This document shows positions 1 to 64,000 of a stretch of 64,000 bases of DNA, one piece after another. Source of the stretch: Rhizobium leguminosarum (GTDB taxonomy: Bacteria; Pseudomonadota; Alphaproteobacteria; Rhizobiales; Rhizobiaceae); contig NZ_CP025012.1 of the NCBI RefSeq assembly GCF_002953715.1, positions 4,149,001-4,213,000 on the forward strand, in the 5' to 3' direction. The position numbers and the translations under genes are program-made. Below the pieces are notes generated by a model. It ran no database searches. It saw nothing but the letters and a program-made list of their open reading frames with translations, and was not told the DNA's origin. The first letter of the stretch is position 1, and the number at the start of each line of letters is the position of its first letter.

Positions 1-774
1 GATCGGGATCATGCGGATTTCCACTGGAAATCCAAAGGATTTGGCGACGTTGCGCGGCATGATGCTCGCCCAGCGTCCAGTCCTGACATGCGAGAACAGC
101 ACGATCATCGAGTTGGATTCGAGCGTCGGATGCGCAGTGGCGCCTGCTTCCGTCAAGTGGCGGTTGATGATCCGACGGTTCTGCATGTCGGCAGTCAATA
201 GACAAAGCCGAAGATCGCCGATCTCCCGCCAGGTCACGTTGTCGCGATCGGATAGCGGGCTGCCTGCAGCCGTGATCAGATTATAGCGCTCGGCATAGAG
301 GGGAACGGTCGTGACGCGGCCGAGCGGCTCGTTTTCGAGATAGGTGATGCCGGCATCGATTTCGAGGTTTTCGAGCATGCTCAGCACCTGCAGCGAATTC
401 CGCGAGACGATCGAGAAGGTCACGCCGGGATGCCGCTCCTGAAAAGGCGTGGTGATGCGCGAAAGCATGGCGAGCGCGGTCGGAATGGCGGCGAGGCGGA
501 TATGGCCGGAAAGGCCGCGGCGCGCGGCACGCATCTCCTCGCGCATGGTGCGGGCATCGCCGACGATGCGTCGAGCCCATTCGAGCACGCGCTGCCCCTC
601 AGGCGTCAGCCCCTGGAACCGCGAACCGCGCTGCACCAGCATGACGCCAAGCTGATCCTCGAGCTGCCGGATCGCAGCCGAAAGCGTCGGCTGCGAGATC
701 CCGCACTCCTCCGCGGCGCGGCCAAAATGCTTTTCATTGGCAAGGGCGATGAAGAATTCCAGCTTGTCGATCAT
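1..774 (-). CDS. LysR-family transcriptional regulator (3' end cut by window edge)
   Basis: The frame starts at an ATG and stays open to base 1, so 258 codons are visible and the C-terminus is missing. The N-terminus carries the LysR winged helix-turn-helix (FGRAAEECGISQPTLSAAI, about residues 17-35), and the rest reads as the periplasmic-binding-like effector domain that senses a co-inducer. LysR regulators usually act on a divergent neighbour and on themselves, but here the upstream side holds a palindromic repeat and the tail-to-head ArsR gene, so no divergent target is evident. The target may lie beyond the left edge. Family assignment is secure; the effector is unknown. Confidence 0.9.
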   Translation of the reverse strand, partial: MIDKLEFFIALANEKHFGRAAEECGISQPTLSAAIRQLEDQLGVMLVQRGSRFQGLTPEGQRVLEWARRIVGDARTMREEMRAARRGLSGHIRLAAIPTALAMLSRITTPFQERHPGVTFSIVSRNSLQVLSMLENLEIDAGITYLENEPLGRVTTVPLYAERYNLITAAGSPLSDRDNVTWREIGDLRLCLLTADMQNRRIINRHLTEAGATAHPTLESNSMIVLFSHVRTGRWASIMPRNVAKSFGFPVEIRMIPI

Positions 775-852
775 CCGGTCTCCCGATCCGGCATGACATC
801 ATCCGGGTCAGTTCATCTTTGACGCAGCAGCCGTGCTCCGCAAGGGCGATCT

Positions 853-968
853 CTAGATCAGGATGATTTTAGGCGCGATCGGCCTAAAATCTGAATCCTG
901 ATCTAAATCAAAGAAATAGAGCATGATGTCGTCCGAAAACCGCGCACACTTTTCGGCATCATGCTCTA
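853..968. repeat. RIME-like palindromic element, copy A1
   Basis: Two palindromes in tandem: one centred on a GGCGCGATCGGCC-like core (AGATCAGGAT...ATCCTGATCT arms), the other with GAGCATGATG / CATCATGCTC arms around a CGAAAA...TTTTCGG core. The same two-part structure recurs at 6978-7058, 36910-37021 and 62840-62949. It matches my recollection of the Rhizobium intergenic mosaic element RIME1. The right end (CTCTAA) contains the stop codon of the ArsR gene. Confidence 0.8.
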
Positions 969-1307
969 ACTGTTTTCAGCAGCCGGAAAAAGATCGAACA
1001 GCGATTCGAGGAAGGCAAGCACGCTGACATTGCCGATGCTGTAATAAACCAGCCTGCCCTGACGGCGCGTATGGACCAGGCCTTCGAGCCTTAAACGCGC
1101 CAGCTGCTGCGAGACCATTGCCTGCTGGATGCCGAGGATATTTTCGATTTCACTCACCGTCCGCTCCTCGTTCGCCAATATGCAGAGGATCAGAAGTCGG
1201 GTCTGGTGCGCTAGCGCTTTCAGCAGATCGCTCGCTTCGTGGGCTTTTCCAGCGAGTTTGTGCAATTCCTGGCCGGTCATCCCCGGCTCGGGTTTGGGCA
1301 ACGGCAT
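966..1307 (-). CDS. ArsR/SmtB-family transcriptional repressor
   Basis: A 113-residue winged-helix protein with the ArsR core (ALAHQTRLLILCIL near residue 31, recognition helix QQAMVSQQLARLRLEGLV near 61-78, wing HTRRQGRLVYYSI). It resembles the BigR/SqrR branch, which uses two cysteines as a sulfide or redox switch, but only Cys42 is present in the domain and the C-terminal partner cysteine is absent, so that switch should not be assumed. I chose the ATG at 1305-1307 over an upstream in-frame TTG at 1364 because the promoter and a perfect dyad lie between them. Autoregulated by inference. The stop codon falls inside a RIME-like repeat. Confidence 0.85.
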   Translation of the reverse strand: MPLPKPEPGMTGQELHKLAGKAHEASDLLKALAHQTRLLILCILANEERTVSEIENILGIQQAMVSQQLARLRLEGLVHTRRQGRLVYYSIGNVSVLAFLESLFDLFPAAENS

Positions 1308-1349
1308 GCGGTATCTCGGAAGGGAGGCGATGAGGTAGATCAGCACAAT

Positions 1350-1377
1350 AGCATATTCGCACAAGCGAATTGGTCAA
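1350..1377 (-). promoter_or_regulatory. arsR-type promoter with operator in the spacer
   Basis: Read on the minus strand: -35 TTGACC (1372-1377), 16-bp spacer, -10 TATGCT (1350-1355). The perfect inverted repeat ATTCGC-TTGT-GCGAAT covers 1355-1370, filling the spacer. This is the layout expected for an ArsR repressor that blocks RNA polymerase at its own promoter. Confidence 0.65.
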
Positions 1378-1410
1378 AAGTGATGAAATGCCAAAAAAGG
1401 TCCAAACAAA

Positions 1411-2235
1411 TCAGCAGATAAGCTGACCGCCGTTGATCTCGATCACCTGTCCGGTGATGTAGCCCGAGAGCGAGGGAGCCGCCAGGAACAGATAGGCGGG
1501 AGCGCAGTCCTCCGCCGTGCCGAGTCGCTGCAGGGGGATGGATTTTCTCGTCTGCTCAAGCTTTTCGCGGGAGGAATAGCGCTCATGGAATTCCGTCTCG
1601 ATCGTACCTGGCGACACGCAATTGACGCGGATTCCGTCCGGTGCAAGCTCACGGGCAAGCGCCTTGGAATAGGTCGCAACGAAGGCTTTCGAAGCCGAAT
1701 AGATCGAGGAACCGGGGCTGCCGCCGGTCAGCGCCGAAATCGAAACCGTGTTGACGATGGCAGCGCCCTCGGCCGCCTTCAATGCCGGCAGCAGCGCGCG
1801 CGTCAGCGCCACCACCGATGTCTGGTTGAGCCGCACGACCGCCTCATATTCTGCGTCGGTGAGCGTGGCAGCGGGAAAACGGCCAAGCATGGTACCGGCA
1901 TTGTTGACGAGCACATCGACCTTGTCGAAGAAGGCGAGAGCATCTTCAGCAAATTGCGCTGCCCCACCGACTGCAGAGAAATCAGCATGCAGCAGCAGCG
2001 CCCGTCTTTCGGATTCGGCCGTCAGCAGGAAATCCGGCAGATCGCGTCCCGGCTTGCGCCCGGTATGGACGATCACTTTCGCGCCGCAGTCCAGGAACTG
2101 CCGGGCCACTTCGAGGCCGATGCCACGACCGGCGCCGGTTACGACGACATTGCGATTTTCGAACAGTCTGGGGTGGAACACGAAGCCGTCCTCCTCGCGG
2201 ACAGTGCCGCCGGTTGCGTCACTCGCCCTTAACAT
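1411..2235 (-). CDS. SDR-family NAD(P)-dependent oxidoreductase
   Basis: A 274-residue classical short-chain dehydrogenase with cofactor motif TGAGRGIG (33-40), NNAG, the catalytic Ser in NTVSIS, YSASK, and the C-terminal ITGQVIEINGG typical of FabG / glucose-1-dehydrogenase-like members. The frame is open further upstream into soxR, but the ATG at 2233-2235 gives a normal SDR length with about 25 extra N-terminal residues. It lies downstream of soxR on the same strand, separated by two tandem dyads at 2282-2314. The substrate cannot be told from sequence. Confidence 0.85.
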   Translation of the reverse strand: MLRASDATGGTVREEDGFVFHPRLFENRNVVVTGAGRGIGLEVARQFLDCGAKVIVHTGRKPGRDLPDFLLTAESERRALLLHADFSAVGGAAQFAEDALAFFDKVDVLVNNAGTMLGRFPAATLTDAEYEAVVRLNQTSVVALTRALLPALKAAEGAAIVNTVSISALTGGSPGSSIYSASKAFVATYSKALARELAPDGIRVNCVSPGTIETEFHERYSSREKLEQTRKSIPLQRLGTAEDCAPAYLFLAAPSLSGYITGQVIEINGGQLIC

Positions 2236-2281
2236 ATGAGCGCGCCGACCGAAAGAAAGGCAGGCGTCAATCTTTCCGGGA

Positions 2282-2314
2282 GAGACTTGGTCTCGCCCCG
2301 GAGAGACTGGTCTC
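2282..2314. promoter_or_regulatory. Tandem dyads upstream of the SDR gene
   Basis: GAGAC-TTG-GTCTC (2282-2294) and GAGAC-TG-GTCTC (2303-2314) are two perfect dyads about 20-21 bp centre to centre, so they fall on the same DNA face. They sit in the roughly 100-bp gap between soxR and the SDR gene. They could be an operator pair for an unknown regulator. There is no T-run, so a terminator is less likely. Confidence 0.45.
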
Positions 2315-2333
2315 CCCGAGAAGGTCCAGCCTT

Positions 2334-2798
2334 TTAGTTTTCGGTCTCCAGAAGCCGCGCGCCTGGCCCCTCCTTGCCGAGCCGGTCGCAGGGATTGCGC
2401 AACGGACAGCTTTCGATCGACAGGCAGCCGCAGCCGATGCATCCGGTCAGACGGTCGCGCAGCAGGCTAAGCCGCCTGATTCGCGCGTCGAGATCATCTT
2501 TCCAGCGCGCCGACAGCGTCTGCCAGTCGGCGACGGTCGGCGTGCGCCCCTGCGGCAGGGACTCGAACGCCGCCTGGATTTCCGAAAGCGGAATGCCGAC
2601 ACGCTGCGCCACCTTGATGATGCCGAGCCGGCGAAGCACATCGCGCCCATAGCGCCGCTGATTGCCGCGGGAGCGAATGCTCGAGATCAGCCCCTTGGTC
2701 TCGTAAAAATGCAGCGCCGAGACGGCCAGGCCGCTGCGCTCCGCCACTTCACCGACCGTCAGGAGCTTGCCGAGCGGCGCTGCAGGAATTGTATCCAT
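2334..2798 (-). CDS. soxR: Redox-sensitive transcriptional activator SoxR
   Basis: A 154-residue MerR-family regulator. The N-terminus has the MerR helix-turn-helix ([21 protein letters not shown]), followed by a dimerisation helix and the [2Fe-2S] cluster motif CIGCGC-x5-C with Cys120, 123, 125 and 131, matching the spacing of E. coli SoxR. Oxidation of the cluster by redox-cycling compounds activates transcription by untwisting a promoter with an over-long spacer. Exactly such a promoter lies at 2805-2835, driving the divergent FMN reductase. The ATG at 2796-2798 is preferred over GTG at 2801 because AGAGG lies just upstream. No soxS is present, as is usual outside enterics. Confidence 0.93.
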
Positions 2799-2804
2799 CA
2801 CCTC

Positions 2805-2835
2805 TTGACCTCAATATTAGTTGAGGTTTTATAAC
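2805..2835 (+). promoter_or_regulatory. SoxR-controlled promoter (soxbox, 19-bp spacer)
   Basis: -35 TTGACC (2805-2810) and -10 TATAAC (2830-2835) are 19 bp apart, the abnormal spacing of MerR/SoxR promoters. The spacer region contains CCTCAA-TATTAG-TTGAGG (2809-2826), a perfect 6-6-6 dyad whose arms match the enterobacterial soxbox. It lies between divergent soxR and the FMN reductase gene. Confidence 0.85.
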
Positions 2836-2881
2836 CTTGGCTCCTGCAATCGTAAAGTCCAATCGCAACAAGGAGCGACGC

Positions 2882-3457
2882 ATGAAAACATCCACCAGGC
2901 TGGCTGTCATCTATGGGAGCACGAGAGAGGGCCGCATCTGCGACCGGGTGGTCAAATGGCTGACGCAGGAGCTCGTCCGCTTCCCGCAATTTGATATCGA
3001 CATCATCGACCCGCTCGATTTCGCGCTGCCGGCCAACCGCGATATGACGCACCCCGAAATCGACAGGCTCGCCGGACGGCTTGGCATGGCCGACGCCTTC
3101 ATCATCGTCACGCCGGAATACAATCACAGCTTCACCGCCCCGTTGAAGTCGATCATCGATCTCTTCTTCGAGCCCTGGCAGGGCAAGCCGGTCGCCTTCG
3201 TTTCCTATGGCGGCATCTCTGGCGGCCTGCGCGCCGTCGAACAACTGCGGCTCGTCTTTGCCGAACTGCACGCCGTGACGATCCGCGATTCGGTGAGCTT
3301 TGCCGCACCTTGGAACCGCTTCGACACGGACGGGCGGCTCGACAACCCCGCCGACGCAATGCGTTCGCTCGATCGGATGATGACGAGGCTGGAATGGTGG
3401 ACGCAGGCGCTCGTCGCTGCCCGCAGCGATCGTCCCTATACGGACATCGCCGCCTGA
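2882..3457 (+). CDS. NADPH-dependent FMN reductase (flavodoxin-like quinone/azo reductase family)
   Basis: A 191-residue flavodoxin-fold reductase. Phosphate-binding loop GSTREGR (12-18), the family motif TPEYNHS with PEYN at 78-81, then YGGISGGLRAVEQLR which closes the FMN site. Members reduce FMN, quinones, azo dyes or chromate with NADPH. The start ATG follows AAGGAG with good spacing; a longer frame from 2837 would begin at the promoter. Control by the divergent soxR fits a role in coping with redox-cycling quinones or phenazines (inference). A 14-bp hairpin follows the stop. Confidence 0.88.
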   Translation: MKTSTRLAVIYGSTREGRICDRVVKWLTQELVRFPQFDIDIIDPLDFALPANRDMTHPEIDRLAGRLGMADAFIIVTPEYNHSFTAPLKSIIDLFFEPWQGKPVAFVSYGGISGGLRAVEQLRLVFAELHAVTIRDSVSFAAPWNRFDTDGRLDNPADAMRSLDRMMTRLEWWTQALVAARSDRPYTDIAA

Positions 3458-3500
3458 GGCAGCAAGCTGCGGTTCCGTTCCCGGCAGGTACGGAACCATT

Positions 3501-3537
3501 GGAAACACCCGGACAGGACCTCCGTCCGGGTGTTTCC
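3501..3537 (+). terminator. Hairpin after the FMN reductase gene
   Basis: A perfect 14-bp stem (GGAAACACCCGGAC / GTCCGGGTGTTTCC) with a 9-base loop, starting 43 bases after the stop codon. There is no clear U-run, but stem strength and position favour a transcription terminator before the thiamine operon. Confidence 0.6.
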
Positions 3538-3587
3538 CGTCACATCAGGCTCATCCCGACCGCGCGGACGGGTTCGCAATTTTGCTG

Positions 3588-3616
3588 TTGCGGGGAGAAA
3601 ACCCCGGTGATAGTTT
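3588..3616 (+). promoter_or_regulatory. Candidate promoter of the thiamine-precursor operon
   Basis: TTGCGG (3588-3593), 17-bp spacer, TAGTTT (3611-3616). A start near 3622 would place the first RNA base just before the TPP aptamer. The spacer holds a small CGGGG...CCCCG inverted repeat. Confidence 0.4.
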
Positions 3617-3627
3617 CCGCGCAAATA

Positions 3628-3719
3628 ACAGGGGAGCTCCGTATCGCCGGGGCTGAGATGTGAGGTGCAAGCCTCTGGACCCTTCAAAGCTGATCTGGGT
3701 AATGCCAGCGGAGCGAGGT
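3628..3719 (+). promoter_or_regulatory. TPP riboswitch (THI box)
   Basis: The conserved THI-box signatures appear in order: GGGGAGC, the GGCTGAGA pyrimidine-sensor loop, ACCC, and CTGATCTGGGTAATGCCAGCG of the pyrophosphate-sensor arm. The aptamer ends a few bases before the ATG of the first gene, and the only Shine-Dalgarno-like sequence (GAGG, 3715-3718) lies in its closing region. TPP binding should therefore hide the ribosome site and shut off translation. No separate terminator hairpin follows, which favours translational control. Confidence 0.93.
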
Positions 3720-3723
3720 TCAG

Positions 3724-4332
3724 ATGTTCTCAGGCGCACAAGTGTCACTCTATCCGATGTCCGGCAATTTTGTCGGCATTATTCTTGATGCCGTCAAGGC
3801 GCTCGATCCTTATCGCGACCGGCTGCGCATCGAGACCGATGACATCTCCACACTGCTGGTCGGCCCGCCTGACATTCTTTTCGCCGCCATGCACGATCTT
3901 TTCGCCGCCGCCGCCAAGACCGGCGAGCATTGCGTGCTATCTGCTGCCGTTTCACGCGGCTGCCCCGGCGAGCCCGACGACGCCATCTGCGGCGTCAACC
4001 CTTCCCTCGGTCAGGCGGAGCCGCTTGCCGAGCGTATAACAGCTGCACTTGCCGCTGTTGAAATCACCGCCGAGACCGGACAGCCGGCCGCTGCGCAATT
4101 CTCGCTCTACGTCATGGGCACCGGTACCCATATGGACGAGATCTATGGCTGCATCGACTTCCTGAAGCGCTCCGGCACTTTCGACCGCGCCAAGAATTTC
4201 TGCACCAGGCTTTCTGGCGATGCCGGCCCCGTCTTCGCAACCATTCGGGAGGCCTTCTATTGCTTCGGCGACCCCGAAGGGCATGTGACCCTCGACATCA
4301 CGGTGTCAGCCAATAGCCCAACGAAAGCCTGA
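3724..4332 (+). CDS. YkoF-family thiamine/HMP-binding protein
   Basis: A 202-residue protein made of two similar halves, each with a 'Q(V/F)SLY(P/V)M' strand (AQVSLYPMSG near the start, AQFSLYVMGTGTHM near residue 124). This is the tandem YkoF / thiamine-binding fold described in Bacillus, which binds thiamine or its pyrimidine. It has no signal peptide, so it is cytosolic. It is the first gene after the TPP riboswitch and is followed by permease, ATPase and binding-protein genes, which supports a role in uptake or handling of the thiamine pyrimidine moiety. The exact ligand is inferred. Confidence 0.85.
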   Translation: MFSGAQVSLYPMSGNFVGIILDAVKALDPYRDRLRIETDDISTLLVGPPDILFAAMHDLFAAAAKTGEHCVLSAAVSRGCPGEPDDAICGVNPSLGQAEPLAERITAALAAVEITAETGQPAAAQFSLYVMGTGTHMDEIYGCIDFLKRSGTFDRAKNFCTRLSGDAGPVFATIREAFYCFGDPEGHVTLDITVSANSPTKA

Positions 4333-4342
4333 TCGAACGCCG

Positions 4343-5149
4343 ATGACACCGTCACAACCATCGGATTCGCGCCTTGCCGCGTTCCGCGCCGCTCTCTACC
4401 GGGGCATACCCGCCTTGCTGGCCGGCTGCGCCTTTTTGGCGGCATGGGAACTCTATGTCGATCTCTCCGGTATCAAACCTTCCATCCTGCCGGCGCCTTC
4501 GCGCATCGTCATCCAGGGCTGGCTGAACCGCGAGGCGCTGATATCAAACACCTGGCCAACGCTCGGCGCGACACTCGGAGGTTTCGCCCTGTCGCTTGCC
4601 TTCGCCTTCGCCGCCTCGATCCTCATGGATTTCGTGCCCTTCATGCGCCGGGCATTGCTGCCGATCTTCATCGCCAGCCAGACCCTGCCGCTGGTGGCGA
4701 TCGCGCCTCTCGTCGTCCTCTGGTTCGGCTTCGGCCTGTTGCCGAAGGTCCTGCTGGTGGCGCTCGTCACCTTCTTCCCGCTGCTCGTCGCCTTGCTGCA
4801 GGGCTATGAATCAACCGACCGCGACATCGCAGAATTGCTGAATTCGATGAAGGCGAGCCGCTGGCGCATTTTCCGCCTGGCGCGGCTTCCCTCCTCGTTG
4901 CCCTATTTCTTCGCCGGCCTCAGAATCTCGATCACCTATGCCGTCGTCGGCGCGATCTTTGCCGAATATGCCGGCGCCGCCCGCGGCCTCGGCATCTATA
5001 TCCTCAACGCCAAGAACAATTTCCGTCCCGATCTCGTGCTCGCCGCCGTCGTCGTCAGCGCCGTGCTGACACTCTGCCTCTTCGGAGCGACGCTGATGAT
5101 CCAGCGCCTCGTCATGCCCTGGCAGCCAACCGCGGAGCAGCGCCGATGA
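4343..5149 (+). CDS. thiX: ABC transporter permease for thiamine pyrimidine precursor
   Basis: A 268-residue inner-membrane permease of the SsuC/TauC (BPD_transp_1) type with about six hydrophobic segments and the EAA-like loop (ELLNSMKASRWRIFRLARLPSSLP) that contacts the ATPase. Its stop overlaps the ATPase start by 4 bases (ATGA), and it follows the YkoF-like gene by 10 bases, so all four genes form one riboswitch-controlled operon. ThiXYZ systems import formylaminopyrimidine or HMP. The substrate is inferred from the riboswitch and ThiY. Confidence 0.88.
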   Translation: MTPSQPSDSRLAAFRAALYRGIPALLAGCAFLAAWELYVDLSGIKPSILPAPSRIVIQGWLNREALISNTWPTLGATLGGFALSLAFAFAASILMDFVPFMRRALLPIFIASQTLPLVAIAPLVVLWFGFGLLPKVLLVALVTFFPLLVALLQGYESTDRDIAELLNSMKASRWRIFRLARLPSSLPYFFAGLRISITYAVVGAIFAEYAGAARGLGIYILNAKNNFRPDLVLAAVVVSAVLTLCLFGATLMIQRLVMPWQPTAEQRR

Positions 5150-5904
5150 ACGATGGTATGGTCGAATTGCGCAACATCTCGAAGTCCTTCGACGGTATGA
5201 AGGTGCTGGGCGATATTTCGCTCACCGTCGCAGACGGCGAGTTCGTTTCGATCGTCGGCCCCTCCGGCTCCGGAAAATCGACGGTGCTGCGACTGCTGAC
5301 CCAGGCGCTTCGACCCGATTCCGGCACCATGCTTTTTAAGGGCGTGCCGCTGGAACAGGCGCCGCATTCCTTCGCCTTCATGCCGCAACGCGATGCGCTG
5401 ATGCCCTGGCGCCGGATCATCGACAATGCGGCACTCGGTCTCGAGGTAAAAGGCATGAGCCGTCGCGCGGCCCGCGCCGCCGTCGCACCGCTGTTCGAGA
5501 GCTTCGGCCTTGCCGGCTTCGAACATCACTATCCCTCCGAACTGTCAGGCGGCATGCGCCAGCGCGCCGCGCTGCTGCGCACCGTCGTCCAGACCCAGGA
5601 CATGCTGCTGCTCGACGAGCCTTTCGGCGCGCTCGACGCGCTGACGCGTACGCAGATCCAGGAATGGCTGCAGGGCATGTGGACCGAGCACCGCTGGACG
5701 GCGCTGCTGATCACCCATGATGTTCGCGAGGCCGTGTTCCTCTCCGACCGGATCTACGTGCTTTCGGCCCGTCCGGCGCGTATCATCCGTGAATTCCGCG
5801 TTCCCCTGCCCCGTCCGAGAAGCATCGCCGATCTCGGCTCGCCGGCGGCCCAGGCGATCGAAACCGAAATCCTGCAAACCCTGCTTCATCCGCAAGAGAC
5901 CTGA
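5146..5904 (+). CDS. thiZ: ABC transporter ATP-binding protein for thiamine precursor
   Basis: A 252-residue nucleotide-binding subunit with Walker A GPSGSGKST (38-46), signature LSGGMRQR, Walker B LLLDEPFGALDALT and the switch histidine in LLITHDV. It is closest in style to the SsuB/TauB/ThiZ group. It overlaps thiX by 4 bases and is followed 10 bases later by thiY, so the subunits should be made in proportion. It works at the cytoplasmic face of the inner membrane. Confidence 0.9.
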   Translation: MNDGMVELRNISKSFDGMKVLGDISLTVADGEFVSIVGPSGSGKSTVLRLLTQALRPDSGTMLFKGVPLEQAPHSFAFMPQRDALMPWRRIIDNAALGLEVKGMSRRAARAAVAPLFESFGLAGFEHHYPSELSGGMRQRAALLRTVVQTQDMLLLDEPFGALDALTRTQIQEWLQGMWTEHRWTALLITHDVREAVFLSDRIYVLSARPARIIREFRVPLPRPRSIADLGSPAAQAIETEILQTLLHPQET

Positions 5905-5914
5905 GGAGGTCACC

Positions 5915-6925
5915 ATGCTGCTTCTCACCCGTCGCCAGACGATCTTCGCCGCCATCGCGGCAAGCCTCGCCGGCCGCACTGCCTTCGCCCAATCGGCACC
6001 CGCAAAGGTTCGCATCGCGCTCGACTGGACGCCCAACACCAACCATATCGGCATCTATGTCGCCAAGGCGAAGGGCTTCTATGCCGATGCCGGGCTCGAT
6101 GTCGAGATTCTTCCCTTCACCGATACCAGCGCCGGAACGCTGGTGTCCAACGGCGTTGCCGATTTCGGCATCAGCAGCGAGATCGAGACCCTGACGCAGC
6201 GCGCTGGCGGCGGTGACGTGAAGATGGTCTACGGCGTCGTCCAGACGGAAACCGCACGTCTGATCTTCAAGGGCGGACGCGACGACATCAAGAGCCCGAA
6301 AGACCTCGACGGCAAGACCTATGGCGGCTTTGGCGGCACCTGGGAGAGCGCGCTGATCTCCGCGATGATCCGCAATGACGGCGGCAAGGGCGACGTCAAG
6401 ACCGTCACCCTCGGCACCTCGGCTTACGAGGCGCTGGACAATGGCTCGATCGATTTCACGCTGGAGATCTACACCTGGGAAGGCATCGCCGCCGAACTGG
6501 AAAACCGGAAGATCGGCCGCTTCCACTATTCCGATTATGGCATTCCCGACGAGCAGACGACGGTCATCGTCTCCAGCGACGCCTATCTCGCCGCAAGTCG
6601 GGACCACGCCCGCGCCTTCATCCAGGCGACACGAAAGGGTTATGCCTACTCCGTCGACCATCCCGACGAAGCCTGCGACCTGCTGATCTCTGGAAGCAAC
6701 GGCGCACTGATGAATACGGAACTGGTAAAGGCTTCTCAGAAGGCATTGATCGAGGGACACTTCCTGAAATCCGAGGCCGGCGTGATCGGTGCGCTCGACC
6801 CGGCAAAGGCCGAGGCCCTCGGCGGCTTCCTGATGGAGAATGGCATTCTGGTCGATGCGAATGGCGCCGCACTCAAGGAGAAGCCGGACTTTTCCACCTA
6901 TTATACCAACGAACTTCTCGACTGA
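5915..6925 (+). CDS. thiY: Thiamine-pyrimidine-binding periplasmic protein (NMT1/THI5-like)
   Basis: A 336-residue periplasmic binding protein. The N-terminus (LLTRRQTIFAAIAASLAG) is a secretion signal with a twin-arginine pair, cleaved near AFA-QSA. The mature protein opens with the NMT1/THI5 signature (ALDWTPNTNHIGIYVAKAKG), the family that binds formylaminopyrimidine or HMP. The start at 5915 follows GAGGAGG; a longer open frame only overlaps thiZ. Last gene of the TPP-regulated operon. A truncated RIME-like repeat follows the stop. Confidence 0.9.
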   Translation: MLLLTRRQTIFAAIAASLAGRTAFAQSAPAKVRIALDWTPNTNHIGIYVAKAKGFYADAGLDVEILPFTDTSAGTLVSNGVADFGISSEIETLTQRAGGGDVKMVYGVVQTETARLIFKGGRDDIKSPKDLDGKTYGGFGGTWESALISAMIRNDGGKGDVKTVTLGTSAYEALDNGSIDFTLEIYTWEGIAAELENRKIGRFHYSDYGIPDEQTTVIVSSDAYLAASRDHARAFIQATRKGYAYSVDHPDEACDLLISGSNGALMNTELVKASQKALIEGHFLKSEAGVIGALDPAKAEALGGFLMENGILVDANGAALKEKPDFSTYYTNELLD

Positions 6926-6977
6926 GCCCACCCCCTGCCTTGCCCGTCGCGGCTTTCCGCTGCAAAATCCGAGATAC

Positions 6978-7058
6978 GAATTCAGATCTTGGGCCGACCC
7001 GGCCTAAGATCTGAATCAGTAGTCCGAAAACCGCTCACACTTTTCGGCATCATGCTCT
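6978..7058. repeat. RIME-like element, copy A2 (internally shortened)
   Basis: It contains the complete first palindrome (TTCAGATCTTGGGCCGACCC...AAGATCTGAA) but only the right arm of the second (CCGAAAACCGCTCACACTTTTCGGCATCATGCTCT); the GAGCATGATGTCG arm is missing. It lies immediately upstream of the acyltransferase gene and ends 20 bases before its ATG, so it probably forms part of its leader. Confidence 0.75.
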
Positions 7059-7078
7059 GGGCAAGGTGGGGAGGCAGG

Positions 7079-8299
7079 ATGCGACAACAGGAGAGACTGG
7101 CCGGAGCGGACTTTCTGCGGGCGACGGCCTGTCTGCTGGTGCTCGCCCACCACTTCGCGCTGCGGCTGGATATGCGCAGAATCCCCGACGAACTCGGACC
7201 GACTGCAAATATCCTCCGCTTCGGCAATTTCGGCGTCGCCATCTTCTTCGTGCTCAGCGGCTTTCTTCTTGCCCATCCCTTCTGGCGCGCGCTCGACGCC
7301 GGTAGCGCCATGCCGAGCCTCCGCCATTATGCGATCCGCAGGGCGGCGCGCATCGCTCCGGGCTTCTGGTTCGCCGCCACCATCGGCTTCGCTCTCAGCC
7401 TGACGCTGCTTGACCTGCCGCTGACCCCGGAGCTTGTGCTCCGCTACGTCTCCGGGCTGCTGTTCATGAGCCAGTGGCATTGGCGCACCTTGTTTCCTGT
7501 CGAAGCCGACGGGCCGCTCTGGTCCATTGCCTTCGAGGTCACCAGCTATGTGCTCCTGCCGATCTGCTTTCTCCTGCTGTTTCGTTTGCCCGTGCTGAGG
7601 CGGCGCCCGTTGCCTGCCCGCTTCGCCTGGCTTTGCGTCATCACAGCCGTACTTCTCGCCCATCTGCTGATCCTGGCCTTCTTTCCGCTCGACGACATCG
7701 GACGCGGCTGGCAGTACGGTCTGCAGGGTGGCGCGAAGGAGTGGATGCCGAGATATAATCCGATCGGCTTCTTCGCCGTCTTCGCGCTCGGCGCACTCGC
7801 CGCCGGCGTCGAGGTCATGCTCCCCGCAAAGCGCTCCTCCTGGTTCGATGCCGCAGCGGCCCTGGCCATCGCCGTTGCCGGCTACCGCCTCGTCATATCG
7901 CCCGGCGGCTCCGACGCGGCTTACGGCTGGCTCGAAATCCCCTATGGTTTTCCGGTCTTTCCGCTGGCGGCCGCAACGGCGCTCGTTTCGCTCAGCCATT
8001 CGCAACGCCTGGGCAGGCTGCTCGACAACGCTCCTGTCCGCTACATCGCAAAGATCTCCTTCGGCATCTATATCTGGCAGGAGATCATCCTGATATTGAT
8101 CCAGAGGCTCGACCCGGGCTCGTTTGGCTTTTCCTCGGAAAATGTCGTCACCGGCTGGCTGCAATCTTGCGGGCTGGCGGCGGCGCTCATCCTTCTGGTC
8201 GCGAGCCTCAGCTACTTCCTGCTGGAAAAGCCGGCAATCGATTTCGGCAACCGGCTGACATCTCACCAACCCAATCGGGCTACTCCTTTCAAAGTATAA
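7079..8299 (+). CDS. Acyltransferase family 3 membrane protein (OafA/YrhL type)
   Basis: A 406-residue multi-pass protein of the acyltransferase-3 family. The N-terminus has the family motif FLRATACLLVLAHHFAL with the conserved Arg and His pair, and at least nine hydrophobic segments follow. Members O-acylate cell-surface sugars such as lipopolysaccharide, exopolysaccharide or Nod factor from the inner membrane. The start follows GGGGAGGCAGG. The next gene is an ExoY-type sugar transferase, so decoration of an exported polysaccharide is plausible but not shown. Upstream in-frame sequence is RIME repeat and was excluded. Confidence 0.82.
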   Translation: MRQQERLAGADFLRATACLLVLAHHFALRLDMRRIPDELGPTANILRFGNFGVAIFFVLSGFLLAHPFWRALDAGSAMPSLRHYAIRRAARIAPGFWFAATIGFALSLTLLDLPLTPELVLRYVSGLLFMSQWHWRTLFPVEADGPLWSIAFEVTSYVLLPICFLLLFRLPVLRRRPLPARFAWLCVITAVLLAHLLILAFFPLDDIGRGWQYGLQGGAKEWMPRYNPIGFFAVFALGALAAGVEVMLPAKRSSWFDAAAALAIAVAGYRLVISPGGSDAAYGWLEIPYGFPVFPLAAATALVSLSHSQRLGRLLDNAPVRYIAKISFGIYIWQEIILILIQRLDPGSFGFSSENVVTGWLQSCGLAAALILLVASLSYFLLEKPAIDFGNRLTSHQPNRATPFKV

Positions 8300-8466
8300 A
8301 TTTCCCAGAAGTGCAACTACAGGCATTAAGGTTAACGCGAAATACTCCCATTTTTGGCGTCTTTAGGGTTATCAAATTCCTATTTATACCGATGACAAAC
8401 GATACGTGACCATGTATCTGTCTCACTGCTGTTCAGTACCGCATCTAAACTTGTGGACCTTGCGTA

Positions 8467-9204
8467 ATGAATGCTTTTACTTCGAAGACGAATTCACGCT
8501 TCGATCCGTCTCAGCGTCAGGACAAAACCAAGACCCTGGTTGTAGCGAACTCCAACATTCGCCAGCCGGATAGCTTTTCCCGTGTAGAAAGAAAAATGGC
8601 GTTGCGGCTGGCCATGAAGCGCTTGATCGACATCGTCGCCTCAGTCAGCGCCCTCCTCGTGCTGGCGCCGCTTTTTCTGGCAATCGCTCTTTTCATCAAA
8701 CTCGACGATGGCGGTCCGGTGTTTTTCCGCCAGATCCGCTGGGGGCTGAACGGCCGGAAGATCACGGTCTTCAAGTTCCGGTCGATGCGCGCCGAAGCTT
8801 GTGATCCGAGCGGCGTTCAACAGACCGTCAAGGGCGACAGCCGGGTGACAGGCATCGGCGCGGTGCTCCGCAAGACCAATATCGACGAGCTGCCGCAGCT
8901 TTTCAACGTCCTCAGGGGCGAGATGTCGCTGGTCGGCCCGCGCTGCCACGCCATCAACATGCGGGCAGCCGGCAAGCTCTACGAAGAATTGGTGCCGGAC
9001 TACCATCAACGCCACATCATGCGCCCCGGCATTACCGGTCTTGCGCAGACACGCGGTTGGCGGGGCCCGACGGCGCGATCGCTGGAAGCCCGCGCCCGCA
9101 TCGCTTGTGATATCTATTATGTCAGGAATTTCAGCCTGCTGCTCGACCTGAGGATACTGCTCAGGACGGTCGTCATAGAGCTGCGCGGCGGCACGGGCTT
9201 CTGA
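8467..9204 (+). CDS. ExoY/PssA-type undecaprenyl-phosphate sugar phosphotransferase
   Basis: A 245-residue bacterial sugar transferase. About 50 variable N-terminal residues precede one membrane helix (LIDIVASVSALLVLAPLFLAI is its core), then the catalytic domain with KFRSM, DELPQLFNVLRGEMSLVGPR and the C-terminal GITGLAQ. Such enzymes load the first hexose phosphate on undecaprenyl phosphate to start exopolysaccharide repeat units. No ribosome site precedes the ATG, and an internal start at the Met before ALRLAMKR is possible. PssA of R. leguminosarum belongs to this family, but I do not assert that this is pssA. The 167-bp AT-rich upstream gap holds no clear gene. Confidence 0.85.
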   Translation: MNAFTSKTNSRFDPSQRQDKTKTLVVANSNIRQPDSFSRVERKMALRLAMKRLIDIVASVSALLVLAPLFLAIALFIKLDDGGPVFFRQIRWGLNGRKITVFKFRSMRAEACDPSGVQQTVKGDSRVTGIGAVLRKTNIDELPQLFNVLRGEMSLVGPRCHAINMRAAGKLYEELVPDYHQRHIMRPGITGLAQTRGWRGPTARSLEARARIACDIYYVRNFSLLLDLRILLRTVVIELRGGTGF

Positions 9205-9240
9205 GATGATCCGGCATCACTGCCGGAGTTAGACGATCCT

Positions 9241-9275
9241 GCAGCGCCACGCGTCTTTTCAGACGCGCAAAGATC
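9241..9275. repeat. Partial copy C3 of the GCGCGTC palindrome element
   Basis: CGCGTCT-TTTC-AGACGCG (9250-9267) flanked by CAGCGCC and CAAAG. Reverse-complemented, it resembles the second palindrome of the elements at 26067-26166 and 33494-33594. The first palindrome of that element is absent here. Confidence 0.5.
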
Positions 9276-9370
9276 GCATTCGCACTTTGAATTGCTGCTG
9301 CCGCTTCTTCATTTCAGCTCTGCCGACAGCCCGGTCTTTCCGCATACCGACAGATGAAGGCAGAAACAAA

Positions 9371-9394
9371 AAAGCGGCCATCGCGGCCGCTTTT
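9371..9394. terminator. Bidirectional terminator between the sugar transferase and atp operon
   Basis: AAAGCGGCC (9371-9379) pairs perfectly with GGCCGCTTT (9385-9393) across a 5-base loop. A-runs on the left and T-runs on the right give a U-tract on either strand, so it can stop the atp transcript (minus) and the sugar transferase transcript (plus). Confidence 0.88.
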
Positions 9395-9415
9395 CATTGA
9401 TCTCACCGATTGCAA

Positions 9416-9823
9416 TCAATCCTGTTGAACGACGCCGCGCAGATGCGTCAGTTCCATGATGAAGTGCTCGAGCTTCGACTTATGCTCGTGCAATTCGGCA
9501 TGTTCGAGTTCCGTGCGGGCGGCCTCGATACGACGGGTCAGCTCGTCCTTGTGGAGTTCCTCGACCGGAACCGCGGATTCGGCAAGCAATGTGCAGCCGG
9601 TCGGCAGGATATCGGCAAAACCGCCGAACACCACGTAGTCCTGCTTCTTACCCGAGGCCGAACGCACGCTCACGACACCCGGCTTGATCGTCGTCATCGT
9701 CGGCGCATGGTTTGCCATGACCGTCATCTCGCCTTCAGTCGCGGGGATGACGACCTCGGTCACCATCTCCGACAGCAGCAGACGCTCCGGCGAAACGAGC
9801 TCAAAGTTGAAATTGTCAGCCAT
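9416..9823 (-). CDS. atpC: F1Fo ATP synthase epsilon subunit
   Basis: A 135-residue epsilon subunit with the N-terminal beta-sandwich (FELVSPERLLLSEMVTEVVIP, GEMTVMANHAPT) and a C-terminal helical hairpin. It forms part of the central stalk and inhibits ATP hydrolysis. It is the last gene of the atp operon. Its ATG overlaps the stop of the upstream 79-codon gene by one base (TGATG), suggesting translational coupling to that protein rather than directly to atpD. Confidence 0.97.
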   Translation of the reverse strand: MADNFNFELVSPERLLLSEMVTEVVIPATEGEMTVMANHAPTMTTIKPGVVSVRSASGKKQDYVVFGGFADILPTGCTLLAESAVPVEELHKDELTRRIEAARTELEHAELHEHKSKLEHFIMELTHLRGVVQQD

Positions 9824-10061
9824 CAGTGACTTACCTTCTCGGCTATGGCTTTCGCATCTTGCAATTTGGTCCCGCAGAACGGGCAGTGCATTATCGCTTG
9901 ATCGAGATAACCGAGGCCTTCCTCGCTCTGGACCAGCCCCACCACCATCATCAGCACGCCGTTATCGGCACGATAGATGGTCGGCGCTGCTGGTTCCGGA
10001 AGATCCGCCACGACTCCTTTCAGGGAGTCGCAGCAGAATATCTCGTCTAGCGCGTCGCTCA

Positions 10062-10062
<1 letters not shown>
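9823..10062 (-). CDS. Small CxxC protein encoded between atpD and atpC
   Basis: A 79-residue protein I cannot name. It has adjacent cysteines at 10-11 and a CPFCGTKL knuckle (Cys60, Cys63) followed by a short basic-acidic helix, a pattern that suggests metal (zinc) binding or a redox pair. No signal peptide or membrane helix. It is fused by one-base TAATG / TGATG overlaps to atpD upstream and atpC downstream, so it must be cotranslated with F1 subunits. atpC usually follows atpD directly. A role in ATP synthase assembly or regulation is possible but is only inference from position. Confidence 0.8.
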
Positions 10063-12406
<2,344 letters not shown>

Positions 12407-12434
12407 CCGTGATCCGTCCTAACTTAGGGCCTGA

Positions 12435-13963
<1,529 letters not shown>

Positions 13964-13964
<1 letters not shown>

Positions 13965-14530
13965 CAGCCAACCTCTTTCAATGCGAGCTTAAGGGTAGAG
14001 AGTTTGGTACGAAGAGACGTATCAATCTGACGGGACCCGACCTTCACGATCAGACCACCAAGAATTGACGGATCAACCGTGACGGCAATCATCACGTCTT
14101 TGCCGGTAACGCTCTTGAGTGCCACCTTCAATTCGGTTTCCTGCGCTTGCGAAAGCGCATGTGCCGAGGTGACCTCGGCGGAGATTTCACCGCGATGGTT
14201 CGCGGCGATGATGCGGAAGGCCTTGATCATGCCCGGTAGGGCAAACAGGCGGCGGTTGCGCGCCACGACCTTCAGGAAATTGGCGAAGAAACCGCTGATG
14301 CCAGCCTTCTCGCTGATGGCGACGATCGCCTTCAACTGGTCCTCGGCGGAGAAAACCGGGCTTGCGACGAAGCGCTTCAGATCGGCGCTCTCATCCAGCA
14401 TCGCCTGGAAACGGTCAAGATCGGCGGTTACGCCGTCTACGACGCCCTGCTCGAGCGCCAGTTCGAAGAGCGACGAGGCATAGCGCTCGGCAACACCAGA
14501 AGTAAGCTGGGACGTGTCTGCCACTGGCAC
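13964..14530 (-). CDS. atpH: F1Fo ATP synthase delta subunit
   Basis: A 188-residue delta subunit, which links F1 to the peripheral stalk. The N-terminal helical domain ([17 protein letters not shown]) and the C-terminal [16 protein letters not shown] are diagnostic. The start is a GTG at 14528-14530 (protein begins VPVADTSQ) because AGGGA lies 6 bases upstream and the length matches homologues; the frame is open for 67 further codons but that stretch has no family similarity. First gene of atpHAGDC. Fo genes are elsewhere, as in other alpha-proteobacteria. Confidence 0.95.
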
Positions 14531-14785
14531 AAATTTCCCTGATTTCAACCCAAAATCCGGCTCTCGGCGGGCGCCGAACCTATGATCTTGAATTCGTTTT
14601 GATTTCCCCCAGAAATCACAAGAGAAGCCTCTTGCTTCTTCCGAAATTCGGGGTCCGTCTAACATAGGATGTTCGGACTCGCAACACGCGTAATGCCCGA
14701 ATACGCCTTTCCCATGAATTTCTGTCTGCAAAATCGCGCAATGGCCTGAAAGCAGGCCGAAGAAGCCGTCTGCCGGCAGCGAGAG
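14531..14785 (-). promoter_or_regulatory. atp operon upstream region
   Basis: No gene is evident. Two nested dyads stand out: CCGAA-A-TTCGG (14641-14651) and GTCCG-TCT-AACAT-AGG-ATGTT-CGGAC (14653-14678). On the minus strand a weak promoter can be read as TTGCGA, 17 bases, TAGACG. Either the dyads fold in the leader RNA or they bind a regulator. Confidence 0.4.
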
Positions 14786-15175
14786 TCACGTCTGGGTGAA
14801 GCCGAAAACGTAGAGCAGCGGTAGCGCGGCCAACGCAATCTGCACAACCAGGAGTAAATAGTTGACGAGATTACTCCCCTTATCGGACAGGATCGAGATG
14901 ACACGGGCAAAGGCCGCCATCGTAAAGGCGGCGCCTAACGCCATATAGATCGTGGTCTGGGCGAGCATGATCGCCGACAGCCCGAAACCGAGATAGAAAC
15001 CGCCCATCGAGCGTCCCTCGCCGAAGCCTTCCGGCCGCCCCTCCTGCGCCTGCAGACCGAGAAGACGGAAAGTCTGGCCCGGCGCGAACATCATGATGAA
15101 GCCGGCCAGCGCCGTGAAAGCGGCGGAGCAAAAAGCAAGCTGCTCGCCAAGCTCGGTCGGAAAATAAAACTCCAT
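14786..15175 (-). CDS. Small integral membrane protein (four helices)
   Basis: A 129-residue protein with about four membrane helices (QLAFCSAAFTALAGFIMMF; GFYLGFGLSAIMLAQ; IYMALGAAFTMAAFARVIS; VNYLLLVVQIALAALPLLYV) and a short loop with GRPEGFGEGRSMGG. It resembles DUF4345-type proteins. I recall that Agrobacterium/Rhizobium homologues at this place are labelled an AGROH133_08824-type phage infection protein, but I cannot verify that. It lies between priA and atpH on the same strand. Function unknown. Confidence 0.8.
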   Translation of the reverse strand: MEFYFPTELGEQLAFCSAAFTALAGFIMMFAPGQTFRLLGLQAQEGRPEGFGEGRSMGGFYLGFGLSAIMLAQTTIYMALGAAFTMAAFARVISILSDKGSNLVNYLLLVVQIALAALPLLYVFGFTQT

Positions 15176-15255
15176 GCGTCAGCCCCAAATCACCCGGATG
15201 AATCAGTGTTTTATGACATGGGCTGAAAACGGAGGGAATGGCGGCGCCATTTGAT

Positions 15256-17472
15256 TTAGAGAAAACTCTGCGGATCGATATCCAGTTGCACCTGCACCGA
15301 TCCACGCTCCTTGGGCGATTGCGACAGCATCGCCCGCAGGAACCCCTGCATGTCCGAGTTCCGCCGGCCGTGGACCAAAAGACGGAAGCGATGGCGGCCG
15401 CGCACCAGCGCAAGCGGCGCTTCGGCCGGGCCGAGCACCGAGATGCCCGACACCTGCGGTGCGGCGTTGCGCATGCCGCGCGCATGGTTTTCAGCATCAT
15501 GGCGGGTTTCGGCCGAAACGATGATCGAGGCGAGCCTGCCGAAGGGCGGCAATAGGGCACGTTCGCGTTCGGTGATCTCGCGCTCGTAGAAGGCTTCGGA
15601 ATCGCCGGAGACAATTGCCTGCATCACAGGATGCTGCGGCTGGTAGGTCTGCAGCAGCCCATGGCTCTTGAGGCCGGTGCGCCCGGCCCGGCCCGTCACC
15701 TGCGACAAAAGCTGGAAGGTGCGCTCGGCCGCGCGCGGATCGCCATTGGCAAGGCCGAGATCGGCATCGACGATGCCGACCAGCGTCATCAGCGGAAAAT
15801 TATGTCCCTTGGCGACAAGCTGGGTGCCGATGACGATATCGGCCTCGCCCTTGGCGATCGCTTCCAGCTCCAGCCGCAGCCGCTTCACCCCGCCCATGAT
15901 ATCCGAGGAGAGAACGATCGTCCGCGCCTCCGGAAAATGCCGTTCCACCTCTTCGGCGATGCGCTCGACGCCTGGCCCGCAGGCGACGAGATGATCCAGC
16001 GTGCCGCATTCCGGGCAGGCCTCCGGCGTGCGTTCGGCATGGCCGCATTGATGGCATTGCAGCTGCTTGCGGAAACGATGCTCCACCAGCCAGCTCGAAC
16101 ATTGCGGGCATTGGAACCGATGGCCGCAGACCCGGCAGAGCGTCAACGGCGCATAACCGCGCCGGTTGAGAAACAGCAGCGCCTGTTCGCGCTTCTCCAC
16201 CGTCTTGCCGATCGCCCGGATCAGCACCGGCGACAGGAAGCCGCCCCGCTCCGGCGCGTGCCTGCGCATATCGACCAGATGCAGGTCCGGCATCGCCGCA
16301 TCGCCGAAACGCGTCGGCAGGTGGACGGTGCTGTAGCGTCCGCTCTGCCCGTTGACCTGGCTTTCGACCGACGGCGTCGCCGACACCAGGATGACCGGAA
16401 AATCGCCGATGCGGCCGCGCACGACAGCCATGTCGCGGGCATTGTAGAAGACGCGATCCTCCTGCTTGTAGGCGGGATCGTGCTCCTCGTCGACGATGAT
16501 CAGGCCGAGATCCTCGAAGGGCAGGAAGAGCGCCGAGCGGGCGCCCGCCACCACCCGCACTTCGCCGGTCACCGCCTGGCGCCAGACCTTTTCGCGCATG
16601 CGCGGCGCAAGATCGGAATGCCATTCGGCCGGCTTTGCCCCGAAGCGGTCCTGGAAGCGCTCCATGAAACTGGCCGTCAGCGCGATCTCCGGCAGCAGGA
16701 TCAGCACCTGCTTACCGCGTTTCAGCGTCTCGGCAATCGCCTCGAAATAGACCTCGGTCTTGCCGGAGCCGGTTACCCCGTCGATCAGCGACACCGAAAA
16801 GTCGCCCTTGCAGACATCGGTAACGATCTCTTCGGCCGCCTGCTTTTGCGGCCCTTCGAGACGTGCGGCGGCGAAATCCGGATCCGGCATCGCAACGACC
16901 GGCGGCGGCGGCAGGAATACAGTCTCGAAGATGCCGAGCGTGATTAGCCCGTCGACGACGCTCGTCGAGACACCCGCCGCATGCGCAAGGCCGCTGCGCG
17001 TCCAGGAAAAGCCGTCGGAGGCCGTATCGAGCACCCGGGCGCGCGCCGGCGTCATCCGCTCCGGTTCGCCGCCGACGAGCTTCAGCCCCTCCACCATCGG
17101 TTCCGGCTCGAAGGCGTTCGGCGCCCGGAGCGCCATGCGGGCGACGAGACCGGGCGGCGAGAGCGTATAGGTCGCCACCCAATCGATGAAATCCCGCATC
17201 TCCCTGGCAAGCGGCGGGCAGTCGAAGACATGGCTGATCGGCCGAAGCTTCTTCGGATCGACGCCGTCCTCGCCGCCGTCCCAGACGACGCCGATCACCT
17301 GCCGCGGACCGAGCGGCACCTGCACGACCGAGCCGGGCTCGACCGCCATGCCATCCGGCACCGAATAGGAATAGGGTTTTGGCGCCGGCATCGGCACCAG
17401 CACGGGAACCGTTCGGTTCGCGGGCGGTGCCTCGAAAAGCGCGCCAAAGAGATCGGACGAATCTGTGCTCAT
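15256..17472 (-). CDS. priA: Primosomal protein N' (replication restart helicase PriA)
   Basis: A 738-residue superfamily-2 DNA helicase. N-terminal 3'-DNA-binding domain, Walker A GVTGSGKT (232-239), DEEH box, and a zinc region with eight cysteines (CRVCGHRFQCPQC ... CHQCGH ... CPECG), then helicase motifs TQLVAKGHNFP and QVTGRAGR. It reloads the replisome at stalled forks. The ATG at 17472 is chosen over one 7 codons upstream because the conserved N-terminus begins after it; the choice is not decisive. Confidence 0.96.
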   Translation of the reverse strand: MSTDSSDLFGALFEAPPANRTVPVLVPMPAPKPYSYSVPDGMAVEPGSVVQVPLGPRQVIGVVWDGGEDGVDPKKLRPISHVFDCPPLAREMRDFIDWVATYTLSPPGLVARMALRAPNAFEPEPMVEGLKLVGGEPERMTPARARVLDTASDGFSWTRSGLAHAAGVSTSVVDGLITLGIFETVFLPPPPVVAMPDPDFAAARLEGPQKQAAEEIVTDVCKGDFSVSLIDGVTGSGKTEVYFEAIAETLKRGKQVLILLPEIALTASFMERFQDRFGAKPAEWHSDLAPRMREKVWRQAVTGEVRVVAGARSALFLPFEDLGLIIVDEEHDPAYKQEDRVFYNARDMAVVRGRIGDFPVILVSATPSVESQVNGQSGRYSTVHLPTRFGDAAMPDLHLVDMRRHAPERGGFLSPVLIRAIGKTVEKREQALLFLNRRGYAPLTLCRVCGHRFQCPQCSSWLVEHRFRKQLQCHQCGHAERTPEACPECGTLDHLVACGPGVERIAEEVERHFPEARTIVLSSDIMGGVKRLRLELEAIAKGEADIVIGTQLVAKGHNFPLMTLVGIVDADLGLANGDPRAAERTFQLLSQVTGRAGRTGLKSHGLLQTYQPQHPVMQAIVSGDSEAFYEREITERERALLPPFGRLASIIVSAETRHDAENHARGMRNAAPQVSGISVLGPAEAPLALVRGRHRFRLLVHGRRNSDMQGFLRAMLSQSPKERGSVQVQLDIDPQSFL

Positions 17473-17578
17473 CGCGCGAGACCATGCCCGCAAATCGATG
17501 GAATTGGAACCGCAAAGACGGAGCCACGCATTGCGGGTCGCCGCAGCGATTTAAACAGTGAAGCTCAGAAATTGCGCT

Positions 17579-18466
17579 TCACTGGGCCAGGCGGTCGCCA
17601 CTGCCGGAAGTGGCTTCATTTGTCCCGGCATTGCGCTGCCGCAGGCGAATGATCGCCGACGCCTCGCGAGGATTGGGCGGCAGAACGGCGTTCTTCAACG
17701 CGATCGAATAGGCGTGTTTCGGATGTTCGAGCACATCCCTGGCATCGCCGCTCTCCACCACCACACCCTTGCGCATGATCACCACGCGGTCGGAAATGTA
17801 ATAGGCGGTCGCAAGGTCATGGGTGATGTAGACGATCGAAACGTTGAGCGCGTCGCGCAGATCGCGGAAGAGATTGACGATCGACATGCGAAGCGATGCG
17901 TCGACCATCGAGACCGGCTCGTCCGCCACGATCAGCTTCGGCTCGGGTATCAGCGCACGGGCGACGGCGATGCGCTGCAATTGGCCGCCTGAAAGCTCGT
18001 GCGAGAAGCGGCCCTTTATCTCCGCCATCGACAGGCCGACGCGTTGGAGGGCAACGTCGGCAAGCGCCTCTTTCTCGGTGCGGCTCTTTGCGCCCTTGAA
18101 GCGATGGGCGGTGGCGAGCAGATACTCGTCGATCCGGGTCAGCGGATTGAAGGCCTCGAACGGATTTTGGAAGACTGGCTGGACCTTGGCCATGAAAGCC
18201 TCGCGATCCCTGCGGGACCGGACCGCCTTCACATCCGTGCCGTCGAAATGAATACTGCCCCGATCGGCCTTTTCGTTGCCGAGGATCATCTTCGCCAACG
18301 TCGACTTTCCGGAGCCGGATTCGCCGACGATCGTGAATATCTCGGGCTTGTCGGCGCTGAGCGCGAAGCTGACATCGTCGACCGCCTTCATCTTTTCGCG
18401 CGAGAAGAAGCCGCCGATCGGAAAGAGCTTGGTCACATGGTCGAGTTCGAGGAGATTGCTGCTCAT
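17579..18466 (-). CDS. ABC transporter ATP-binding protein (OppF/DppF type)
   Basis: A 295-residue ATPase with Walker A GESGSGKST, signature LSGGQLQRIAVARAL, Walker B LIVADEPVSMVDAS and H-switch YITHDLATAYY. The C-terminus lacks the full iron-sulfur-type CxxRCP tail of the partner. The ATG overlaps the upstream ATPase gene by 4 bases (ATGA). It belongs to a five-gene importer (binding protein, two permeases, two ATPases). The family is labelled oligopeptide, but the adjacent beta-xylosidase argues for an oligosaccharide. Confidence 0.9.
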   Translation of the reverse strand: MSSNLLELDHVTKLFPIGGFFSREKMKAVDDVSFALSADKPEIFTIVGESGSGKSTLAKMILGNEKADRGSIHFDGTDVKAVRSRRDREAFMAKVQPVFQNPFEAFNPLTRIDEYLLATAHRFKGAKSRTEKEALADVALQRVGLSMAEIKGRFSHELSGGQLQRIAVARALIPEPKLIVADEPVSMVDASLRMSIVNLFRDLRDALNVSIVYITHDLATAYYISDRVVIMRKGVVVESGDARDVLEHPKHAYSIALKNAVLPPNPREASAIIRLRQRNAGTNEATSGSGDRLAQ

Positions 18467-19497
18467 TGGATCTGGTACTCCCCGGCACGGAAGCATGCGA
18501 CCCGCCCTCCCGTCGCGCTCGGCAGCATGGCCGGCGCCTCGCGTGCGCATTTGTCGATCGCGATCGGACAGCGTGGATGGAAACGGCATCCCGAAGGCGG
18601 ATCCGAAAGTGCCGGCGGCTTGCCCTTGAGGCTTTTCCGCGTCGAGACATCACCGATGCGTGGCAGGCTGCCGATCAGGTGAACGGTATAGGGATGCTGG
18701 GGATTGTCGAACATCGCCTGCGTCGGCCCCTCCTCCGCCAGCCGTCCCGCATACATGATGGCCAGCCGGTCGGTGATGGCGGCATGCACCGACATGTCGT
18801 GGGTCACGAAGATGACCGAGGACTGCAGGCGGGCCTGCACTTCCTTGATCAGCGCCAGAACGTCCTGCTGGACGAGCACGTCGAGCGCCGTCGTCGGCTC
18901 GTCGGCGATGATGAATTCCGGCTCGCAGACAGTGGCGAGAGCAATGGTCAGGCGCTGGCGCATGCCGCCCGAAAGCTGATGCGGAAAAGCCTCGAGCACA
19001 TGCGGATCGAGATGCAGCCTGGCAAGATGCGCCTCGACGCGCGCGCGGAAGGCATCTGGATCGAGGTTCATGTGGCGGGAGGCGAAATCGGTGAAGGCGT
19101 GTTTGACCCTTCTGACCGGGTTCAGCACGTTCATCGAGCCCTGCATGATGTAGGAAAGGTGACGCCAGCGTGCCGCCTTCATCTTCGCCGGTTCGCCATA
19201 GACATCGATCGGCCCGTCGGCAAAATTGAATTTCACCGTTCCGCCGACGACGCGCATCGGCGGGCGGATGGCGCCGGCAAGCGTCTTGATCAGCGATGTC
19301 TTGCCGCTCGAGGATTCGCCGGCAATCCCGTAGATCTCGTTCCTGCGGATGGTCAGGCTGATATCGTCGACCGCGCGGATCTCCCGCCGCACACCGAAAT
19401 AATCGTTGACGTAGTAGCATTTCAGCCCGTCGATCGTCAGTGCGTCCATGGCGTTTTCGGCAAGGGTCAAAGGCTGCGTCCTCATCAGGTTCTGCAT
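18463..19497 (-). CDS. ABC transporter ATP-binding protein (OppD/DppD type)
   Basis: A 344-residue ATPase with P-loop GESSSGKT (fits GxxxxGK[ST]), signature LSGGMRQRLTIALAT, Walker B FIIADEPTTALDV and the Opp/Dpp C-terminal motif with GCRFHPRCP...KC. It pairs with the OppF-type ATPase. The start at 19497 has GGAG abutting the ATG; a start 15 codons further in (MDALTIDG) would also give a complete domain. It begins 4 bases after the permease stop. Confidence 0.9.
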   Translation of the reverse strand: MQNLMRTQPLTLAENAMDALTIDGLKCYYVNDYFGVRREIRAVDDISLTIRRNEIYGIAGESSSGKTSLIKTLAGAIRPPMRVVGGTVKFNFADGPIDVYGEPAKMKAARWRHLSYIMQGSMNVLNPVRRVKHAFTDFASRHMNLDPDAFRARVEAHLARLHLDPHVLEAFPHQLSGGMRQRLTIALATVCEPEFIIADEPTTALDVLVQQDVLALIKEVQARLQSSVIFVTHDMSVHAAITDRLAIMYAGRLAEEGPTQAMFDNPQHPYTVHLIGSLPRIGDVSTRKSLKGKPPALSDPPSGCRFHPRCPIAIDKCAREAPAMLPSATGGRVACFRAGEYQIQ

Positions 19498-19501
19498 CTC
19501 C

Positions 19502-20359
19502 TCAAGCTCCCATGCGGGCGAGCCGCGAGCGCGGGTCGATATATTCGTTCACCGACATGGCGAGCATGAACAGACCAAGGAACAGGATGACGACGAAGAG
19601 CATCGGAAAGGCGACCCACCACCATATGCCCGATACCATCGCGGAATGCGCATTGGCCCAGTAGATCATGCCGCCGATCGTCGGCCGGTTGATGTCGGAA
19701 AATCCGAGCACCGAGAGCGTCACTTCGAGACCGATCGCCCAGATCATGTTGTTCATCGTCGTGAAGAAGACGATCGGCATGACATAGGGCAGGTGTTCGC
19801 GGATGAGGATCTGCCGTGTGCGCATGCCCGAGAAGACCGCGTGCCGGGTGAATTCCCGCTGACGGAGAGACAGGGCGACGGAACGGATCAGGCGGCTGTC
19901 GTGCGTCCAGCCGAGCAGCGCTGCGGTGATCGCCAGCATGAACCACGTCATCTGGTCGCGAAGCACGAAGACTAGAAGCAGCAGGATCGGAATGTTCGGC
20001 AGTGCGCCGAGTGTATCGTTGACCGCCATGATGATCTGGTCGGTCCGCCCACCGATATAACCGGAGATCAGCCCGACGGCGATGGCGATGATGCGGCTGA
20101 CGAAGGCGACGATGATGCCGAAGAACAGCGTATTGCGCATCGAGGCGGCAATCTGCCAGAAAACCTCCTGGCCGCGCGAGGTGGTGCCCAGCCAGAATTC
20201 GGCCGAAGGCGGCATGTCGGGCGCAACGACATAGATGGCATTCTCGTCATAGGGCGAGAAGAACGACGCCACGATCAACGCCAGAATGATAGCGATCAGG
20301 AGGGTTCCGACCAGGAACTCCTTGTTGTAGCGCAGCAGGTCTCTGAGGACTTTGAACAT
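19502..20359 (-). CDS. ABC transporter permease (DppC/OppC type)
   Basis: A 285-residue inner-membrane permease with an N-terminal helix, a periplasmic segment containing the OppC motif FWLGTTSRGQEVFWQ, and the BPD_transp_1 core with an EAA-like loop. A GTG one codon upstream is an alternative start. It lies 6 bases after the DppB-type permease and 4 bases before the first ATPase, so the importer is one operon. Confidence 0.9.
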   Translation of the reverse strand: MFKVLRDLLRYNKEFLVGTLLIAIILALIVASFFSPYDENAIYVVAPDMPPSAEFWLGTTSRGQEVFWQIAASMRNTLFFGIIVAFVSRIIAIAVGLISGYIGGRTDQIIMAVNDTLGALPNIPILLLLVFVLRDQMTWFMLAITAALLGWTHDSRLIRSVALSLRQREFTRHAVFSGMRTRQILIREHLPYVMPIVFFTTMNNMIWAIGLEVTLSVLGFSDINRPTIGGMIYWANAHSAMVSGIWWWVAFPMLFVVILFLGLFMLAMSVNEYIDPRSRLARMGA

Positions 20360-20365
20360 CACGGA

Positions 20366-21370
20366 TTACCCCAGTTTCACGCGTGGATCGATCAGCGGAT
20401 AGATGATGTCGATCACGAAGACCGCGGCCGCAACCGCGATGATGGCGATGGTGGTGACGCCGAGCACGAGGCTGTAATCGCCGGAATAGATGCCGGAGAT
20501 CAGAAGCTTGCCGATCCCGGGATAATTGAAGACGAACTCGACGATGACGGCGCCGCCGAAGACATTTCCGAGACTGAGTGCCAGGCCGGTGACCTGCGGC
20601 AGCATGGCGTTGCGCGCCACATATTGCGAAAAGATGCTGCGCGAGCGCACGCCGCCAAGTTCTGCATAGACGACGTGGTCGTCGGTAACGATGTTGGAAA
20701 CCAGCGAACGCATCGAGATGAACCAGCCGCCGATGCCGACGAGCACGAGGGTCAGGGCCGGCAGGATGCCGTGTTCGATCACCGAGCTGATGAAGGCCCA
20801 GTTGAAGGCCGGCGCGAGATTGACCTGCGCGCCGTCGCTGATCGGCAGGATCGGCCAGATAAAACCGAAGAGGATCACCAGGCTGAGACCGATGATATAG
20901 GTCGGGATCGGCTGCAGCGCCATGATGACGATGCCGGCAACCTTCAGCAGCTTGCTGCTGCGGAAATAGCCGGCAAGCGCGCCGAGAAAATTGCCGATGA
21001 TCCAGGAAATGATCGTTGCAAGCGTCAGAAGCCCGACCGTCCAGGGCAGTGCACGGCCGATAACGGTCATGACGGGGGTCGGGAAAGACGAAAGCGACGG
21101 GCCGAAATCGCCGGTCAGGACACGGCCCCAGAAGGTGAAATACTGCTCCAGCAGCGGGCCGCCGGTGCCGTAGAGCTCGCGCAGCGATTCGCGGAGGATT
21201 TCGACGGCCTGCGGATCGGTGGAGCCGAAGCTCGTCAACAGCGACACGGTCTGCTCGATCGGATCGACCGGCGAAAAATGCGCGATCAGGAAGGCCAGCG
21301 TGATGCCGGTGAAGACCACGAAGAGAAATTGCAGAAAGCGTTTTGCCGCATAGATCAGAAAGCCGTTCAT
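20366..21370 (-). CDS. ABC transporter permease (DppB/OppB type)
   Basis: A 334-residue permease with the OppB N-terminal TM19 region (FLIYAAKRFLQFLFVVFTGI) and a long periplasmic loop before the BPD_transp_1 core. The C-terminal SGDYSLVLGVTTIAII...YPLIDPRVK is typical of the family. It follows the binding-protein gene by 67 bases. Confidence 0.9.
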   Translation of the reverse strand: MNGFLIYAAKRFLQFLFVVFTGITLAFLIAHFSPVDPIEQTVSLLTSFGSTDPQAVEILRESLRELYGTGGPLLEQYFTFWGRVLTGDFGPSLSSFPTPVMTVIGRALPWTVGLLTLATIISWIIGNFLGALAGYFRSSKLLKVAGIVIMALQPIPTYIIGLSLVILFGFIWPILPISDGAQVNLAPAFNWAFISSVIEHGILPALTLVLVGIGGWFISMRSLVSNIVTDDHVVYAELGGVRSRSIFSQYVARNAMLPQVTGLALSLGNVFGGAVIVEFVFNYPGIGKLLISGIYSGDYSLVLGVTTIAIIAVAAAVFVIDIIYPLIDPRVKLG

Positions 21371-21437
21371 GACATCGACCTTTCAATAGCAGAACGGGAA
21401 CAGCCGGCGGCCGGCTGCTCCCACGATATTGCCTCGA

Positions 21438-23339
21438 TCAAGGCTTCGGCGCGTCCGGATTGGCCTTCAGCCCGACCACCATGTAGCGGATGTTCGACCA
21501 GTTCGGACCCGAGGCCGAATAGGGATTGTCCGCGCTCGGATAGTTGGTCCAATAGGTCGTATCGAGCGGCGCGAACTTGTTGTAGGCCATCAGCGGGATC
21601 ATCGGCATTTCCTCGACGGCGAGCTTCAGGAAGTCCTGGCCGAGCTTAGCGACATCGGGCGAATCGAAGGCGATCGATCGATTGCGCTCGATGATCTGGT
21701 CGAGACGCGGATCCTGCCAGCGCTGCAGATTGCGCGGCGGCTGGATCTGCCCGACCGGCTTGATGAACTCCGAATGATAGCTGTCGAGGAAGAAGGAAAG
21801 GTCGGGATGACCGCCCCAGGTCTCGATGCTCCAGTAGATCGCCGTCTCGAAATCGCCGGTGCCGAGGCGTTGGCCATTGGTCGGGCCGGCGACATCGACC
21901 TTGGTGGCGATGCCGGCTTGCGACCATTGCTGGGCGATCACCGTGCCGGCGCGGGCAAGCGTCGGGATGGCATCGCCTTCCACCTGCAGCCGGATCGTAA
22001 AGGGCGTGCCGTCAGGCTTCACCCACTGGCGGCCACTTTTCTTGAAGCCTGCCTTCTGCAGCAGCTCGGTTGCAGCCTGAACGTCCTTCTTCCACCAGCC
22101 GAAGCCGAATGTGCGCTGCAGCTTGGCCGGATCGGTCGGGATCTGATCGGCCCATTGACTACGCACCATATTGGCGATCTGCGCCGAGATGTTGGGATCG
22201 TAGGGCTTGATCTTGCGATATCCGGTGTCGAGCTCGAAATTCGTCAGCCAGTCCTGCATCGGTGCGTAATAGTCGTCCGGGGCAGAACCCGTCGGCGGCG
22301 TGGCAAGGGCGGCGATATTGGCCGCGCCGCGGTAGGAGCCGAGCGCCACTTCGCGGATGTCGATCAGCAGAGCGAGAGCCCAGCGCACGTCTTTATTGTC
22401 GAAGGGCGCCTTCTTCGTATTGAAGAGAACGGAAGGCAGCGTCGGGTCCGGATGCGCAAACGGGAAGCCCTTCAGCCAGGAGGCTGTGCTCTTGCTGTCA
22501 CGCATGATCGAGAACATGCCCTCGGGCGCCATGTCGTTAATGACGTCGAGATTGTGGTTGCGTTGCTCGATGACGCGGGCCTCCGGATTGCCGGCGGCGC
22601 GATAGACGACGTATTTCACCTCGGGCGGTTGTGCCGCAGCCAGGCCGATCGACGTGCGCTGCCAGTCGTCGCGCAGCTTCCAGATCGTCCAGTTGCCGCC
22701 CTTGTCATAATTCTGCAGCTGGTAGGGCCCGAGTGAAACCGGCGGGTTGTTGTTGAAGGACAGCGGATCTGCGGCCTTCTCGAAGACGTGTTTCGGCATG
22801 ATCCAGGCGGCATTCCAGCGCACGGTGAACAGCGTATGGAAGCGCGAGTTCGGCTTTTTCAGATGGAAGACGACAGTCTGTGGATCCGGATTTTCGATGC
22901 TCGCGACATTGACGGTGAAGGGCGCGCTCCAGGCCATGCCGGGATGGTCGATCTGCGTCTGCACGGTATAGACCACGTCGTCGCTGGTGAATTCGACACC
23001 GTCGCTCCAGAAGATGCCCTTGCGCAGCTTTACCGTCATCTCGGTGAAATCGGCGTTGTAGCGCGGCGGTTCGCTGGCAAGCGCATTCTGCCAGGCATCC
23101 TTGCCACCTTCGGGATTGATGAACCACAGCGTATCGGTGGTCAGCTGCTGCAGGCCGTTGAGGTTTGCCGCCGCCCCGCCGCCCGGAGCCCAGAGGTTGA
23201 ACCAGTCGGCATTCTGCTGCGGCGTACCCTGGATGATCAGCGTTTCATTGCGCGGTATGCCGGCAATGAAATCCTGCGCAAATGCCGGAAGGGCTATGAG
23301 CGACAATAAGGCAATGGCTGCATATTTACGGAACTTCAT
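21438..23339 (-). CDS. Periplasmic substrate-binding protein of an Opp/Dpp-type importer (SBP_bac_5)
   Basis: A 633-residue SBP_bac_5 protein. The signal peptide is MKFRKYAAIALLSLIALPAFA, cleaved before QDF. The family hallmark is the opening of the first lobe and the motif DVVYTVQTQIDHPG in the second. A strong AGGAGGAGG site lies 8-12 bases before the ATG. SBP_bac_5 proteins bind peptides, nickel, or beta-oligosaccharides; the head-to-head beta-xylosidase suggests xylo- or other plant oligosaccharides (inference). Confidence 0.87.
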   Translation of the reverse strand: MKFRKYAAIALLSLIALPAFAQDFIAGIPRNETLIIQGTPQQNADWFNLWAPGGGAAANLNGLQQLTTDTLWFINPEGGKDAWQNALASEPPRYNADFTEMTVKLRKGIFWSDGVEFTSDDVVYTVQTQIDHPGMAWSAPFTVNVASIENPDPQTVVFHLKKPNSRFHTLFTVRWNAAWIMPKHVFEKAADPLSFNNNPPVSLGPYQLQNYDKGGNWTIWKLRDDWQRTSIGLAAAQPPEVKYVVYRAAGNPEARVIEQRNHNLDVINDMAPEGMFSIMRDSKSTASWLKGFPFAHPDPTLPSVLFNTKKAPFDNKDVRWALALLIDIREVALGSYRGAANIAALATPPTGSAPDDYYAPMQDWLTNFELDTGYRKIKPYDPNISAQIANMVRSQWADQIPTDPAKLQRTFGFGWWKKDVQAATELLQKAGFKKSGRQWVKPDGTPFTIRLQVEGDAIPTLARAGTVIAQQWSQAGIATKVDVAGPTNGQRLGTGDFETAIYWSIETWGGHPDLSFFLDSYHSEFIKPVGQIQPPRNLQRWQDPRLDQIIERNRSIAFDSPDVAKLGQDFLKLAVEEMPMIPLMAYNKFAPLDTTYWTNYPSADNPYSASGPNWSNIRYMVVGLKANPDAPKP

Positions 23340-23689
23340 CGGATGTTCCTCCTCCTCAGCTCGCCGCGGCGAGCGCTTCCCGTAATCAATTGACGATGGC
23401 GTCCAGCGAACCCCTGCCTGCGCGTGCCGCAGGGCACATGCACTCCTCGGCGGCGGGCGAACTCACGCCGTAGTTATCGACAATTTTTTGAGAAACGGCA
23501 ACTGATAATTTTGCAGACTATAAAAAATAGCGCGTTTTCAGGCGTTTTTGACGCATGGCAGCGATGTACTTTTTTATATTATTGACAAAGTGAGCGTTTG
23601 GCTTAGCTTTTGCGGCGAGCGCGGCGCCCTCCCAAGAGGCCGTGCTTCATCACCAGACAGGTCGGCTGCTTTCGGGAGGAGGCTTTGGC
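23340..23689. promoter_or_regulatory. Divergent control region between the importer and the xylosidase
   Basis: A 350-bp AT-rich gap without a gene. Toward the xylosidase: -35 TTGACA (23582-23587), 16-bp spacer, -10 TAGCTT (23604-23609), ribosome site GGGAGGAGG near 23674-23682. Two TTGTCRA-type words lie here: GTTATCGACAA (23473-23483) and ATTATTGACAA (23578-23588), the latter overlapping the -35. They recur in the 27205-27444 region and are candidate GntR operators. Confidence 0.5.
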
Positions 23690-25318
23690 ATGACCGTTCA
23701 AGAGGACACCAGGATGAGCAGCCCCTATGACGTGACAATCTCCGTTCACGCCAACCGGCCAACCGGCAAATACCAACCTTTGTGGAACTGGTTCGGATAC
23801 GACGAGCCGAACTACACCTACTCCCCGCACGGCAGGAAGCTGCTCAAGGAACTCACCGAGCTCAGCCCCGAGCCGCCCCGTATCCGCGCGCACAATCTTC
23901 TGACCAGCGGCGATGGCCTGCCTGCCCTCAAATGGGGTTCGACCAATGCCTATACCGAGGATGCGAACGGCAATCCGGTCTACGATTGGACAATCATCGA
24001 CAAGATCTTCGACACCTATGTCGAAGCCGGCAATATTCCGCTGATTCAGATCGGCTTCACGCCCGAAGCGCTCTCCGATTTCGACGGTCCTTATCGCCAT
24101 CAATGGGAGCCGGCCGACAAATACGCAACGATCACCACCGGCTGGACGGCCCCGCCGACGGACCTGAAGAAATGGGGCGACCTGATCGAAGCATGGGCGC
24201 GCCATCTCACCGAAAGATATGGTGAGGCCGTCGTTTCAAGCTGGCCGTGGGAAGTGTGGAACGAGCCGGACGGCCACTACTGGACCGGCACCATCCCGCA
24301 ATTTTGCGAAATGTATGACGTCAGCGCCAAGGCCTTGAAGCGCGCGCTTCCGAAGGCCCGCGTCGGCGGGCCGCACACCTGCGGCGCCTTTGCCAATGAA
24401 AAGGCCCAGACCTTTCTGCGCGCCTTCCTCAAGCATGTGGTCGAGAACAAGTCGCCGATCGATTTTCTCGCCTTCCACGCCAAGGGCAATCCCGTGATCT
24501 ATGAGGGTCACGTCCGGATGGGCCTGCACAAGCAGCTCCGCGACATCGAGACGAACCTTGCCATCATCAACGAGTTTCCCGAACTCCGCCACCTGCACGT
24601 GGTGATCGGCGAATCCGATCCGGAAGGCTGTGCGGCCTGCTCTGCACGCGTCCATCCCCAGAACGGCTATCGCAACGGCCCGCTTTACGGTGTCTATGTC
24701 GTCGAGAGCATGATGCGCACTTACGAACTGGCAAGACGCGCCAACATCCATATCGAAGGTGCAGTGACCTGGGCCTTCCTTTTTGACGACCAGCCCTATT
24801 TCGACGGCTTCCGCGATCTTGCCACCAACGGCGTCGACAAGGCTGTTCTCAACGGCTTCCGCATGCTCGGCAAACTCGGCGGCGAATGGCTGGAATCGGA
24901 AAGCGATTATCGCCGCGATATCGAAGATATCATGAGCCATGGCGTGCGCGGCAAGCCCGATGTCAATGTCGTGGCGACCCGCGACGACAAGGGCGTTTCC
25001 ATTCTCCTCTGGCACTACCACGACGATGATGAAGTCGGCCCCGCCGCCGACATTGTGGTCAATCTCGACGGCTGGGACGCCAAGTCCGCCTCGCTCAAGC
25101 ATTTCAGGATGGACGAGGAGCATTCCAACGCTTTCGGCGTCTGGAAAGCGATGGGCAAGCCGCAGAATCCGGCCGGCGAAGATTATGCCAGGCTGGAAGC
25201 CTCGGGAAAACTCGCCGAGATCGAAGGTGAGGCATCGGCTAAGGTCGATGACGGCAAGATCGCCCTCAAAGTCTCCCTACCGCGCCAGGGCGTGTCTCTC
25301 CTGCGCCTCGATTGGTGA
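23690..25318 (+). CDS. GH39 family beta-xylosidase-like glycosidase
   Basis: A 542-residue clan-A glycoside hydrolase. The TIM-barrel carries the acid/base in WEVWNEPD (Glu192) and a nucleophile in VVIGESD (Glu308), the GH39 pattern. There is no signal peptide, so it acts in the cytosol on imported oligosaccharides, removing xylose (or possibly L-arabinose or another pentose) from non-reducing ends. The start at 23690 follows GGGAGGAGG. It is divergent from an Opp-type importer and beside pentose-acid enzymes. Substrate specificity is inferred from the family. Confidence 0.85.
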   Translation: MTVQEDTRMSSPYDVTISVHANRPTGKYQPLWNWFGYDEPNYTYSPHGRKLLKELTELSPEPPRIRAHNLLTSGDGLPALKWGSTNAYTEDANGNPVYDWTIIDKIFDTYVEAGNIPLIQIGFTPEALSDFDGPYRHQWEPADKYATITTGWTAPPTDLKKWGDLIEAWARHLTERYGEAVVSSWPWEVWNEPDGHYWTGTIPQFCEMYDVSAKALKRALPKARVGGPHTCGAFANEKAQTFLRAFLKHVVENKSPIDFLAFHAKGNPVIYEGHVRMGLHKQLRDIETNLAIINEFPELRHLHVVIGESDPEGCAACSARVHPQNGYRNGPLYGVYVVESMMRTYELARRANIHIEGAVTWAFLFDDQPYFDGFRDLATNGVDKAVLNGFRMLGKLGGEWLESESDYRRDIEDIMSHGVRGKPDVNVVATRDDKGVSILLWHYHDDDEVGPAADIVVNLDGWDAKSASLKHFRMDEEHSNAFGVWKAMGKPQNPAGEDYARLEASGKLAEIEGEASAKVDDGKIALKVSLPRQGVSLLRLDW

Positions 25319-25329
25319 GCCGGTAGGCG

Positions 25330-25361
25330 AAGGGAGCGCAATCGAAAGATTGTGCTCCCTT
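25330..25361. terminator. Bidirectional terminator after the xylosidase
   Basis: AAGGGAGCGCAATC pairs with GATTGTGCTCCCTT (one G-U) around a GAAA tetraloop. It sits between convergent stop codons of the xylosidase and the GntR gene, with TTT on the right and an A-containing left flank. Confidence 0.85.
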
Positions 25362-25378
25362 TCACGTGGCCGGTCGCG

Positions 25379-26056
25379 TCAGTTGTCACTGACATAGGCA
25401 AGATAGCGTTTCTTGCTCGGCTGCAGATGGTCGACGCAGAGCTGGGCGAGAACCCAGTTATCCCCACCGCGCAGCATCTCGATCATCAGCCGGTGATGTT
25501 CGTGCGAGATGCGCAGCGATTCCTTGCTCGACATCGAATTGGCGCGCACCGGCAGGCTGAGCCGCATATAGAGCTCGATCGATTGCACCAGATGCGCATT
25601 GCCGCAGGCGCCGAAGAGCGTCAGGTGGAATTTGTCGTTGGCCTCGTGCACACCCCTAAGATAGCCGGATTCGATGTGGCGGCCATGCTCCTCGTGCAGC
25701 GCCAGCAGTTCCTCGATCAATGCCTCGGGTGCCGGCAGCTTTATCCACAGCGCCGCCTGCCGTTGCAGCAGTTCCCGAACGTCGTAGATTTCCTGAACCT
25801 GGCGGGCAGTCAGCGAACGGACCGTCGCGCCCTTGTTGCGCTCCCGAACCACGATGCCCATCGTCTCGAGCTGCACGATCGCCTGCCGGGCGAAATGGCG
25901 CGTGACGTGAAAGCGGGCAAGGAGCGTGTCTTCGGTCAGACGGGTTCCAGGCGCCAGCCGCCCGAAGATGATGTCCTCCTCCAGCGCGCGGGCAATACTT
26001 AGATCATCATGCTCGATGCCGTCTTCGCGGCTTTCGTTGAGCGTCTGCAATGTCAT
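25379..26056 (-). CDS. GntR-family regulator, FadR/FCD subfamily
   Basis: A 225-residue regulator with N-terminal winged helix (LARFHVTRHFARQAIVQLETMGIV) and an all-helical FCD ligand domain with the metal-binding His pattern (DKFHLTLFGACGNAHL ... HEHHRLMIEML). FCD regulators typically sense sugar acids or other carboxylates, which suits the neighbouring aldonate enzymes. AGAGGAG abuts the ATG; a TTG two codons on (26050) has better spacing and could be the real start. The open frame further upstream is palindromic repeat. It probably controls the two divergent promoters on either side. Confidence 0.87.
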   Translation of the reverse strand: MTLQTLNESREDGIEHDDLSIARALEEDIIFGRLAPGTRLTEDTLLARFHVTRHFARQAIVQLETMGIVVRERNKGATVRSLTARQVQEIYDVRELLQRQAALWIKLPAPEALIEELLALHEEHGRHIESGYLRGVHEANDKFHLTLFGACGNAHLVQSIELYMRLSLPVRANSMSSKESLRISHEHHRLMIEMLRGGDNWVLAQLCVDHLQPSKKRYLAYVSDN

Positions 26057-26066
26057 CTCCTCTGAA

Positions 26067-26166
26067 GCATAACCCCGAAAATCGAAGATTTTCGGAAAGG
26101 GATTATGCGCCAATTTAATGTGGTAGAGCGTCCTTAGCGCGTCCTGTCGGACGCGCGGCGCTCTAA
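26067..26166. repeat. Composite two-palindrome element, copy C1
   Basis: First palindrome GCATAACCCCGAAAATCG...TTTTCGGAAAGGGATTATGC, a short AT-rich linker, then GAGCGTCC...GCGCGTCCTGTCGGACGCGC...GGCGCTCTAA. The same two-part order occurs at 33494-33594. It lies between gntR and the Gfo/Idh gene and forms the leader of gntR. Confidence 0.7.
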
Positions 26167-26178
26167 CGGCGAGCCATG

Positions 26179-27204
26179 TTACAGTGGATTGCGTTCCGGG
26201 TCGAACCGGCTCAAGCGATAGATATCCTCGACGAGAGCAAGCGTTTTGATGTTATCGTCCGGCGATGTCTCCATCGCCACCTTTCCATCGAGGCTGTCGA
26301 GGAAATGCGCGATGGTCGCGTCATAGGCACCCTGATAGGTCTCGTCAGGATCGAAGCTTTCCCGGCACTGCTGCGCCCCCTCGGCCGAGAGCAGATTGCC
26401 GTTAAGTTCGAGCGTGCCGCGCGTCCCGAAGATGCGCAAGTGATCGCGCGGCGTCGGCGGCGCGCCATGTACGGCGAGATTGGCATTGATGGTGACGAGA
26501 ACACCGTCGCTCGTCCGGCGCAGGACGACGCTTGCGACATCCTCCGCGACGATATCGCGATTGCTCCTCTCAAGCCGCGCACTCACCACATCCATCTCGC
26601 CCAGAAGATATCTCAACGAATCGAGATGATGGATCATGACTTCCATGACCAGCAGGCGCTCCTGCGTCCGGAAGAAGGGCTGGCGCACCAGCGCCGGCCT
26701 TCTTCCTTCCGCATCCGCTATCATGCCGCTGGACAGGAATTCGAACTGCACCTGGCGGATCTCGCCGGCAAGCCCCTCGTCGAGCCACGCCTTCAGCCGC
26801 CGATAATAGGCGCGGAACCGCCAGTTCTCGTGGATCATCAGCCTGCCCGCGCCGGAAAGCCCTGCCAGCAGCTCGACCGCCTCGCCGTAGGAGGGAGCGA
26901 GCGGCTTCTGGCAGATGATGTCGAGGTCCTTTGCCGCCGCCAGCCGCACCAGTTCGACGTGGAACTCCCGCGGCGCGCAGATATCCACGGCATCGAGCTG
27001 CTCGGCATCCAGCATCGCCTGCGCACTTGTATAGTGGCGCGCGACATTGAAGGCGGCACGCCGGGCTGCGATCGCACGCGGCGACGGGTCGGCAATCGCC
27101 ACGACCTCGGCTCTTTCCGATTGCCGCATCCATGCAGGCAGATGGTAGGCGCTGACCCAGCCGGCACCGATAATGCCGATACGCCGTCGTCTCGTTCCCG
27201 TCAT
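26179..27204 (-). CDS. Gfo/Idh/MocA-family oxidoreductase
   Basis: A 341-residue two-domain dehydrogenase. The Rossmann motif GIIGAGW is near residue 10, and the usual catalytic EKP is QKP here (ICQKPLAPS, the Lys being retained). The C-terminal domain has the MIHHLDSLRYLLG helix with the conserved His-Asp pair. Family members oxidise aldoses, inositols or sugar acids with NAD(P). It is divergent from the IlvD-amidohydrolase-DapA operon, so it is a candidate for the first step, oxidation of the released pentose to its lactone (inference). Confidence 0.85.
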   Translation of the reverse strand: MTGTRRRRIGIIGAGWVSAYHLPAWMRQSERAEVVAIADPSPRAIAARRAAFNVARHYTSAQAMLDAEQLDAVDICAPREFHVELVRLAAAKDLDIICQKPLAPSYGEAVELLAGLSGAGRLMIHENWRFRAYYRRLKAWLDEGLAGEIRQVQFEFLSSGMIADAEGRRPALVRQPFFRTQERLLVMEVMIHHLDSLRYLLGEMDVVSARLERSNRDIVAEDVASVVLRRTSDGVLVTINANLAVHGAPPTPRDHLRIFGTRGTLELNGNLLSAEGAQQCRESFDPDETYQGAYDATIAHFLDSLDGKVAMETSPDDNIKTLALVEDIYRLSRFDPERNPL

Positions 27205-27444
27205 GGCGTTTCCTCTGCATTCAGTCCAATTTTATCAATAATCTATCCGGCTTCGTCGTAAAAGCCAATCGTTTGATTGTCGAACAAAGGTGCTAATTTC
27301 GCAGATTACCATTGTATTTTATGGTGATCGTCGAAGAAATCCAAAAATGCGATACAGTGGCGCCATCTTATTTATTGACAATCCTCCGTATCCCTCTACC
27401 CTGACGCCACGGCCATGGATCAATTTGGCGAGGGAGGAACAGGT
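27205..27444. promoter_or_regulatory. Divergent control region between the oxidoreductase and dehydratase genes
   Basis: AT-rich intergenic DNA. Toward the dehydratase: -35 TTGACA (27375-27380), 16-bp spacer, -10 TACCCT (27397-27402), then ribosome site GGGAGGA near 27432-27438. TTGTCGAACAA (27277-27287) is a perfect 4-3-4 dyad of the FCD-type TNGTNNNACNA pattern, and TTATTGACAA (27372-27381) repeats the word seen at the xylosidase promoter. Confidence 0.5.
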
Positions 27445-29157
27445 TTGTCGAACGGTCTTCGCCGCAAGCTGACGAGTTATGGCGATCAGGGATTCTCCCT
27501 TTTCCTGCGCAAGGCATTCATCAAGGCCATGGGTTATTCGGACGACGCGCTCGACCGTCCGATCGTCGGCATCGCCAATACCTACAGTGATTTCAATCCC
27601 TGTCACGGCAATGTGCCGCAACTCATCGAGGCGACCAAGCGCGGCGTGATGCTGACGGGTGCATTGCCGATGGTGTTTCCGACGATCTCGATCCACGAGA
27701 GCTTTGCCTCGCCGACCTCGATGTATCTGCGCAACTTGATGGCGATGGAAACGGAAGAGATGATCCGTGCCCAGCCGATGGATGCCGTGGTCCTGATCGG
27801 CGGTTGCGACAAGACCCTGCCGGCCCAGATCATGGCGGCCGCCAGCAGCGAGATACCGGCGATCTTCCTTCCGACCGGCCCGATGGCCGTCGGCCACCAC
27901 AAGGGCGAACGGCTTGGCGCCTGTACCGATTGTCGCCGTTTCTGGGGCCGCTTCCGCGCCGGAGAGATCGACGAGGCCGAGATCGCCGAGGTCAACAACA
28001 AGCTGGCCAGCTCGATCGGCACCTGCACGGTGATGGGCACGGCGAGCACCATGGCGAACCTGACCGAAGTCATGGGGCTCTGCCTACCCCGCGCGGCTTC
28101 GGCACCTGCCGTCGAATCCGAACGGGTTCGCCTTGCCGAGGAAACGGGCCGTGTCGCCGCGCGTCTCGCCATGGATGAGGCAGCGCCGACGGTGCGCGAT
28201 ATCCTGACGCCGCAGGCAATACGCAACGGCCTCGTCGCGCTGCAGGCGATGGGCGGCTCGACCAATGCCGTCGTCCATCTTGCCGCGATAACCGGCCGCC
28301 TCGGCCTGCGCCTCGACATGGCCGAACTCGACCGGCTGGGCCGGAGCATTCCGCTACTCGTCGACCTGCAGCCCTCAGGCCAGCATTATATGGAGCAGTT
28401 CCACGAGGCGGGCGGCGTGCCGGCGCTGTTGAAGGCGGTGCGCCATGAAATCGACGGCAGCGCCCCGACGGTCTACGGCAGGACGATCGGCGAAATCATC
28501 GACGCTGTCGTCGATGAGCCGGGCCAGACCATCATCCGCACCGTCGAGAAACCGTTGAAGCCGATCGGAACGATCGCCGTCCTGCACGGCAATCTTGCGC
28601 CGCGCGGCGCCGTCATCAAACAATCCGCAGCCTCCAAGGATCTGCTCCAGCATATCGGGCGCGCCGTAGTCTTCGATTCCGTCGAGGATATGACGCTGCG
28701 CATCGACAGCGACGAGCTCGACGTCCATGCCGATGACGTTCTGGTTCTGCGCAATGCCGGGCCGAAAGGTGCGCCCGGCATGCCGGAAGCCGGCTATCTA
28801 CCCATCCCCCGCAAGCTCGCACGGCAGGGCGTGAAGGACATGGTGCGGATTTCCGATGCCCGAATGAGCGGCACGGCCTTCGGCACGATCATCCTCCATA
28901 TCGCGCCTGAAGCCGCCGATGGCGGCCCGCTGGCGATCATCCGCACCGGCGATCGCATTCGCCTCGACGTCGAGGGCCGGCGCATCGATCTCGATATCGA
29001 CCAGGCGGAATTCGATCGCCGCATGCTTGATGTCGTCAATCGGCCTTCCCCTGCCCCGTCGCGCGGCTATGCCAAGCTCTATCAGGAGCGCGTGCTCCAG
29101 GCTGACGAAGGCGCCGACTTCGATTTCCTGCAAAGCGAGGAGCTCGATGCGCGATGA
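27445..29157 (+). CDS. IlvD/Edd-family sugar-acid dehydratase
   Basis: A 570-residue iron-sulfur dehydratase. Three cluster cysteines lie in NPCHGN (53), GGCDKT (121, with the Mg-carbamate Lys at 123) and GTCTVMGTASTM (194). The C-terminal ISDARMSGTAFGT provides the catalytic Ser. The spacing resembles pentonate dehydratases such as R. leguminosarum L-arabinonate dehydratase more than branched-chain IlvD. It should convert an aldonate to a 2-keto-3-deoxy acid. I start it at TTG 27445 because GGGAGGA sits 6 bases upstream; an ATG at 27415 has no ribosome site and lies close to the predicted transcript start. It overlaps the next gene by 4 bases. Confidence 0.87.
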   Translation: MSNGLRRKLTSYGDQGFSLFLRKAFIKAMGYSDDALDRPIVGIANTYSDFNPCHGNVPQLIEATKRGVMLTGALPMVFPTISIHESFASPTSMYLRNLMAMETEEMIRAQPMDAVVLIGGCDKTLPAQIMAAASSEIPAIFLPTGPMAVGHHKGERLGACTDCRRFWGRFRAGEIDEAEIAEVNNKLASSIGTCTVMGTASTMANLTEVMGLCLPRAASAPAVESERVRLAEETGRVAARLAMDEAAPTVRDILTPQAIRNGLVALQAMGGSTNAVVHLAAITGRLGLRLDMAELDRLGRSIPLLVDLQPSGQHYMEQFHEAGGVPALLKAVRHEIDGSAPTVYGRTIGEIIDAVVDEPGQTIIRTVEKPLKPIGTIAVLHGNLAPRGAVIKQSAASKDLLQHIGRAVVFDSVEDMTLRIDSDELDVHADDVLVLRNAGPKGAPGMPEAGYLPIPRKLARQGVKDMVRISDARMSGTAFGTIILHIAPEAADGGPLAIIRTGDRIRLDVEGRRIDLDIDQAEFDRRMLDVVNRPSPAPSRGYAKLYQERVLQADEGADFDFLQSEELDAR

Positions 29158-30026
29158 GCGCCGCTGATATGGAGGCACCGCTTTGCCTGCCCCACCGGCC
29201 GCTGACGCGGCTGCCGTGGGCGCCACTGCCGCAAGGCACGGTCGATACGCATTTCCACGTCTTTCGCGCCGGCGCTCCGCTCAACACTCCACGCAGCTAC
29301 ACGCCTGACATCGCGACGATTTCCGACTGGATCGAATTCTCCGGCAGCCTTGGCATCGCCAGGGGCGTATTGGTGCAGCCAAGCGTCTATGGCCTCGACA
29401 ACAGGGTGCTGCTGGAGGCGCTTGCCGCCTATCCAGATCGTCTGCGCGGTATCGTCGTCATCGATCCCGAAACCGCAAAGACCGAGATAGAGCGGCTCGA
29501 CCGGTTCGGCGTGCGCGGCGTGCGGATCAATACACGCAACAAGGGCGGCCTCCCGCTCGCCGCCGCCAGGACACTGGCGGAGAGCATTGCTCCTTTCGGC
29601 TGGTCGCTGCAATTGCAGATCAATCCCGAACAACTTCCCGATATTGCGGCAACCCTGGCCGGCATCCGCCTGCCCATCGTCATCGATCATCTTGGCTTCA
29701 TTCCGCTTGCCACGGAGACGAGATCACGGCATGTCGATGCGCTGAGAAGGCTGATGGACGCGGCTGATACCTATGTCAAAGTGACCGCACCCTACCGTTT
29801 GACGAAGGACGTGAATGACCAAGGTTTCGCCGAGGTCGGCCGCGCGCTTGCCGCCAGCCACGCGGAAAGGCTGCTCTGGGGCAGCGATTGGCCGCATACC
29901 GAATTGTGGGACGGCATGCCCGATGACACCGAGCTGATCGAGACCATGCAAGCCGCCATCGACGATCCCGCGATTGCCGACAAGATTTTTGTTCGAAATG
30001 CCGAAGCGCTGTTCTTCGGCCGCTGA
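29154..30026 (+). CDS. Amidohydrolase-2 family protein, likely sugar lactonase
   Basis: A 290-residue TIM-barrel hydrolase of the amidohydrolase_2 family: DTHFHVF metal motif near the N-terminus, QPSVYG, HLGFIP and LLWGSDWPHTE with the catalytic Asp. Relatives include LigI and 4-sulfomuconolactone / fuconolactone hydrolases, so opening of an aldonolactone is the most likely reaction. It overlaps the dehydratase stop (ATGA) and precedes a DapA-type gene by 14 bases, which fits lactone, acid, keto-deoxy acid, cleavage in order. An internal ATG five codons on is possible. Confidence 0.8.
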   Translation: MSAADMEAPLCLPHRPLTRLPWAPLPQGTVDTHFHVFRAGAPLNTPRSYTPDIATISDWIEFSGSLGIARGVLVQPSVYGLDNRVLLEALAAYPDRLRGIVVIDPETAKTEIERLDRFGVRGVRINTRNKGGLPLAAARTLAESIAPFGWSLQLQINPEQLPDIAATLAGIRLPIVIDHLGFIPLATETRSRHVDALRRLMDAADTYVKVTAPYRLTKDVNDQGFAEVGRALAASHAERLLWGSDWPHTELWDGMPDDTELIETMQAAIDDPAIADKIFVRNAEALFFGR

Positions 30027-30040
30027 ATTGGAGAGTACCA

Positions 30041-30973
30041 ATGGCCAGACTGACCGAAGATGCCAAGGGCGTCTATGTGATCGCCGTAACCCCCTTCACC
30101 GATGACGGCGCGCTCGATCTCGCCAGTATCGACAGCATGGTCGATTTCTACGAGGGCGCCGGCGTCACCGGCCTGACGGTGCTTGGCCAACTCGGCGAGG
30201 CTCCGAAGCTGACCGCCGAGGAATCGCGGACAGTCGTCCAACGGGTGCTGAAGCGTCTCGACGGGCGCCTCCCCGTCGTCGTCGGCGTTTCGGCGCCAGG
30301 GCTTGCGCCGATGAGCGAACTCGCCGAAGCCGTCATGGGTGAGGGTGCGGCCGGTGTCATGGTCGCGCCGCCCTGGACCGTCAAGACCGACGATCAGGCT
30401 TTCGCCTTCTACCAGTCGGTCGGCGAGGCCCTGGGCGATACGCCCTTCGTGCTGCAGGATTATCCGCTCACCACCAATGTGACGATTGCGCCCAAGGTCA
30501 TCGAGCGCATCGTCAACGAGGTGCCCAATTGCGTCATGCTCAAGCACGAGGATTGGCCGGGTCTTTCGAAAATCTCAGCACTTCGCGCCGCCAGCGACAA
30601 GGGCACCATGCGGCGTATCTCCATCCTCTGCGGCAATGGCGGGCTTTTCCTGCCCGAAGAGATGGGCCGCGGCGCCGATGGCGCAATGACCGGCTTTTGT
30701 TATCCGGAGATGATGGTTGGCGTCGTCGAGGCCTATGCAGCCGGAAATCCCGATCGCGCCCATGCGATCTTCGATGCCTATCTGCCGCTCGCCCGCTACG
30801 AACAGCAGCAGGGCATCGGCCTTGCCTCGCGCAAATATGTGCTTGCCAAGCGCGGCGTGATCAAGTCCGCCACCCTGCGCAAGCCGGGCGCCAAGCTCTC
30901 AACGCTCGATATTACGGATGTCGAGCGGCTGCTGGCGCGCCAGGCCATCCGCCTCAAGGAGATCGGGGCGTAA
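30041..30973 (+). CDS. DapA/NAL-superfamily aldolase or dehydratase for 2-keto-3-deoxy sugar acid
   Basis: A 310-residue class-I lyase with Schiff-base Lys168 in VMLKHEDW and the conserved Tyr141 in LQDYPL. The usual GTTGE loop of DapA reads GQLGEAPKL, so it is not a lysine-biosynthesis enzyme. In this operon it should take the keto-deoxy acid made by the IlvD-family dehydratase, either cleaving it to pyruvate and glycolaldehyde or dehydrating it to 2-oxoglutarate semialdehyde. The sequence does not decide which. GGAGAG precedes the ATG. Its 3' end overlaps the convergent GNAT gene by 20 bases. Confidence 0.85.
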   Translation: MARLTEDAKGVYVIAVTPFTDDGALDLASIDSMVDFYEGAGVTGLTVLGQLGEAPKLTAEESRTVVQRVLKRLDGRLPVVVGVSAPGLAPMSELAEAVMGEGAAGVMVAPPWTVKTDDQAFAFYQSVGEALGDTPFVLQDYPLTTNVTIAPKVIERIVNEVPNCVMLKHEDWPGLSKISALRAASDKGTMRRISILCGNGGLFLPEEMGRGADGAMTGFCYPEMMVGVVEAYAAGNPDRAHAIFDAYLPLARYEQQQGIGLASRKYVLAKRGVIKSATLRKPGAKLSTLDITDVERLLARQAIRLKEIGA

Positions 30974-31451
30974 CGCACCGGCGCAAATCCGAAGCCGCTG
31001 GATCATCGCTATGGCGCTGCAGCGCGAGCATATGGGTATGCCCATCTCGTCCGTGAGGCTGAAACCCGAGCGACTCCCAGAACCTCGCCGCACCATCGTT
31101 TCCCGCATGAACGGTGACGACGTTGCAGCAGGACCGCGCATGATCGAGCAGAGCCAGGGCAAGCATCCGGCCGATGCCGCGCCCGCGCATTGCGGGACGA
31201 ATATAGAAACGCCGCATCCGCAGCGCCCCTGACATGGCCGTTTCGACAGTCATGCCGCCGATGCCGGCGAGCACCTCATCGGCATAGGCGCCAAGCAGCC
31301 TTTCGCCGTCACGATCGAACCTGACGGCGCCGGTCGACCATTCGTCGATAAGGCGGGCGACATGGCGATGGCCTTCTTGCCGGGCCTCGCTTTCGAGATC
31401 TGCGATCTCCTGTGGCAATCGATCCCGGAACCTGCGGATGTCGATTGTCAT
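30954..31451 (-). CDS. GNAT-family N-acetyltransferase
   Basis: A 165-residue GNAT fold with acetyl-CoA motif A in RPAMRGRGIGRMLALALLDHA and the following NVVTVHAGNDGAARFWESLGFQP. The substrate is unknown. It is convergent with the DapA-family gene, and the last 20 bases of each overlap. It lies 16 bases downstream of the PlsC-type gene on the same strand and may share its transcript. Confidence 0.85.
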   Translation of the reverse strand: MTIDIRRFRDRLPQEIADLESEARQEGHRHVARLIDEWSTGAVRFDRDGERLLGAYADEVLAGIGGMTVETAMSGALRMRRFYIRPAMRGRGIGRMLALALLDHARSCCNVVTVHAGNDGAARFWESLGFQPHGRDGHTHMLALQRHSDDPAASDLRRCVTPRSP

Positions 31452-31467
31452 GGCAATGCCGAGCTAT

Positions 31468-32418
31468 CTAGATTGCAGGAACCGGGGTCTCGCGGCGCAT
31501 CGCCGCGGCCGGCAGGCCGACCGGCACGAAACTCGCGTCGCCATCGGCGGCCATGTCACGCACCGTATGTTTCTCCAGCGCCTTGGTCACCTCGTTGAGG
31601 TCGCCGTCCAGCTGTTCGGCCGGAATAAGATTGCCGATGACGAAATCGAAGCGGTCGCCGCGTTTGTTCAGCAGTTCGTGGAACACGGTCATGTCGCGAA
31701 GCTCTGTCGACCATTTGGCCAGCCAGTAGAACAGGCCGGAATTGCGTGCCGTCATATGGACGGGAAGGATCGGCAGATTGTATTTGCGCGCCAGCCCGAC
31801 GGCCGAGGTCTTCCACGGACGTTCGTTCAGCCGGCCGTTCGCCCAATAGGCGATACGGCCTGAGGGAAAGAGCACTGTCGCCTTGCCTTCCTTCACCGCA
31901 TGGTTGGTCAGCTGCAGCGTTTCGCGCGCTTTCAGCTTGCTCTTATGCTCCTCCCGCCATTCGACGGGAATGATCATCTCGGCAAAACGCGGATTGACGC
32001 GGATGGCATCGCGATTGGCGAAGAACATCATGTCCGGCCGGCGGGCTTTCAAGAGATCGAACACGGCAACGCCGTCGGCGATGCCGGTCGGATGGTTGCT
32101 GACGAGGATGAAGCCGCCGGTATCAGGGATGCGTTCGCCATTGGTGATGCCGATGTCGAGCCTCAGCACATCGCTCAGATATTCGAACGACTGGAAGCCC
32201 GGCATTTTGCCGACCGCATTGGCGAATTCGAGCGCCTTATTGTAGCGCAGCAGCGTGTAGAGGAACGGCCGCATGACCGGCCAGAGCGGATTCTTCACGA
32301 TCCTCTGGCCGCGTTCGGCAATCAGCGTATCGACGATATGACCGGGCTTTCCCTGTGAAACGAGAGCGATCGCTTCCGCGAGCTGTCCGAAAGCCGTCAT
32401 GGAATCGCGCCGTGCCAT
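31468..32418 (-). CDS. PlsC-like lysophospholipid acyltransferase family protein
   Basis: A 316-residue acyltransferase-domain protein. The catalytic motif is SNHPTGIADG, with five residues between His and Asp as in the NHPFGGLDG branch rather than canonical HX4D, and motif III is LFPSGRIAYW. The usual substrate of the family is acyl-CoA or acyl-ACP and a lysolipid at the inner membrane. A start at the second Met (residue 7) is equally possible. Divergent from xerC. Confidence 0.78.
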   Translation of the reverse strand: MARRDSMTAFGQLAEAIALVSQGKPGHIVDTLIAERGQRIVKNPLWPVMRPFLYTLLRYNKALEFANAVGKMPGFQSFEYLSDVLRLDIGITNGERIPDTGGFILVSNHPTGIADGVAVFDLLKARRPDMMFFANRDAIRVNPRFAEMIIPVEWREEHKSKLKARETLQLTNHAVKEGKATVLFPSGRIAYWANGRLNERPWKTSAVGLARKYNLPILPVHMTARNSGLFYWLAKWSTELRDMTVFHELLNKRGDRFDFVIGNLIPAEQLDGDLNEVTKALEKHTVRDMAADGDASFVPVGLPAAAMRRETPVPAI

Positions 32419-32557
32419 GAAAGATCCTGTCTATGGGGTATAAGCTATCGCAGTACAATATGATCGAAGGATGACAAAGGCTTGGCCGGCATTAGCAATT
32501 CCATAACTGTTCCTGCTCCAAATTGGCGGACTTGAAGGCAAAATCAAGGCCAGCAAC

Positions 32558-33493
32558 GTGAACGAACTGCTTGTTATCGCCGATCCGCGCCTGATGGCGG
32601 AGCGCGCCGCATGGCTTGAAAACCTCGCCCACGAGCGCCGTCTTTCCGAGCATACGCTCGACGCTTACGAGCGCGACACCCGCCAGTTTCTGACCTTTAT
32701 GACCGGCCATCTCGCCGGCCCGGTGACGCTCCGCGACATCAGGGAATTGCGCCCCGCCGATTTCCGCGCCTTCCTGGCGGCCCGGCGCAAGCAGGGCTCC
32801 GGCGCCCGCTCGCTCGGCCGCAATCTCGCCGGTCTCCGTTCGCTGCTGCGCCATCTCGAAAAGAAAGGCCTGGTCAATGCCGCCGGCGCCGGCGCAGTGC
32901 GCTCACCGAAACAACCGAAATCGCTGCCCAAGCCGCTGTCGGATACGCAGGCGATCACCGTCGTCAGCGACGACGCCCAACTCCATGACGAACCCTGGAT
33001 TGCGGCGCGCGATGCGGCTGTCATGACGCTGCTCTACGGCTGCGGCCTGCGCATCTCCGAAGCGCTTGATCTTACTCCCGCCGACCTGCAGAAGGGCGCG
33101 ACGGTGCTGCGCATCACCGGCAAGGGCAACAAGACGCGGCTGGTGCCATTGCTCTCTGTGGTTTTCGACGCGGTCGAGAAATACCGTGCGCTCTGCCCAT
33201 ACCATCTCGAAAGCGGCGAACCGCTGTTTCGCGGCGCCCGCGGCGGCAAGCTGCAGGCGGCGATCATCCAGCGCACCATGCAGAAGATGCGCAGCGCCTT
33301 CGGTCTGCCGGAGACGGCGACACCGCATGCACTGCGCCATTCCTTCGCCACTCACCTGCTTGCCGGCGGCGGCGATCTGCGCACCATTCAGGAACTGCTC
33401 GGCCATGCCAGCCTTTCCACAACGCAGGTCTATACCGGCGTCGATGCATCGCGGCTGCTCGAGGTGTATGATCGGGCGCATCCGCGCGCCTAG
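32558..33493 (+). CDS. xerC: Tyrosine recombinase XerC
   Basis: A 311-residue site-specific recombinase with an N-terminal SAM-like core-binding domain and the full catalytic set: Arg in CGLRISEAL, Lys in GKGNKTR, HALRHSF, the second His in LLGHASLSTTQ and nucleophile Tyr in VYTGVD. Xer proteins resolve chromosome dimers at dif. The start is GTG with AAGG upstream. No att sites or phage genes flank it, so it is a housekeeping gene. The stop is directly followed by a palindromic element. Confidence 0.92.
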   Translation: MNELLVIADPRLMAERAAWLENLAHERRLSEHTLDAYERDTRQFLTFMTGHLAGPVTLRDIRELRPADFRAFLAARRKQGSGARSLGRNLAGLRSLLRHLEKKGLVNAAGAGAVRSPKQPKSLPKPLSDTQAITVVSDDAQLHDEPWIAARDAAVMTLLYGCGLRISEALDLTPADLQKGATVLRITGKGNKTRLVPLLSVVFDAVEKYRALCPYHLESGEPLFRGARGGKLQAAIIQRTMQKMRSAFGLPETATPHALRHSFATHLLAGGGDLRTIQELLGHASLSTTQVYTGVDASRLLEVYDRAHPRA

Positions 33494-33594
33494 CGCATCG
33501 GCCCGAAAATCGGAATCGATTTTCGGAAAGCTCGATGCGTAGATTGAAAGTGTTACAGCGTCCTTGCGCGACTGAAAGACGCGCGGCGCTGTAA
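33494..33594. repeat. Composite two-palindrome element, copy C2
   Basis: GCATCGGCCCGAAAATCG...CGATTTTCGG...CGATGC, a linker TAGATTGAAAGTGTTA, then CAGCGTCC-TTGCGCG-ACTGAAAGACGCGCGGCGCTGTAA. Same architecture as 26067-26166. It begins at the base after the xerC stop codon. Confidence 0.7.
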
Positions 33595-33700
33595 TGCATG
33601 TCGCCCAAAAGTGTGCAGCGGTTTTGGGGCAACGACATGCATAAACGATAGGCTTAAAGCGCATCGCTTGGATCCGATTGAATGTCAGGCGCTTTAAGCT
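33595..33700. repeat. Two-palindrome element, family B copy B1
   Basis: GCATGTCGCCCAAAA...TTTTGGGGCAACGACATGC followed by CTTAAAGCGC...GCGCTTTAAGC. Related copies lie at 54953-55059 and 59432-59539. It abuts copy C2, giving about 200 bases of stacked palindromes upstream of the TraB-family gene. Confidence 0.7.
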
Positions 33701-33785
33701 CTCGTTAAGGCATTCTCTTAAAGGAATATGCGCAAGCCGGGCGTAGAGCATGAAGCCTATGGAGCATGTGATCGGAACACCCATC

Positions 33786-34862
33786 ATGACGACATCAATC
33801 GGCCGCCGGACGTCTTACCTCGCAGTGCCGGCCAATCTGTTGCTCTGGCTGATCGCAGCCTTTCACATGCTGCTTCTTGCCGCGCTGTTTGTCGCCTTCC
33901 TGACGGCAAGGCCGGCGGCGGCCGAAGACGTGGCCTGCACCGGCCGCAACCTGATGGTCGAGCTGCGGCAGAACGACCCTGCCCGCTATGCCGAGGCGCT
34001 GAAGGAAGCCGACGCCACGCCGAACGGCAAGGGCATCTTCTGGAAGGTCGAAAAGCCGGGACTTGCACCCTCGTGGCTGCTCGGCAGCATGCATGTCACC
34101 GATCCGCGCGTGCTCGCCCTGCCACCGCGCGCCCAGGCCGCCCATGACGCTGCCGACACGATTGTCATCGAATCCGACGAGATCCTCGATGAGCGGAAGG
34201 CGACCGCCGCCCTGCTCGCAAAGCCGGAGCTGACGATGTTCACCGACGGCACGACGATCGACAAGCTGCTTTCTCCCGAGGACTACAAGCGCCTCGAAAC
34301 CGGCCTCAAGCAGCGCGGTATCCCGCTCAGCGCCGTTTCCCGCATGCGGCCCTGGATGATCTCGAGCGCCGTCGCCCTGCCGGCCTGCGAAATCGCCCGC
34401 AAGGCAAAAGGCGTGCAATTCCTCGACCAGAAGATCGCCACCGATGCTGTTGCTCAGGGCAAACAGGTCAAGGGGCTGGAAACCCTTGCCGAACAGATCC
34501 AGGCCATGGCCGATCTGCCGGTCGAATTCCATCTGAAATCGCTGATCGAGACGCTGGAACTCGGCGACAAGATGAGCGATGTCGTCGAGACGATGACCGA
34601 CCTGTACCTCTCCGGTGATATCGGCATGACCATGCCGATGTTGAAAACCGTGACACCGGAGGATGAAGGCGACAACAGCGACTATGCCGCCTTCGAACAG
34701 CGCGTCATCCTCGACCGCAACAAGGTGATGGCCGAGCGCGCCGCCCCCATCCTCGACGGTGGCAACGTCTTCATGGCCGTCGGCGCCCTGCATCTGCCCG
34801 GCAAGGACGGCGTTATCGAACTGCTACGCCAGCAGGGCTTCACCGTGACCGCGGTAAACTGA
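33786..34862 (+). CDS. TraB/PrgY/GumN-family protein
   Basis: A 358-residue protein with an N-terminal membrane anchor (LLLWLIAAFHMLLLAALFVAF) and the TraB/GumN domain: LLGSMHVTDPR near the front and VGALHLPGKDGVIELLRQQG at the C-terminus, the paired GxxH-type motifs thought to form a metallo-hydrolase/protease active site. Likely periplasmic and membrane-tethered. The start at 33786 has GGAAC 8 bases upstream; an ATG at 33750 would add 12 residues. Function in rhizobia unknown. Confidence 0.83.
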   Translation: MTTSIGRRTSYLAVPANLLLWLIAAFHMLLLAALFVAFLTARPAAAEDVACTGRNLMVELRQNDPARYAEALKEADATPNGKGIFWKVEKPGLAPSWLLGSMHVTDPRVLALPPRAQAAHDAADTIVIESDEILDERKATAALLAKPELTMFTDGTTIDKLLSPEDYKRLETGLKQRGIPLSAVSRMRPWMISSAVALPACEIARKAKGVQFLDQKIATDAVAQGKQVKGLETLAEQIQAMADLPVEFHLKSLIETLELGDKMSDVVETMTDLYLSGDIGMTMPMLKTVTPEDEGDNSDYAAFEQRVILDRNKVMAERAAPILDGGNVFMAVGALHLPGKDGVIELLRQQGFTVTAVN

Positions 34863-34871
34863 ACCCGCCGG

Positions 34872-35372
34872 TCAGCCGAGCGTCATGCGACGCAGAACAT
34901 TGCTTTTCCAATAGAACTGATGGACGAGGGCGCCGGCGACATGCGCCGCGATCAGCGCCCAGAGAATGATCTTCAGGACATCCGCGTGGAACGAACCGGC
35001 GGGATCGATACCGAAATAGTAGGCGGCGATGCCCGAAACCGGCATTGCGAAGATCAGGATGTAGAGGCCGGCATGGGCAAGCCTCGCTGCAAGACGGAAG
35101 ATCGCCGGCTCCTGTGCGACCTCGTCCGGAACGCCCTTGGTAAAACGCAGCCCGAGCCTGAGGACGGCAAGCAGCAGGATGGCGATGCCGACATAGGCAT
35201 GGATATTCGCCGACGAAATCTGCTCCGGCGTCGGTACCTGGCCTCTGCGCATCAGCCGATGCCAGATATTCATGCCGTCGGGAAACAGCAGGTTGAAGAA
35301 AATCAGCAGCGCCACGGCCCAGTGAAGAAAACGCTGGCTCAGGCTGTAATTCACGATGGACGGCTGCTGCAT
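34872..35372 (-). CDS. Cytochrome b561-family protein
   Basis: A 166-residue four-helix membrane cytochrome of the CybB type. Haem-ligand histidines fit RFLHWAVALL, NIHAYVGIAI, ARLAHAGLYI and AAHVAGALVHQFYW. CybB-type proteins move electrons between the quinone pool and periplasmic acceptors such as superoxide. The start MQQPSIVNYS is preferred; the longer frame adds 14 unconserved residues. It is convergent with the TraB-family gene and separated from lpd by a terminator. Confidence 0.88.
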   Translation of the reverse strand: MQQPSIVNYSLSQRFLHWAVALLIFFNLLFPDGMNIWHRLMRRGQVPTPEQISSANIHAYVGIAILLLAVLRLGLRFTKGVPDEVAQEPAIFRLAARLAHAGLYILIFAMPVSGIAAYYFGIDPAGSFHADVLKIILWALIAAHVAGALVHQFYWKSNVLRRMTLG

Positions 35373-35419
35373 TTCTGGACCTTCACGAATGCTCAACTCA
35401 ACGATACGCAACAACTAAA

Positions 35420-35449
35420 ACAGCCGCCTGCCTTCCGGCAAGCGGCTGT
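35420..35449 (-). terminator. Rho-independent terminator after lpd
   Basis: On the minus strand ACAGCCGC-x-TGCC pairs with GGCA-x-GCGGCTGT around a 4-base loop and is followed by TTTTAGTTGTT. It lies 24 bases past the lpd stop. Confidence 0.85.
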
Positions 35450-35473
35450 ATGCTTTGTTACGAATATGTAAGA

Positions 35474-36880
35474 TTACATATGGATCGGCTTGAAGAAGGT
35501 TGCGAGCGCAGCCTCTTTCAGCGCCTCCGACATTGTAGGATGCGCGTGGCAGGTACGGCCGAGATCTTCCGAGGAACCGCCGAACTCCATCAGCACGGCG
35601 ATCTCGTGGATCATTTCGCCGGCGCCGAAGCCGACGATATGGCCGCCGAGCACCCGGTCGGTTTCCTTGTCGGCAAGGATCTTGACGAAGCCGTCCGTTG
35701 CCAGCATCGCGCGAGCGCGGCCATTCGCCGTGAAGGGGAACTTGCCGACCTTGTAGGCGACGCCTGCCGCCTTCAGCTCTTCCTCGGTCTTGCCGACGGA
35801 AGCGATTTCCGGCTGGGTGTAGACGACGCTCGGAATGACCTCGTAGTTCACATGGCCGTGCTGTCCGGCGAGGATTTCGGCAAGCGCCACGCCCTCATCT
35901 TCCGCCTTGTGCGCCAGCATCGGACCCTTGACCACATCGCCGATCGCATAGATGCCGGCGACATTGGTCTTGAAGTGACCGTCGATCTCGACGCGGCCGC
36001 GATTGTCGAGCGTAACACCGGCTTCTTCGAGGCCGAGGCCCGCCGTATAGGGCTTGCGGCCGGTGGCGATCAGCACGACTTCGGCGTCGAGCGTCACCTT
36101 GTCGCCGCCCTTGACGGGCTCGAAAGTGACCTTGGCGCCCTTGTCGCCCTTTTCGACGCCTGTGACCTTGGCGCTGAGATTGAAATCGATACCCTGCTTG
36201 GCAAGCATACGCTGGAATTGCTTGGAGACTTCGCCGTCCATGCCGCCAAGGATGGTATCGAGATATTCGACGACGGTGACTTTGGCGCCGAGGCGAGACC
36301 AGACGGAACCGAGCTCGAGGCCGATGACGCCGCCGCCGACGACGATCAGCGTTTCCGGCACCTTATCCAGCGCGATGCCGCCGGTGGACGAGATGATGGT
36401 CTTTTCATCGATCTCGACCTGCACGCCGGGAATGCCGGCGACGTCGGAGCCGGTGGCGATGACGATGTTCTTGCCTTCGATCTCCTGCACCTTGCCGTCA
36501 TCGGCGGTGACGGAAACCTTGCCGGCCGAGACGATCTTGCCGATGCCCTGGAAGGTATCGATCTTATTCTTCTTGAAGAGGAAGGCGACGCCGTCGACAT
36601 TCGACTTCACCGTCGCATCCTTGTGGGCCATCATATTGCCGAGATTGAGCGTCGGCGCCGGGACGTCGATACCGAGCGCGCTCATCCCGTGGCCGGCCTG
36701 ATGGAACATTTCGGAGGCATGCAGCAGCGCCTTCGATGGAATGCAGCCGACGTTCAGGCAGGTGCCGCCATAGGTCGCCCGCTTTTCGACGACGGCGACC
36801 TTGAGGCCGAGCTGCGCCGCCTTGACGGCGCAAACATAGCCGCCCGGGCCGGTTCCGATAATGATCACATCGTAGGACAT
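35474..36880 (-). CDS. lpdA: Dihydrolipoamide dehydrogenase (E3 of 2-oxoglutarate dehydrogenase)
   Basis: A 468-residue flavoprotein disulfide reductase. FAD motif GTGPGGYVCAVKAAQLG, redox disulfide GGTCLNVGCIPSKALL, NAD motif VVGGGVIGLELGSVW, and the C-terminal interface His-Glu in CHAHPTMSEALKEA. It reoxidises the lipoyl groups of SucB with NAD. It lies last in the sucAB region but is separated from sucB by three accessory genes and a RIME-like repeat, so it may have its own promoter. Confidence 0.96.
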   Translation of the reverse strand: MSYDVIIIGTGPGGYVCAVKAAQLGLKVAVVEKRATYGGTCLNVGCIPSKALLHASEMFHQAGHGMSALGIDVPAPTLNLGNMMAHKDATVKSNVDGVAFLFKKNKIDTFQGIGKIVSAGKVSVTADDGKVQEIEGKNIVIATGSDVAGIPGVQVEIDEKTIISSTGGIALDKVPETLIVVGGGVIGLELGSVWSRLGAKVTVVEYLDTILGGMDGEVSKQFQRMLAKQGIDFNLSAKVTGVEKGDKGAKVTFEPVKGGDKVTLDAEVVLIATGRKPYTAGLGLEEAGVTLDNRGRVEIDGHFKTNVAGIYAIGDVVKGPMLAHKAEDEGVALAEILAGQHGHVNYEVIPSVVYTQPEIASVGKTEEELKAAGVAYKVGKFPFTANGRARAMLATDGFVKILADKETDRVLGGHIVGFGAGEMIHEIAVLMEFGGSSEDLGRTCHAHPTMSEALKEAALATFFKPIHM

Positions 36881-36909
36881 TGCTTCTTTCCCTTTGGATT
36901 TTTCGTCTG

Positions 36910-37021
36910 GAGCATGATGCCGAAAAGTGTGAGCGGTTTTCGGACGACATCATGCTCTAACTATTTAATTTAGAACAGGATTCAGATTTTAGGCCGACCC
37001 GGCCTAAATCATCCTGTTCTA
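36910..37021. repeat. RIME-like element, copy A3 (complete)
   Basis: AGCATGATGCCGAAAAGTGTGAGCGG...TTTTCGGACGACATCATGCT, a linker, then AGAACAGGATTCAGATTTTAGGCCGACCCGGCC...ATCCTGTTCT. This is the most complete copy in the window and can serve as the reference for the other three. It occupies the gap upstream of lpd. Confidence 0.85.
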
Positions 37022-37069
37022 GGCGGCCGCGCGCGACATCAGGCCGAGGAATTCGAGAATATATTGCAT
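37019..37069 (-). CDS. Candidate 16-residue peptide ORF
   Basis: ATG-to-TAG frame encoding MQYILEFLGLMSRAAA, between the SDR gene and the RIME-like repeat. The peptide is hydrophobic. A GGGA lies about 8-11 bases upstream of the ATG, a weak ribosome site. The stop is contributed by the repeat end. It may be a real leader or membrane micropeptide, or a chance frame; only conservation could tell. Confidence 0.25.
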   Translation of the reverse strand: MQYILEFLGLMSRAAA

Positions 37070-37088
37070 GCTGTTTTTCCCAGTCGTT

Positions 37089-37841
37089 CTAGCGGCCGCC
37101 GCTCACATTGAGGATCGCGCCGGTTATATAGGAAGCCGACGGAGACAGAAGGTAGAGGATCGCATCGGCCACTTCCTCGGGCGTGCCCGCGCGCTGCATC
37201 GGGATCGACGGCGCCAGCTCGCGCGGCCGATCCGGCAGACCGCCGGAGGCATGGAGGTCGGTTTCGATGACGCCGGGCCTTATCGCATTCACGCGGATGC
37301 CCTCGGCAGCGACCTCGCGCGCCAGCCCGACGGTGAAGGTGTCGATCGCCGCCTTCGAAGCGGCATAATCGACATACTGCGTCGCCGAACCGAGGATCGC
37401 CGCCATCGACGAGATATTGACGATCGCCCCGCCCTGCCCGCCATGCCGGCTCGACATGCGGCGTATGGCCTCTGCGGCGCAGAGTATGGAGCCGGTCACA
37501 TTGACGCGCAGCATGCGCTCGATTCGCTCCGCCGACATCTCGTCGATACGCTGCGGATAGTCGACGATGCCGGCATTGTTGACGAGCCCGTCGAGCCGGC
37601 CGAAATGCCGGTCGACCGCCGTAAACATCGAGACGATATCCGCTGCCTTGCCGACATCGCCTTGGACTGCCACGGCCTCGCCGCCGCTTGCGGCGATCGA
37701 AGCCACAACGGCATCCGCGGCTTGACGGTTGGCGGCGTAGTTCACCGCGACACGCCAGCCCTGGCGCGCGGCAAGCCGTGAAGCCGCAGCGCCGATGCCT
37801 CGGCTTCCGCCGGTAATGAGAACAACAGGTGTATCGCTCAT
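37089..37841 (-). CDS. SDR-family oxidoreductase (FabG-like)
   Basis: A 250-residue classical SDR: TGGSRGIG cofactor motif, NNAG, catalytic Ser in NISSMAAI, YAASK, and C-terminal ITGAILNVSGGR. Substrate unknown. The ATG at 37841 has AAGGAG at the right distance, whereas the GTG at 37850 is too close to it. It overlaps the upstream periplasmic-protein gene by 4 bases (ATGA), which ties it to the sucB-downstream genes. Confidence 0.87.
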   Translation of the reverse strand: MSDTPVVLITGGSRGIGAAASRLAARQGWRVAVNYAANRQAADAVVASIAASGGEAVAVQGDVGKAADIVSMFTAVDRHFGRLDGLVNNAGIVDYPQRIDEMSAERIERMLRVNVTGSILCAAEAIRRMSSRHGGQGGAIVNISSMAAILGSATQYVDYAASKAAIDTFTVGLAREVAAEGIRVNAIRPGVIETDLHASGGLPDRPRELAPSIPMQRAGTPEEVADAILYLLSPSASYITGAILNVSGGR

Positions 37842-38368
37842 GTCGCACACTCCTTAAATGTCAGCACGTCCCACGGTGCTACCACGGCCTTGCCCTCACC
37901 CCAGGCGCTGGATTCGCGGATGGCGGGACCAAGGCCGGGAAGCACGAGCTTTTCGGCCGCTTCGGCGCCTTCGGGCTGCAGATTGTCCATCTCGCCCTCG
38001 GCATCCATGCCGTAGACAGCGCCCTGCCAGACCGTGCAGGCATTGAGATCGGCGCCGGTCGCATCGCCTTCCGGGCAATTGAACATCAGGATGCCGATGG
38101 CGCGCACCGGATCTTCCGATGGCATGACATAACCTTCCATCACGACAGGTGTCTTAAGCGCGCTGACCTTGAATTGGTTGCTGGCGGCGGCCGACGGAGA
38201 ATTCAGCGGTGCAAAGCGCAATTCATAGGCACCATCGCGATCGACGTAGACGGCCTGCTCCTGCTTGCATGCGGCACCGAACGTGGATGCCGGAACGACG
38301 AAAAACGCGGCGGCTGCGATTGCGGCCACGCCTATCCGTCTCGCCGTGATCCTGATCCTTCCGCTCAT
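37838..38368 (-). CDS. Hypothetical periplasmic protein
   Basis: A 176-residue protein I do not recognise. The N-terminus (RRIGVAAIAAAAFFVVPASTFGAA) is a signal peptide. The mature part has three cysteines (ACKQEQ, FNCPEG, NACTVW) that could pair in the periplasm, and ends EKLVLPGLGPAIRESSAWGEG. Its gene overlaps the DUF4241 gene upstream and the SDR gene downstream by 4 bases each, so the three are one translation unit after sucB. Confidence 0.75.
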   Translation of the reverse strand: MSGRIRITARRIGVAAIAAAAFFVVPASTFGAACKQEQAVYVDRDGAYELRFAPLNSPSAAASNQFKVSALKTPVVMEGYVMPSEDPVRAIGILMFNCPEGDATGADLNACTVWQGAVYGMDAEGEMDNLQPEGAEAAEKLVLPGLGPAIRESSAWGEGKAVVAPWDVLTFKECAT

Positions 38369-39114
38369 TGCAGCTTCGGCTCCCTCCGCCCGTCGGCATT
38401 CTCGACAACGCTGAAATCCGTCAGCAGCACCAGTGCACGGCCGTCCTTGTCGAGCCCCCAGAAGACCGGATAGAAACCGTCACCCCAGCCGCTCCAGAAC
38501 ACCGCGACATTGCCTCGTCTGCCGGCGACCGGCCGGTGCAGCGCATAAGTGCCCTTGTTGGCCTCAAGCTCCGACGCCAGCACGTCGTCGTAATAGTTGA
38601 CGTCGGAACCCGCTTTCTGCGCCTGCACCTGCTCTTCACGTTCTCCGATCAAATCAAGCGTATCGGCATCCATGTAGCATCCGAGGCCGGCATCGACGGC
38701 GTAGCCGAAGATCTCGCCGTCCTTCAGCGTCGCCGTGTCCTGCCCGGGCAGGACCGCAAGCTCCCAATGATCCGGCTTGCCCTCGGCAAACCGCATGCTG
38801 GCGGCGGCGATGCGCCCGAAGGCCTGGTAGAGCGTCACCGGATAATCGCCCGGCGCAACCTTTCTTGCGAGCGCCGGACGATCAGGCTGGGCGAGCGGAT
38901 CGGCGGCAATGATGTGCCCCGAGGTCAGCGCGACATTGCCCATATGGATCGCGCCGATCGACCGGCCGGAGAGTTCGGCATCGCTCAGCGCCACCAGCTC
39001 GAAATTGCTGCTTGCCTTGCTGATGTCCCAGCCGGCAGCCGATGCGGAGACCGGAATATGCGCGGCGGCAGCGCAAAGAAGAAGGCGCGCCGCTCGCATG
39101 ATCCGGTTCCGCAT
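38365..39114 (-). CDS. DUF4241-like secreted protein
   Basis: A 249-residue protein with an N-terminal signal (AARLLLCAAAAHIPVSASA). The body matches what I recall of DUF4241: GDYPVTLYQAFGRIAAASMRF in the first half and SGWGDGFYPVFWGLDKDGRALVLLTDF near the C-terminus. Function unknown; relatives occur as immunity-like or stand-alone proteins. It starts 13 bases after the sucB stop and overlaps the next gene by 4 bases. Confidence 0.72.
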   Translation of the reverse strand: MRNRIMRAARLLLCAAAAHIPVSASAAGWDISKASSNFELVALSDAELSGRSIGAIHMGNVALTSGHIIAADPLAQPDRPALARKVAPGDYPVTLYQAFGRIAAASMRFAEGKPDHWELAVLPGQDTATLKDGEIFGYAVDAGLGCYMDADTLDLIGEREEQVQAQKAGSDVNYYDDVLASELEANKGTYALHRPVAGRRGNVAVFWSGWGDGFYPVFWGLDKDGRALVLLTDFSVVENADGRREPKLQ

Positions 39115-39127
39115 CGAAAGCGCTCCC

Positions 39128-40393
<1,266 letters not shown>

Positions 40394-40432
40394 TGTTCAG
40401 ATCCTGATTTCGTGTGTTTTCGTTTATGTGTT

Positions 40433-40741
40433 TCAGACGGCGGGCGGCCGCGAGATGATCGAAGGCATCGGCAGGATATCGAAACGGAAGCCGAAACCGG
40501 AAGTAATGATCGGATCGCCGTCGGCAAGAACCTGTGCCGCCGCCTGATCCTCGACTTCGACGATCGCCATGCCCCAAGCGCCTTCACCCTCGAAGACAGG
40601 ACCGACTATTATCGCCGATCCCGCAAGGGCGTGCCGATGCCAGTATTCGACATGGCGTTTCATCGCCGCCATTTCCTCCCCGGTCCCGTCATGCGGGAAA
40701 GTGGGGCGCGGCGGCTGCAGTCTCAGAAAGAAATAAGCCAT
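40433..40741 (-). CDS. YciI-family protein
   Basis: A 102-residue ferredoxin-like fold with the YciI pattern: LRPP-like start (FFLRLQPPRPTFPHD), MKRHVEYWHR with the putative catalytic His, GPVFEGEGAWGMAIVEV, and a C-terminal DPIITSGFGFRFDI. YciI proteins are proposed hydrolase/lyase-like; no firm reaction. The start MAYFFLRL is chosen over an in-frame upstream Met. It lies 16 bases after sucA and 39 bases before sucB, embedded in the 2-oxoglutarate dehydrogenase operon. Confidence 0.85.
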   Translation of the reverse strand: MAYFFLRLQPPRPTFPHDGTGEEMAAMKRHVEYWHRHALAGSAIIVGPVFEGEGAWGMAIVEVEDQAAAQVLADGDPIITSGFGFRFDILPMPSIISRPPAV

Positions 40742-40757
40742 TGCGCCCCCCCGTGTT

Positions 40758-43742
40758 TTAACCGCCCAATGCATCCTCGAGGAATGCGGCGAGCTGCGAC
40801 AGATGCTTGGACATCAGACCCGTCGCCGGCGAGGCGGCGGCCGGACGGCCGGTATAACGGACGCGCTGGTATTTTGCGTCGATATGGGCGAGCACCCATT
40901 CGAGGAAGGGGTCGATGAACGACCAGGCGCCCATGTTCTTCGGCTCTTCCTGGCACCAGACCATCTCGGCATTGCGGAAGCGCGACAGCTCGTTGATGAG
41001 CGCCTTTGCCGGGAACGGATAGAGCTGCTCGACGCGTAAGAGATAGATGTCGTCGATGCCACGCTTTTCACGCTCTTCGAGAAGATCGTAATAGACCTTG
41101 CCGGAGCACATGACGACGCGGCGGATCTTGTTGTCCTTCTGCAGCTTGATCGGGCCGTCCTTGATCACCTCGGCATCGTCCCAGAGCAGGCGATGGAAGG
41201 CGGATTCGCCGGCCATTTCGGCAAGCGTGGAGACCGCCCGCTTGTGGCGCAGCAGCGATTTCGGCGTCATCAGGATCAGCGGCTTGCGGAAGTCGCGCTT
41301 CACCTGCCGGCGCAGGATGTGGAAGTAGTTCGCCGGCGTCGTGACGTTGGCGACCTGCATGTTATCCTCAGCGCAAAGCTGGAGGAAACGCTCGAGGCGG
41401 GCCGAGGAATGTTCCGGACCTTGACCTTCATAGCCGTGCGGCAGAAGGCAGACGAGGCCCGACATGCGCAGCCACTTGCGTTCGCCCGACGAGATGAACT
41501 GGTCGAAAACCACCTGTGCGCCGTTGGCGAAATCGCCGAACTGCGCTTCCCAGAGCGTCAGCGCATTCGGGCGGGCGAGCGAATAGCCATATTCGAAACC
41601 GAGCACGGCCTCTTCCGAAAGCATCGAATTGATGACTTCGTAGCGCCCCTGCGTCGGCGAAAGATTGGCGAGCGGGATGTAGCGCTCTTCGGTTTCCTGA
41701 TCATAGAGAACCGAGTGGCGCTGCGAGAAGGTGCCGCGTTCGCAATCCTGGCCGGACAGGCGGATCTTGCTGCCTTCGACGCAGAGCGCACCGAAGGAGA
41801 GCGCTTCGGCCATCGCCCAGTCAATACCCTCGCCGGTGGCGATCATGTTGGCGCGGTTTTCCATGAAGCGCTGGATCGTCCGGTGCGCATTGAAGCCCGC
41901 CGGGATCTCAGAGAGCTTGCGGCCGATATCCTTCAGCGTCTTCATCGGCACGGCGGTCTTGCCACGGCGCTGCTCGTCGGCATTGTCGGCCGTGCGCAGG
42001 CCCGACCACTCGCCGTCCAGCCAGTCGGCCTTGTTCGGCTTGTAGTGCTGGCCAGCCTCGAACTCCTGTTCGAGATGGGCGCGCCAATCGGCCTTCATCT
42101 TCTCGACTTCGCCGTCGGTGAGCAGGCCCTCGGCGACGAGCCGGGCCGCATAGAGCTGCAGCACAGTCTTGTGGGCGCGGATCACCTTGTACATCTTCGG
42201 CTGCGTGAAGGACGGTTCGTCGCCTTCATTGTGGCCGTAGCGGCGGTAGCAGAACAGGTCGAGCACAACCGGCTTGTGGAACTTCATGCGGAATTCAGTG
42301 GCGATCTTGGCCCCATAAACCACCGCTTCCGGATCGTCGCCGTTGACGTGCAGGATCGGCGCCTCGATCATCTTGGCGACGTCGGACGGGTAGGGCGACG
42401 AGCGCGAGAAGGCCGGGTTTGTGGTGAAGCCGATCTGGTTGTTGATGATCACATGCATGGTGCCGGCAACGCGGTGGCCGCGCAGACCGGAAAGGCCGAG
42501 GATTTCGGCAATGACACCCTGGCCGGCAAAAGCCGCGTCGCCATGGATCAGCAGCGGCAGAACCTTGGCGCGTTCGGAAAGCGGGATGATGTCGCCGTCC
42601 CAGACGGTGGCGTTCATATCCTGCTTGGCGCGGGCCTTGCCCATGACGACGGGATCGACGATTTCGAGATGCGAGGGGTTCGCCGTCAGCGAAACGTGGA
42701 TCTTGTTGCCGTCGAATTCGCGGTCGGAGGAGGCACCGAGATGGTACTTGACGTCACCCGAGCCCTCGACCTCGTCGGGAGCGGCCGAGCCGCCCTTGAA
42801 CTCGTGGAAGATCGCCCGGTGCGGCTTACCCATGACCTGGGAGAGCACGTTCAGACGGCCGCGATGGGCCATGCCGAACACGGCTTCCTTGAGGCCGAGA
42901 TGACCGCCTCGCTTGAGGATCTGCTCCAGCGCCGGGATCAGCGATTCGCCGCCGTCGAGACCGAAACGCTTCGTGCCTTTGAACTTGACGTCGAGGAACT
43001 GCTCGTAGCCTTCGGCTTCGACCAGCTTGGCAAGGATCGCCTTCTTGCCTTCCGGCGTGAAGGCCACACCCTTGTCCGGTCCTTCGATGCGCTCCTGGAT
43101 CCAGGCCTTCTCTTCAGGATTGGAGATATGCATGAATTCGACGCCGAGCGTCGAGCAATAGGTGCGCTCGAGGATTTCGATCATCTCGCGGATGGTCGCG
43201 TATTCGAGGCCGAGCACGTTGTCGATGAAGATCTTGCGATCGTAATCTGCGGCCGTGAAACCGTAATTCTCCGCCGACAGCTCGTGGTAGTCGTCGACGG
43301 GAGCGGCGATGCCGAGCGGGTCGAGCTTGGCATGCAGGTGGCCGCGCATGCGGTAGGCGCGGATCATCATGATGGCGCGCACGGAATCGCGCGTCGCCTG
43401 TAGCACCTCGGTGCTGTCGGCAGGCTTGCCCTGAGCTTCGGCCTTGGCCTTGACCTTGGTCTCGATCACCTTCTCGACGATGCCCCAGTCGCCATCCAGA
43501 GCCGACACCAGATCGCCGCTTGCCTGAAGCGGCCAGTTCTTCTTGCGCCAGGAAGGCCCTTTGGCCGCCCTCTTCACATCGCTGGGATCCTCCTCCAGCG
43601 CCTTGAAGAAAGACCGCCACTGATCGTCGACCGATGCGGGATCTTCTTCGTACCGCGCGTAGAGCTGCTCGATATAGGCAGCGTTGGCGCCATCCAGAAA
43701 CGAGGTGATCTGAAACTGCTCGTTGGCTTCTTGCCGTGCCAT
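40758..43742 (-). CDS. sucA: 2-oxoglutarate dehydrogenase E1
   Basis: A 994-residue thiamine-pyrophosphate enzyme. N-terminal E2-interacting segment (SFLDGANAAYIEQLYARYEEDP), the thiamine-binding GHRVAGTMHVIINNQIGFT and GDDPEAVVYGAKIATEF, and the pyrimidine-domain motif FEYGYSLARPNALTLWEAQFGDFANGAQ are all visible. It decarboxylates 2-oxoglutarate. The ATG at 43742 matches the family N-terminus; 24 upstream in-frame residues are not conserved. A 171-bp gap separates it from sucD. Confidence 0.97.
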   Translation of the reverse strand: MARQEANEQFQITSFLDGANAAYIEQLYARYEEDPASVDDQWRSFFKALEEDPSDVKRAAKGPSWRKKNWPLQASGDLVSALDGDWGIVEKVIETKVKAKAEAQGKPADSTEVLQATRDSVRAIMMIRAYRMRGHLHAKLDPLGIAAPVDDYHELSAENYGFTAADYDRKIFIDNVLGLEYATIREMIEILERTYCSTLGVEFMHISNPEEKAWIQERIEGPDKGVAFTPEGKKAILAKLVEAEGYEQFLDVKFKGTKRFGLDGGESLIPALEQILKRGGHLGLKEAVFGMAHRGRLNVLSQVMGKPHRAIFHEFKGGSAAPDEVEGSGDVKYHLGASSDREFDGNKIHVSLTANPSHLEIVDPVVMGKARAKQDMNATVWDGDIIPLSERAKVLPLLIHGDAAFAGQGVIAEILGLSGLRGHRVAGTMHVIINNQIGFTTNPAFSRSSPYPSDVAKMIEAPILHVNGDDPEAVVYGAKIATEFRMKFHKPVVLDLFCYRRYGHNEGDEPSFTQPKMYKVIRAHKTVLQLYAARLVAEGLLTDGEVEKMKADWRAHLEQEFEAGQHYKPNKADWLDGEWSGLRTADNADEQRRGKTAVPMKTLKDIGRKLSEIPAGFNAHRTIQRFMENRANMIATGEGIDWAMAEALSFGALCVEGSKIRLSGQDCERGTFSQRHSVLYDQETEERYIPLANLSPTQGRYEVINSMLSEEAVLGFEYGYSLARPNALTLWEAQFGDFANGAQVVFDQFISSGERKWLRMSGLVCLLPHGYEGQGPEHSSARLERFLQLCAEDNMQVANVTTPANYFHILRRQVKRDFRKPLILMTPKSLLRHKRAVSTLAEMAGESAFHRLLWDDAEVIKDGPIKLQKDNKIRRVVMCSGKVYYDLLEEREKRGIDDIYLLRVEQLYPFPAKALINELSRFRNAEMVWCQEEPKNMGAWSFIDPFLEWVLAHIDAKYQRVRYTGRPAAASPATGLMSKHLSQLAAFLEDALGG

Positions 43743-43913
43743 GGTGATATGCGGACGCTTCCGTCCGCCTCCTGACTTTGATGAATTTGCCGGCTTGATG
43801 GCCGGCTGCCGCATTCGATTGCCGCCTGTCCGCGGCGCATCTGCTGGTTTCGTGTTGTCGAGGCCGGGCGGAAGGCGCAGATGCCGTTCCTCCGCCCGGT
43901 CTATATAGGTGGC

Positions 43914-44816
43914 TTAGCCCTTGAGGACTTCAACCAGCGTCTTGCCGAGGCGGGCCGGAGAGGGCGACACCTTGATGCCTGCCGATTCCATCGCCGCGAT
44001 CTTCGATTCCGCATCGCCCTTGCCGCCGGAAACCACAGCGCCGGCGTGGCCCATGGTGCGGCCCTTCGGCGCCGTACGGCCGGCAATGAAGCCAGCCATC
44101 GGCTTCTTGCGGCCCTTCTTGGCTTCGTCCTTGAGGAACTGGGCCGCGTCTTCTTCAGCCGCACCGCCGATTTCGCCGATCATGATGATCGACTGGGTGG
44201 CTTTGTCGGCCAGGAACATTTCCAGGACGTCGATGAACTCGGTGCCCTTGACCGGGTCGCCGCCGATGCCGACGGCCGTCGTCTGGCCGAGACCTTCATT
44301 GGAGGTCTGGAACACGGCTTCATAGGTCAGCGTGCCCGAGCGGGAAACGATACCGACCGAACCCTTGCGGAAGATCGAGCCCGGCATGATGCCGATCTTG
44401 CATTCTTCCGGCGTCAGGATACCCGGGCAGTTCGGGCCGAGCAGGCGCGACTTGGAGCGGTCGAGGCGAGCCTTGACCCGCACCATGTCCATGACCGGGA
44501 TGCCTTCGGTGATGCAGGTGATGAACGGGATCTCGGCGTCGATCGCCTCGATGATCGCGTCGGCAGCACCAGCCGGCGGAACATAGATGACGGACGCGTT
44601 GGCGCCGGTCTTTTCCTTGCCTTCGGCAACGGTTGCAAAGATCGGCAGGCTTTCGCCCTTCGCGCCGGTCCAGGTTTCGCCACCCTTCTTCGGGTGGATA
44701 CCACCGACCATCTGGGTGCCGTAGTAAGCGAGCGCCTGTTCGGTGTGGAACGTGCCGGTCTTGCCGGTTAGGCCCTGAACGAGAACCTTGGTGTCTTTGT
44801 TGACGAGAATGGACAT
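43914..44816 (-). CDS. sucD: Succinyl-CoA synthetase alpha subunit
   Basis: A 300-residue alpha subunit with N-terminal CoA-binding Rossmann domain ([17 protein letters not shown]), NCPGIL and the phospho-histidine loop [12 protein letters not shown]. It forms the heterodimer/tetramer with SucC. Unusually, another gene separates sucC and sucD here. Confidence 0.97.
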
Positions 44817-44829
44817 GCGAGGCCTTTGT

Positions 44830-45321
44830 TTAGGAGAGGTTGGAAGACGTGGGGGACGCACGACGATAGACGCCGCTGACGACCTCCTGCCAAGTATCGC
44901 TGCCTGCAGGCGAAAAGCTGACGCCCATCCGGTAGCAGTCTTCATTTTCAAATGTGAATACGGTGCGCTGGCTGCCGCGCGGCGAAGTCTTCATCAGCAC
45001 AAGCTCATTGCCGTTCCACTCGCCGGACGCCGGCACAGGCGGCGCAAAACCTGCGGTGTCGAACTGGTAGAGCTTGTAGGTCTTGTCCGAAGCATCGAAG
45101 CCGAAAACATTTCGCGCCTCGAACGAAACAGCACCATCGCGCGTCTGGCGATAGCGCTGCTCGAGGAAGAACCCGCCGAACAACGCCTCGCCGGAAAACT
45201 CAGCACTGGCCTTGCCTTCACTCGTCCACGCCGACGCCGCGACACGCTCATCCCCTTCCCACACGCCGGCGAAGGCGTTGAGGCGGAAATGAGCAGCGGA
45301 GGGCGTGGACTGAAAGGCCAT
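44830..45321 (-). CDS. DUF1579-like protein between sucC and sucD
   Basis: A 163-residue soluble protein without a signal peptide, of beta-rich, lipocalin-like appearance: [14 protein letters not shown] at the start, [35 protein letters not shown], and [21 protein letters not shown]. This is the DUF1579/DUF1794-like pattern of small ligand-binding barrels. It starts 8 bases after sucC and ends 13 bases before sucD, so it must be cotranscribed with both succinyl-CoA synthetase subunits. Ligand and role unknown. Confidence 0.8.
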
Positions 45322-45329
45322 GATCGTTC

Positions 45330-46523
<1,194 letters not shown>

Positions 46524-46557
46524 GGGTCTATCCCTATTTCGATTACTTCAGCGCCAA

Positions 46558-47616
<1,059 letters not shown>

Positions 47617-47697
47617 TCATTATTTTTGATGCAGCGTTTTCAATCGTTTAGATACAAAAATTCTTACGTAAACGTAAAAGATTCTGTCACTGAAATG

Positions 47698-48861
47698 TTA
47701 CTCTGCGGCGCGCCTCTCATGGTGCAGTGCAAGATATTCCGCACTGCGCATCTCAAACAGGCGCGACACCGTGCGGTCGAATTCGAAGCCTTCGGTGCCG
47801 CGACGCTGCAACAGCAGTTCCTCCGGCATCGCCGCCGCGGAAATGTAAAGCCGCACGGCATGATCGTAGAACGTATCGACCATAATGATGAACCGTTTGA
47901 TCTGGTTCCGCTTTTCCGGTCCGAGCAACGGAATGTGATCGACAAAGACCATATCGAAGCGTTCGGCGATGGCGAGGAAGTCGACCGCGCCTAGCGGTTT
48001 GTCGCAAAGATCGGTGAAAGAGAACCGCGCCATGCGGTCGATGGCGAGCGGCACATGGATGTGGCGCCCCTTCATCGGAATATCCAGCGGCTGCGCCTTG
48101 CGCCCATGCAGCGCCTGTGTCCAGGACGCATCCATCGCCATGTCGTTATGCTCGTTGATCGGCACCAGATAGACCGGCTGGCTGCTCAGCTTCTCCATCC
48201 GGTAGTCGGTCGGCGAATCCAGGGTGACGACATCGACATGCTGCTTGAGCAGGCCGACGAACGGCAGGAAGAGGCCGCGATTGAGACCATCCGTGTAGAG
48301 ATTGTCGGGCTCGACGTTCGAGGTCGCGACCAGCACGCATCCGCGCGCGAAAAGCTCGGAGAACAACCGCGACAGGATCATCGCATCGGCGATGTCGGTG
48401 ACCGTGAACTCGTCGAAGCAGAGCAGCTCGGCCTCGTCGTAAAGCGCTGCGGCGACCGGCGGCATCGGATCGGCCTGCTTCGTCTCGCCGTTCTTGAGCT
48501 TCAGCCGGTGCGCCGCGATGCGGTTGTGCACATCCGCCATGAATTCGTGGAAATGCGCCCGCCGTTTTTTCCTGCACGGCGCCATCGCGAAGAACATATC
48601 CATCAGCATGGTCTTGCCGCGCCCGACGCTGCCGTGGATATAAAGCCCCTTGATGCCGTCGGCGGATTTCTTCCTGGCGGCAAACAGCCAGCCGAGCGCA
48701 CTCGATTTTGCCGCCGGCCGCAGCTGCTTCAGGCCGGCAAGCACCCGATCGAGGCTCTTTGCCACGTCCATCTGGGCGGAATCGACCTGAAGGGCGCCCG
48801 ATGCGGTCAGCGCTTTAAGCTGTTCGCAGACGCTGAGCGCATAATCCGGCATTGGTTGCAT
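47698..48861 (-). CDS. zapE: Cell-division AFG1-like ATPase ZapE
   Basis: A 387-residue AFG1/ZapE ATPase with P-loop GSVGRGKTMLMDMFF, Walker B LLCFDEFTVTDIADAMIL and sensor motif VATSNVEPDNLYTDGLNR. ZapE acts on the Z-ring in E. coli, and homologues affect membrane-protein quality control. It stands directly upstream of mdh, its usual place in Rhizobiaceae. Confidence 0.93.
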   Translation of the reverse strand: MQPMPDYALSVCEQLKALTASGALQVDSAQMDVAKSLDRVLAGLKQLRPAAKSSALGWLFAARKKSADGIKGLYIHGSVGRGKTMLMDMFFAMAPCRKKRRAHFHEFMADVHNRIAAHRLKLKNGETKQADPMPPVAAALYDEAELLCFDEFTVTDIADAMILSRLFSELFARGCVLVATSNVEPDNLYTDGLNRGLFLPFVGLLKQHVDVVTLDSPTDYRMEKLSSQPVYLVPINEHNDMAMDASWTQALHGRKAQPLDIPMKGRHIHVPLAIDRMARFSFTDLCDKPLGAVDFLAIAERFDMVFVDHIPLLGPEKRNQIKRFIIMVDTFYDHAVRLYISAAAMPEELLLQRRGTEGFEFDRTVSRLFEMRSAEYLALHHERRAAE

Positions 48862-48908
48862 GAGGGCATATCCGCCTGTCAGTCAACGGCGGAGACCCGC
48901 CGGACCAT

Positions 48909-49424
48909 TTACCGGCTGAGACTGATCGACTGGCCTGTGCTCGTCTGTCCCTGGAAGCGGTTGTCGGCCGTCTTGTAGACGCTGCCGAGCTGGTTGCCGG
49001 AGCGGTCCTTGAGCAGCACCTGCTTGCCGGCGACCTCCCAGGAGCCCATCGCCGTCAGCTCGCCGACACAGCCACGCGTTCCACCGCGCGAACCGCTGCC
49101 GAGATTGGTGAGCGTCAGGAACATGTCGCAGCTACCGTTGACGCGCCAGCTTCCGACCATCGATTCCTTGGTGATATCGAGCGCATTCGCGGCCATTGCA
49201 CCAGGTTCAGCGCCCGGCATCGGCGCCGTCGTCGTCGGCGCGGCCGGAAACTGCGAGCCGCCGGTCGGCGGCGGAAGCTGCCCGCCCTGCACCGAGGGCA
49301 CCGGCTGCGCCGTCAACGGCGCCGGGCCGGCACTGGCGTTGGAGCTGTAATCATATGCCGTACGCTGACAACCGGCTAGCGACAGAACCACCACCAGACC
49401 TGTCATCGCATATCGCAACTGCAT
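48909..49424 (-). CDS. Omp19-like lipoprotein with protease-inhibitor (Inh/AprI) domain
   Basis: A 171-residue lipoprotein. The signal peptide ends in the lipobox LSLAGC, followed by a Pro-rich spacer and a C-terminal Inh domain with two cysteines ([15 protein letters not shown]) and the ending [15 protein letters not shown], very close in pattern to Brucella Omp19. Omp19 sits on the outer membrane and inhibits host proteases. Three consecutive ATGs follow AGGAG; I chose the third because its spacing is best. Confidence 0.83.
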
Positions 49425-49560
49425 CATCATACTCCTGAATTCGGCCATCGCCGTAGAGAAACGGGCGTGAGACAAGTCCGATTATCGTAATTCGATTTGG
49501 TTAATCAAGTCGTGCTGCATAAATTGCCCGTGACAACAACTAACCGAAAAACGATACAGT

Positions 49561-50379
49561 TCAATTGTCCCGCTGCAAAACTTCCTGCACATAGAATTTG
49601 TCAGCAAGGTGTTGCGCGCGTTCATCTCTGTCAGGATCCCTGTCGAACTCGCGCAATGTCTCGGAATAGCGCTCCAGTGCACCCTGCAGGAACACTTGCA
49701 CCAGGCCCGGTGGCAGGCCTACACCCATTTCGCGCGTCTGCTTCTTGACATGCACGAGATCGAGTATCGCTGCTCGAAGTTCCGGCGCGACGGAGATCGT
49801 CTCAAGGCATTCCAGCATATTCATCGGCGGCAGCACGCGATATGAACGCTGGCGCATCCATTCGAGCGCGATGGCCGGACGCAGGGCGTAGAGCAGCGTC
49901 TTCAGCTTGATCACGTCTTCGCCATGGCTTTGAAAATGCCGCCGCATAAGTCCGACATAATGCGCAGCGACCTTTTCCGGCACCATGACGCGATCAAGAA
50001 ACGCGCCGAGACGAGAGCGAAAACCGGCTTCCTCTTCGTAGGCGATCGGCGATTTCAGCCATTCGACCACCACCGCGTTTCCCTTGAGCGCAAGCCGCAA
50101 AGCCTTTCTGAGATCCCAGCCGCCGGTATCGATATCGCCAATGATCGGGAACTCGATGACGTCGCGCGCCGAAACAAGAGCAAGATGATGTTCGACGGGT
50201 CGGATGTAGACAAAGCGACAATCATAATCGCTGTCGGGAGATGGAAAGCCCCAGGCGCGGCTACCACTTTCGATAGCAAAACCGATGCGGATGCCCTGTT
50301 CGCGCACCGAGGCAAGCCGCGACCTGATCTCTGTGACGGCGTCGGGATCGAAGCCGTCTATTCCGCCATCGGTATGCAC
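49561..50379 (-). CDS. Predicted nucleotidyltransferase (RlaP / COG3541 type)
   Basis: A 272-residue DNA-polymerase-beta-superfamily protein with the catalytic GSRAWGFPSPDSDYDCRFVY (near residues 39-58, two metal-binding Asp), then LVSARDVIEFPIIGDIDTGGWDLRKAL and a helical C-terminus. The family was named for association with RNA repair in other bacteria; no ligase or other partner is adjacent here. It lies 4 bases after sdhB on the same strand. Confidence 0.8.
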   Translation of the reverse strand: MHTDGGIDGFDPDAVTEIRSRLASVREQGIRIGFAIESGSRAWGFPSPDSDYDCRFVYIRPVEHHLALVSARDVIEFPIIGDIDTGGWDLRKALRLALKGNAVVVEWLKSPIAYEEEAGFRSRLGAFLDRVMVPEKVAAHYVGLMRRHFQSHGEDVIKLKTLLYALRPAIALEWMRQRSYRVLPPMNMLECLETISVAPELRAAILDLVHVKKQTREMGVGLPPGLVQVFLQGALERYSETLREFDRDPDRDERAQHLADKFYVQEVLQRDN

Positions 50380-50383
50380 CTGA

Positions 50384-51163
50384 TCAAACCCGGCGCTCGA
50401 CCATCATCTTCTTGATTTCGGCGATCGCCTTGGCCGGGTTGAGGCCCTTCGGGCAGGTCTGCGCACAGTTCATGATCGTGTGGCAGCGATAGAGGCGGAA
50501 CGGATCCTCGAGATTGTCGAGGCGCTCGCCGGTCGCCTCGTCTCTGGAATCGATCAGCCAGCGATAGGCCTGCAGCAGAACGGCCGGACCGAGATAACGG
50601 TCGCCGTTCCACCAGTAGCTCGGACAGGAGGTCGAGCAGCAGGCGCAAAGGATGCATTCATAGAGGCCGTCCAGCTTCTGCCGGTCCTCATGGCTCTGCT
50701 TCCATTCCTTGGCCGGCGCCGGCGACACCGTCTTCAGCCATGGCTCGATCGAACGATGCTGGGCATAGAAGTTGGTGAGGTCGGGAACCAGATCCTTGAC
50801 GACGGGCAGATGCGGCAGCGGATAGATCTTCACCGCGCCCTTGATATCGTCGAGGCCCTTGGTGCAGGCGAGCGTGTTCGTGCCGTCGATATTCATCGCG
50901 CAGGAGCCGCAGATGCCCTCGCGACAGGAGCGACGCAGCGTCAGCGTCGGGTCGATCTTGTTCTTGATGTAGAGCAGACCGTCGAGCACCATCGGCCCGC
51001 AATCGTCGACGTCGATATAGAAGGTATCGATAGACGGGTTCTGACCGTCATCGGGGCTCCAGCGGTAGACGCGGAATTCGCGGGTGTTCGTCGCACCCGC
51101 CGGCTTCGGCCAGACCTTGCCTTCGCGCATCTGGGAGTTTTTGGGGAGAGCGAGTTCAACCAT
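50384..51163 (-). CDS. sdhB: Succinate dehydrogenase iron-sulfur subunit
   Basis: A 259-residue subunit with all three cluster motifs: [21 protein letters not shown] ligands for [2Fe-2S], [12 protein letters not shown] for [4Fe-4S], and [17 protein letters not shown] for [3Fe-4S]. It passes electrons from the flavin to quinone. A small secreted-protein gene lies between it and sdhA. Confidence 0.97.
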
Positions 51164-51172
51164 AGTAAGATC

Positions 51173-51514
51173 CTAGTTTGCCGACAGGAATTCTGTCTTC
51201 ACATAACCCTTGCAACCACCGAACGCAGCGTTGCTGGCACGAACGAAGGCCACTGCACCAGAACGTTCTAAAACCTCTGCTTTGGTCCCGGGTCGAACCA
51301 CACAAGCGAGATCCTTGGACATGAACTGATTGCCGACAACCAGGGAATCGTGGGCAGCCTTAGCCGCTTTGGCCGAATTCCAAACTCCAACTTCGTTACT
51401 TACGGCGGCACCGACACCGCCCGGAGCTCGCAACTTGTAGCGATCGGCCGGCAAGGCAGAGGACGACACCATCAAGGTAACCGCGACAATTGAGAGAAAG
51501 ACAGCCTTCCTCAT
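51173..51514 (-). CDS. Small secreted protein encoded between sdhA and sdhB
   Basis: A 113-residue protein with signal peptide MRKAVFLSIVAVTLMVSSSA. The mature part looks like a single SH3-like barrel with two cysteines (LACVVRPGTKAEVLER, GGCKGYVKTEFL) that could form a disulfide. No enzyme motif. Its ATG is one base after the sdhA stop, and its own stop is 9 bases before sdhB, so it is cotranslated with complex II. Possible envelope role; not identified. Confidence 0.75.
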   Translation of the reverse strand: MRKAVFLSIVAVTLMVSSSALPADRYKLRAPGGVGAAVSNEVGVWNSAKAAKAAHDSLVVGNQFMSKDLACVVRPGTKAEVLERSGAVAFVRASNAAFGGCKGYVKTEFLSAN

Positions 51515-51515
51515 C

Positions 51516-53357
51516 TTAGTATACACGCGCCTTCGGCTCGATCTTGTGCGGATCGATGCCTTCGGCAATGAGCTCGGTGTGAACAGGCCGGTAATCGAGT
51601 TTCACGTCGCCTGCCTCGTTCACCCAGGCGAGCGTGTGTTTGCGCCAGTTGACATCGTCGCGGCCGGCGAATGCACCCTCGGTATAGTCTTCGCGTGCAT
51701 GCGAACCGCGGCTCTCCTTGCGGGCTTCGGCGCCGTAGATCGTCGTGATGGCGTTGGCCATCAGGTTCTGCAGCTCAAGCGTTTCCACGAGGTCGGAGTT
51801 CCAGATCATCGAGCGGTCGGTGACCTTGATGTCCTTCATCTCGCCCCAGATTGCCGAGATGCGCTGGCAGCCCGATTCCAACGATTCCTGCGTGCGGAAG
51901 ACGGCGGCGTCTTCCTGCATGGCGCGCTGCATCTTCTCACGCAGTTCCGCCGTCGGCGTGCCGCCGCTGGCATGACGCAGACCGTCGAAGCGGTCCATGA
52001 TCTTGTCGCAGGCTGCGACATTGAGATGCGGGATCGGCGCTGCGCGGTCGATGACCTCGCCGGCGCGGATCGCAGCGGCGCGGCCGAAGACCACGAGGTC
52101 GATCAGCGAGTTGGAGCCGAGACGGTTGGCGCCGTGCACCGAGGCGCAGCCGGCTTCACCCACAGCCATCAGGCCAGGGATGATCCGTTCCGGATTGGCA
52201 CCGTCGGCGTTCAGCACTTCGCCCCAGTAATTCGTGGGAATGCCGCCCATATTGTAGTGAACGGTCGGCAGAACCGGGATCGGTTCGCGCGTGACGTCGA
52301 CGCCGGCGAAGATCTTGGCGCTCTCGGAAATCCCCGGCAGGCGTTCATGAAGAACCGCCGGATCGAGATGGTCGAGATGCAGGAAGATGTGGTCCTTGTT
52401 TTTGCCGACACCGCGGCCTTCACGGATTTCCAGCGTCATGCAGCGCGAAACGACGTCGCGCGAGGCAAGGTCCTTGGCCGAAGGGGCGTAGCGCTCCATG
52501 AAGCGCTCGCCCTCGGAGTTGACGAGGTAGCCGCCTTCACCGCGAGCGCCTTCGGTGATCAGACAGCCTGAACCGTAGATGCCGGTCGGATGGAATTGAA
52601 CGAATTCCATGTCCTGCAGCGGCAGGCCGGCACGCGCCACCATGCCGCCGCCGTCGCCGGTGCAGGTATGGGCTGATGTTGCCGAGAAATAGGCGCGGCC
52701 GTAGCCGCCGGTCGCCAGCACCACCATCTTGGCGGCGAAGCGATGGATCGTACCGTCATCGAGGCACCAGGCGACGACGCCGGTGCAGCGGCTGCCGTCT
52801 TCCGACATGATCAGGTCGAGCGCGAAGTACTCGATGAAGAATTCGGCATTGTTGCGCAGCGACTGGCCGTAGAGCGTATGCAGGATGGCGTGGCCGGTAC
52901 GGTCGGCAACGGCGCAGGTGCGCTGCACCGGCGGGCCTTCGCCGTAATTCTGCATGTGGCCGCCGAACGGGCGCTGATAGATCTTGCCTTCCTCGTTGCG
53001 CGAGAACGGCACGCCGTAATGCTCGAGCTCATAGACCGCCTTCGGCGCTTCCATGGTGAGATACTGCATGGCGTCGACGTCGCCGAGCCAGTCGGAACCC
53101 TTGACGGTGTCATAGAGGTGCCACTGCCAGCTATCCGGCGTCATGTTGCGCAGCGAGGCAGCAATGCCGCCCTGGGCCGCGACCGTGTGCGAGCGGGTCG
53201 GGAATACCTTGGTGATGCAGGCCGTGCGGAAACCCTGCTCGGCCATGCCGAGTGTGGCGCGCAGCCCGGCGCCGCCGGCGCCGACGACGATTACGTCGTA
53301 GGAGTGGTCGACATACTTGTAGGCCTTGCCATTCTGGGCGGGTGAAGTCGGTGCCAT
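51516..53357 (-). CDS. sdhA: Succinate dehydrogenase flavoprotein subunit
   Basis: A 613-residue flavoprotein: FAD motif [14 protein letters not shown], the covalent-FAD region [15 protein letters not shown], active-site [21 protein letters not shown], and the C-terminal HAREDY. It oxidises succinate to fumarate. It starts 6 bases after sdhD. Confidence 0.98.
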
Positions 53358-53363
53358 ATCAGC

Positions 53364-53744
53364 TTATCCTACGAATGCGATTTTCAGAATGGCGAAGAGA
53401 CAGAGGCCGGCAATCAGGATCGCAAAGAACGTGTTCAGCATCAGGAGAACGATCTTGCCGAATTCGCCGTGCACGTAATCCTCGATGATGACCTGCATGC
53501 CGAGCTTCATATGAATGACACCGGAGATCACCATCAGCCCCATGACCACGGCGACAAAGGGGTTCGACAGCGCGCGAACCACATCCGCATAAGGCGCGCC
53601 GGCATAGGCGAGCATGAAGAAGACGAAGAAGAGGATCAGCGGAACATTGGCGACGGCCGTCAGCCGCTGGCGCCAGAAATGATCCGTTCCGTCCTTGGCG
53701 GAGCCGAGCCCGCGAACCTTGCCGAGGGGGGTGCGCATATCCAT
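53364..53744 (-). CDS. sdhD: Succinate dehydrogenase membrane anchor subunit
   Basis: A 126-residue protein with three membrane helices and the haem/quinone-proximal segment [22 protein letters not shown], with the axial His in HMKLG. It anchors SdhAB and binds ubiquinone with SdhC. Confidence 0.95.
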
Positions 53745-53754
53745 GAGAGGACCT

Positions 53755-54150
53755 TCAGAAGCGAATGAGGAAGCCGATCACCCAGACCAGCACGGTCAGA
53801 CAGAGCGACCCGATGATGTTGGCGATGGCGAGCTTGGTCGAGAACTCTTTCCCGAAGCCATAACCGAGATCCCACATGAAATGGCGGAAGCCGCCGAGCA
53901 TGTGGTGCAGCAGCGCCCAGGTATAGCCGAGAAGCACGAGCTTGCCGAGAAGGCTGCCGAGCACCCAGTTGGCCCAGTCGTAGGAGCCCTGGCCGCTTGC
54001 CGCCGCGATCAGCCACCAGGCGACGAGCAGCGTACCGACATAGAGCGCGCCACCGGTAATGCGGTGGACGATGGACATGACCATGGTGGGAATAGGCTTG
54101 TAGATTTGCAGATGCGGCGATAGGGGCCGGTTATTTGTCACGTTCGCCAT
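53755..54150 (-). CDS. sdhC: Succinate dehydrogenase cytochrome b556 subunit
   Basis: A 131-residue three-helix subunit: [12 protein letters not shown] at the start, [14 protein letters not shown], and the haem His in [13 protein letters not shown]. First gene of sdhCDAB. The ATG at 54150 is chosen because the conserved N-terminus begins there; 15 upstream residues are not conserved. Confidence 0.95.
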
Positions 54151-54465
54151 CAGAACCTCGCGGCGGCTTCTCTGCGCTCCCGGATTTCGGAGCATGCTCA
54201 GTCAACCACACGAATGACAAAATTCTCTGTGTGCGTTGCATCAATTGCGACGTTTAATCACCGGGAACGCCGACGACAAGCACAATCGCTGTCTGCTTTT
54301 AATTTAATCGATTCGCGTTACCGGGAAGTTTGCAGGCTAAAGAAACTGGTCTTTTCCGCTCAAATTTTGTGCCGGTTGTCCGACCTGAATGGACAAGCTC
54401 CGGCTTTTGGCGCAATCTGGCGTTAACGATTTGTTAGGGATCGGAATTCCGGAGGCCGGCCACCC
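54151..54465. promoter_or_regulatory. Divergent region between sdhC and the secreted-protein gene
   Basis: A 315-bp gap with no gene evident. On the sdh strand a weak promoter can be read as TTGTCG, 17 bases, TAAACG. Toward the secreted-protein gene there is a perfect dyad TTGTCC-N9-GGACAA (54376-54396). No riboswitch or terminator was recognised. Confidence 0.4.
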
Positions 54466-54954
54466 ATGTTTCGCAGTCTGTCCGCAGTCGCCCTGATTGC
54501 CCTGTCCGTGCTTGCTGCACTTCCCGCCGAAGCCGGCGACCGCCGCAACGATCATCGCTTTCCCGGCCATCGTCACGCTTTCCACGGCGGTTTACTCCTC
54601 GGCGAACGTATCGGCTGGCGCGATCGTGGCATCCGTTTCGACAATGCCTATCGATATCGGAACCGCAAAGAACGGATGCCGTACCTGAAACAGTTTTCAT
54701 CGCCGGCGACAAATCGCATCGCCCGCAGCAATCTCATCGTCGTCCTGCCCCAAACGCAGGGCGGCGGCGACACCTATGCCGGCACGTCTTACGTCTATCA
54801 AGCCGATGGCGGAACCTATGTCGGCGGCGAGCGCTACGGCTTCTATCCTCCCGCGCGGCCTGAGCCGCTAGCCCCGAAAGCGAAAGTCATCGATATCGCA
54901 GTGCAGGACGATCCCTGTGCCTACGAGGCCAATGTCTGCGTCATCCGGCCTTAG
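54466..54954 (+). CDS. Secreted hypothetical protein
   Basis: A 162-residue protein with signal peptide (FRSLSAVALIALSVLAALPAEAG). The mature N-terminus is His/Arg-rich (DRRNDHRFPGHRHAFHGG), which could bind metal; the rest has YVYQADGGTYVGGERYGFYPP and two C-terminal cysteines. Not recognised. The TAG stop codon is the first bases of a family-B palindromic element, so the true C-terminus may have been altered by its insertion. Confidence 0.72.
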   Translation: MFRSLSAVALIALSVLAALPAEAGDRRNDHRFPGHRHAFHGGLLLGERIGWRDRGIRFDNAYRYRNRKERMPYLKQFSSPATNRIARSNLIVVLPQTQGGGDTYAGTSYVYQADGGTYVGGERYGFYPPARPEPLAPKAKVIDIAVQDDPCAYEANVCVIRP

Positions 54955-55059
54955 AGCATGTCGCGCAAAAGTGTGCCGCGGTTTTGCGACAACGACATGC
55001 GTAAGGCAAAGACCTAAAGCGCGAGGAGCGAATCTGAAAGATCGCGACGCGCTTTAGCG
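54953..55059. repeat. Two-palindrome element, family B copy B2
   Basis: GAGCATGTCGCGCAAAA...GGTTTTGCGACAACGACATGC, linker, then AAAGCGCGAGGAGCGAATCTG...GATCGCGACGCGCTTTAG. Nearly the same as 59432-59539. It starts within the stop codon of the preceding gene. Confidence 0.75.
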
Positions 55060-55081
55060 CGCGATGACGAACGCAGGCGGC

Positions 55082-55486
55082 TCAAATTTGCCCGGCCCCA
55101 CTCTTTCGCGACGCGGCTACGTCGATACGGATGGCGCACATCGGCGGGAGATTCTTGTCCTCAAACGTCGCCCGCCGTGGCGTTCCGCTATCCGGCATCC
55201 AGGCATCCCAGGCTCTGTTCATTTCCTCGAATGAAGCAAGGTCCCTGAGCCAGATGTTGACGAGAATGATCTCTGACTTGTCGGTACCTTCGCGTAGCAG
55301 CATGTCATTGATGCGTTCCAGTATTTCGTTGGTTTGCGCCGTCACGCTCGCTCCCCTCGCGAGGTTTGCGACCTGGCCGGGCAGATAGGCGGCATCTGCA
55401 AGGAGAGTTTCGTCAACTTTGGCTTGCCCCATCATCGTATTCGCAGACTTCCATGAATGCTTGAGATTGGGTCGTCGACCCTTCAT
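55082..55486 (-). CDS. RidA/YjgF-family protein
   Basis: A 134-residue Rid-family protein: YLPGQVANLA in the strand-turn region, QTNEILERINDMLL helix, SEIILVNIWLRDLASFEEMNRAWDAWM and PRRATFEDKNLPPMCAIRIDVAA, the Arg in PRRAT aligning with the imine-binding Arg of RidA. RidA hydrolyses reactive enamines/imines from amino-acid and amine metabolism. It lies just downstream of a LysR gene and near amine transporters and a ureohydrolase. Confidence 0.85.
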   Translation of the reverse strand: MKGRRPNLKHSWKSANTMMGQAKVDETLLADAAYLPGQVANLARGASVTAQTNEILERINDMLLREGTDKSEIILVNIWLRDLASFEEMNRAWDAWMPDSGTPRRATFEDKNLPPMCAIRIDVAASRKSGAGQI

Positions 55487-55563
55487 CCGATCACTGTGGG
55501 GCTTCGCTCGCCACTTCGGTAGAGGGAATTAAATTGACCCGATATAATGGAAGCTGAACGCTC

Positions 55564-56421
55564 CTAGCTGGACAATATGGCCGTATGCCGCGAAATGAAG
55601 TCCACAAGATAGCGCGCACCTTCGGCCGTCTCGGATTGAGCATACAGACCGATTTCGATGCGCACTGGACCGGGCAGGTCCGCCGATCGGTCAAGCGTCC
55701 GGCAGCCCTCCGGTTTCGTGTTGAGCATCATTGGCGCGATACCGATACCGACGCGAACCGCGGTCGCCATGGCCACCAGCGTCGATGCGACGCACGCCGT
55801 CTTCCACTTGACGTTCCGCTGGGACAGGGCAGCAAGCGTCGGGAGCGTCCAGGGACACTCCTCCTCGAACATAATGATCGGAAGCGGTTTTTCGGCATCC
55901 GCCACAAAGTCGGATCTGACCGTCCACATCAAATATTCGGTCCAGATCAGGGTCGGTTTTCGCGCGAGGCAGGTGATGTCGCAAACCACGAGATCCAGCT
56001 TCCCGTCTTCAAACAGGCTGGCCAGGCGGCGATTCGGCTCGACAATGATGTCGATATCGACCTTCGGGTTCTGGGCTCTGAAGTCACTAAGAATGTCGAT
56101 CAGGTGGCCGGCTGCGAAGTCCTCAACGACGCCGAGGCGAATGCGGTCCTCGATCATCTTGCCTGTCAGCCTTTTCTCGACCTCGTCGCTGAGGGCGACC
56201 ATTTCGCGGGCATAAGCCAGCATGATCTGCCCATGGCTCGTGAGCTCGAGGCCTTTTGACGAACGCGAAAACAGCGTAACGCCGACAAGCTCCTCCAGCT
56301 TGCGGATCTGCATGCTCACGGCGGCCTGCGTTCTGTTCAGCTTGAAGGCTGCTCCATTGACGGTGCCGATCTCCGCGACGGTCAGAAATGCACGAAGCAG
56401 ATAGGAATCAAGATCAAGCAT
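55564..56421 (-). CDS. LysR-family transcriptional regulator
   Basis: A 285-residue regulator with N-terminal helix-turn-helix (TVNGAAFKLNRTQAAVSMQI) and a co-inducer domain. Start choice is uncertain: the Met at 56421 opens the conserved YLLRAFLTVAEIG region, but it has no ribosome site and 56433 is an alternative. It lies between ridA (77 bases) and the ABC importer, all on the minus strand, and is a plausible regulator of both. Confidence 0.88.
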   Translation of the reverse strand: MLDLDSYLLRAFLTVAEIGTVNGAAFKLNRTQAAVSMQIRKLEELVGVTLFSRSSKGLELTSHGQIMLAYAREMVALSDEVEKRLTGKMIEDRIRLGVVEDFAAGHLIDILSDFRAQNPKVDIDIIVEPNRRLASLFEDGKLDLVVCDITCLARKPTLIWTEYLMWTVRSDFVADAEKPLPIIMFEEECPWTLPTLAALSQRNVKWKTACVASTLVAMATAVRVGIGIAPMMLNTKPEGCRTLDRSADLPGPVRIEIGLYAQSETAEGARYLVDFISRHTAILSS

Positions 56422-56566
56422 CAGAAGCCGCATTCCATACTTTGTGGCGCTCGAGAGCCGAGGGCCTCTCCGCCTATAAGCGGATATTGGACGAACCATG
56501 TGCTTCCGGCAACTGGTGACCCTTAGCCCCCGGGCGCAGCGCAAGCTGCGCCCGGTCAATGCCAGC

Positions 56567-57631
56567 TTATCGCGCGAACAGAACGCATGCCTCGGGGGGA
56601 ATGGAAACGCTGATCTCCTGCCCGCGCGCGAAGGCTATGTCCGGACGGTTCGGGCAAGCCGAGATTATGCGGTCGCCACTGACGAGGTCCAGAACGATAT
56701 GCCTGAAGGCACCGAGTGTCACAACGTCGGCAACGCGTCCGGGCATGGCCCCGGCACCCGGAGCGCCGGACGATATCTCGACGCTTTCCGGCCTCACGCA
56801 AATCTCGGCGGCACCTGAAAGACTTCCGGTGAATGCGACCGGAAACTCCCAGCCGGATTCGGAGCGAAATTTGCCGGCCGTTCCGTCCGCGGCCGAAATC
56901 GAGCCATGAATCCAATTCGTCCGACCCATGAAATCCGCGACGAAATGCGAGTCTGGACGCCAATACACATCATCCGGCCGGCCGGATTGCATGATGGCCC
57001 CACGATTCATCACGAATATGCGCTCTCCCAGGCTCATCGCCTCCTCCTGGTCGTGGGTTACCACGATGGCGGTCGAGCCGACCGCGGCGAGCACATCCTT
57101 CAATTCGGTGCGCAGCTCATGGCGAAGTTTGGCGTCGAGGGCCGACAGGGGCTCATCCAGAAGAACAAGGCTCGGATGGGTGGCGAGCGCCCGCGCAAGG
57201 GCAACACGCTGCTGCTGGCCGCCGCTCAACTGGTGCGGCCGCCGCTGTCCGAAACCGGTGAGCCGGACGAGCTCAAGCATCTCGGCAATGCGGCGCGGTA
57301 TTTGCCCCGGCGGATGGTTGCGATGGCGAAGTCCGTAACCGATGTTCTGTTCGACGGTCATATGCGGGAAAAGTGCATAGTGCTGGAACAGCAGCCCGAC
57401 ATTGCGCTCATAGGGTTTCAATCCGGCCATCGGCTCGCCGTCGATCAGGATCGAGCCTTTGTCGGGCCGCTCGAATCCGGCAATGAGCCGAAGAATGGTG
57501 GTCTTGCCGCAGCCGCTCGGTCCAAGCAGTGCGATTGTTTCACCTGGGTTCACCGAGAAGGAGATATCACCGAGGGCGACCGTTTCGCCGAAGCGCTTGC
57601 TGACCCCTTGAAATTCCACGGCAGAAATCAT
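56567..57631 (-). CDS. ABC transporter ATP-binding protein (PotA type)
   Basis: A 354-residue ATPase with Walker A LLGPSGCGKTT, signature LSGGQQQRVALARAL, Walker B LVLLDEPLSALDAKLR, H-switch VVTHDQEEA and a C-terminal TOBE domain. This arrangement is that of spermidine/putrescine and iron importers. It is last in its operon, 10 bases after the permease. Confidence 0.9.
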   Translation of the reverse strand: MISAVEFQGVSKRFGETVALGDISFSVNPGETIALLGPSGCGKTTILRLIAGFERPDKGSILIDGEPMAGLKPYERNVGLLFQHYALFPHMTVEQNIGYGLRHRNHPPGQIPRRIAEMLELVRLTGFGQRRPHQLSGGQQQRVALARALATHPSLVLLDEPLSALDAKLRHELRTELKDVLAAVGSTAIVVTHDQEEAMSLGERIFVMNRGAIMQSGRPDDVYWRPDSHFVADFMGRTNWIHGSISAADGTAGKFRSESGWEFPVAFTGSLSGAAEICVRPESVEISSGAPGAGAMPGRVADVVTLGAFRHIVLDLVSGDRIISACPNRPDIAFARGQEISVSIPPEACVLFAR

Positions 57632-57641
57632 CGTATTGTCC

Positions 57642-58481
57642 TCATGAACGAAACAAACCCTGACCGACGACGGTGTCGAAGCCGACGACACGGTCCAGCA
57701 CAACGATCAGCAACGCGGTGACGGCAATCAGGACCACGGCCGCCGCGGCGATCGTCAGATCGAAAGCCGCGCGCATGTTGCTGACCAGCGTAACAGGCAA
57801 GGTCGTGGCGGACGGATCGCTCAGAAAAAGACTGATCGATACGTCATCTATCGAAATTGCGAAGGCGAAGATTGCGCCGGTGACGACGCCGGTCCGCATG
57901 AGCGGTAGGGTAATGGTCCAGAAGGCCTGGCGCTCGGTGGCGCCGAGAACCATTGCGGCTTCCGTCAACCGTTGGTCGCTGCCGAGAAGGCTGGCGAGGC
58001 TGGTCCTTATGCAATAGGGCAACGTGATGATCACGTGGCCGAGGAGCAGGCGCGCCATGCCATTTGTGATACCGGCCTTGGAAAGGAAAAGCAGCAGGCC
58101 GAATCCGATGACAACAGGCGGAACGATGAGTGGCGAGAGAAAGGCCGAAGTCAGCGCTGCCTTTCCTGGAAAATTGCCACGGGCAAGGCCGACAGCCGCC
58201 GCAGTTCCGATCGTGACGGACAGAACCGTCGTGAGTACCGCCAAGATGAGGCTGGTGCGTAGGCTGGTAAGGATATCCGCCTGAGAGACCAGCCGTTCGA
58301 ACCAGTGAAGCGACAAGGCAGGTGGCGGCAGCGGACCGAGGTAGGTCCTGGCGTCGAAGGCCATGAGGCATGTTATCACCAACGGGATGGCGAGGAACGC
58401 CAATCCAAGGCCGATGACACCGTAGGCGAGGGAAAGGGCGATCCGGTCTCCGGTTCGCGCTGTAAGAGACTGTCTGCTCAT
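57642..58481 (-). CDS. ABC transporter permease (PotC type)
   Basis: A 279-residue inner-membrane permease with about six helices and the EAA-type loop LTEAAMVLGATERQAFWTITLP. Its ATG overlaps the PotB-type gene by 4 bases (ATGA). The open frame extends about 90 codons upstream but that part is the antisense of the other permease. Confidence 0.9.
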   Translation of the reverse strand: MSRQSLTARTGDRIALSLAYGVIGLGLAFLAIPLVITCLMAFDARTYLGPLPPPALSLHWFERLVSQADILTSLRTSLILAVLTTVLSVTIGTAAAVGLARGNFPGKAALTSAFLSPLIVPPVVIGFGLLLFLSKAGITNGMARLLLGHVIITLPYCIRTSLASLLGSDQRLTEAAMVLGATERQAFWTITLPLMRTGVVTGAIFAFAISIDDVSISLFLSDPSATTLPVTLVSNMRAAFDLTIAAAAVVLIAVTALLIVVLDRVVGFDTVVGQGLFRS

Positions 58482-59362
58482 CGGGAAACCTTCCAGGCCT
58501 GCGCAAACGTTATGACAGCGACGACCGCCAAGGCCGCGGCAAGCATGACGAGCGAGATCGCCGCGCCGCTCGGATAGTTGGCGATATCGCTGAACCGGGT
58601 GTAGATGACGTTCGATATGAAAAGCACCCGGCCCCTCCCGAGCACCATGGGAATGACGAAGGCGCTGATTGCGAAAGTCAGCGAGACAAGCGTGCTTGAG
58701 ATCAGAGCCGGGAAGCTCAGGGGAAGCGTGATCGACAGGTGGGCTTTCCATCCCGGCGCGCCGAGCGACTGGGCTGCATCGAGCAGACGCGGATCGATCG
58801 ATTGCATCGCGCCAATCAGCGTTAGCGTTGCGACCGGTATGATCGAGTGAACCAGACCCGCAGTAACGACGATATTGATATATTCGCGGCTGTTGGGCGA
58901 AAGGCCAAGTGTCAAGAGGAGGGGTCGGAGGATGCCGACCGACCCGAAGGTCAGTTCGATCGCGTATGTCTTGATCAGGACGCTGGATAGAACGAGCGTA
59001 ATCAAAAAGCCGAGGGTGAGCGCCCGCATCCGCGGGGAAATGCGCCGCACGATGAAGTAGGCCAGCGGGAATGCCACAAGCTGGCCGATGATCGCGGCAA
59101 CTCCACCGATCCAGAAGGTCGTCAGCAGGACACTCGCAAACGCCTGGTTTACAAGCTCGTAATAGTTTTGGACCGTTGCCGCGGCATTTTCAACGGAACC
59201 GACGCGCCCCGGCGTAAACTCCTTCAAGCTTTCGATTGCCAGATTGATTAATGGTGACAGAAAACCGAATGCGAACACCAGGAGGGCTGGCCCGAGCGTC
59301 AAGGCCGCATCTCGGCGATCAGGTATTGAAATGGCAACGGGTTGCCGCCTTACCTTGGACAT
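58478..59362 (-). CDS. ABC transporter permease (PotB type)
   Basis: A 294-residue permease with N-terminal helix PALLVFAFGFLSPLINLAI and the EAA loop LLDAAQSLGAPGWKAHLSITLP. It lies downstream of the binding-protein gene, with a family-B palindromic element in the 173-bp gap between them, a position that could lower expression of the membrane subunits relative to the binding protein. Confidence 0.9.
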   Translation of the reverse strand: MSKVRRQPVAISIPDRRDAALTLGPALLVFAFGFLSPLINLAIESLKEFTPGRVGSVENAAATVQNYYELVNQAFASVLLTTFWIGGVAAIIGQLVAFPLAYFIVRRISPRMRALTLGFLITLVLSSVLIKTYAIELTFGSVGILRPLLLTLGLSPNSREYINIVVTAGLVHSIIPVATLTLIGAMQSIDPRLLDAAQSLGAPGWKAHLSITLPLSFPALISSTLVSLTFAISAFVIPMVLGRGRVLFISNVIYTRFSDIANYPSGAAISLVMLAAALAVVAVITFAQAWKVSR

Positions 59363-59431
59363 GGTGGAACAGCCTTTTCCTCGCCCTTACGGGCCATGAG
59401 AAAGGGAGGTTATCGAAGCCCGCGTGGCGCC

Positions 59432-59539
59432 TTAGAGCATGTCGCGCAAAAGCGTGCAGCGGTTTTGCGATAACGACATGCGTAAAAACAAAGACTTAAA
59501 GCGCAAGGAGCGAGCCTGAAAGATCGCGACGCGCTTTAG
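59432..59539. repeat. Two-palindrome element, family B copy B3
   Basis: GAGCATGTCGCGCAAAA...GGTTTTGCGATAACGACATGC, then AAAGCGCAAGGAGCGAGCCTG...GATCGCGACGCGCTTTAGA. It lies inside the ABC operon between the binding protein and PotB-type genes. Its right end gives the TAA stop codon of the binding-protein gene. Confidence 0.75.
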
Positions 59540-60612
59540 AGCAACGGGGCGATGTCCTGCTCCCAGCGTTTGGACCAGGCATCCTGCTGTTCGAGAACGA
59601 CATTGTAGTCCGGCACATAGACGAAGCTCGAAAACTCGTCCGACGTGAAGGACAGATGCTTGAGATTGTCGGGCGTGACCGCCTTGCTGTTCAACGGCGC
59701 TTCGCCCGCCACCTTGGCGTAGAGCGAGTTCATGTCCGGGCTGATCGCGAAGTTGACGAAATCGAGGGTCGCCTTGGTGTTCGGTCTATTCTTCAGTACG
59801 CCGAAACCGCTCTGGTAGAGGAAGGCCTTGAAATTGCTATCCTTGGTGAAACGAGTAACCGGGAAGTTCTTCGCCACGGCCGCCCAGCCGGGCTCAGCGA
59901 AGAAGCCGATGGAGGTCTCGCCCGACGTCAGCGAATTGGTGAAATCGATATCGGTGATGGCGACGCGGCCGATATTACCGGATTTCGCCAATTCCGTCAT
60001 GAGCTTCCATCCGGGTTCCATATTCGTTTCACTGCCGCCAGCGTGAAGGGCGAGCGCGACAATCTGGAGCATCATGCTCTGTGTCGGGCCCGGCCAGCAG
60101 ATCGCGCCCTTAAGATCGGGGCTCAGCAGATCATCGATGGTCTTCACAGCGATAGGAGCCGTGTCGGTTCGCGCACCGAAATACATGCCGCCAACTGCGC
60201 GTGGGACCGCTTTGATATTGCCCTTGCCATCACGAATGATGATTTTCTCGGGAATATTCGCAAGGTTGGGAACATCGGCAGGATTGATGGTCTCGAGCCA
60301 ATCCTCCTTCACCATGCTATTGAATGAGCCTTCCCAGCCGGCGACGTAGTCGTAGTCGACATTCGGCCAGACGGCCTTGATCTTTGGCAGGATCGCGCCC
60401 GCGCCGCCCTGATGAAGAACCCAGTTGAATGTCGCCGTATTCTGGTCGGCGGCAATCTGCTTCATGGCTTCGACGACATCGCCGCCCCATTCGACAGCGG
60501 TCAGATTGCCGCTGCCGGCTGCGGCGGATCTCGCAAACCCGGTCATCGTGCCGGCAATCCCCGCGGCAGCGGCGGATCCGAGGAAGCGGCGGCGTGTCAT
60601 ATCGTGCAACAT
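59536..60612 (-). CDS. Periplasmic binding protein of a PotD/spermidine-type importer
   Basis: A 358-residue binding protein with a twin-arginine signal (TRRRFLGSAAAAGIAG). The mature part carries VEWGGDVVEAMKQ and YVAGWEGSF typical of solute-binding family 1/8 proteins for polyamines and related amines. AGGGGA lies 6 bases before the ATG. It is first in its operon and divergent from a ureohydrolase gene, which points to an amine or guanidino ligand (inference). The stop codon comes from a palindromic repeat. Confidence 0.87.
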   Translation of the reverse strand: MLHDMTRRRFLGSAAAAGIAGTMTGFARSAAAGSGNLTAVEWGGDVVEAMKQIAADQNTATFNWVLHQGGAGAILPKIKAVWPNVDYDYVAGWEGSFNSMVKEDWLETINPADVPNLANIPEKIIIRDGKGNIKAVPRAVGGMYFGARTDTAPIAVKTIDDLLSPDLKGAICWPGPTQSMMLQIVALALHAGGSETNMEPGWKLMTELAKSGNIGRVAITDIDFTNSLTSGETSIGFFAEPGWAAVAKNFPVTRFTKDSNFKAFLYQSGFGVLKNRPNTKATLDFVNFAISPDMNSLYAKVAGEAPLNSKAVTPDNLKHLSFTSDEFSSFVYVPDYNVVLEQQDAWSKRWEQDIAPLL

Positions 60613-60873
60613 GGTAGGTCCCCTTTGTTGTCGGCCCTCTGCCGGACCGTTCGCATCGGAGACTGCTTGGAGGTTGCCAACCGCGGTAGTGGGAAAATTC
60701 TCGCCGGGTTATAAAGTTTTCTGAACGTCCGGATGAGCGCACTAACAGCTTCGCGGAGCCTCGGCAGACCTGGTCTATCAAGAATCGTTATATCCCCTCT
60801 CGAATTTTCGCGGTTCCAAGAGAAGCGGGCGGCGCTGATGATGATCGCAGCATCAATACCGTGGGAGCCTGCC

Positions 60874-61935
60874 TTGACCATTGACCGGGATTTTCTGGAA
60901 GACTTGAGAAAGCGCTTCGGCAGCGCTGCAGGCGGAGAGATGGAAGATCCGCACTTCCGCGCCGTGGCGGCGAGCGTATTCAAGGACGGCGACAGCCGCA
61001 AATGGCCCTTCGCCGATCCCGCCACCTTTCTGGATGCCCGTTTCATCGAGAACGGCTTGCGGCCCGAGGTGCTTGAGGCGCTTGACGTGGCTTTGATCGG
61101 CGTGCCGATGGACCTCGGCGTCACCAATCGCGCCGGCGCACGGCTGGGGCCGCGGGCCGTCCGGGCGGTCGAGCGTGTAGGCCCCTACGAACATGTTCTG
61201 CGTGTCGCGCCGATGGGAGGGCTAAAGGTCGCCGATGTCGGCGACGTGCCGATGCGCAGCCGGTTCGGCCTGGCCGAGTGCCATGCCGACATCGAGGCCT
61301 GCTACCGGATGATCGCGGCAACCGGGGTCATCCCGCTATCGGTCGGGGGCGACCATTCGATCTCGGGCGCCATCCTCAAGGGCCTGGCAGCCAGCCAGCC
61401 GGTAGGCATGATCCACATCGACGCTCATTGCGACACCGCTGGTCCCTATGAGGGCTCCAAGTTCCATCACGGCGCGCCCTTCCGCGAGGCGGTTCTGGCG
61501 GGCGTGCTCGATCCGAAGCGTACGATCCAGATCGGCATCCGCGGCGGCGGCGAATATCTCTGGGAGTTCTCCTTTGCCTCCGGCATGACCGTCATTCACG
61601 CCGAAGAGGTGGCCGAGATGGGCCTCAAGGCCGTGATCGCAAAGGCTCTGGAGGTTGTCGGCGCCGGTCCAACCTATCTCAGTTTCGACGTGGACAGCCT
61701 CGATCCGGCCTTCGCGCCGGGAACCGGCACGCCGGAAGTCGGCGGGCTTCAGCCGAGGGAGGCCTTGACCCTGCTGCGCGGCTTCAAGGGCATCAACCTC
61801 GTCGGCGGCGACGTCGTGGAAATCGCGCCGCAATACGACAACACCACCAACACCGCGCAGATCGCCGCGCAGGTCCTGTTCGAACTCCTGTGCCTCGCGA
61901 TGTTCAGTCCCGCGGTCAGGACAAAGCTGACCTGA
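60874..61935 (+). CDS. Ureohydrolase (agmatinase/guanidinobutyrase-like)
   Basis: A 353-residue arginase-superfamily enzyme. Manganese ligands lie in SVGGDHSISG, HIDAHCDT and LSFDVDSLDPAFAPGTGTPEVGG, so it releases urea from a guanidino substrate: agmatine, 4-guanidinobutyrate or similar. I start it at TTG 60874 because GGGAG sits 6 bases upstream; ATG 60838 is the alternative and would add 12 residues. Divergent from a polyamine-type importer and followed by a polar amino-acid-type importer, both likely to feed it. Confidence 0.87.
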   Translation: MTIDRDFLEDLRKRFGSAAGGEMEDPHFRAVAASVFKDGDSRKWPFADPATFLDARFIENGLRPEVLEALDVALIGVPMDLGVTNRAGARLGPRAVRAVERVGPYEHVLRVAPMGGLKVADVGDVPMRSRFGLAECHADIEACYRMIAATGVIPLSVGGDHSISGAILKGLAASQPVGMIHIDAHCDTAGPYEGSKFHHGAPFREAVLAGVLDPKRTIQIGIRGGGEYLWEFSFASGMTVIHAEEVAEMGLKAVIAKALEVVGAGPTYLSFDVDSLDPAFAPGTGTPEVGGLQPREALTLLRGFKGINLVGGDVVEIAPQYDNTTNTAQIAAQVLFELLCLAMFSPAVRTKLT

Positions 61936-61949
61936 GAACCAGCTCCACA

Positions 61950-61978
61950 ATGGCAGCGGGCCTCGCGCCCGCTGCCAT
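61950..61978 (+). terminator. Hairpin between the ureohydrolase and binding-protein genes
   Basis: A perfect 12-bp stem (ATGGCAGCGGGC / GCCCGCTGCCAT) with a 5-base loop, starting 15 bases after the ureohydrolase stop. No U-run follows, so it may be an attenuating or RNA-stabilising hairpin rather than a full terminator. Confidence 0.5.
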
Positions 61979-62019
61979 CCATCACCTGTCGCACAACACG
62001 TCTCAAAAAGGGGAACGAC

Positions 62020-62817
62020 ATGACTGCTCTTATGAAATTGCGCTACACCGCCACCGCTGCAATTGCCGTATTCGGCATCCTGGCGGGGGCCGCGCAGGCC
62101 GACGAACTTGCCGATATCAAAGCCGCAGGCGAGATCAACATCGGCATCTTCTCCGATTTCCCGCCATTCTCTTCGGCAAGCGCCGATATGAGCATCAAGG
62201 GCTATGACGTCGACGTCGCCCAGAAGATCGCCGACGGGCTCGGCGTGAAACTCAATCTCGTGAGCGTTACTGGCCAGAACAGGATCGCCTACCTGAACGA
62301 CGACCGCGTCGACCTTCTGATGAGCGTCGGCTATTCGAAGGAGCGCGCCGAGGTTATCGATTATGCGGCCCCGTACGCCCCCTATTATATCGCCGTCATC
62401 GGTCCGGCAGCACTGAAGGTGAGCGGTAAGGAAGACCTCGCCGACAAGACCGTTGCCGTCAATCGTGGGACGCTCGAAGACACGTCGCTGACGGCTGCCG
62501 CCCCCGGATCGGCAGCGATCCAGCGTTTCGAGAACTACAATTCGGTCATCCAGGCCTTCATATCCGGCCAGACGCAGCTGATGGTGGTCGGCAACGATGT
62601 CGGTGCACAGGTTCTGGCACGACAGGACGAGCTGAAGCCGGAGCAGAAGTTCCAGCTCCTCAGCTCCCCCTCGCACATCGCGCTCCGCAAAGGCGAGGAA
62701 GGCCTGAAGAAGGCTGTCAATGACAGCGTCGCCGCAATGATCTCTGATGGTTCGCTCGACGCAAGCTCGAAGAGCTGGCTGAAAGCGCCGCTCAACCCTG
62801 AAAACCTGAAGGACTGA
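62020..62817 (+). CDS. Periplasmic binding protein of a polar amino-acid ABC importer
   Basis: A 265-residue family-3 binding protein with a signal peptide (TATAAIAVFGILAGAAQA). Typical features: IKAAGEINIGIFSDFPPFSS, MSIKGYDVDVAQKIADGLG and VSVTGQNRIAYLNDDRVDLLM. Such proteins bind amino acids, opines or related amines. It is followed, after a degenerate RIME-like element, by two HisM/HisQ-type permeases; the ATPase gene must lie beyond the window. Confidence 0.88.
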   Translation: MTALMKLRYTATAAIAVFGILAGAAQADELADIKAAGEINIGIFSDFPPFSSASADMSIKGYDVDVAQKIADGLGVKLNLVSVTGQNRIAYLNDDRVDLLMSVGYSKERAEVIDYAAPYAPYYIAVIGPAALKVSGKEDLADKTVAVNRGTLEDTSLTAAAPGSAAIQRFENYNSVIQAFISGQTQLMVVGNDVGAQVLARQDELKPEQKFQLLSSPSHIALRKGEEGLKKAVNDSVAAMISDGSLDASSKSWLKAPLNPENLKD

Positions 62818-62839
62818 CGAAGACGGCCTCCCACTCACC

Positions 62840-62949
62840 AGAGCATGATGCCGAAAACTGCAAGCGATTGCGGTGGCATCATGCTCCAATTCTTTGGTTG
62901 AGAGGCGGATCGAGATTTCGGGCCGACCCGGCCCAGATCATCCGGCTCC
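62840..62949. repeat. RIME-like element, copy A4 (diverged)
   Basis: GAGCATGATGCCGAAAACTGCAAGCGATTGCGGTGGCATCATGCTC followed by GGATCGAGATTTCGGGCCGACCCGGCCCAGATCATCCGG. Several arm positions differ from copy A3 but remain base-paired in the outer stem. It sits within an ABC operon between the binding-protein and first permease genes. Confidence 0.7.
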
Positions 62950-62961
62950 AAAGGACAAGCG

Positions 62962-63630
62962 ATGAGATACAGCCTCGATTTCAATTGGCTTTGGGACGGA
63001 ATGGGAGCTCTGGCTTATGGCGCAGGCACGACGCTTGCACTGACGGCCTCCACATCGGTCCTCGGGATCGTTCTCAGCGTTCTCGGCGCGGCCGCGCGCC
63101 GGGGACCTTATCCATGGTTGCGCAAGGTCGTCGGCCTGTATGTGGAAATCATGCGCAATACGCCATTCCTGGTGCAGCTGTTCTTCATCTTCTTTGGCTT
63201 GCCTAGCCTCGGCATTCGCCTCGATCCGATCTCTGCCGCAGTCCTTGCCATGACCCTCAATATGGCGGCCTACACGATCGAGGTGGTCGGGGCCGGGCTC
63301 GATGCCATACCGAGAGGCCAGAAGGAGGCGGCGCAGGCACTCGGCCTGAGGCCCCGGCTGGTGTTCTTCAAAATCATCCTGCCGCAAGCGATCGCCATCA
63401 TTTTCCCGGCGCTGACGAGCCAGATCATCATCATGATGCTGGAATCGGCGGTGGTTTCGCAAATATCCGTCCGCGAGCTGGCGCAGGAGGCCGATCTGCT
63501 TCAGTCGCGCACCTTCCGCTCCTTCGAGACCTATCTGGTGGCAACGTTGATCTACCTTTCGATGTCCGCCGCACTTCGCCGGCTCCTTTTCGCCGGGAAA
63601 CGCCGTTTTCTGGGAGCCGGTCTGACATGA
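62962..63630 (+). CDS. Amino-acid ABC transporter permease (HisQ/HisM type)
   Basis: A 222-residue permease of the His/Glu/Gln/Arg/opine family: YLEI-like VEIMRNTPFLVQLFFIFFGLP motif and EAA loop KEAAQALGLRPRLVFFKIILP. Its stop overlaps the ATG of the second permease by 4 bases (ATGA). Confidence 0.9.
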   Translation: MRYSLDFNWLWDGMGALAYGAGTTLALTASTSVLGIVLSVLGAAARRGPYPWLRKVVGLYVEIMRNTPFLVQLFFIFFGLPSLGIRLDPISAAVLAMTLNMAAYTIEVVGAGLDAIPRGQKEAAQALGLRPRLVFFKIILPQAIAIIFPALTSQIIIMMLESAVVSQISVRELAQEADLLQSRTFRSFETYLVATLIYLSMSAALRRLLFAGKRRFLGAGLT

Positions 63631-64000
63631 TTGAGTTCACCTTCTGGGACATTCTGCGCAATCTTGTCTTCGCGACACGCTGGACCCTGCTGCTTTCGCT
63701 CGCAGCCTTTGCCGGCGGCGCCATCGTTGGCCTGGCGATCCTGTCTGCACGGATATCGAAAACGCGCTGGCCGCGCAGCTTCGCGTCCGGCTACATTGCC
63801 CTGTTTCAGGGAACGCCGCTGCTCATGCAGCTGTTTCTGATGTTCTTCGGCCTGCCGATGCTCGGCTTTCGGATCGAGTCATGGACCGCCGCCGTCTGCG
63901 GTCTGACGTTCTACGCCAGCGCTTATCTTGCCGAAATCTGGCGGAGCGGCGTCGAGGCGGTGCCGCGCGGGCAATGGGACGCCGCAGCCAGCCTGGGCTT
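63627..64000 (+). CDS. Amino-acid ABC transporter permease, second subunit (cut by window edge)
   Basis: The first 124 codons of a second HisM-type permease: FATRWTLLLSLAAFAGGAIVGLAIL helix, FQGTPLLMQLFLMFFGLP and the beginning of the EAA loop (VEAVPRGQWDAAASLG). It continues past base 64000. Coupled to the preceding permease by an ATGA overlap. Confidence 0.9.
   Translation, partial: MIEFTFWDILRNLVFATRWTLLLSLAAFAGGAIVGLAILSARISKTRWPRSFASGYIALFQGTPLLMQLFLMFFGLPMLGFRIESWTAAVCGLTFYASAYLAEIWRSGVEAVPRGQWDAAASLG

Follow-up and report, generated by a model that had tools for sequence, protein, structure and literature searches.

The stretch of DNA analyzed here (the window; 64,000 nucleotides) carries, between positions 17579 and 30973, eleven genes in divergent units. 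On the minus strand lies an Opp/Dpp-type ABC importer, which comprises an OppF-like ATPase (17579 to 18466; ABC_tran, 98.9 bits), whose open reading frame (ORF) extends to 18589 but probably starts, as judged by eye, near 18466; an OppD-like ATPase (18463 to 19497; ABC_tran and oligo_HPY above cutoff); two permeases (19502 to 20362 and 20366 to 21370; BPD_transp_1, 73.4 and 124.7 bits, respectively); and a PepT-type SBP_bac_5 solute-binding protein (21438 to 23339; PF00496, 162.2 bits) with a signal peptide recognized by eye. Facing it on the plus strand is a cytoplasmic GH39 glycosidase (23691 to 25318; PF01229, 163.8 bits against a cutoff of 26); its ORF runs from 23642, its start is very probably 23691 or 23714, and no signal peptide was seen by eye. 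An FCD-type GntR regulator (25379 to 26113; PF07729, 78.3 bits, and PF00392, 51.1 bits, both above cutoff) and a Gfo/Idh/MocA dehydrogenase, a proposed aldose 1-dehydrogenase (26179 to 27204; PF01408 NAD domain, 79.1 bits), follow on the minus strand; plus-strand ORFs at 25352 to 26002 and 26176 to 27261 gave no Pfam or NCBIfam match at an E value of 0.001. The plus strand then encodes an IlvD/EDD sugar-acid dehydratase (27415 to 29157; PF00920 and PF24877), an Amidohydro_2 enzyme proposed to be an aldonolactonase (29154 to 30026; PF04909, 144.7 bits), and a DapA-family enzyme of the Gln/Lys/Glu type, a proposed 2-keto-3-deoxy-pentonate dehydratase (30041 to 30973; PF00701, 112.2 bits). The profile matches bear out the gene families, gene ends, and head-to-head importer-GH39 layout described in an earlier note on this DNA, and, as that note stated, the annotation of the locus shows no xylose isomerase or kinase. 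In strain 3841, the cassette corresponds by gene order to RL4413-RL4423; the Rhizobium johnstonii 3841 orthologue of the binding protein is probably RL4417, a published solute-binding protein designation. The GC content is 0.60 to 0.64 over 16 to 32 kb, compared with 0.59 to 0.63 elsewhere in the window, and a genomic island was set aside.

The cassette is a real conserved unit in root-associated and soil bacteria. All eleven genes occurred together in 15 of the 25 alphaproteobacterial GH39 loci fetched, at 47 to 100% identity. The gene set and divergent layout are shared by Rhizobium, Devosia, and Rhodobacterales; cassette variants occur in Rhodobacterales, and plasmid-borne variants are also found. 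The importer and GH39 genes are divergent neighbors in 23 of the 25 loci; of the two exceptions, L031 ends at that place, and the rearranged Devosia locus L025 has a different importer of the cassette's family, transcribed in the same direction. L025 brings together a GH51 gene, an importer of the cassette's family, GH39, GntR, and a Gln-type DapA. Neighbor clusters were named from one scanned representative each, so the presence of GH51 in five loci and GH43 in four is assigned through clustering. An extra short-chain dehydrogenase (SDR) occurs in Devosia: for the copy in L029, none of the 25 named models listed exceeded its cutoff, and the PDB matches of the copy in L024 were general SDRs.

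Both divergent promoter regions contain candidate operators, namely, TTATCGACAAT (23474 to 23484) TTATTGACAAT (27372 to 27382), and TTATTGACAAA (23579 to 23589), which lies 105 bp from TTATCGACAAT and may overlap a −35 box; all are given on the plus strand. The near-palindrome TTRTYGACAA was present in 57/57 divergent gaps examined (40/40 gaps of 20 cassettes and 17/17 gaps of 9 further cassettes), with 98 copies in 15.7 kb of gaps versus 7 copies in 639 kb outside the gaps of the same loci. The strict form, TTATYGACAAW, had 85 copies in gaps and 3 outside, and 52 of the 57 gaps carried at least one; adding the nine further cassettes raised the copies outside gaps from zero to three (strict) and from four to seven (loose). 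Across the whole genome, three of nine strict copies fall at this locus, and a reversed control pattern gave three matches. Of the other six strict copies, three fall within predicted ORFs, a topoisomerase gene and a restriction-endonuclease-like gene each have one copy upstream, and the last has no ORF of at least 120 amino acids within 280 bp; given these positions, we claim no further regulon member. Of the 30 loci (the window, L002 to L005, and L015 to L039), 29 entered these counts; the remaining one, L025, lacks divergent gaps of this kind and, despite retaining the GntR orthologue, has no copy of the site, which counts against the regulatory reading. Since the motif is frequent in divergent gaps and rare elsewhere, a single regulator probably controls the cassette, and the FCD-GntR protein may govern both divergent units by binding these sites. 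The recurrence of the gene set and layout, together with the operator-like sites common to both promoter regions, indicates that the cassette is more than a chance assembly.

The enzymes of the oxidative units retain conserved catalytic residues. In the Gfo/Idh protein, Lys100 of the QKP motif and His192 of the E-x3-H motif are invariant in the 15 sequences compared; the closest solved structures are the 5uhw series, for which the literature found reports just their use as a search model. The amidohydrolase has Asp31, His33, His35, His179, and Asp245, invariant in 20/20 sequences, and we take His33, His35, His179, and Asp245 to be the HxH/His/Asp active site of the cog3618 sugar lactonases. 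Its closest solved relative is 2-pyrone-4,6-dicarboxylate (PDC) hydrolase, not a known sugar lactonase, and it also matches 4mup, presumably a galactarolactone isomerase. The IlvD protein falls within the PRK06131 subfamily (840.4 bits; cutoff, 539), and its Fe-S ligands Cys63, Cys131, and Cys204, as well as Ser485, are invariant in 14/14 sequences. It scored 514.9 bits to L-arabinonate dehydratase versus 310.6 bits to D-xylonate dehydratase but was nearly as close (509.6 bits) to 8ej0, a chain named only dihydroxyacid dehydratase, and it lies under the curated L-arabinonate dehydratase cutoff (NF009559; 669.7 versus 882 bits). Two IlvD proteins elsewhere in the genome exceed that cutoff, so it is not obvious why a further set would be kept for ordinary arabinose.

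The earlier note left the last enzyme as an aldolase or dehydratase, a choice that can now be narrowed. The window DapA has Gln139, Lys168, and Glu170, which are present in 18/18 proteins of its type and match the signature of 2-keto-3-deoxy-L-arabinonate (L-KDA) dehydratase, that is, Schiff base Lys171, Gln143 replacing Tyr, and the unique Glu173 (PMC9795676). The second base of that enzyme, Glu200, faces Gly in the window DapA; hence, we describe the protein as working like L-KDA dehydratase and do not file it as a member. The Gln/Glu signature points to a dehydratase-like enzyme here, whereas the same slot in Rhodobacterales holds a Tyr-type, aldolase-like DapA. No α-ketoglutarate semialdehyde dehydrogenase was seen in the cassette. 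Candidate aldehyde dehydrogenases (ALDHs) lie beside IlvD genes elsewhere in the genome, the single one scanned (L117) passing no named cutoff, and the genome has its own arabinose-type operon of AraD1, ALDH, and IlvD genes.

The earlier note called the glycosidase a GH39 xylosidase. Family membership holds, with the catalytic pair Glu184 (acid/base, in NEP) and Glu300 (nucleophile), numbered from 23714, invariant in 32/32 sequences. The structural model (pLDDT, 91.8) has GH39 β-xylosidases as its nearest folds (Z scores, 36 to 38; 4m29, 37.8), with 23 to 27% identity in structural alignments; the arabinofuranobiosidase 5u22 and GH51 arabinofuranosidases rank lower (Z scores of about 23 to 24), and arabinose specificity is compatible with these results. 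Searching the PDB with part of the GH39 protein returned noise only. Compared with the −1 subsite residues listed for GH39 xylosidases (PMC7242879), the protein keeps Phe115, Asn183, Glu184, and His255, but the xylosidase Tyr230 position is taken by invariant Lys257 in four of five printed alignments (gapped in 6yyh), and invariant Arg367 stands opposite Gly in the sole alignment reaching that far (1px8); at the sequence level, the xylosidase subsite is thus incomplete. Because the xylosidases compared lack this Lys and Arg, xylosidase activity is unproven. Among 57 loci from outside the proteobacteria, five, in two phyla, combine a GH39 relative with AraD1 and an unrelated, enolase-type sugar-acid dehydratase; an SDR is present in four of these and an ALDH in two. 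The two ALDHs share 51 to 52% identity with the ALDH encoded by three hydroxyproline operons and score far under every named cutoff (87.6 versus 750 bits). The limitation of AraD1 to 5/57 loci counts against an L-arabinose reading.

Based on these data, we favor, with slightly better than even confidence, a self-contained, coregulated cassette for the catabolism of a pentose-containing oligosaccharide of plant origin, which would be imported, cleaved in the cytoplasm, and oxidized without phosphorylation. The PepT-type importer would bring in the intact oligosaccharide, and the GH39 enzyme would free a pentose, most likely L-arabinose. Judging from family, residues, and operon context, the Gfo/Idh enzyme would oxidize the pentose at C1, the amidohydrolase would open the lactone, the IlvD enzyme would dehydrate the aldonate to 2-keto-3-deoxy-L-pentonate, and the DapA enzyme would dehydrate this product to α-ketoglutarate semialdehyde, which a dehydrogenase encoded elsewhere in the genome may convert to α-ketoglutarate. 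In Rhodobacterales, with the last step exchanged, pyruvate and an aldehyde would be expected. The uptake-to-keto-deoxy-acid logic of the earlier note gains support from conserved colocalization, from the operator-like sites that the units have in common, and from the conservation of catalytic residues; the note's emphasis on xylose is weakened. An L-arabinose-type sugar is more likely than xylose, given the GH51-linked importer relatives, the IlvD scores, the DapA Gln/Glu signature, and the GH39 relatives with AraD1.

The importer family is annotated as peptide type, and the binding protein has as its top two PDB matches 2o7i and 4jsd, both named oligopeptide binding, as would suit an importer of peptides or opines with incidental sugar-enzyme neighbors. 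The next matches, however, are a mannoside/sugar-binding protein (4pfu) and a chitin-oligosaccharide-binding protein (1zty); the importer's nearest noncassette relatives, in a plasmid collection, adjoin a GH51 arabinofuranosidase in 4/4 cases checked, and the window binding protein is 59% identical to a GH51-linked one; and the divergent GH39 pairing and shared operator-like sites tie the importer to the enzymes. We set this explanation aside as very improbable, on the GH51 linkage and sugar-binding relatives. A binding-protein tree was not used, since long outgroup branches spoiled it.

Two other substrates compete with L-arabinose, and we regard each as unlikely. Xylo-oligosaccharides, with GH39 as a β-xylosidase feeding a Weimberg-like D-xylose route, as the earlier note envisioned, would suit the Pfam family, the nearest fold, and the pentose-type pathway end, but the IlvD is closer to L-arabinonate dehydratase, the importer and GH39 relatives are partly linked to arabinofuranosidases and AraD1, and the pocket differs from those of the compared xylosidases at two invariant charged positions. 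Alternatively, the released sugar may be an L-arabino-configured or charged nonpentose (a hexuronic acid, D-fucose, D-galactose, or another rare plant sugar). That would account for the retention of a dehydrogenase and a dehydratase dedicated to this sugar. Human α-L-iduronidase uses Lys264 and Arg363, and the invariant Lys257 and Arg367 favor this explanation, as do the 4mup match, the IlvD score under a cutoff that two other IlvD proteins exceed, and the missing DapA Glu200. In contrast, the AraD1 and ALDH genes beside some GH39 relatives in other phyla suit a pentonate, and the Gln/Glu-type DapA resembles L-KDA dehydratase. More speculatively, and with low confidence, the GH39 subfamily (invariant HAKG, E-x-DPxGCAAC nucleophile loop, and Arg367) might have a new specificity, directed at the glycans on hydroxyproline-rich glycoproteins of plants (arabinogalactan/extensin arabinosides), which at least three phyla would have wired independently to unrelated enzyme sets heading to α-ketoglutarate semialdehyde, including hydroxyproline catabolism in Spirosoma; rhizobia would then feed on host root-surface glycoproteins.

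Full-text searches of published articles, which covered RL4417, RL4418, and RL4420-RL4423, turned up no measurements of activity, induction, or growth for the cassette genes, and no publication was found that links GH39 with arabinonate. Free arabinose does not support growth of an araE mutant of the cassette-carrying strain 3841, with possible polarity noted by the authors (PMC4495286). This phenotype is compatible with the cassette reading, because araE encodes the semialdehyde dehydrogenase that the cassette would also need. If the L-arabinose-type reading is right, legume symbionts and Devosia would own a private, single-regulator route for root-wall oligosaccharides, taken up as oligomers, that skirts the pentose phosphate pathway and constitutes a testable rhizosphere fitness trait in the model strain 3841. 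The DapA slot would be a natural experiment in which one pathway is switched between dehydratase and aldolase endings.

The component kinds are all known, whereas the joint function proposed for this combination and its substrate are predictions. The nonphosphorylative L-arabinose pathway of Azospirillum and R. leguminosarum (RL3617-RL3612) shares the logic of Gfo/Idh dehydrogenase, lactonase, IlvD, DapA-/AraD1-type dehydratase, and semialdehyde dehydrogenase (PMC9795676, PMC4495286). Unlike that pathway, the cassette would receive its sugar through an oligosaccharide-type importer and a cytoplasmic GH39, its lactonase candidate is an amidohydrolase rather than SMP-30, its IlvD is under the arabinonate equivalog cutoff, it has no semialdehyde dehydrogenase, and its regulator is FCD-GntR. 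Likewise, pRL110281-pRL110282 of R. leguminosarum, an importer with an α-N-arabinofuranosidase proposed to take up arabinan oligosaccharides (Ramachandran 2011, PMC3333776), shares the importer family, with binding proteins that are 59% identical, but it has GH51 in place of GH39, and its annotated neighborhood lacks oxidative enzymes. The GH39 β-xylosidases 4m29, 2bfg, and 1px8 share the fold and catalytic Glu pair, whereas the window enzyme has Lys257, Arg367, and a cysteine-containing nucleophile loop. Finally, the bifidobacterial GAfase and AAfase are GH39 enzymes acting on arabinose-containing arabinogalactan side chains; they are secreted or cell-surface proteins that release disaccharides (PMC10688797), whereas the window GH39 is predicted to be cytoplasmic and linked to oxidation.

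The window (G000:C1:4149001-4213000, from a genome of 7.79 Mb in six contigs) contains every gene family that the earlier note had named in the cassette at 17579 to 30973. Pfam and NCBIfam searches confirmed that gene list, which lacked strands: two Opp/Dpp-type ATPases, two permeases, and an SBP_bac_5 binding protein (minus strand); a GH39 protein (plus); FCD-GntR and Gfo/Idh proteins (minus); and IlvD, amidohydrolase, and DapA proteins (plus). The cassette is flanked on one side by priA (15256 to 17493, minus) and on the other by an acyltransferase-like gene and a xerC-like gene. The acyltransferase gene (31468 to 32418, minus), directly downstream of the cassette, is related, below the cut-off, to the N-terminal part of the OlsF ornithine-lipid synthase. 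By eye, a signal peptide is present at the start of the binding protein and absent from the GH39 N terminus, suggesting that GH39 hydrolysis should be cytoplasmic.

Gene order is shared with the Rhizobium johnstonii 3841 chromosome (locus L017), at 92 to 100% identity, which places the genome in or close to the R. leguminosarum group. Since priA of 3841 is RL4412 (PMC4255674) and RL4417 is entered as a periplasmic solute-binding component of 70.67 kDa (PMC7900000), the cassette probably corresponds, by order, to RL4413 to RL4423, all tags except RL4417 being assigned from gene order, with GH39 expected to be RL4418. RL4417 was among the proteins reduced (0.76) in gpxA-mutant nodules (PMC7900000) and is therefore made in nodules.

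The distribution of GH39 is patchy: at an E value of 1e-40, it was found in 1 of 297 family-sampled genomes, which was the window's own, and in 29 of 148 genus genomes, own genome counted. An alphaproteobacterial GH39 brings the remaining cassette genes with it: all eleven genes, in the window arrangement, were present in 15 of 25 such loci (L015 to L039). The ten not counted as complete include L018, L019, L020, and L022, where the end of the fetched stretch severs IlvD, and L031, where the contig is cut. In L021, a window-type DapA is present but distant (54% identical); in L023 and L024, none was found within reach; and L039 has a DapA of another type. Devosia locus L025 is rearranged, with no relatives of IlvD, Gfo/Idh, or the amidohydrolase in reach. 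The cassette also occurs, without the window's DapA type, on plasmids of Sinorhizobium sp. B11, Rhizobium sp. WYJ-E13, Qingshengfaniella, and Roseinatronobacter.

Some Rhizobium loci (L002, L018, L019, L020, and L022) have a second sugar module inserted between GH39 and GntR, which is missing from L003, L021, and L023. As annotated in L002, it comprises a Tyr-type (aldolase-like) DapA, a GntR regulator, a sugar ABC transporter, and a PfkB kinase; the others have similar ORFs, and the Tyr-type gene of L002, L018, L019, and L022 is part of this module. In eight Devosia-type loci (L029, L030, L032, and L034 to L038), an ORF of 253 to 261 amino acids immediately follows DapA; it is an SDR in L029, the sole representative scanned. 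An SDR occupies the DapA position in L024, possibly providing a different pathway ending. The core pathway need not be accompanied by this glycosidase: Variovorax locus L014 (2942 to 13005) encodes IlvD (63%), an amidohydrolase, a Tyr-type DapA, and Gfo/Idh (48%), adjoining two ABC permease genes and one ABC ATPase gene, and a tblastn search of the 25 kb fetched found no relative of this GH39.

The two divergent intergenic regions, importer/GH39 and Gfo/Idh/IlvD, have a near-palindrome in common. Its loose form, TTRTYGACAA, was present in all 40 gaps of 20 cassettes (68 copies in 11,209 bp), with 4 copies in 463,453 bp outside the gaps of the same loci, the window's share being limited to 10 to 36 kb. 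The strict form, TTATYGACAAW, occurred 59 times inside these gaps (35 of 40) and not once outside. Nine further loci carried the site in 17 of 17 gaps, whose 4,523 bp contain 30 loose and 26 strict copies; the 175,128 bp outside contain 3 of each. In the window, the strict form is found only at 23474, 23579, and 27372 (0.01 expected), and the genome has nine copies. In the importer/GH39 gap, two core copies are separated by 105 to 108 bp in 18 of the 20 cassettes and by 96 bp in the other two. This common site points to one regulator for both divergent units, for which the FCD-GntR protein is the candidate; however, L025 holds a GntR orthologue and zero copies of the site. The motif also looks partly like a -35 box and so may combine operator and promoter roles.

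The proposal that the cassette takes oligosaccharides to a C5 keto-deoxy acid was partly supported. IlvD belongs to subfamily PRK06131, retains three cysteines and Ser485, and scores 514.9 bits to L-arabinonate dehydratase versus 310.6 bits to D-xylonate dehydratase; however, it fails the curated L-arabinonate dehydratase cut-off, and its match to 8ej0, a chain named dihydroxyacid dehydratase, is nearly equal (509.6 bits). A published description of L-2-keto-3-deoxyarabonate dehydratase lists Lys171, a Gln143 where aldolases have Tyr, and Glu173, which other DHDPS/NAL enzymes do not conserve (PMC9795676). The corresponding residues of the window DapA are Lys168, Gln139, and Glu170, a set common to the 18 compared DapAs of this type; by contrast, Tyr is present, and Glu is absent two positions after Lys, in eight other DapAs from cassettes or cassette-like loci and in one from a hydroxyproline operon (the alignment is offset by one column between types). 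Since Gly aligns with Glu200 of the known enzyme, we suggest that the window DapA works like L-2-keto-3-deoxyarabonate dehydratase and do not claim membership. In Rhodobacterales loci L004, L005, and L039, a Tyr-type DapA immediately precedes IlvD, a predicted aldolase replacing the dehydratase at the same pathway step. The amidohydrolase HxH/His/Asp site is intact in 20 of 20 compared; by position, this protein is the putative lactonase.

Which sugar is released can be argued in more than one way. The GH39 model (pLDDT, 91.8) has beta-xylosidases as its closest folds (Z, 36 to 38), followed by alpha-L-iduronidases (Z, 30 to 32). Lys257 and Arg367, unvarying in 32 of 32 GH39 relatives, differ from the compared xylosidases: the former is Tyr in four of five in printed alignments, and the latter is Gly in the single alignment extending that far. 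Lys264 and Arg363 of alpha-L-iduronidase presumably lie at similar places; the released sugar may therefore be charged or otherwise unusual. The family also includes enzymes active on arabinofuranosides (PMC10688797). Against a need for another arabinose route, two IlvDs above the arabinonate cut-off are already in the genome. A second sugar-acid cluster (L117; G000:C2:129000-141000) combines DapA, ALDH, and RraA-like genes with an IlvD that scores 1138 bits against L-arabinonate dehydratase. An araE mutant of 3841 was unable to use free arabinose (PMC4495286); because araE encodes a semialdehyde dehydrogenase and polarity is possible (PMC4495286), this phenotype neither supports nor excludes a role for the cassette. 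In Spirosoma loci L045, L079, and L089 (GH39 near 10 kb), GH39 is in line with DapA, 4-hydroxyproline epimerase (595.2 versus 376 bits in L089, by clustering in the others), a D-amino-acid-oxidase-type gene, and ALDH, and in a fourth, L006, two GH127 genes lie ~9 kb from GH39; both arrangements would fit plant hydroxyproline-rich glycoproteins as a possible source, at the level of a suggestion.

Four lines of evidence favour an L-arabinose-type pentose. A GH39 relative is found with AraD1 (422.1 bits in L067; cut-off, 340) and a sugar-acid dehydratase of the enolase type in 5 of 57 non-proteobacterial loci (Spirosoma, Fibrivirga, Fibrella, a Cyclobacteriaceae, and Gemmatirosa), four of which also have an SDR and two an aldehyde dehydrogenase. 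The latter has 2,5-dioxovalerate dehydrogenase as its best named match, far below the cut-off (87.6 versus 750 bits), but shares 51 to 52% identity with the ALDH found in three hydroxyproline operons. AraD1 also occurs in the arabinose-type operon of the window genome itself, together with an ALDH and an over-cut-off IlvD. That different enzyme sets are attached to related glycosidases argues that these would yield sugar for this kind of pathway. Among the same 57 loci (GH39, ~50% identity), five have a GH51 cluster and four a GH43 arabinosidase-like cluster, the majority having neither. In Devosia L025, GH39 lies together with GH51, GntR, a Gln-type (dehydratase-like) DapA, and an importer from this family whose genes keep the same order. 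Finally, the binding protein's nearest non-cassette relatives (plasmid collection, ~59%) lie behind an alpha-N-arabinofuranosidase in all four loci examined, drawn from 36 such listed rows. The PepT-family protein pRL110281, which from its description corresponds to RL_RS31175, has a contiguous arabinofuranosidase; arabinan, or an oligosaccharide derived from it, was suggested as its import substrate, and its mutant was less competitive in the pea rhizosphere (0.44) (Ramachandran et al., PMC3333776).
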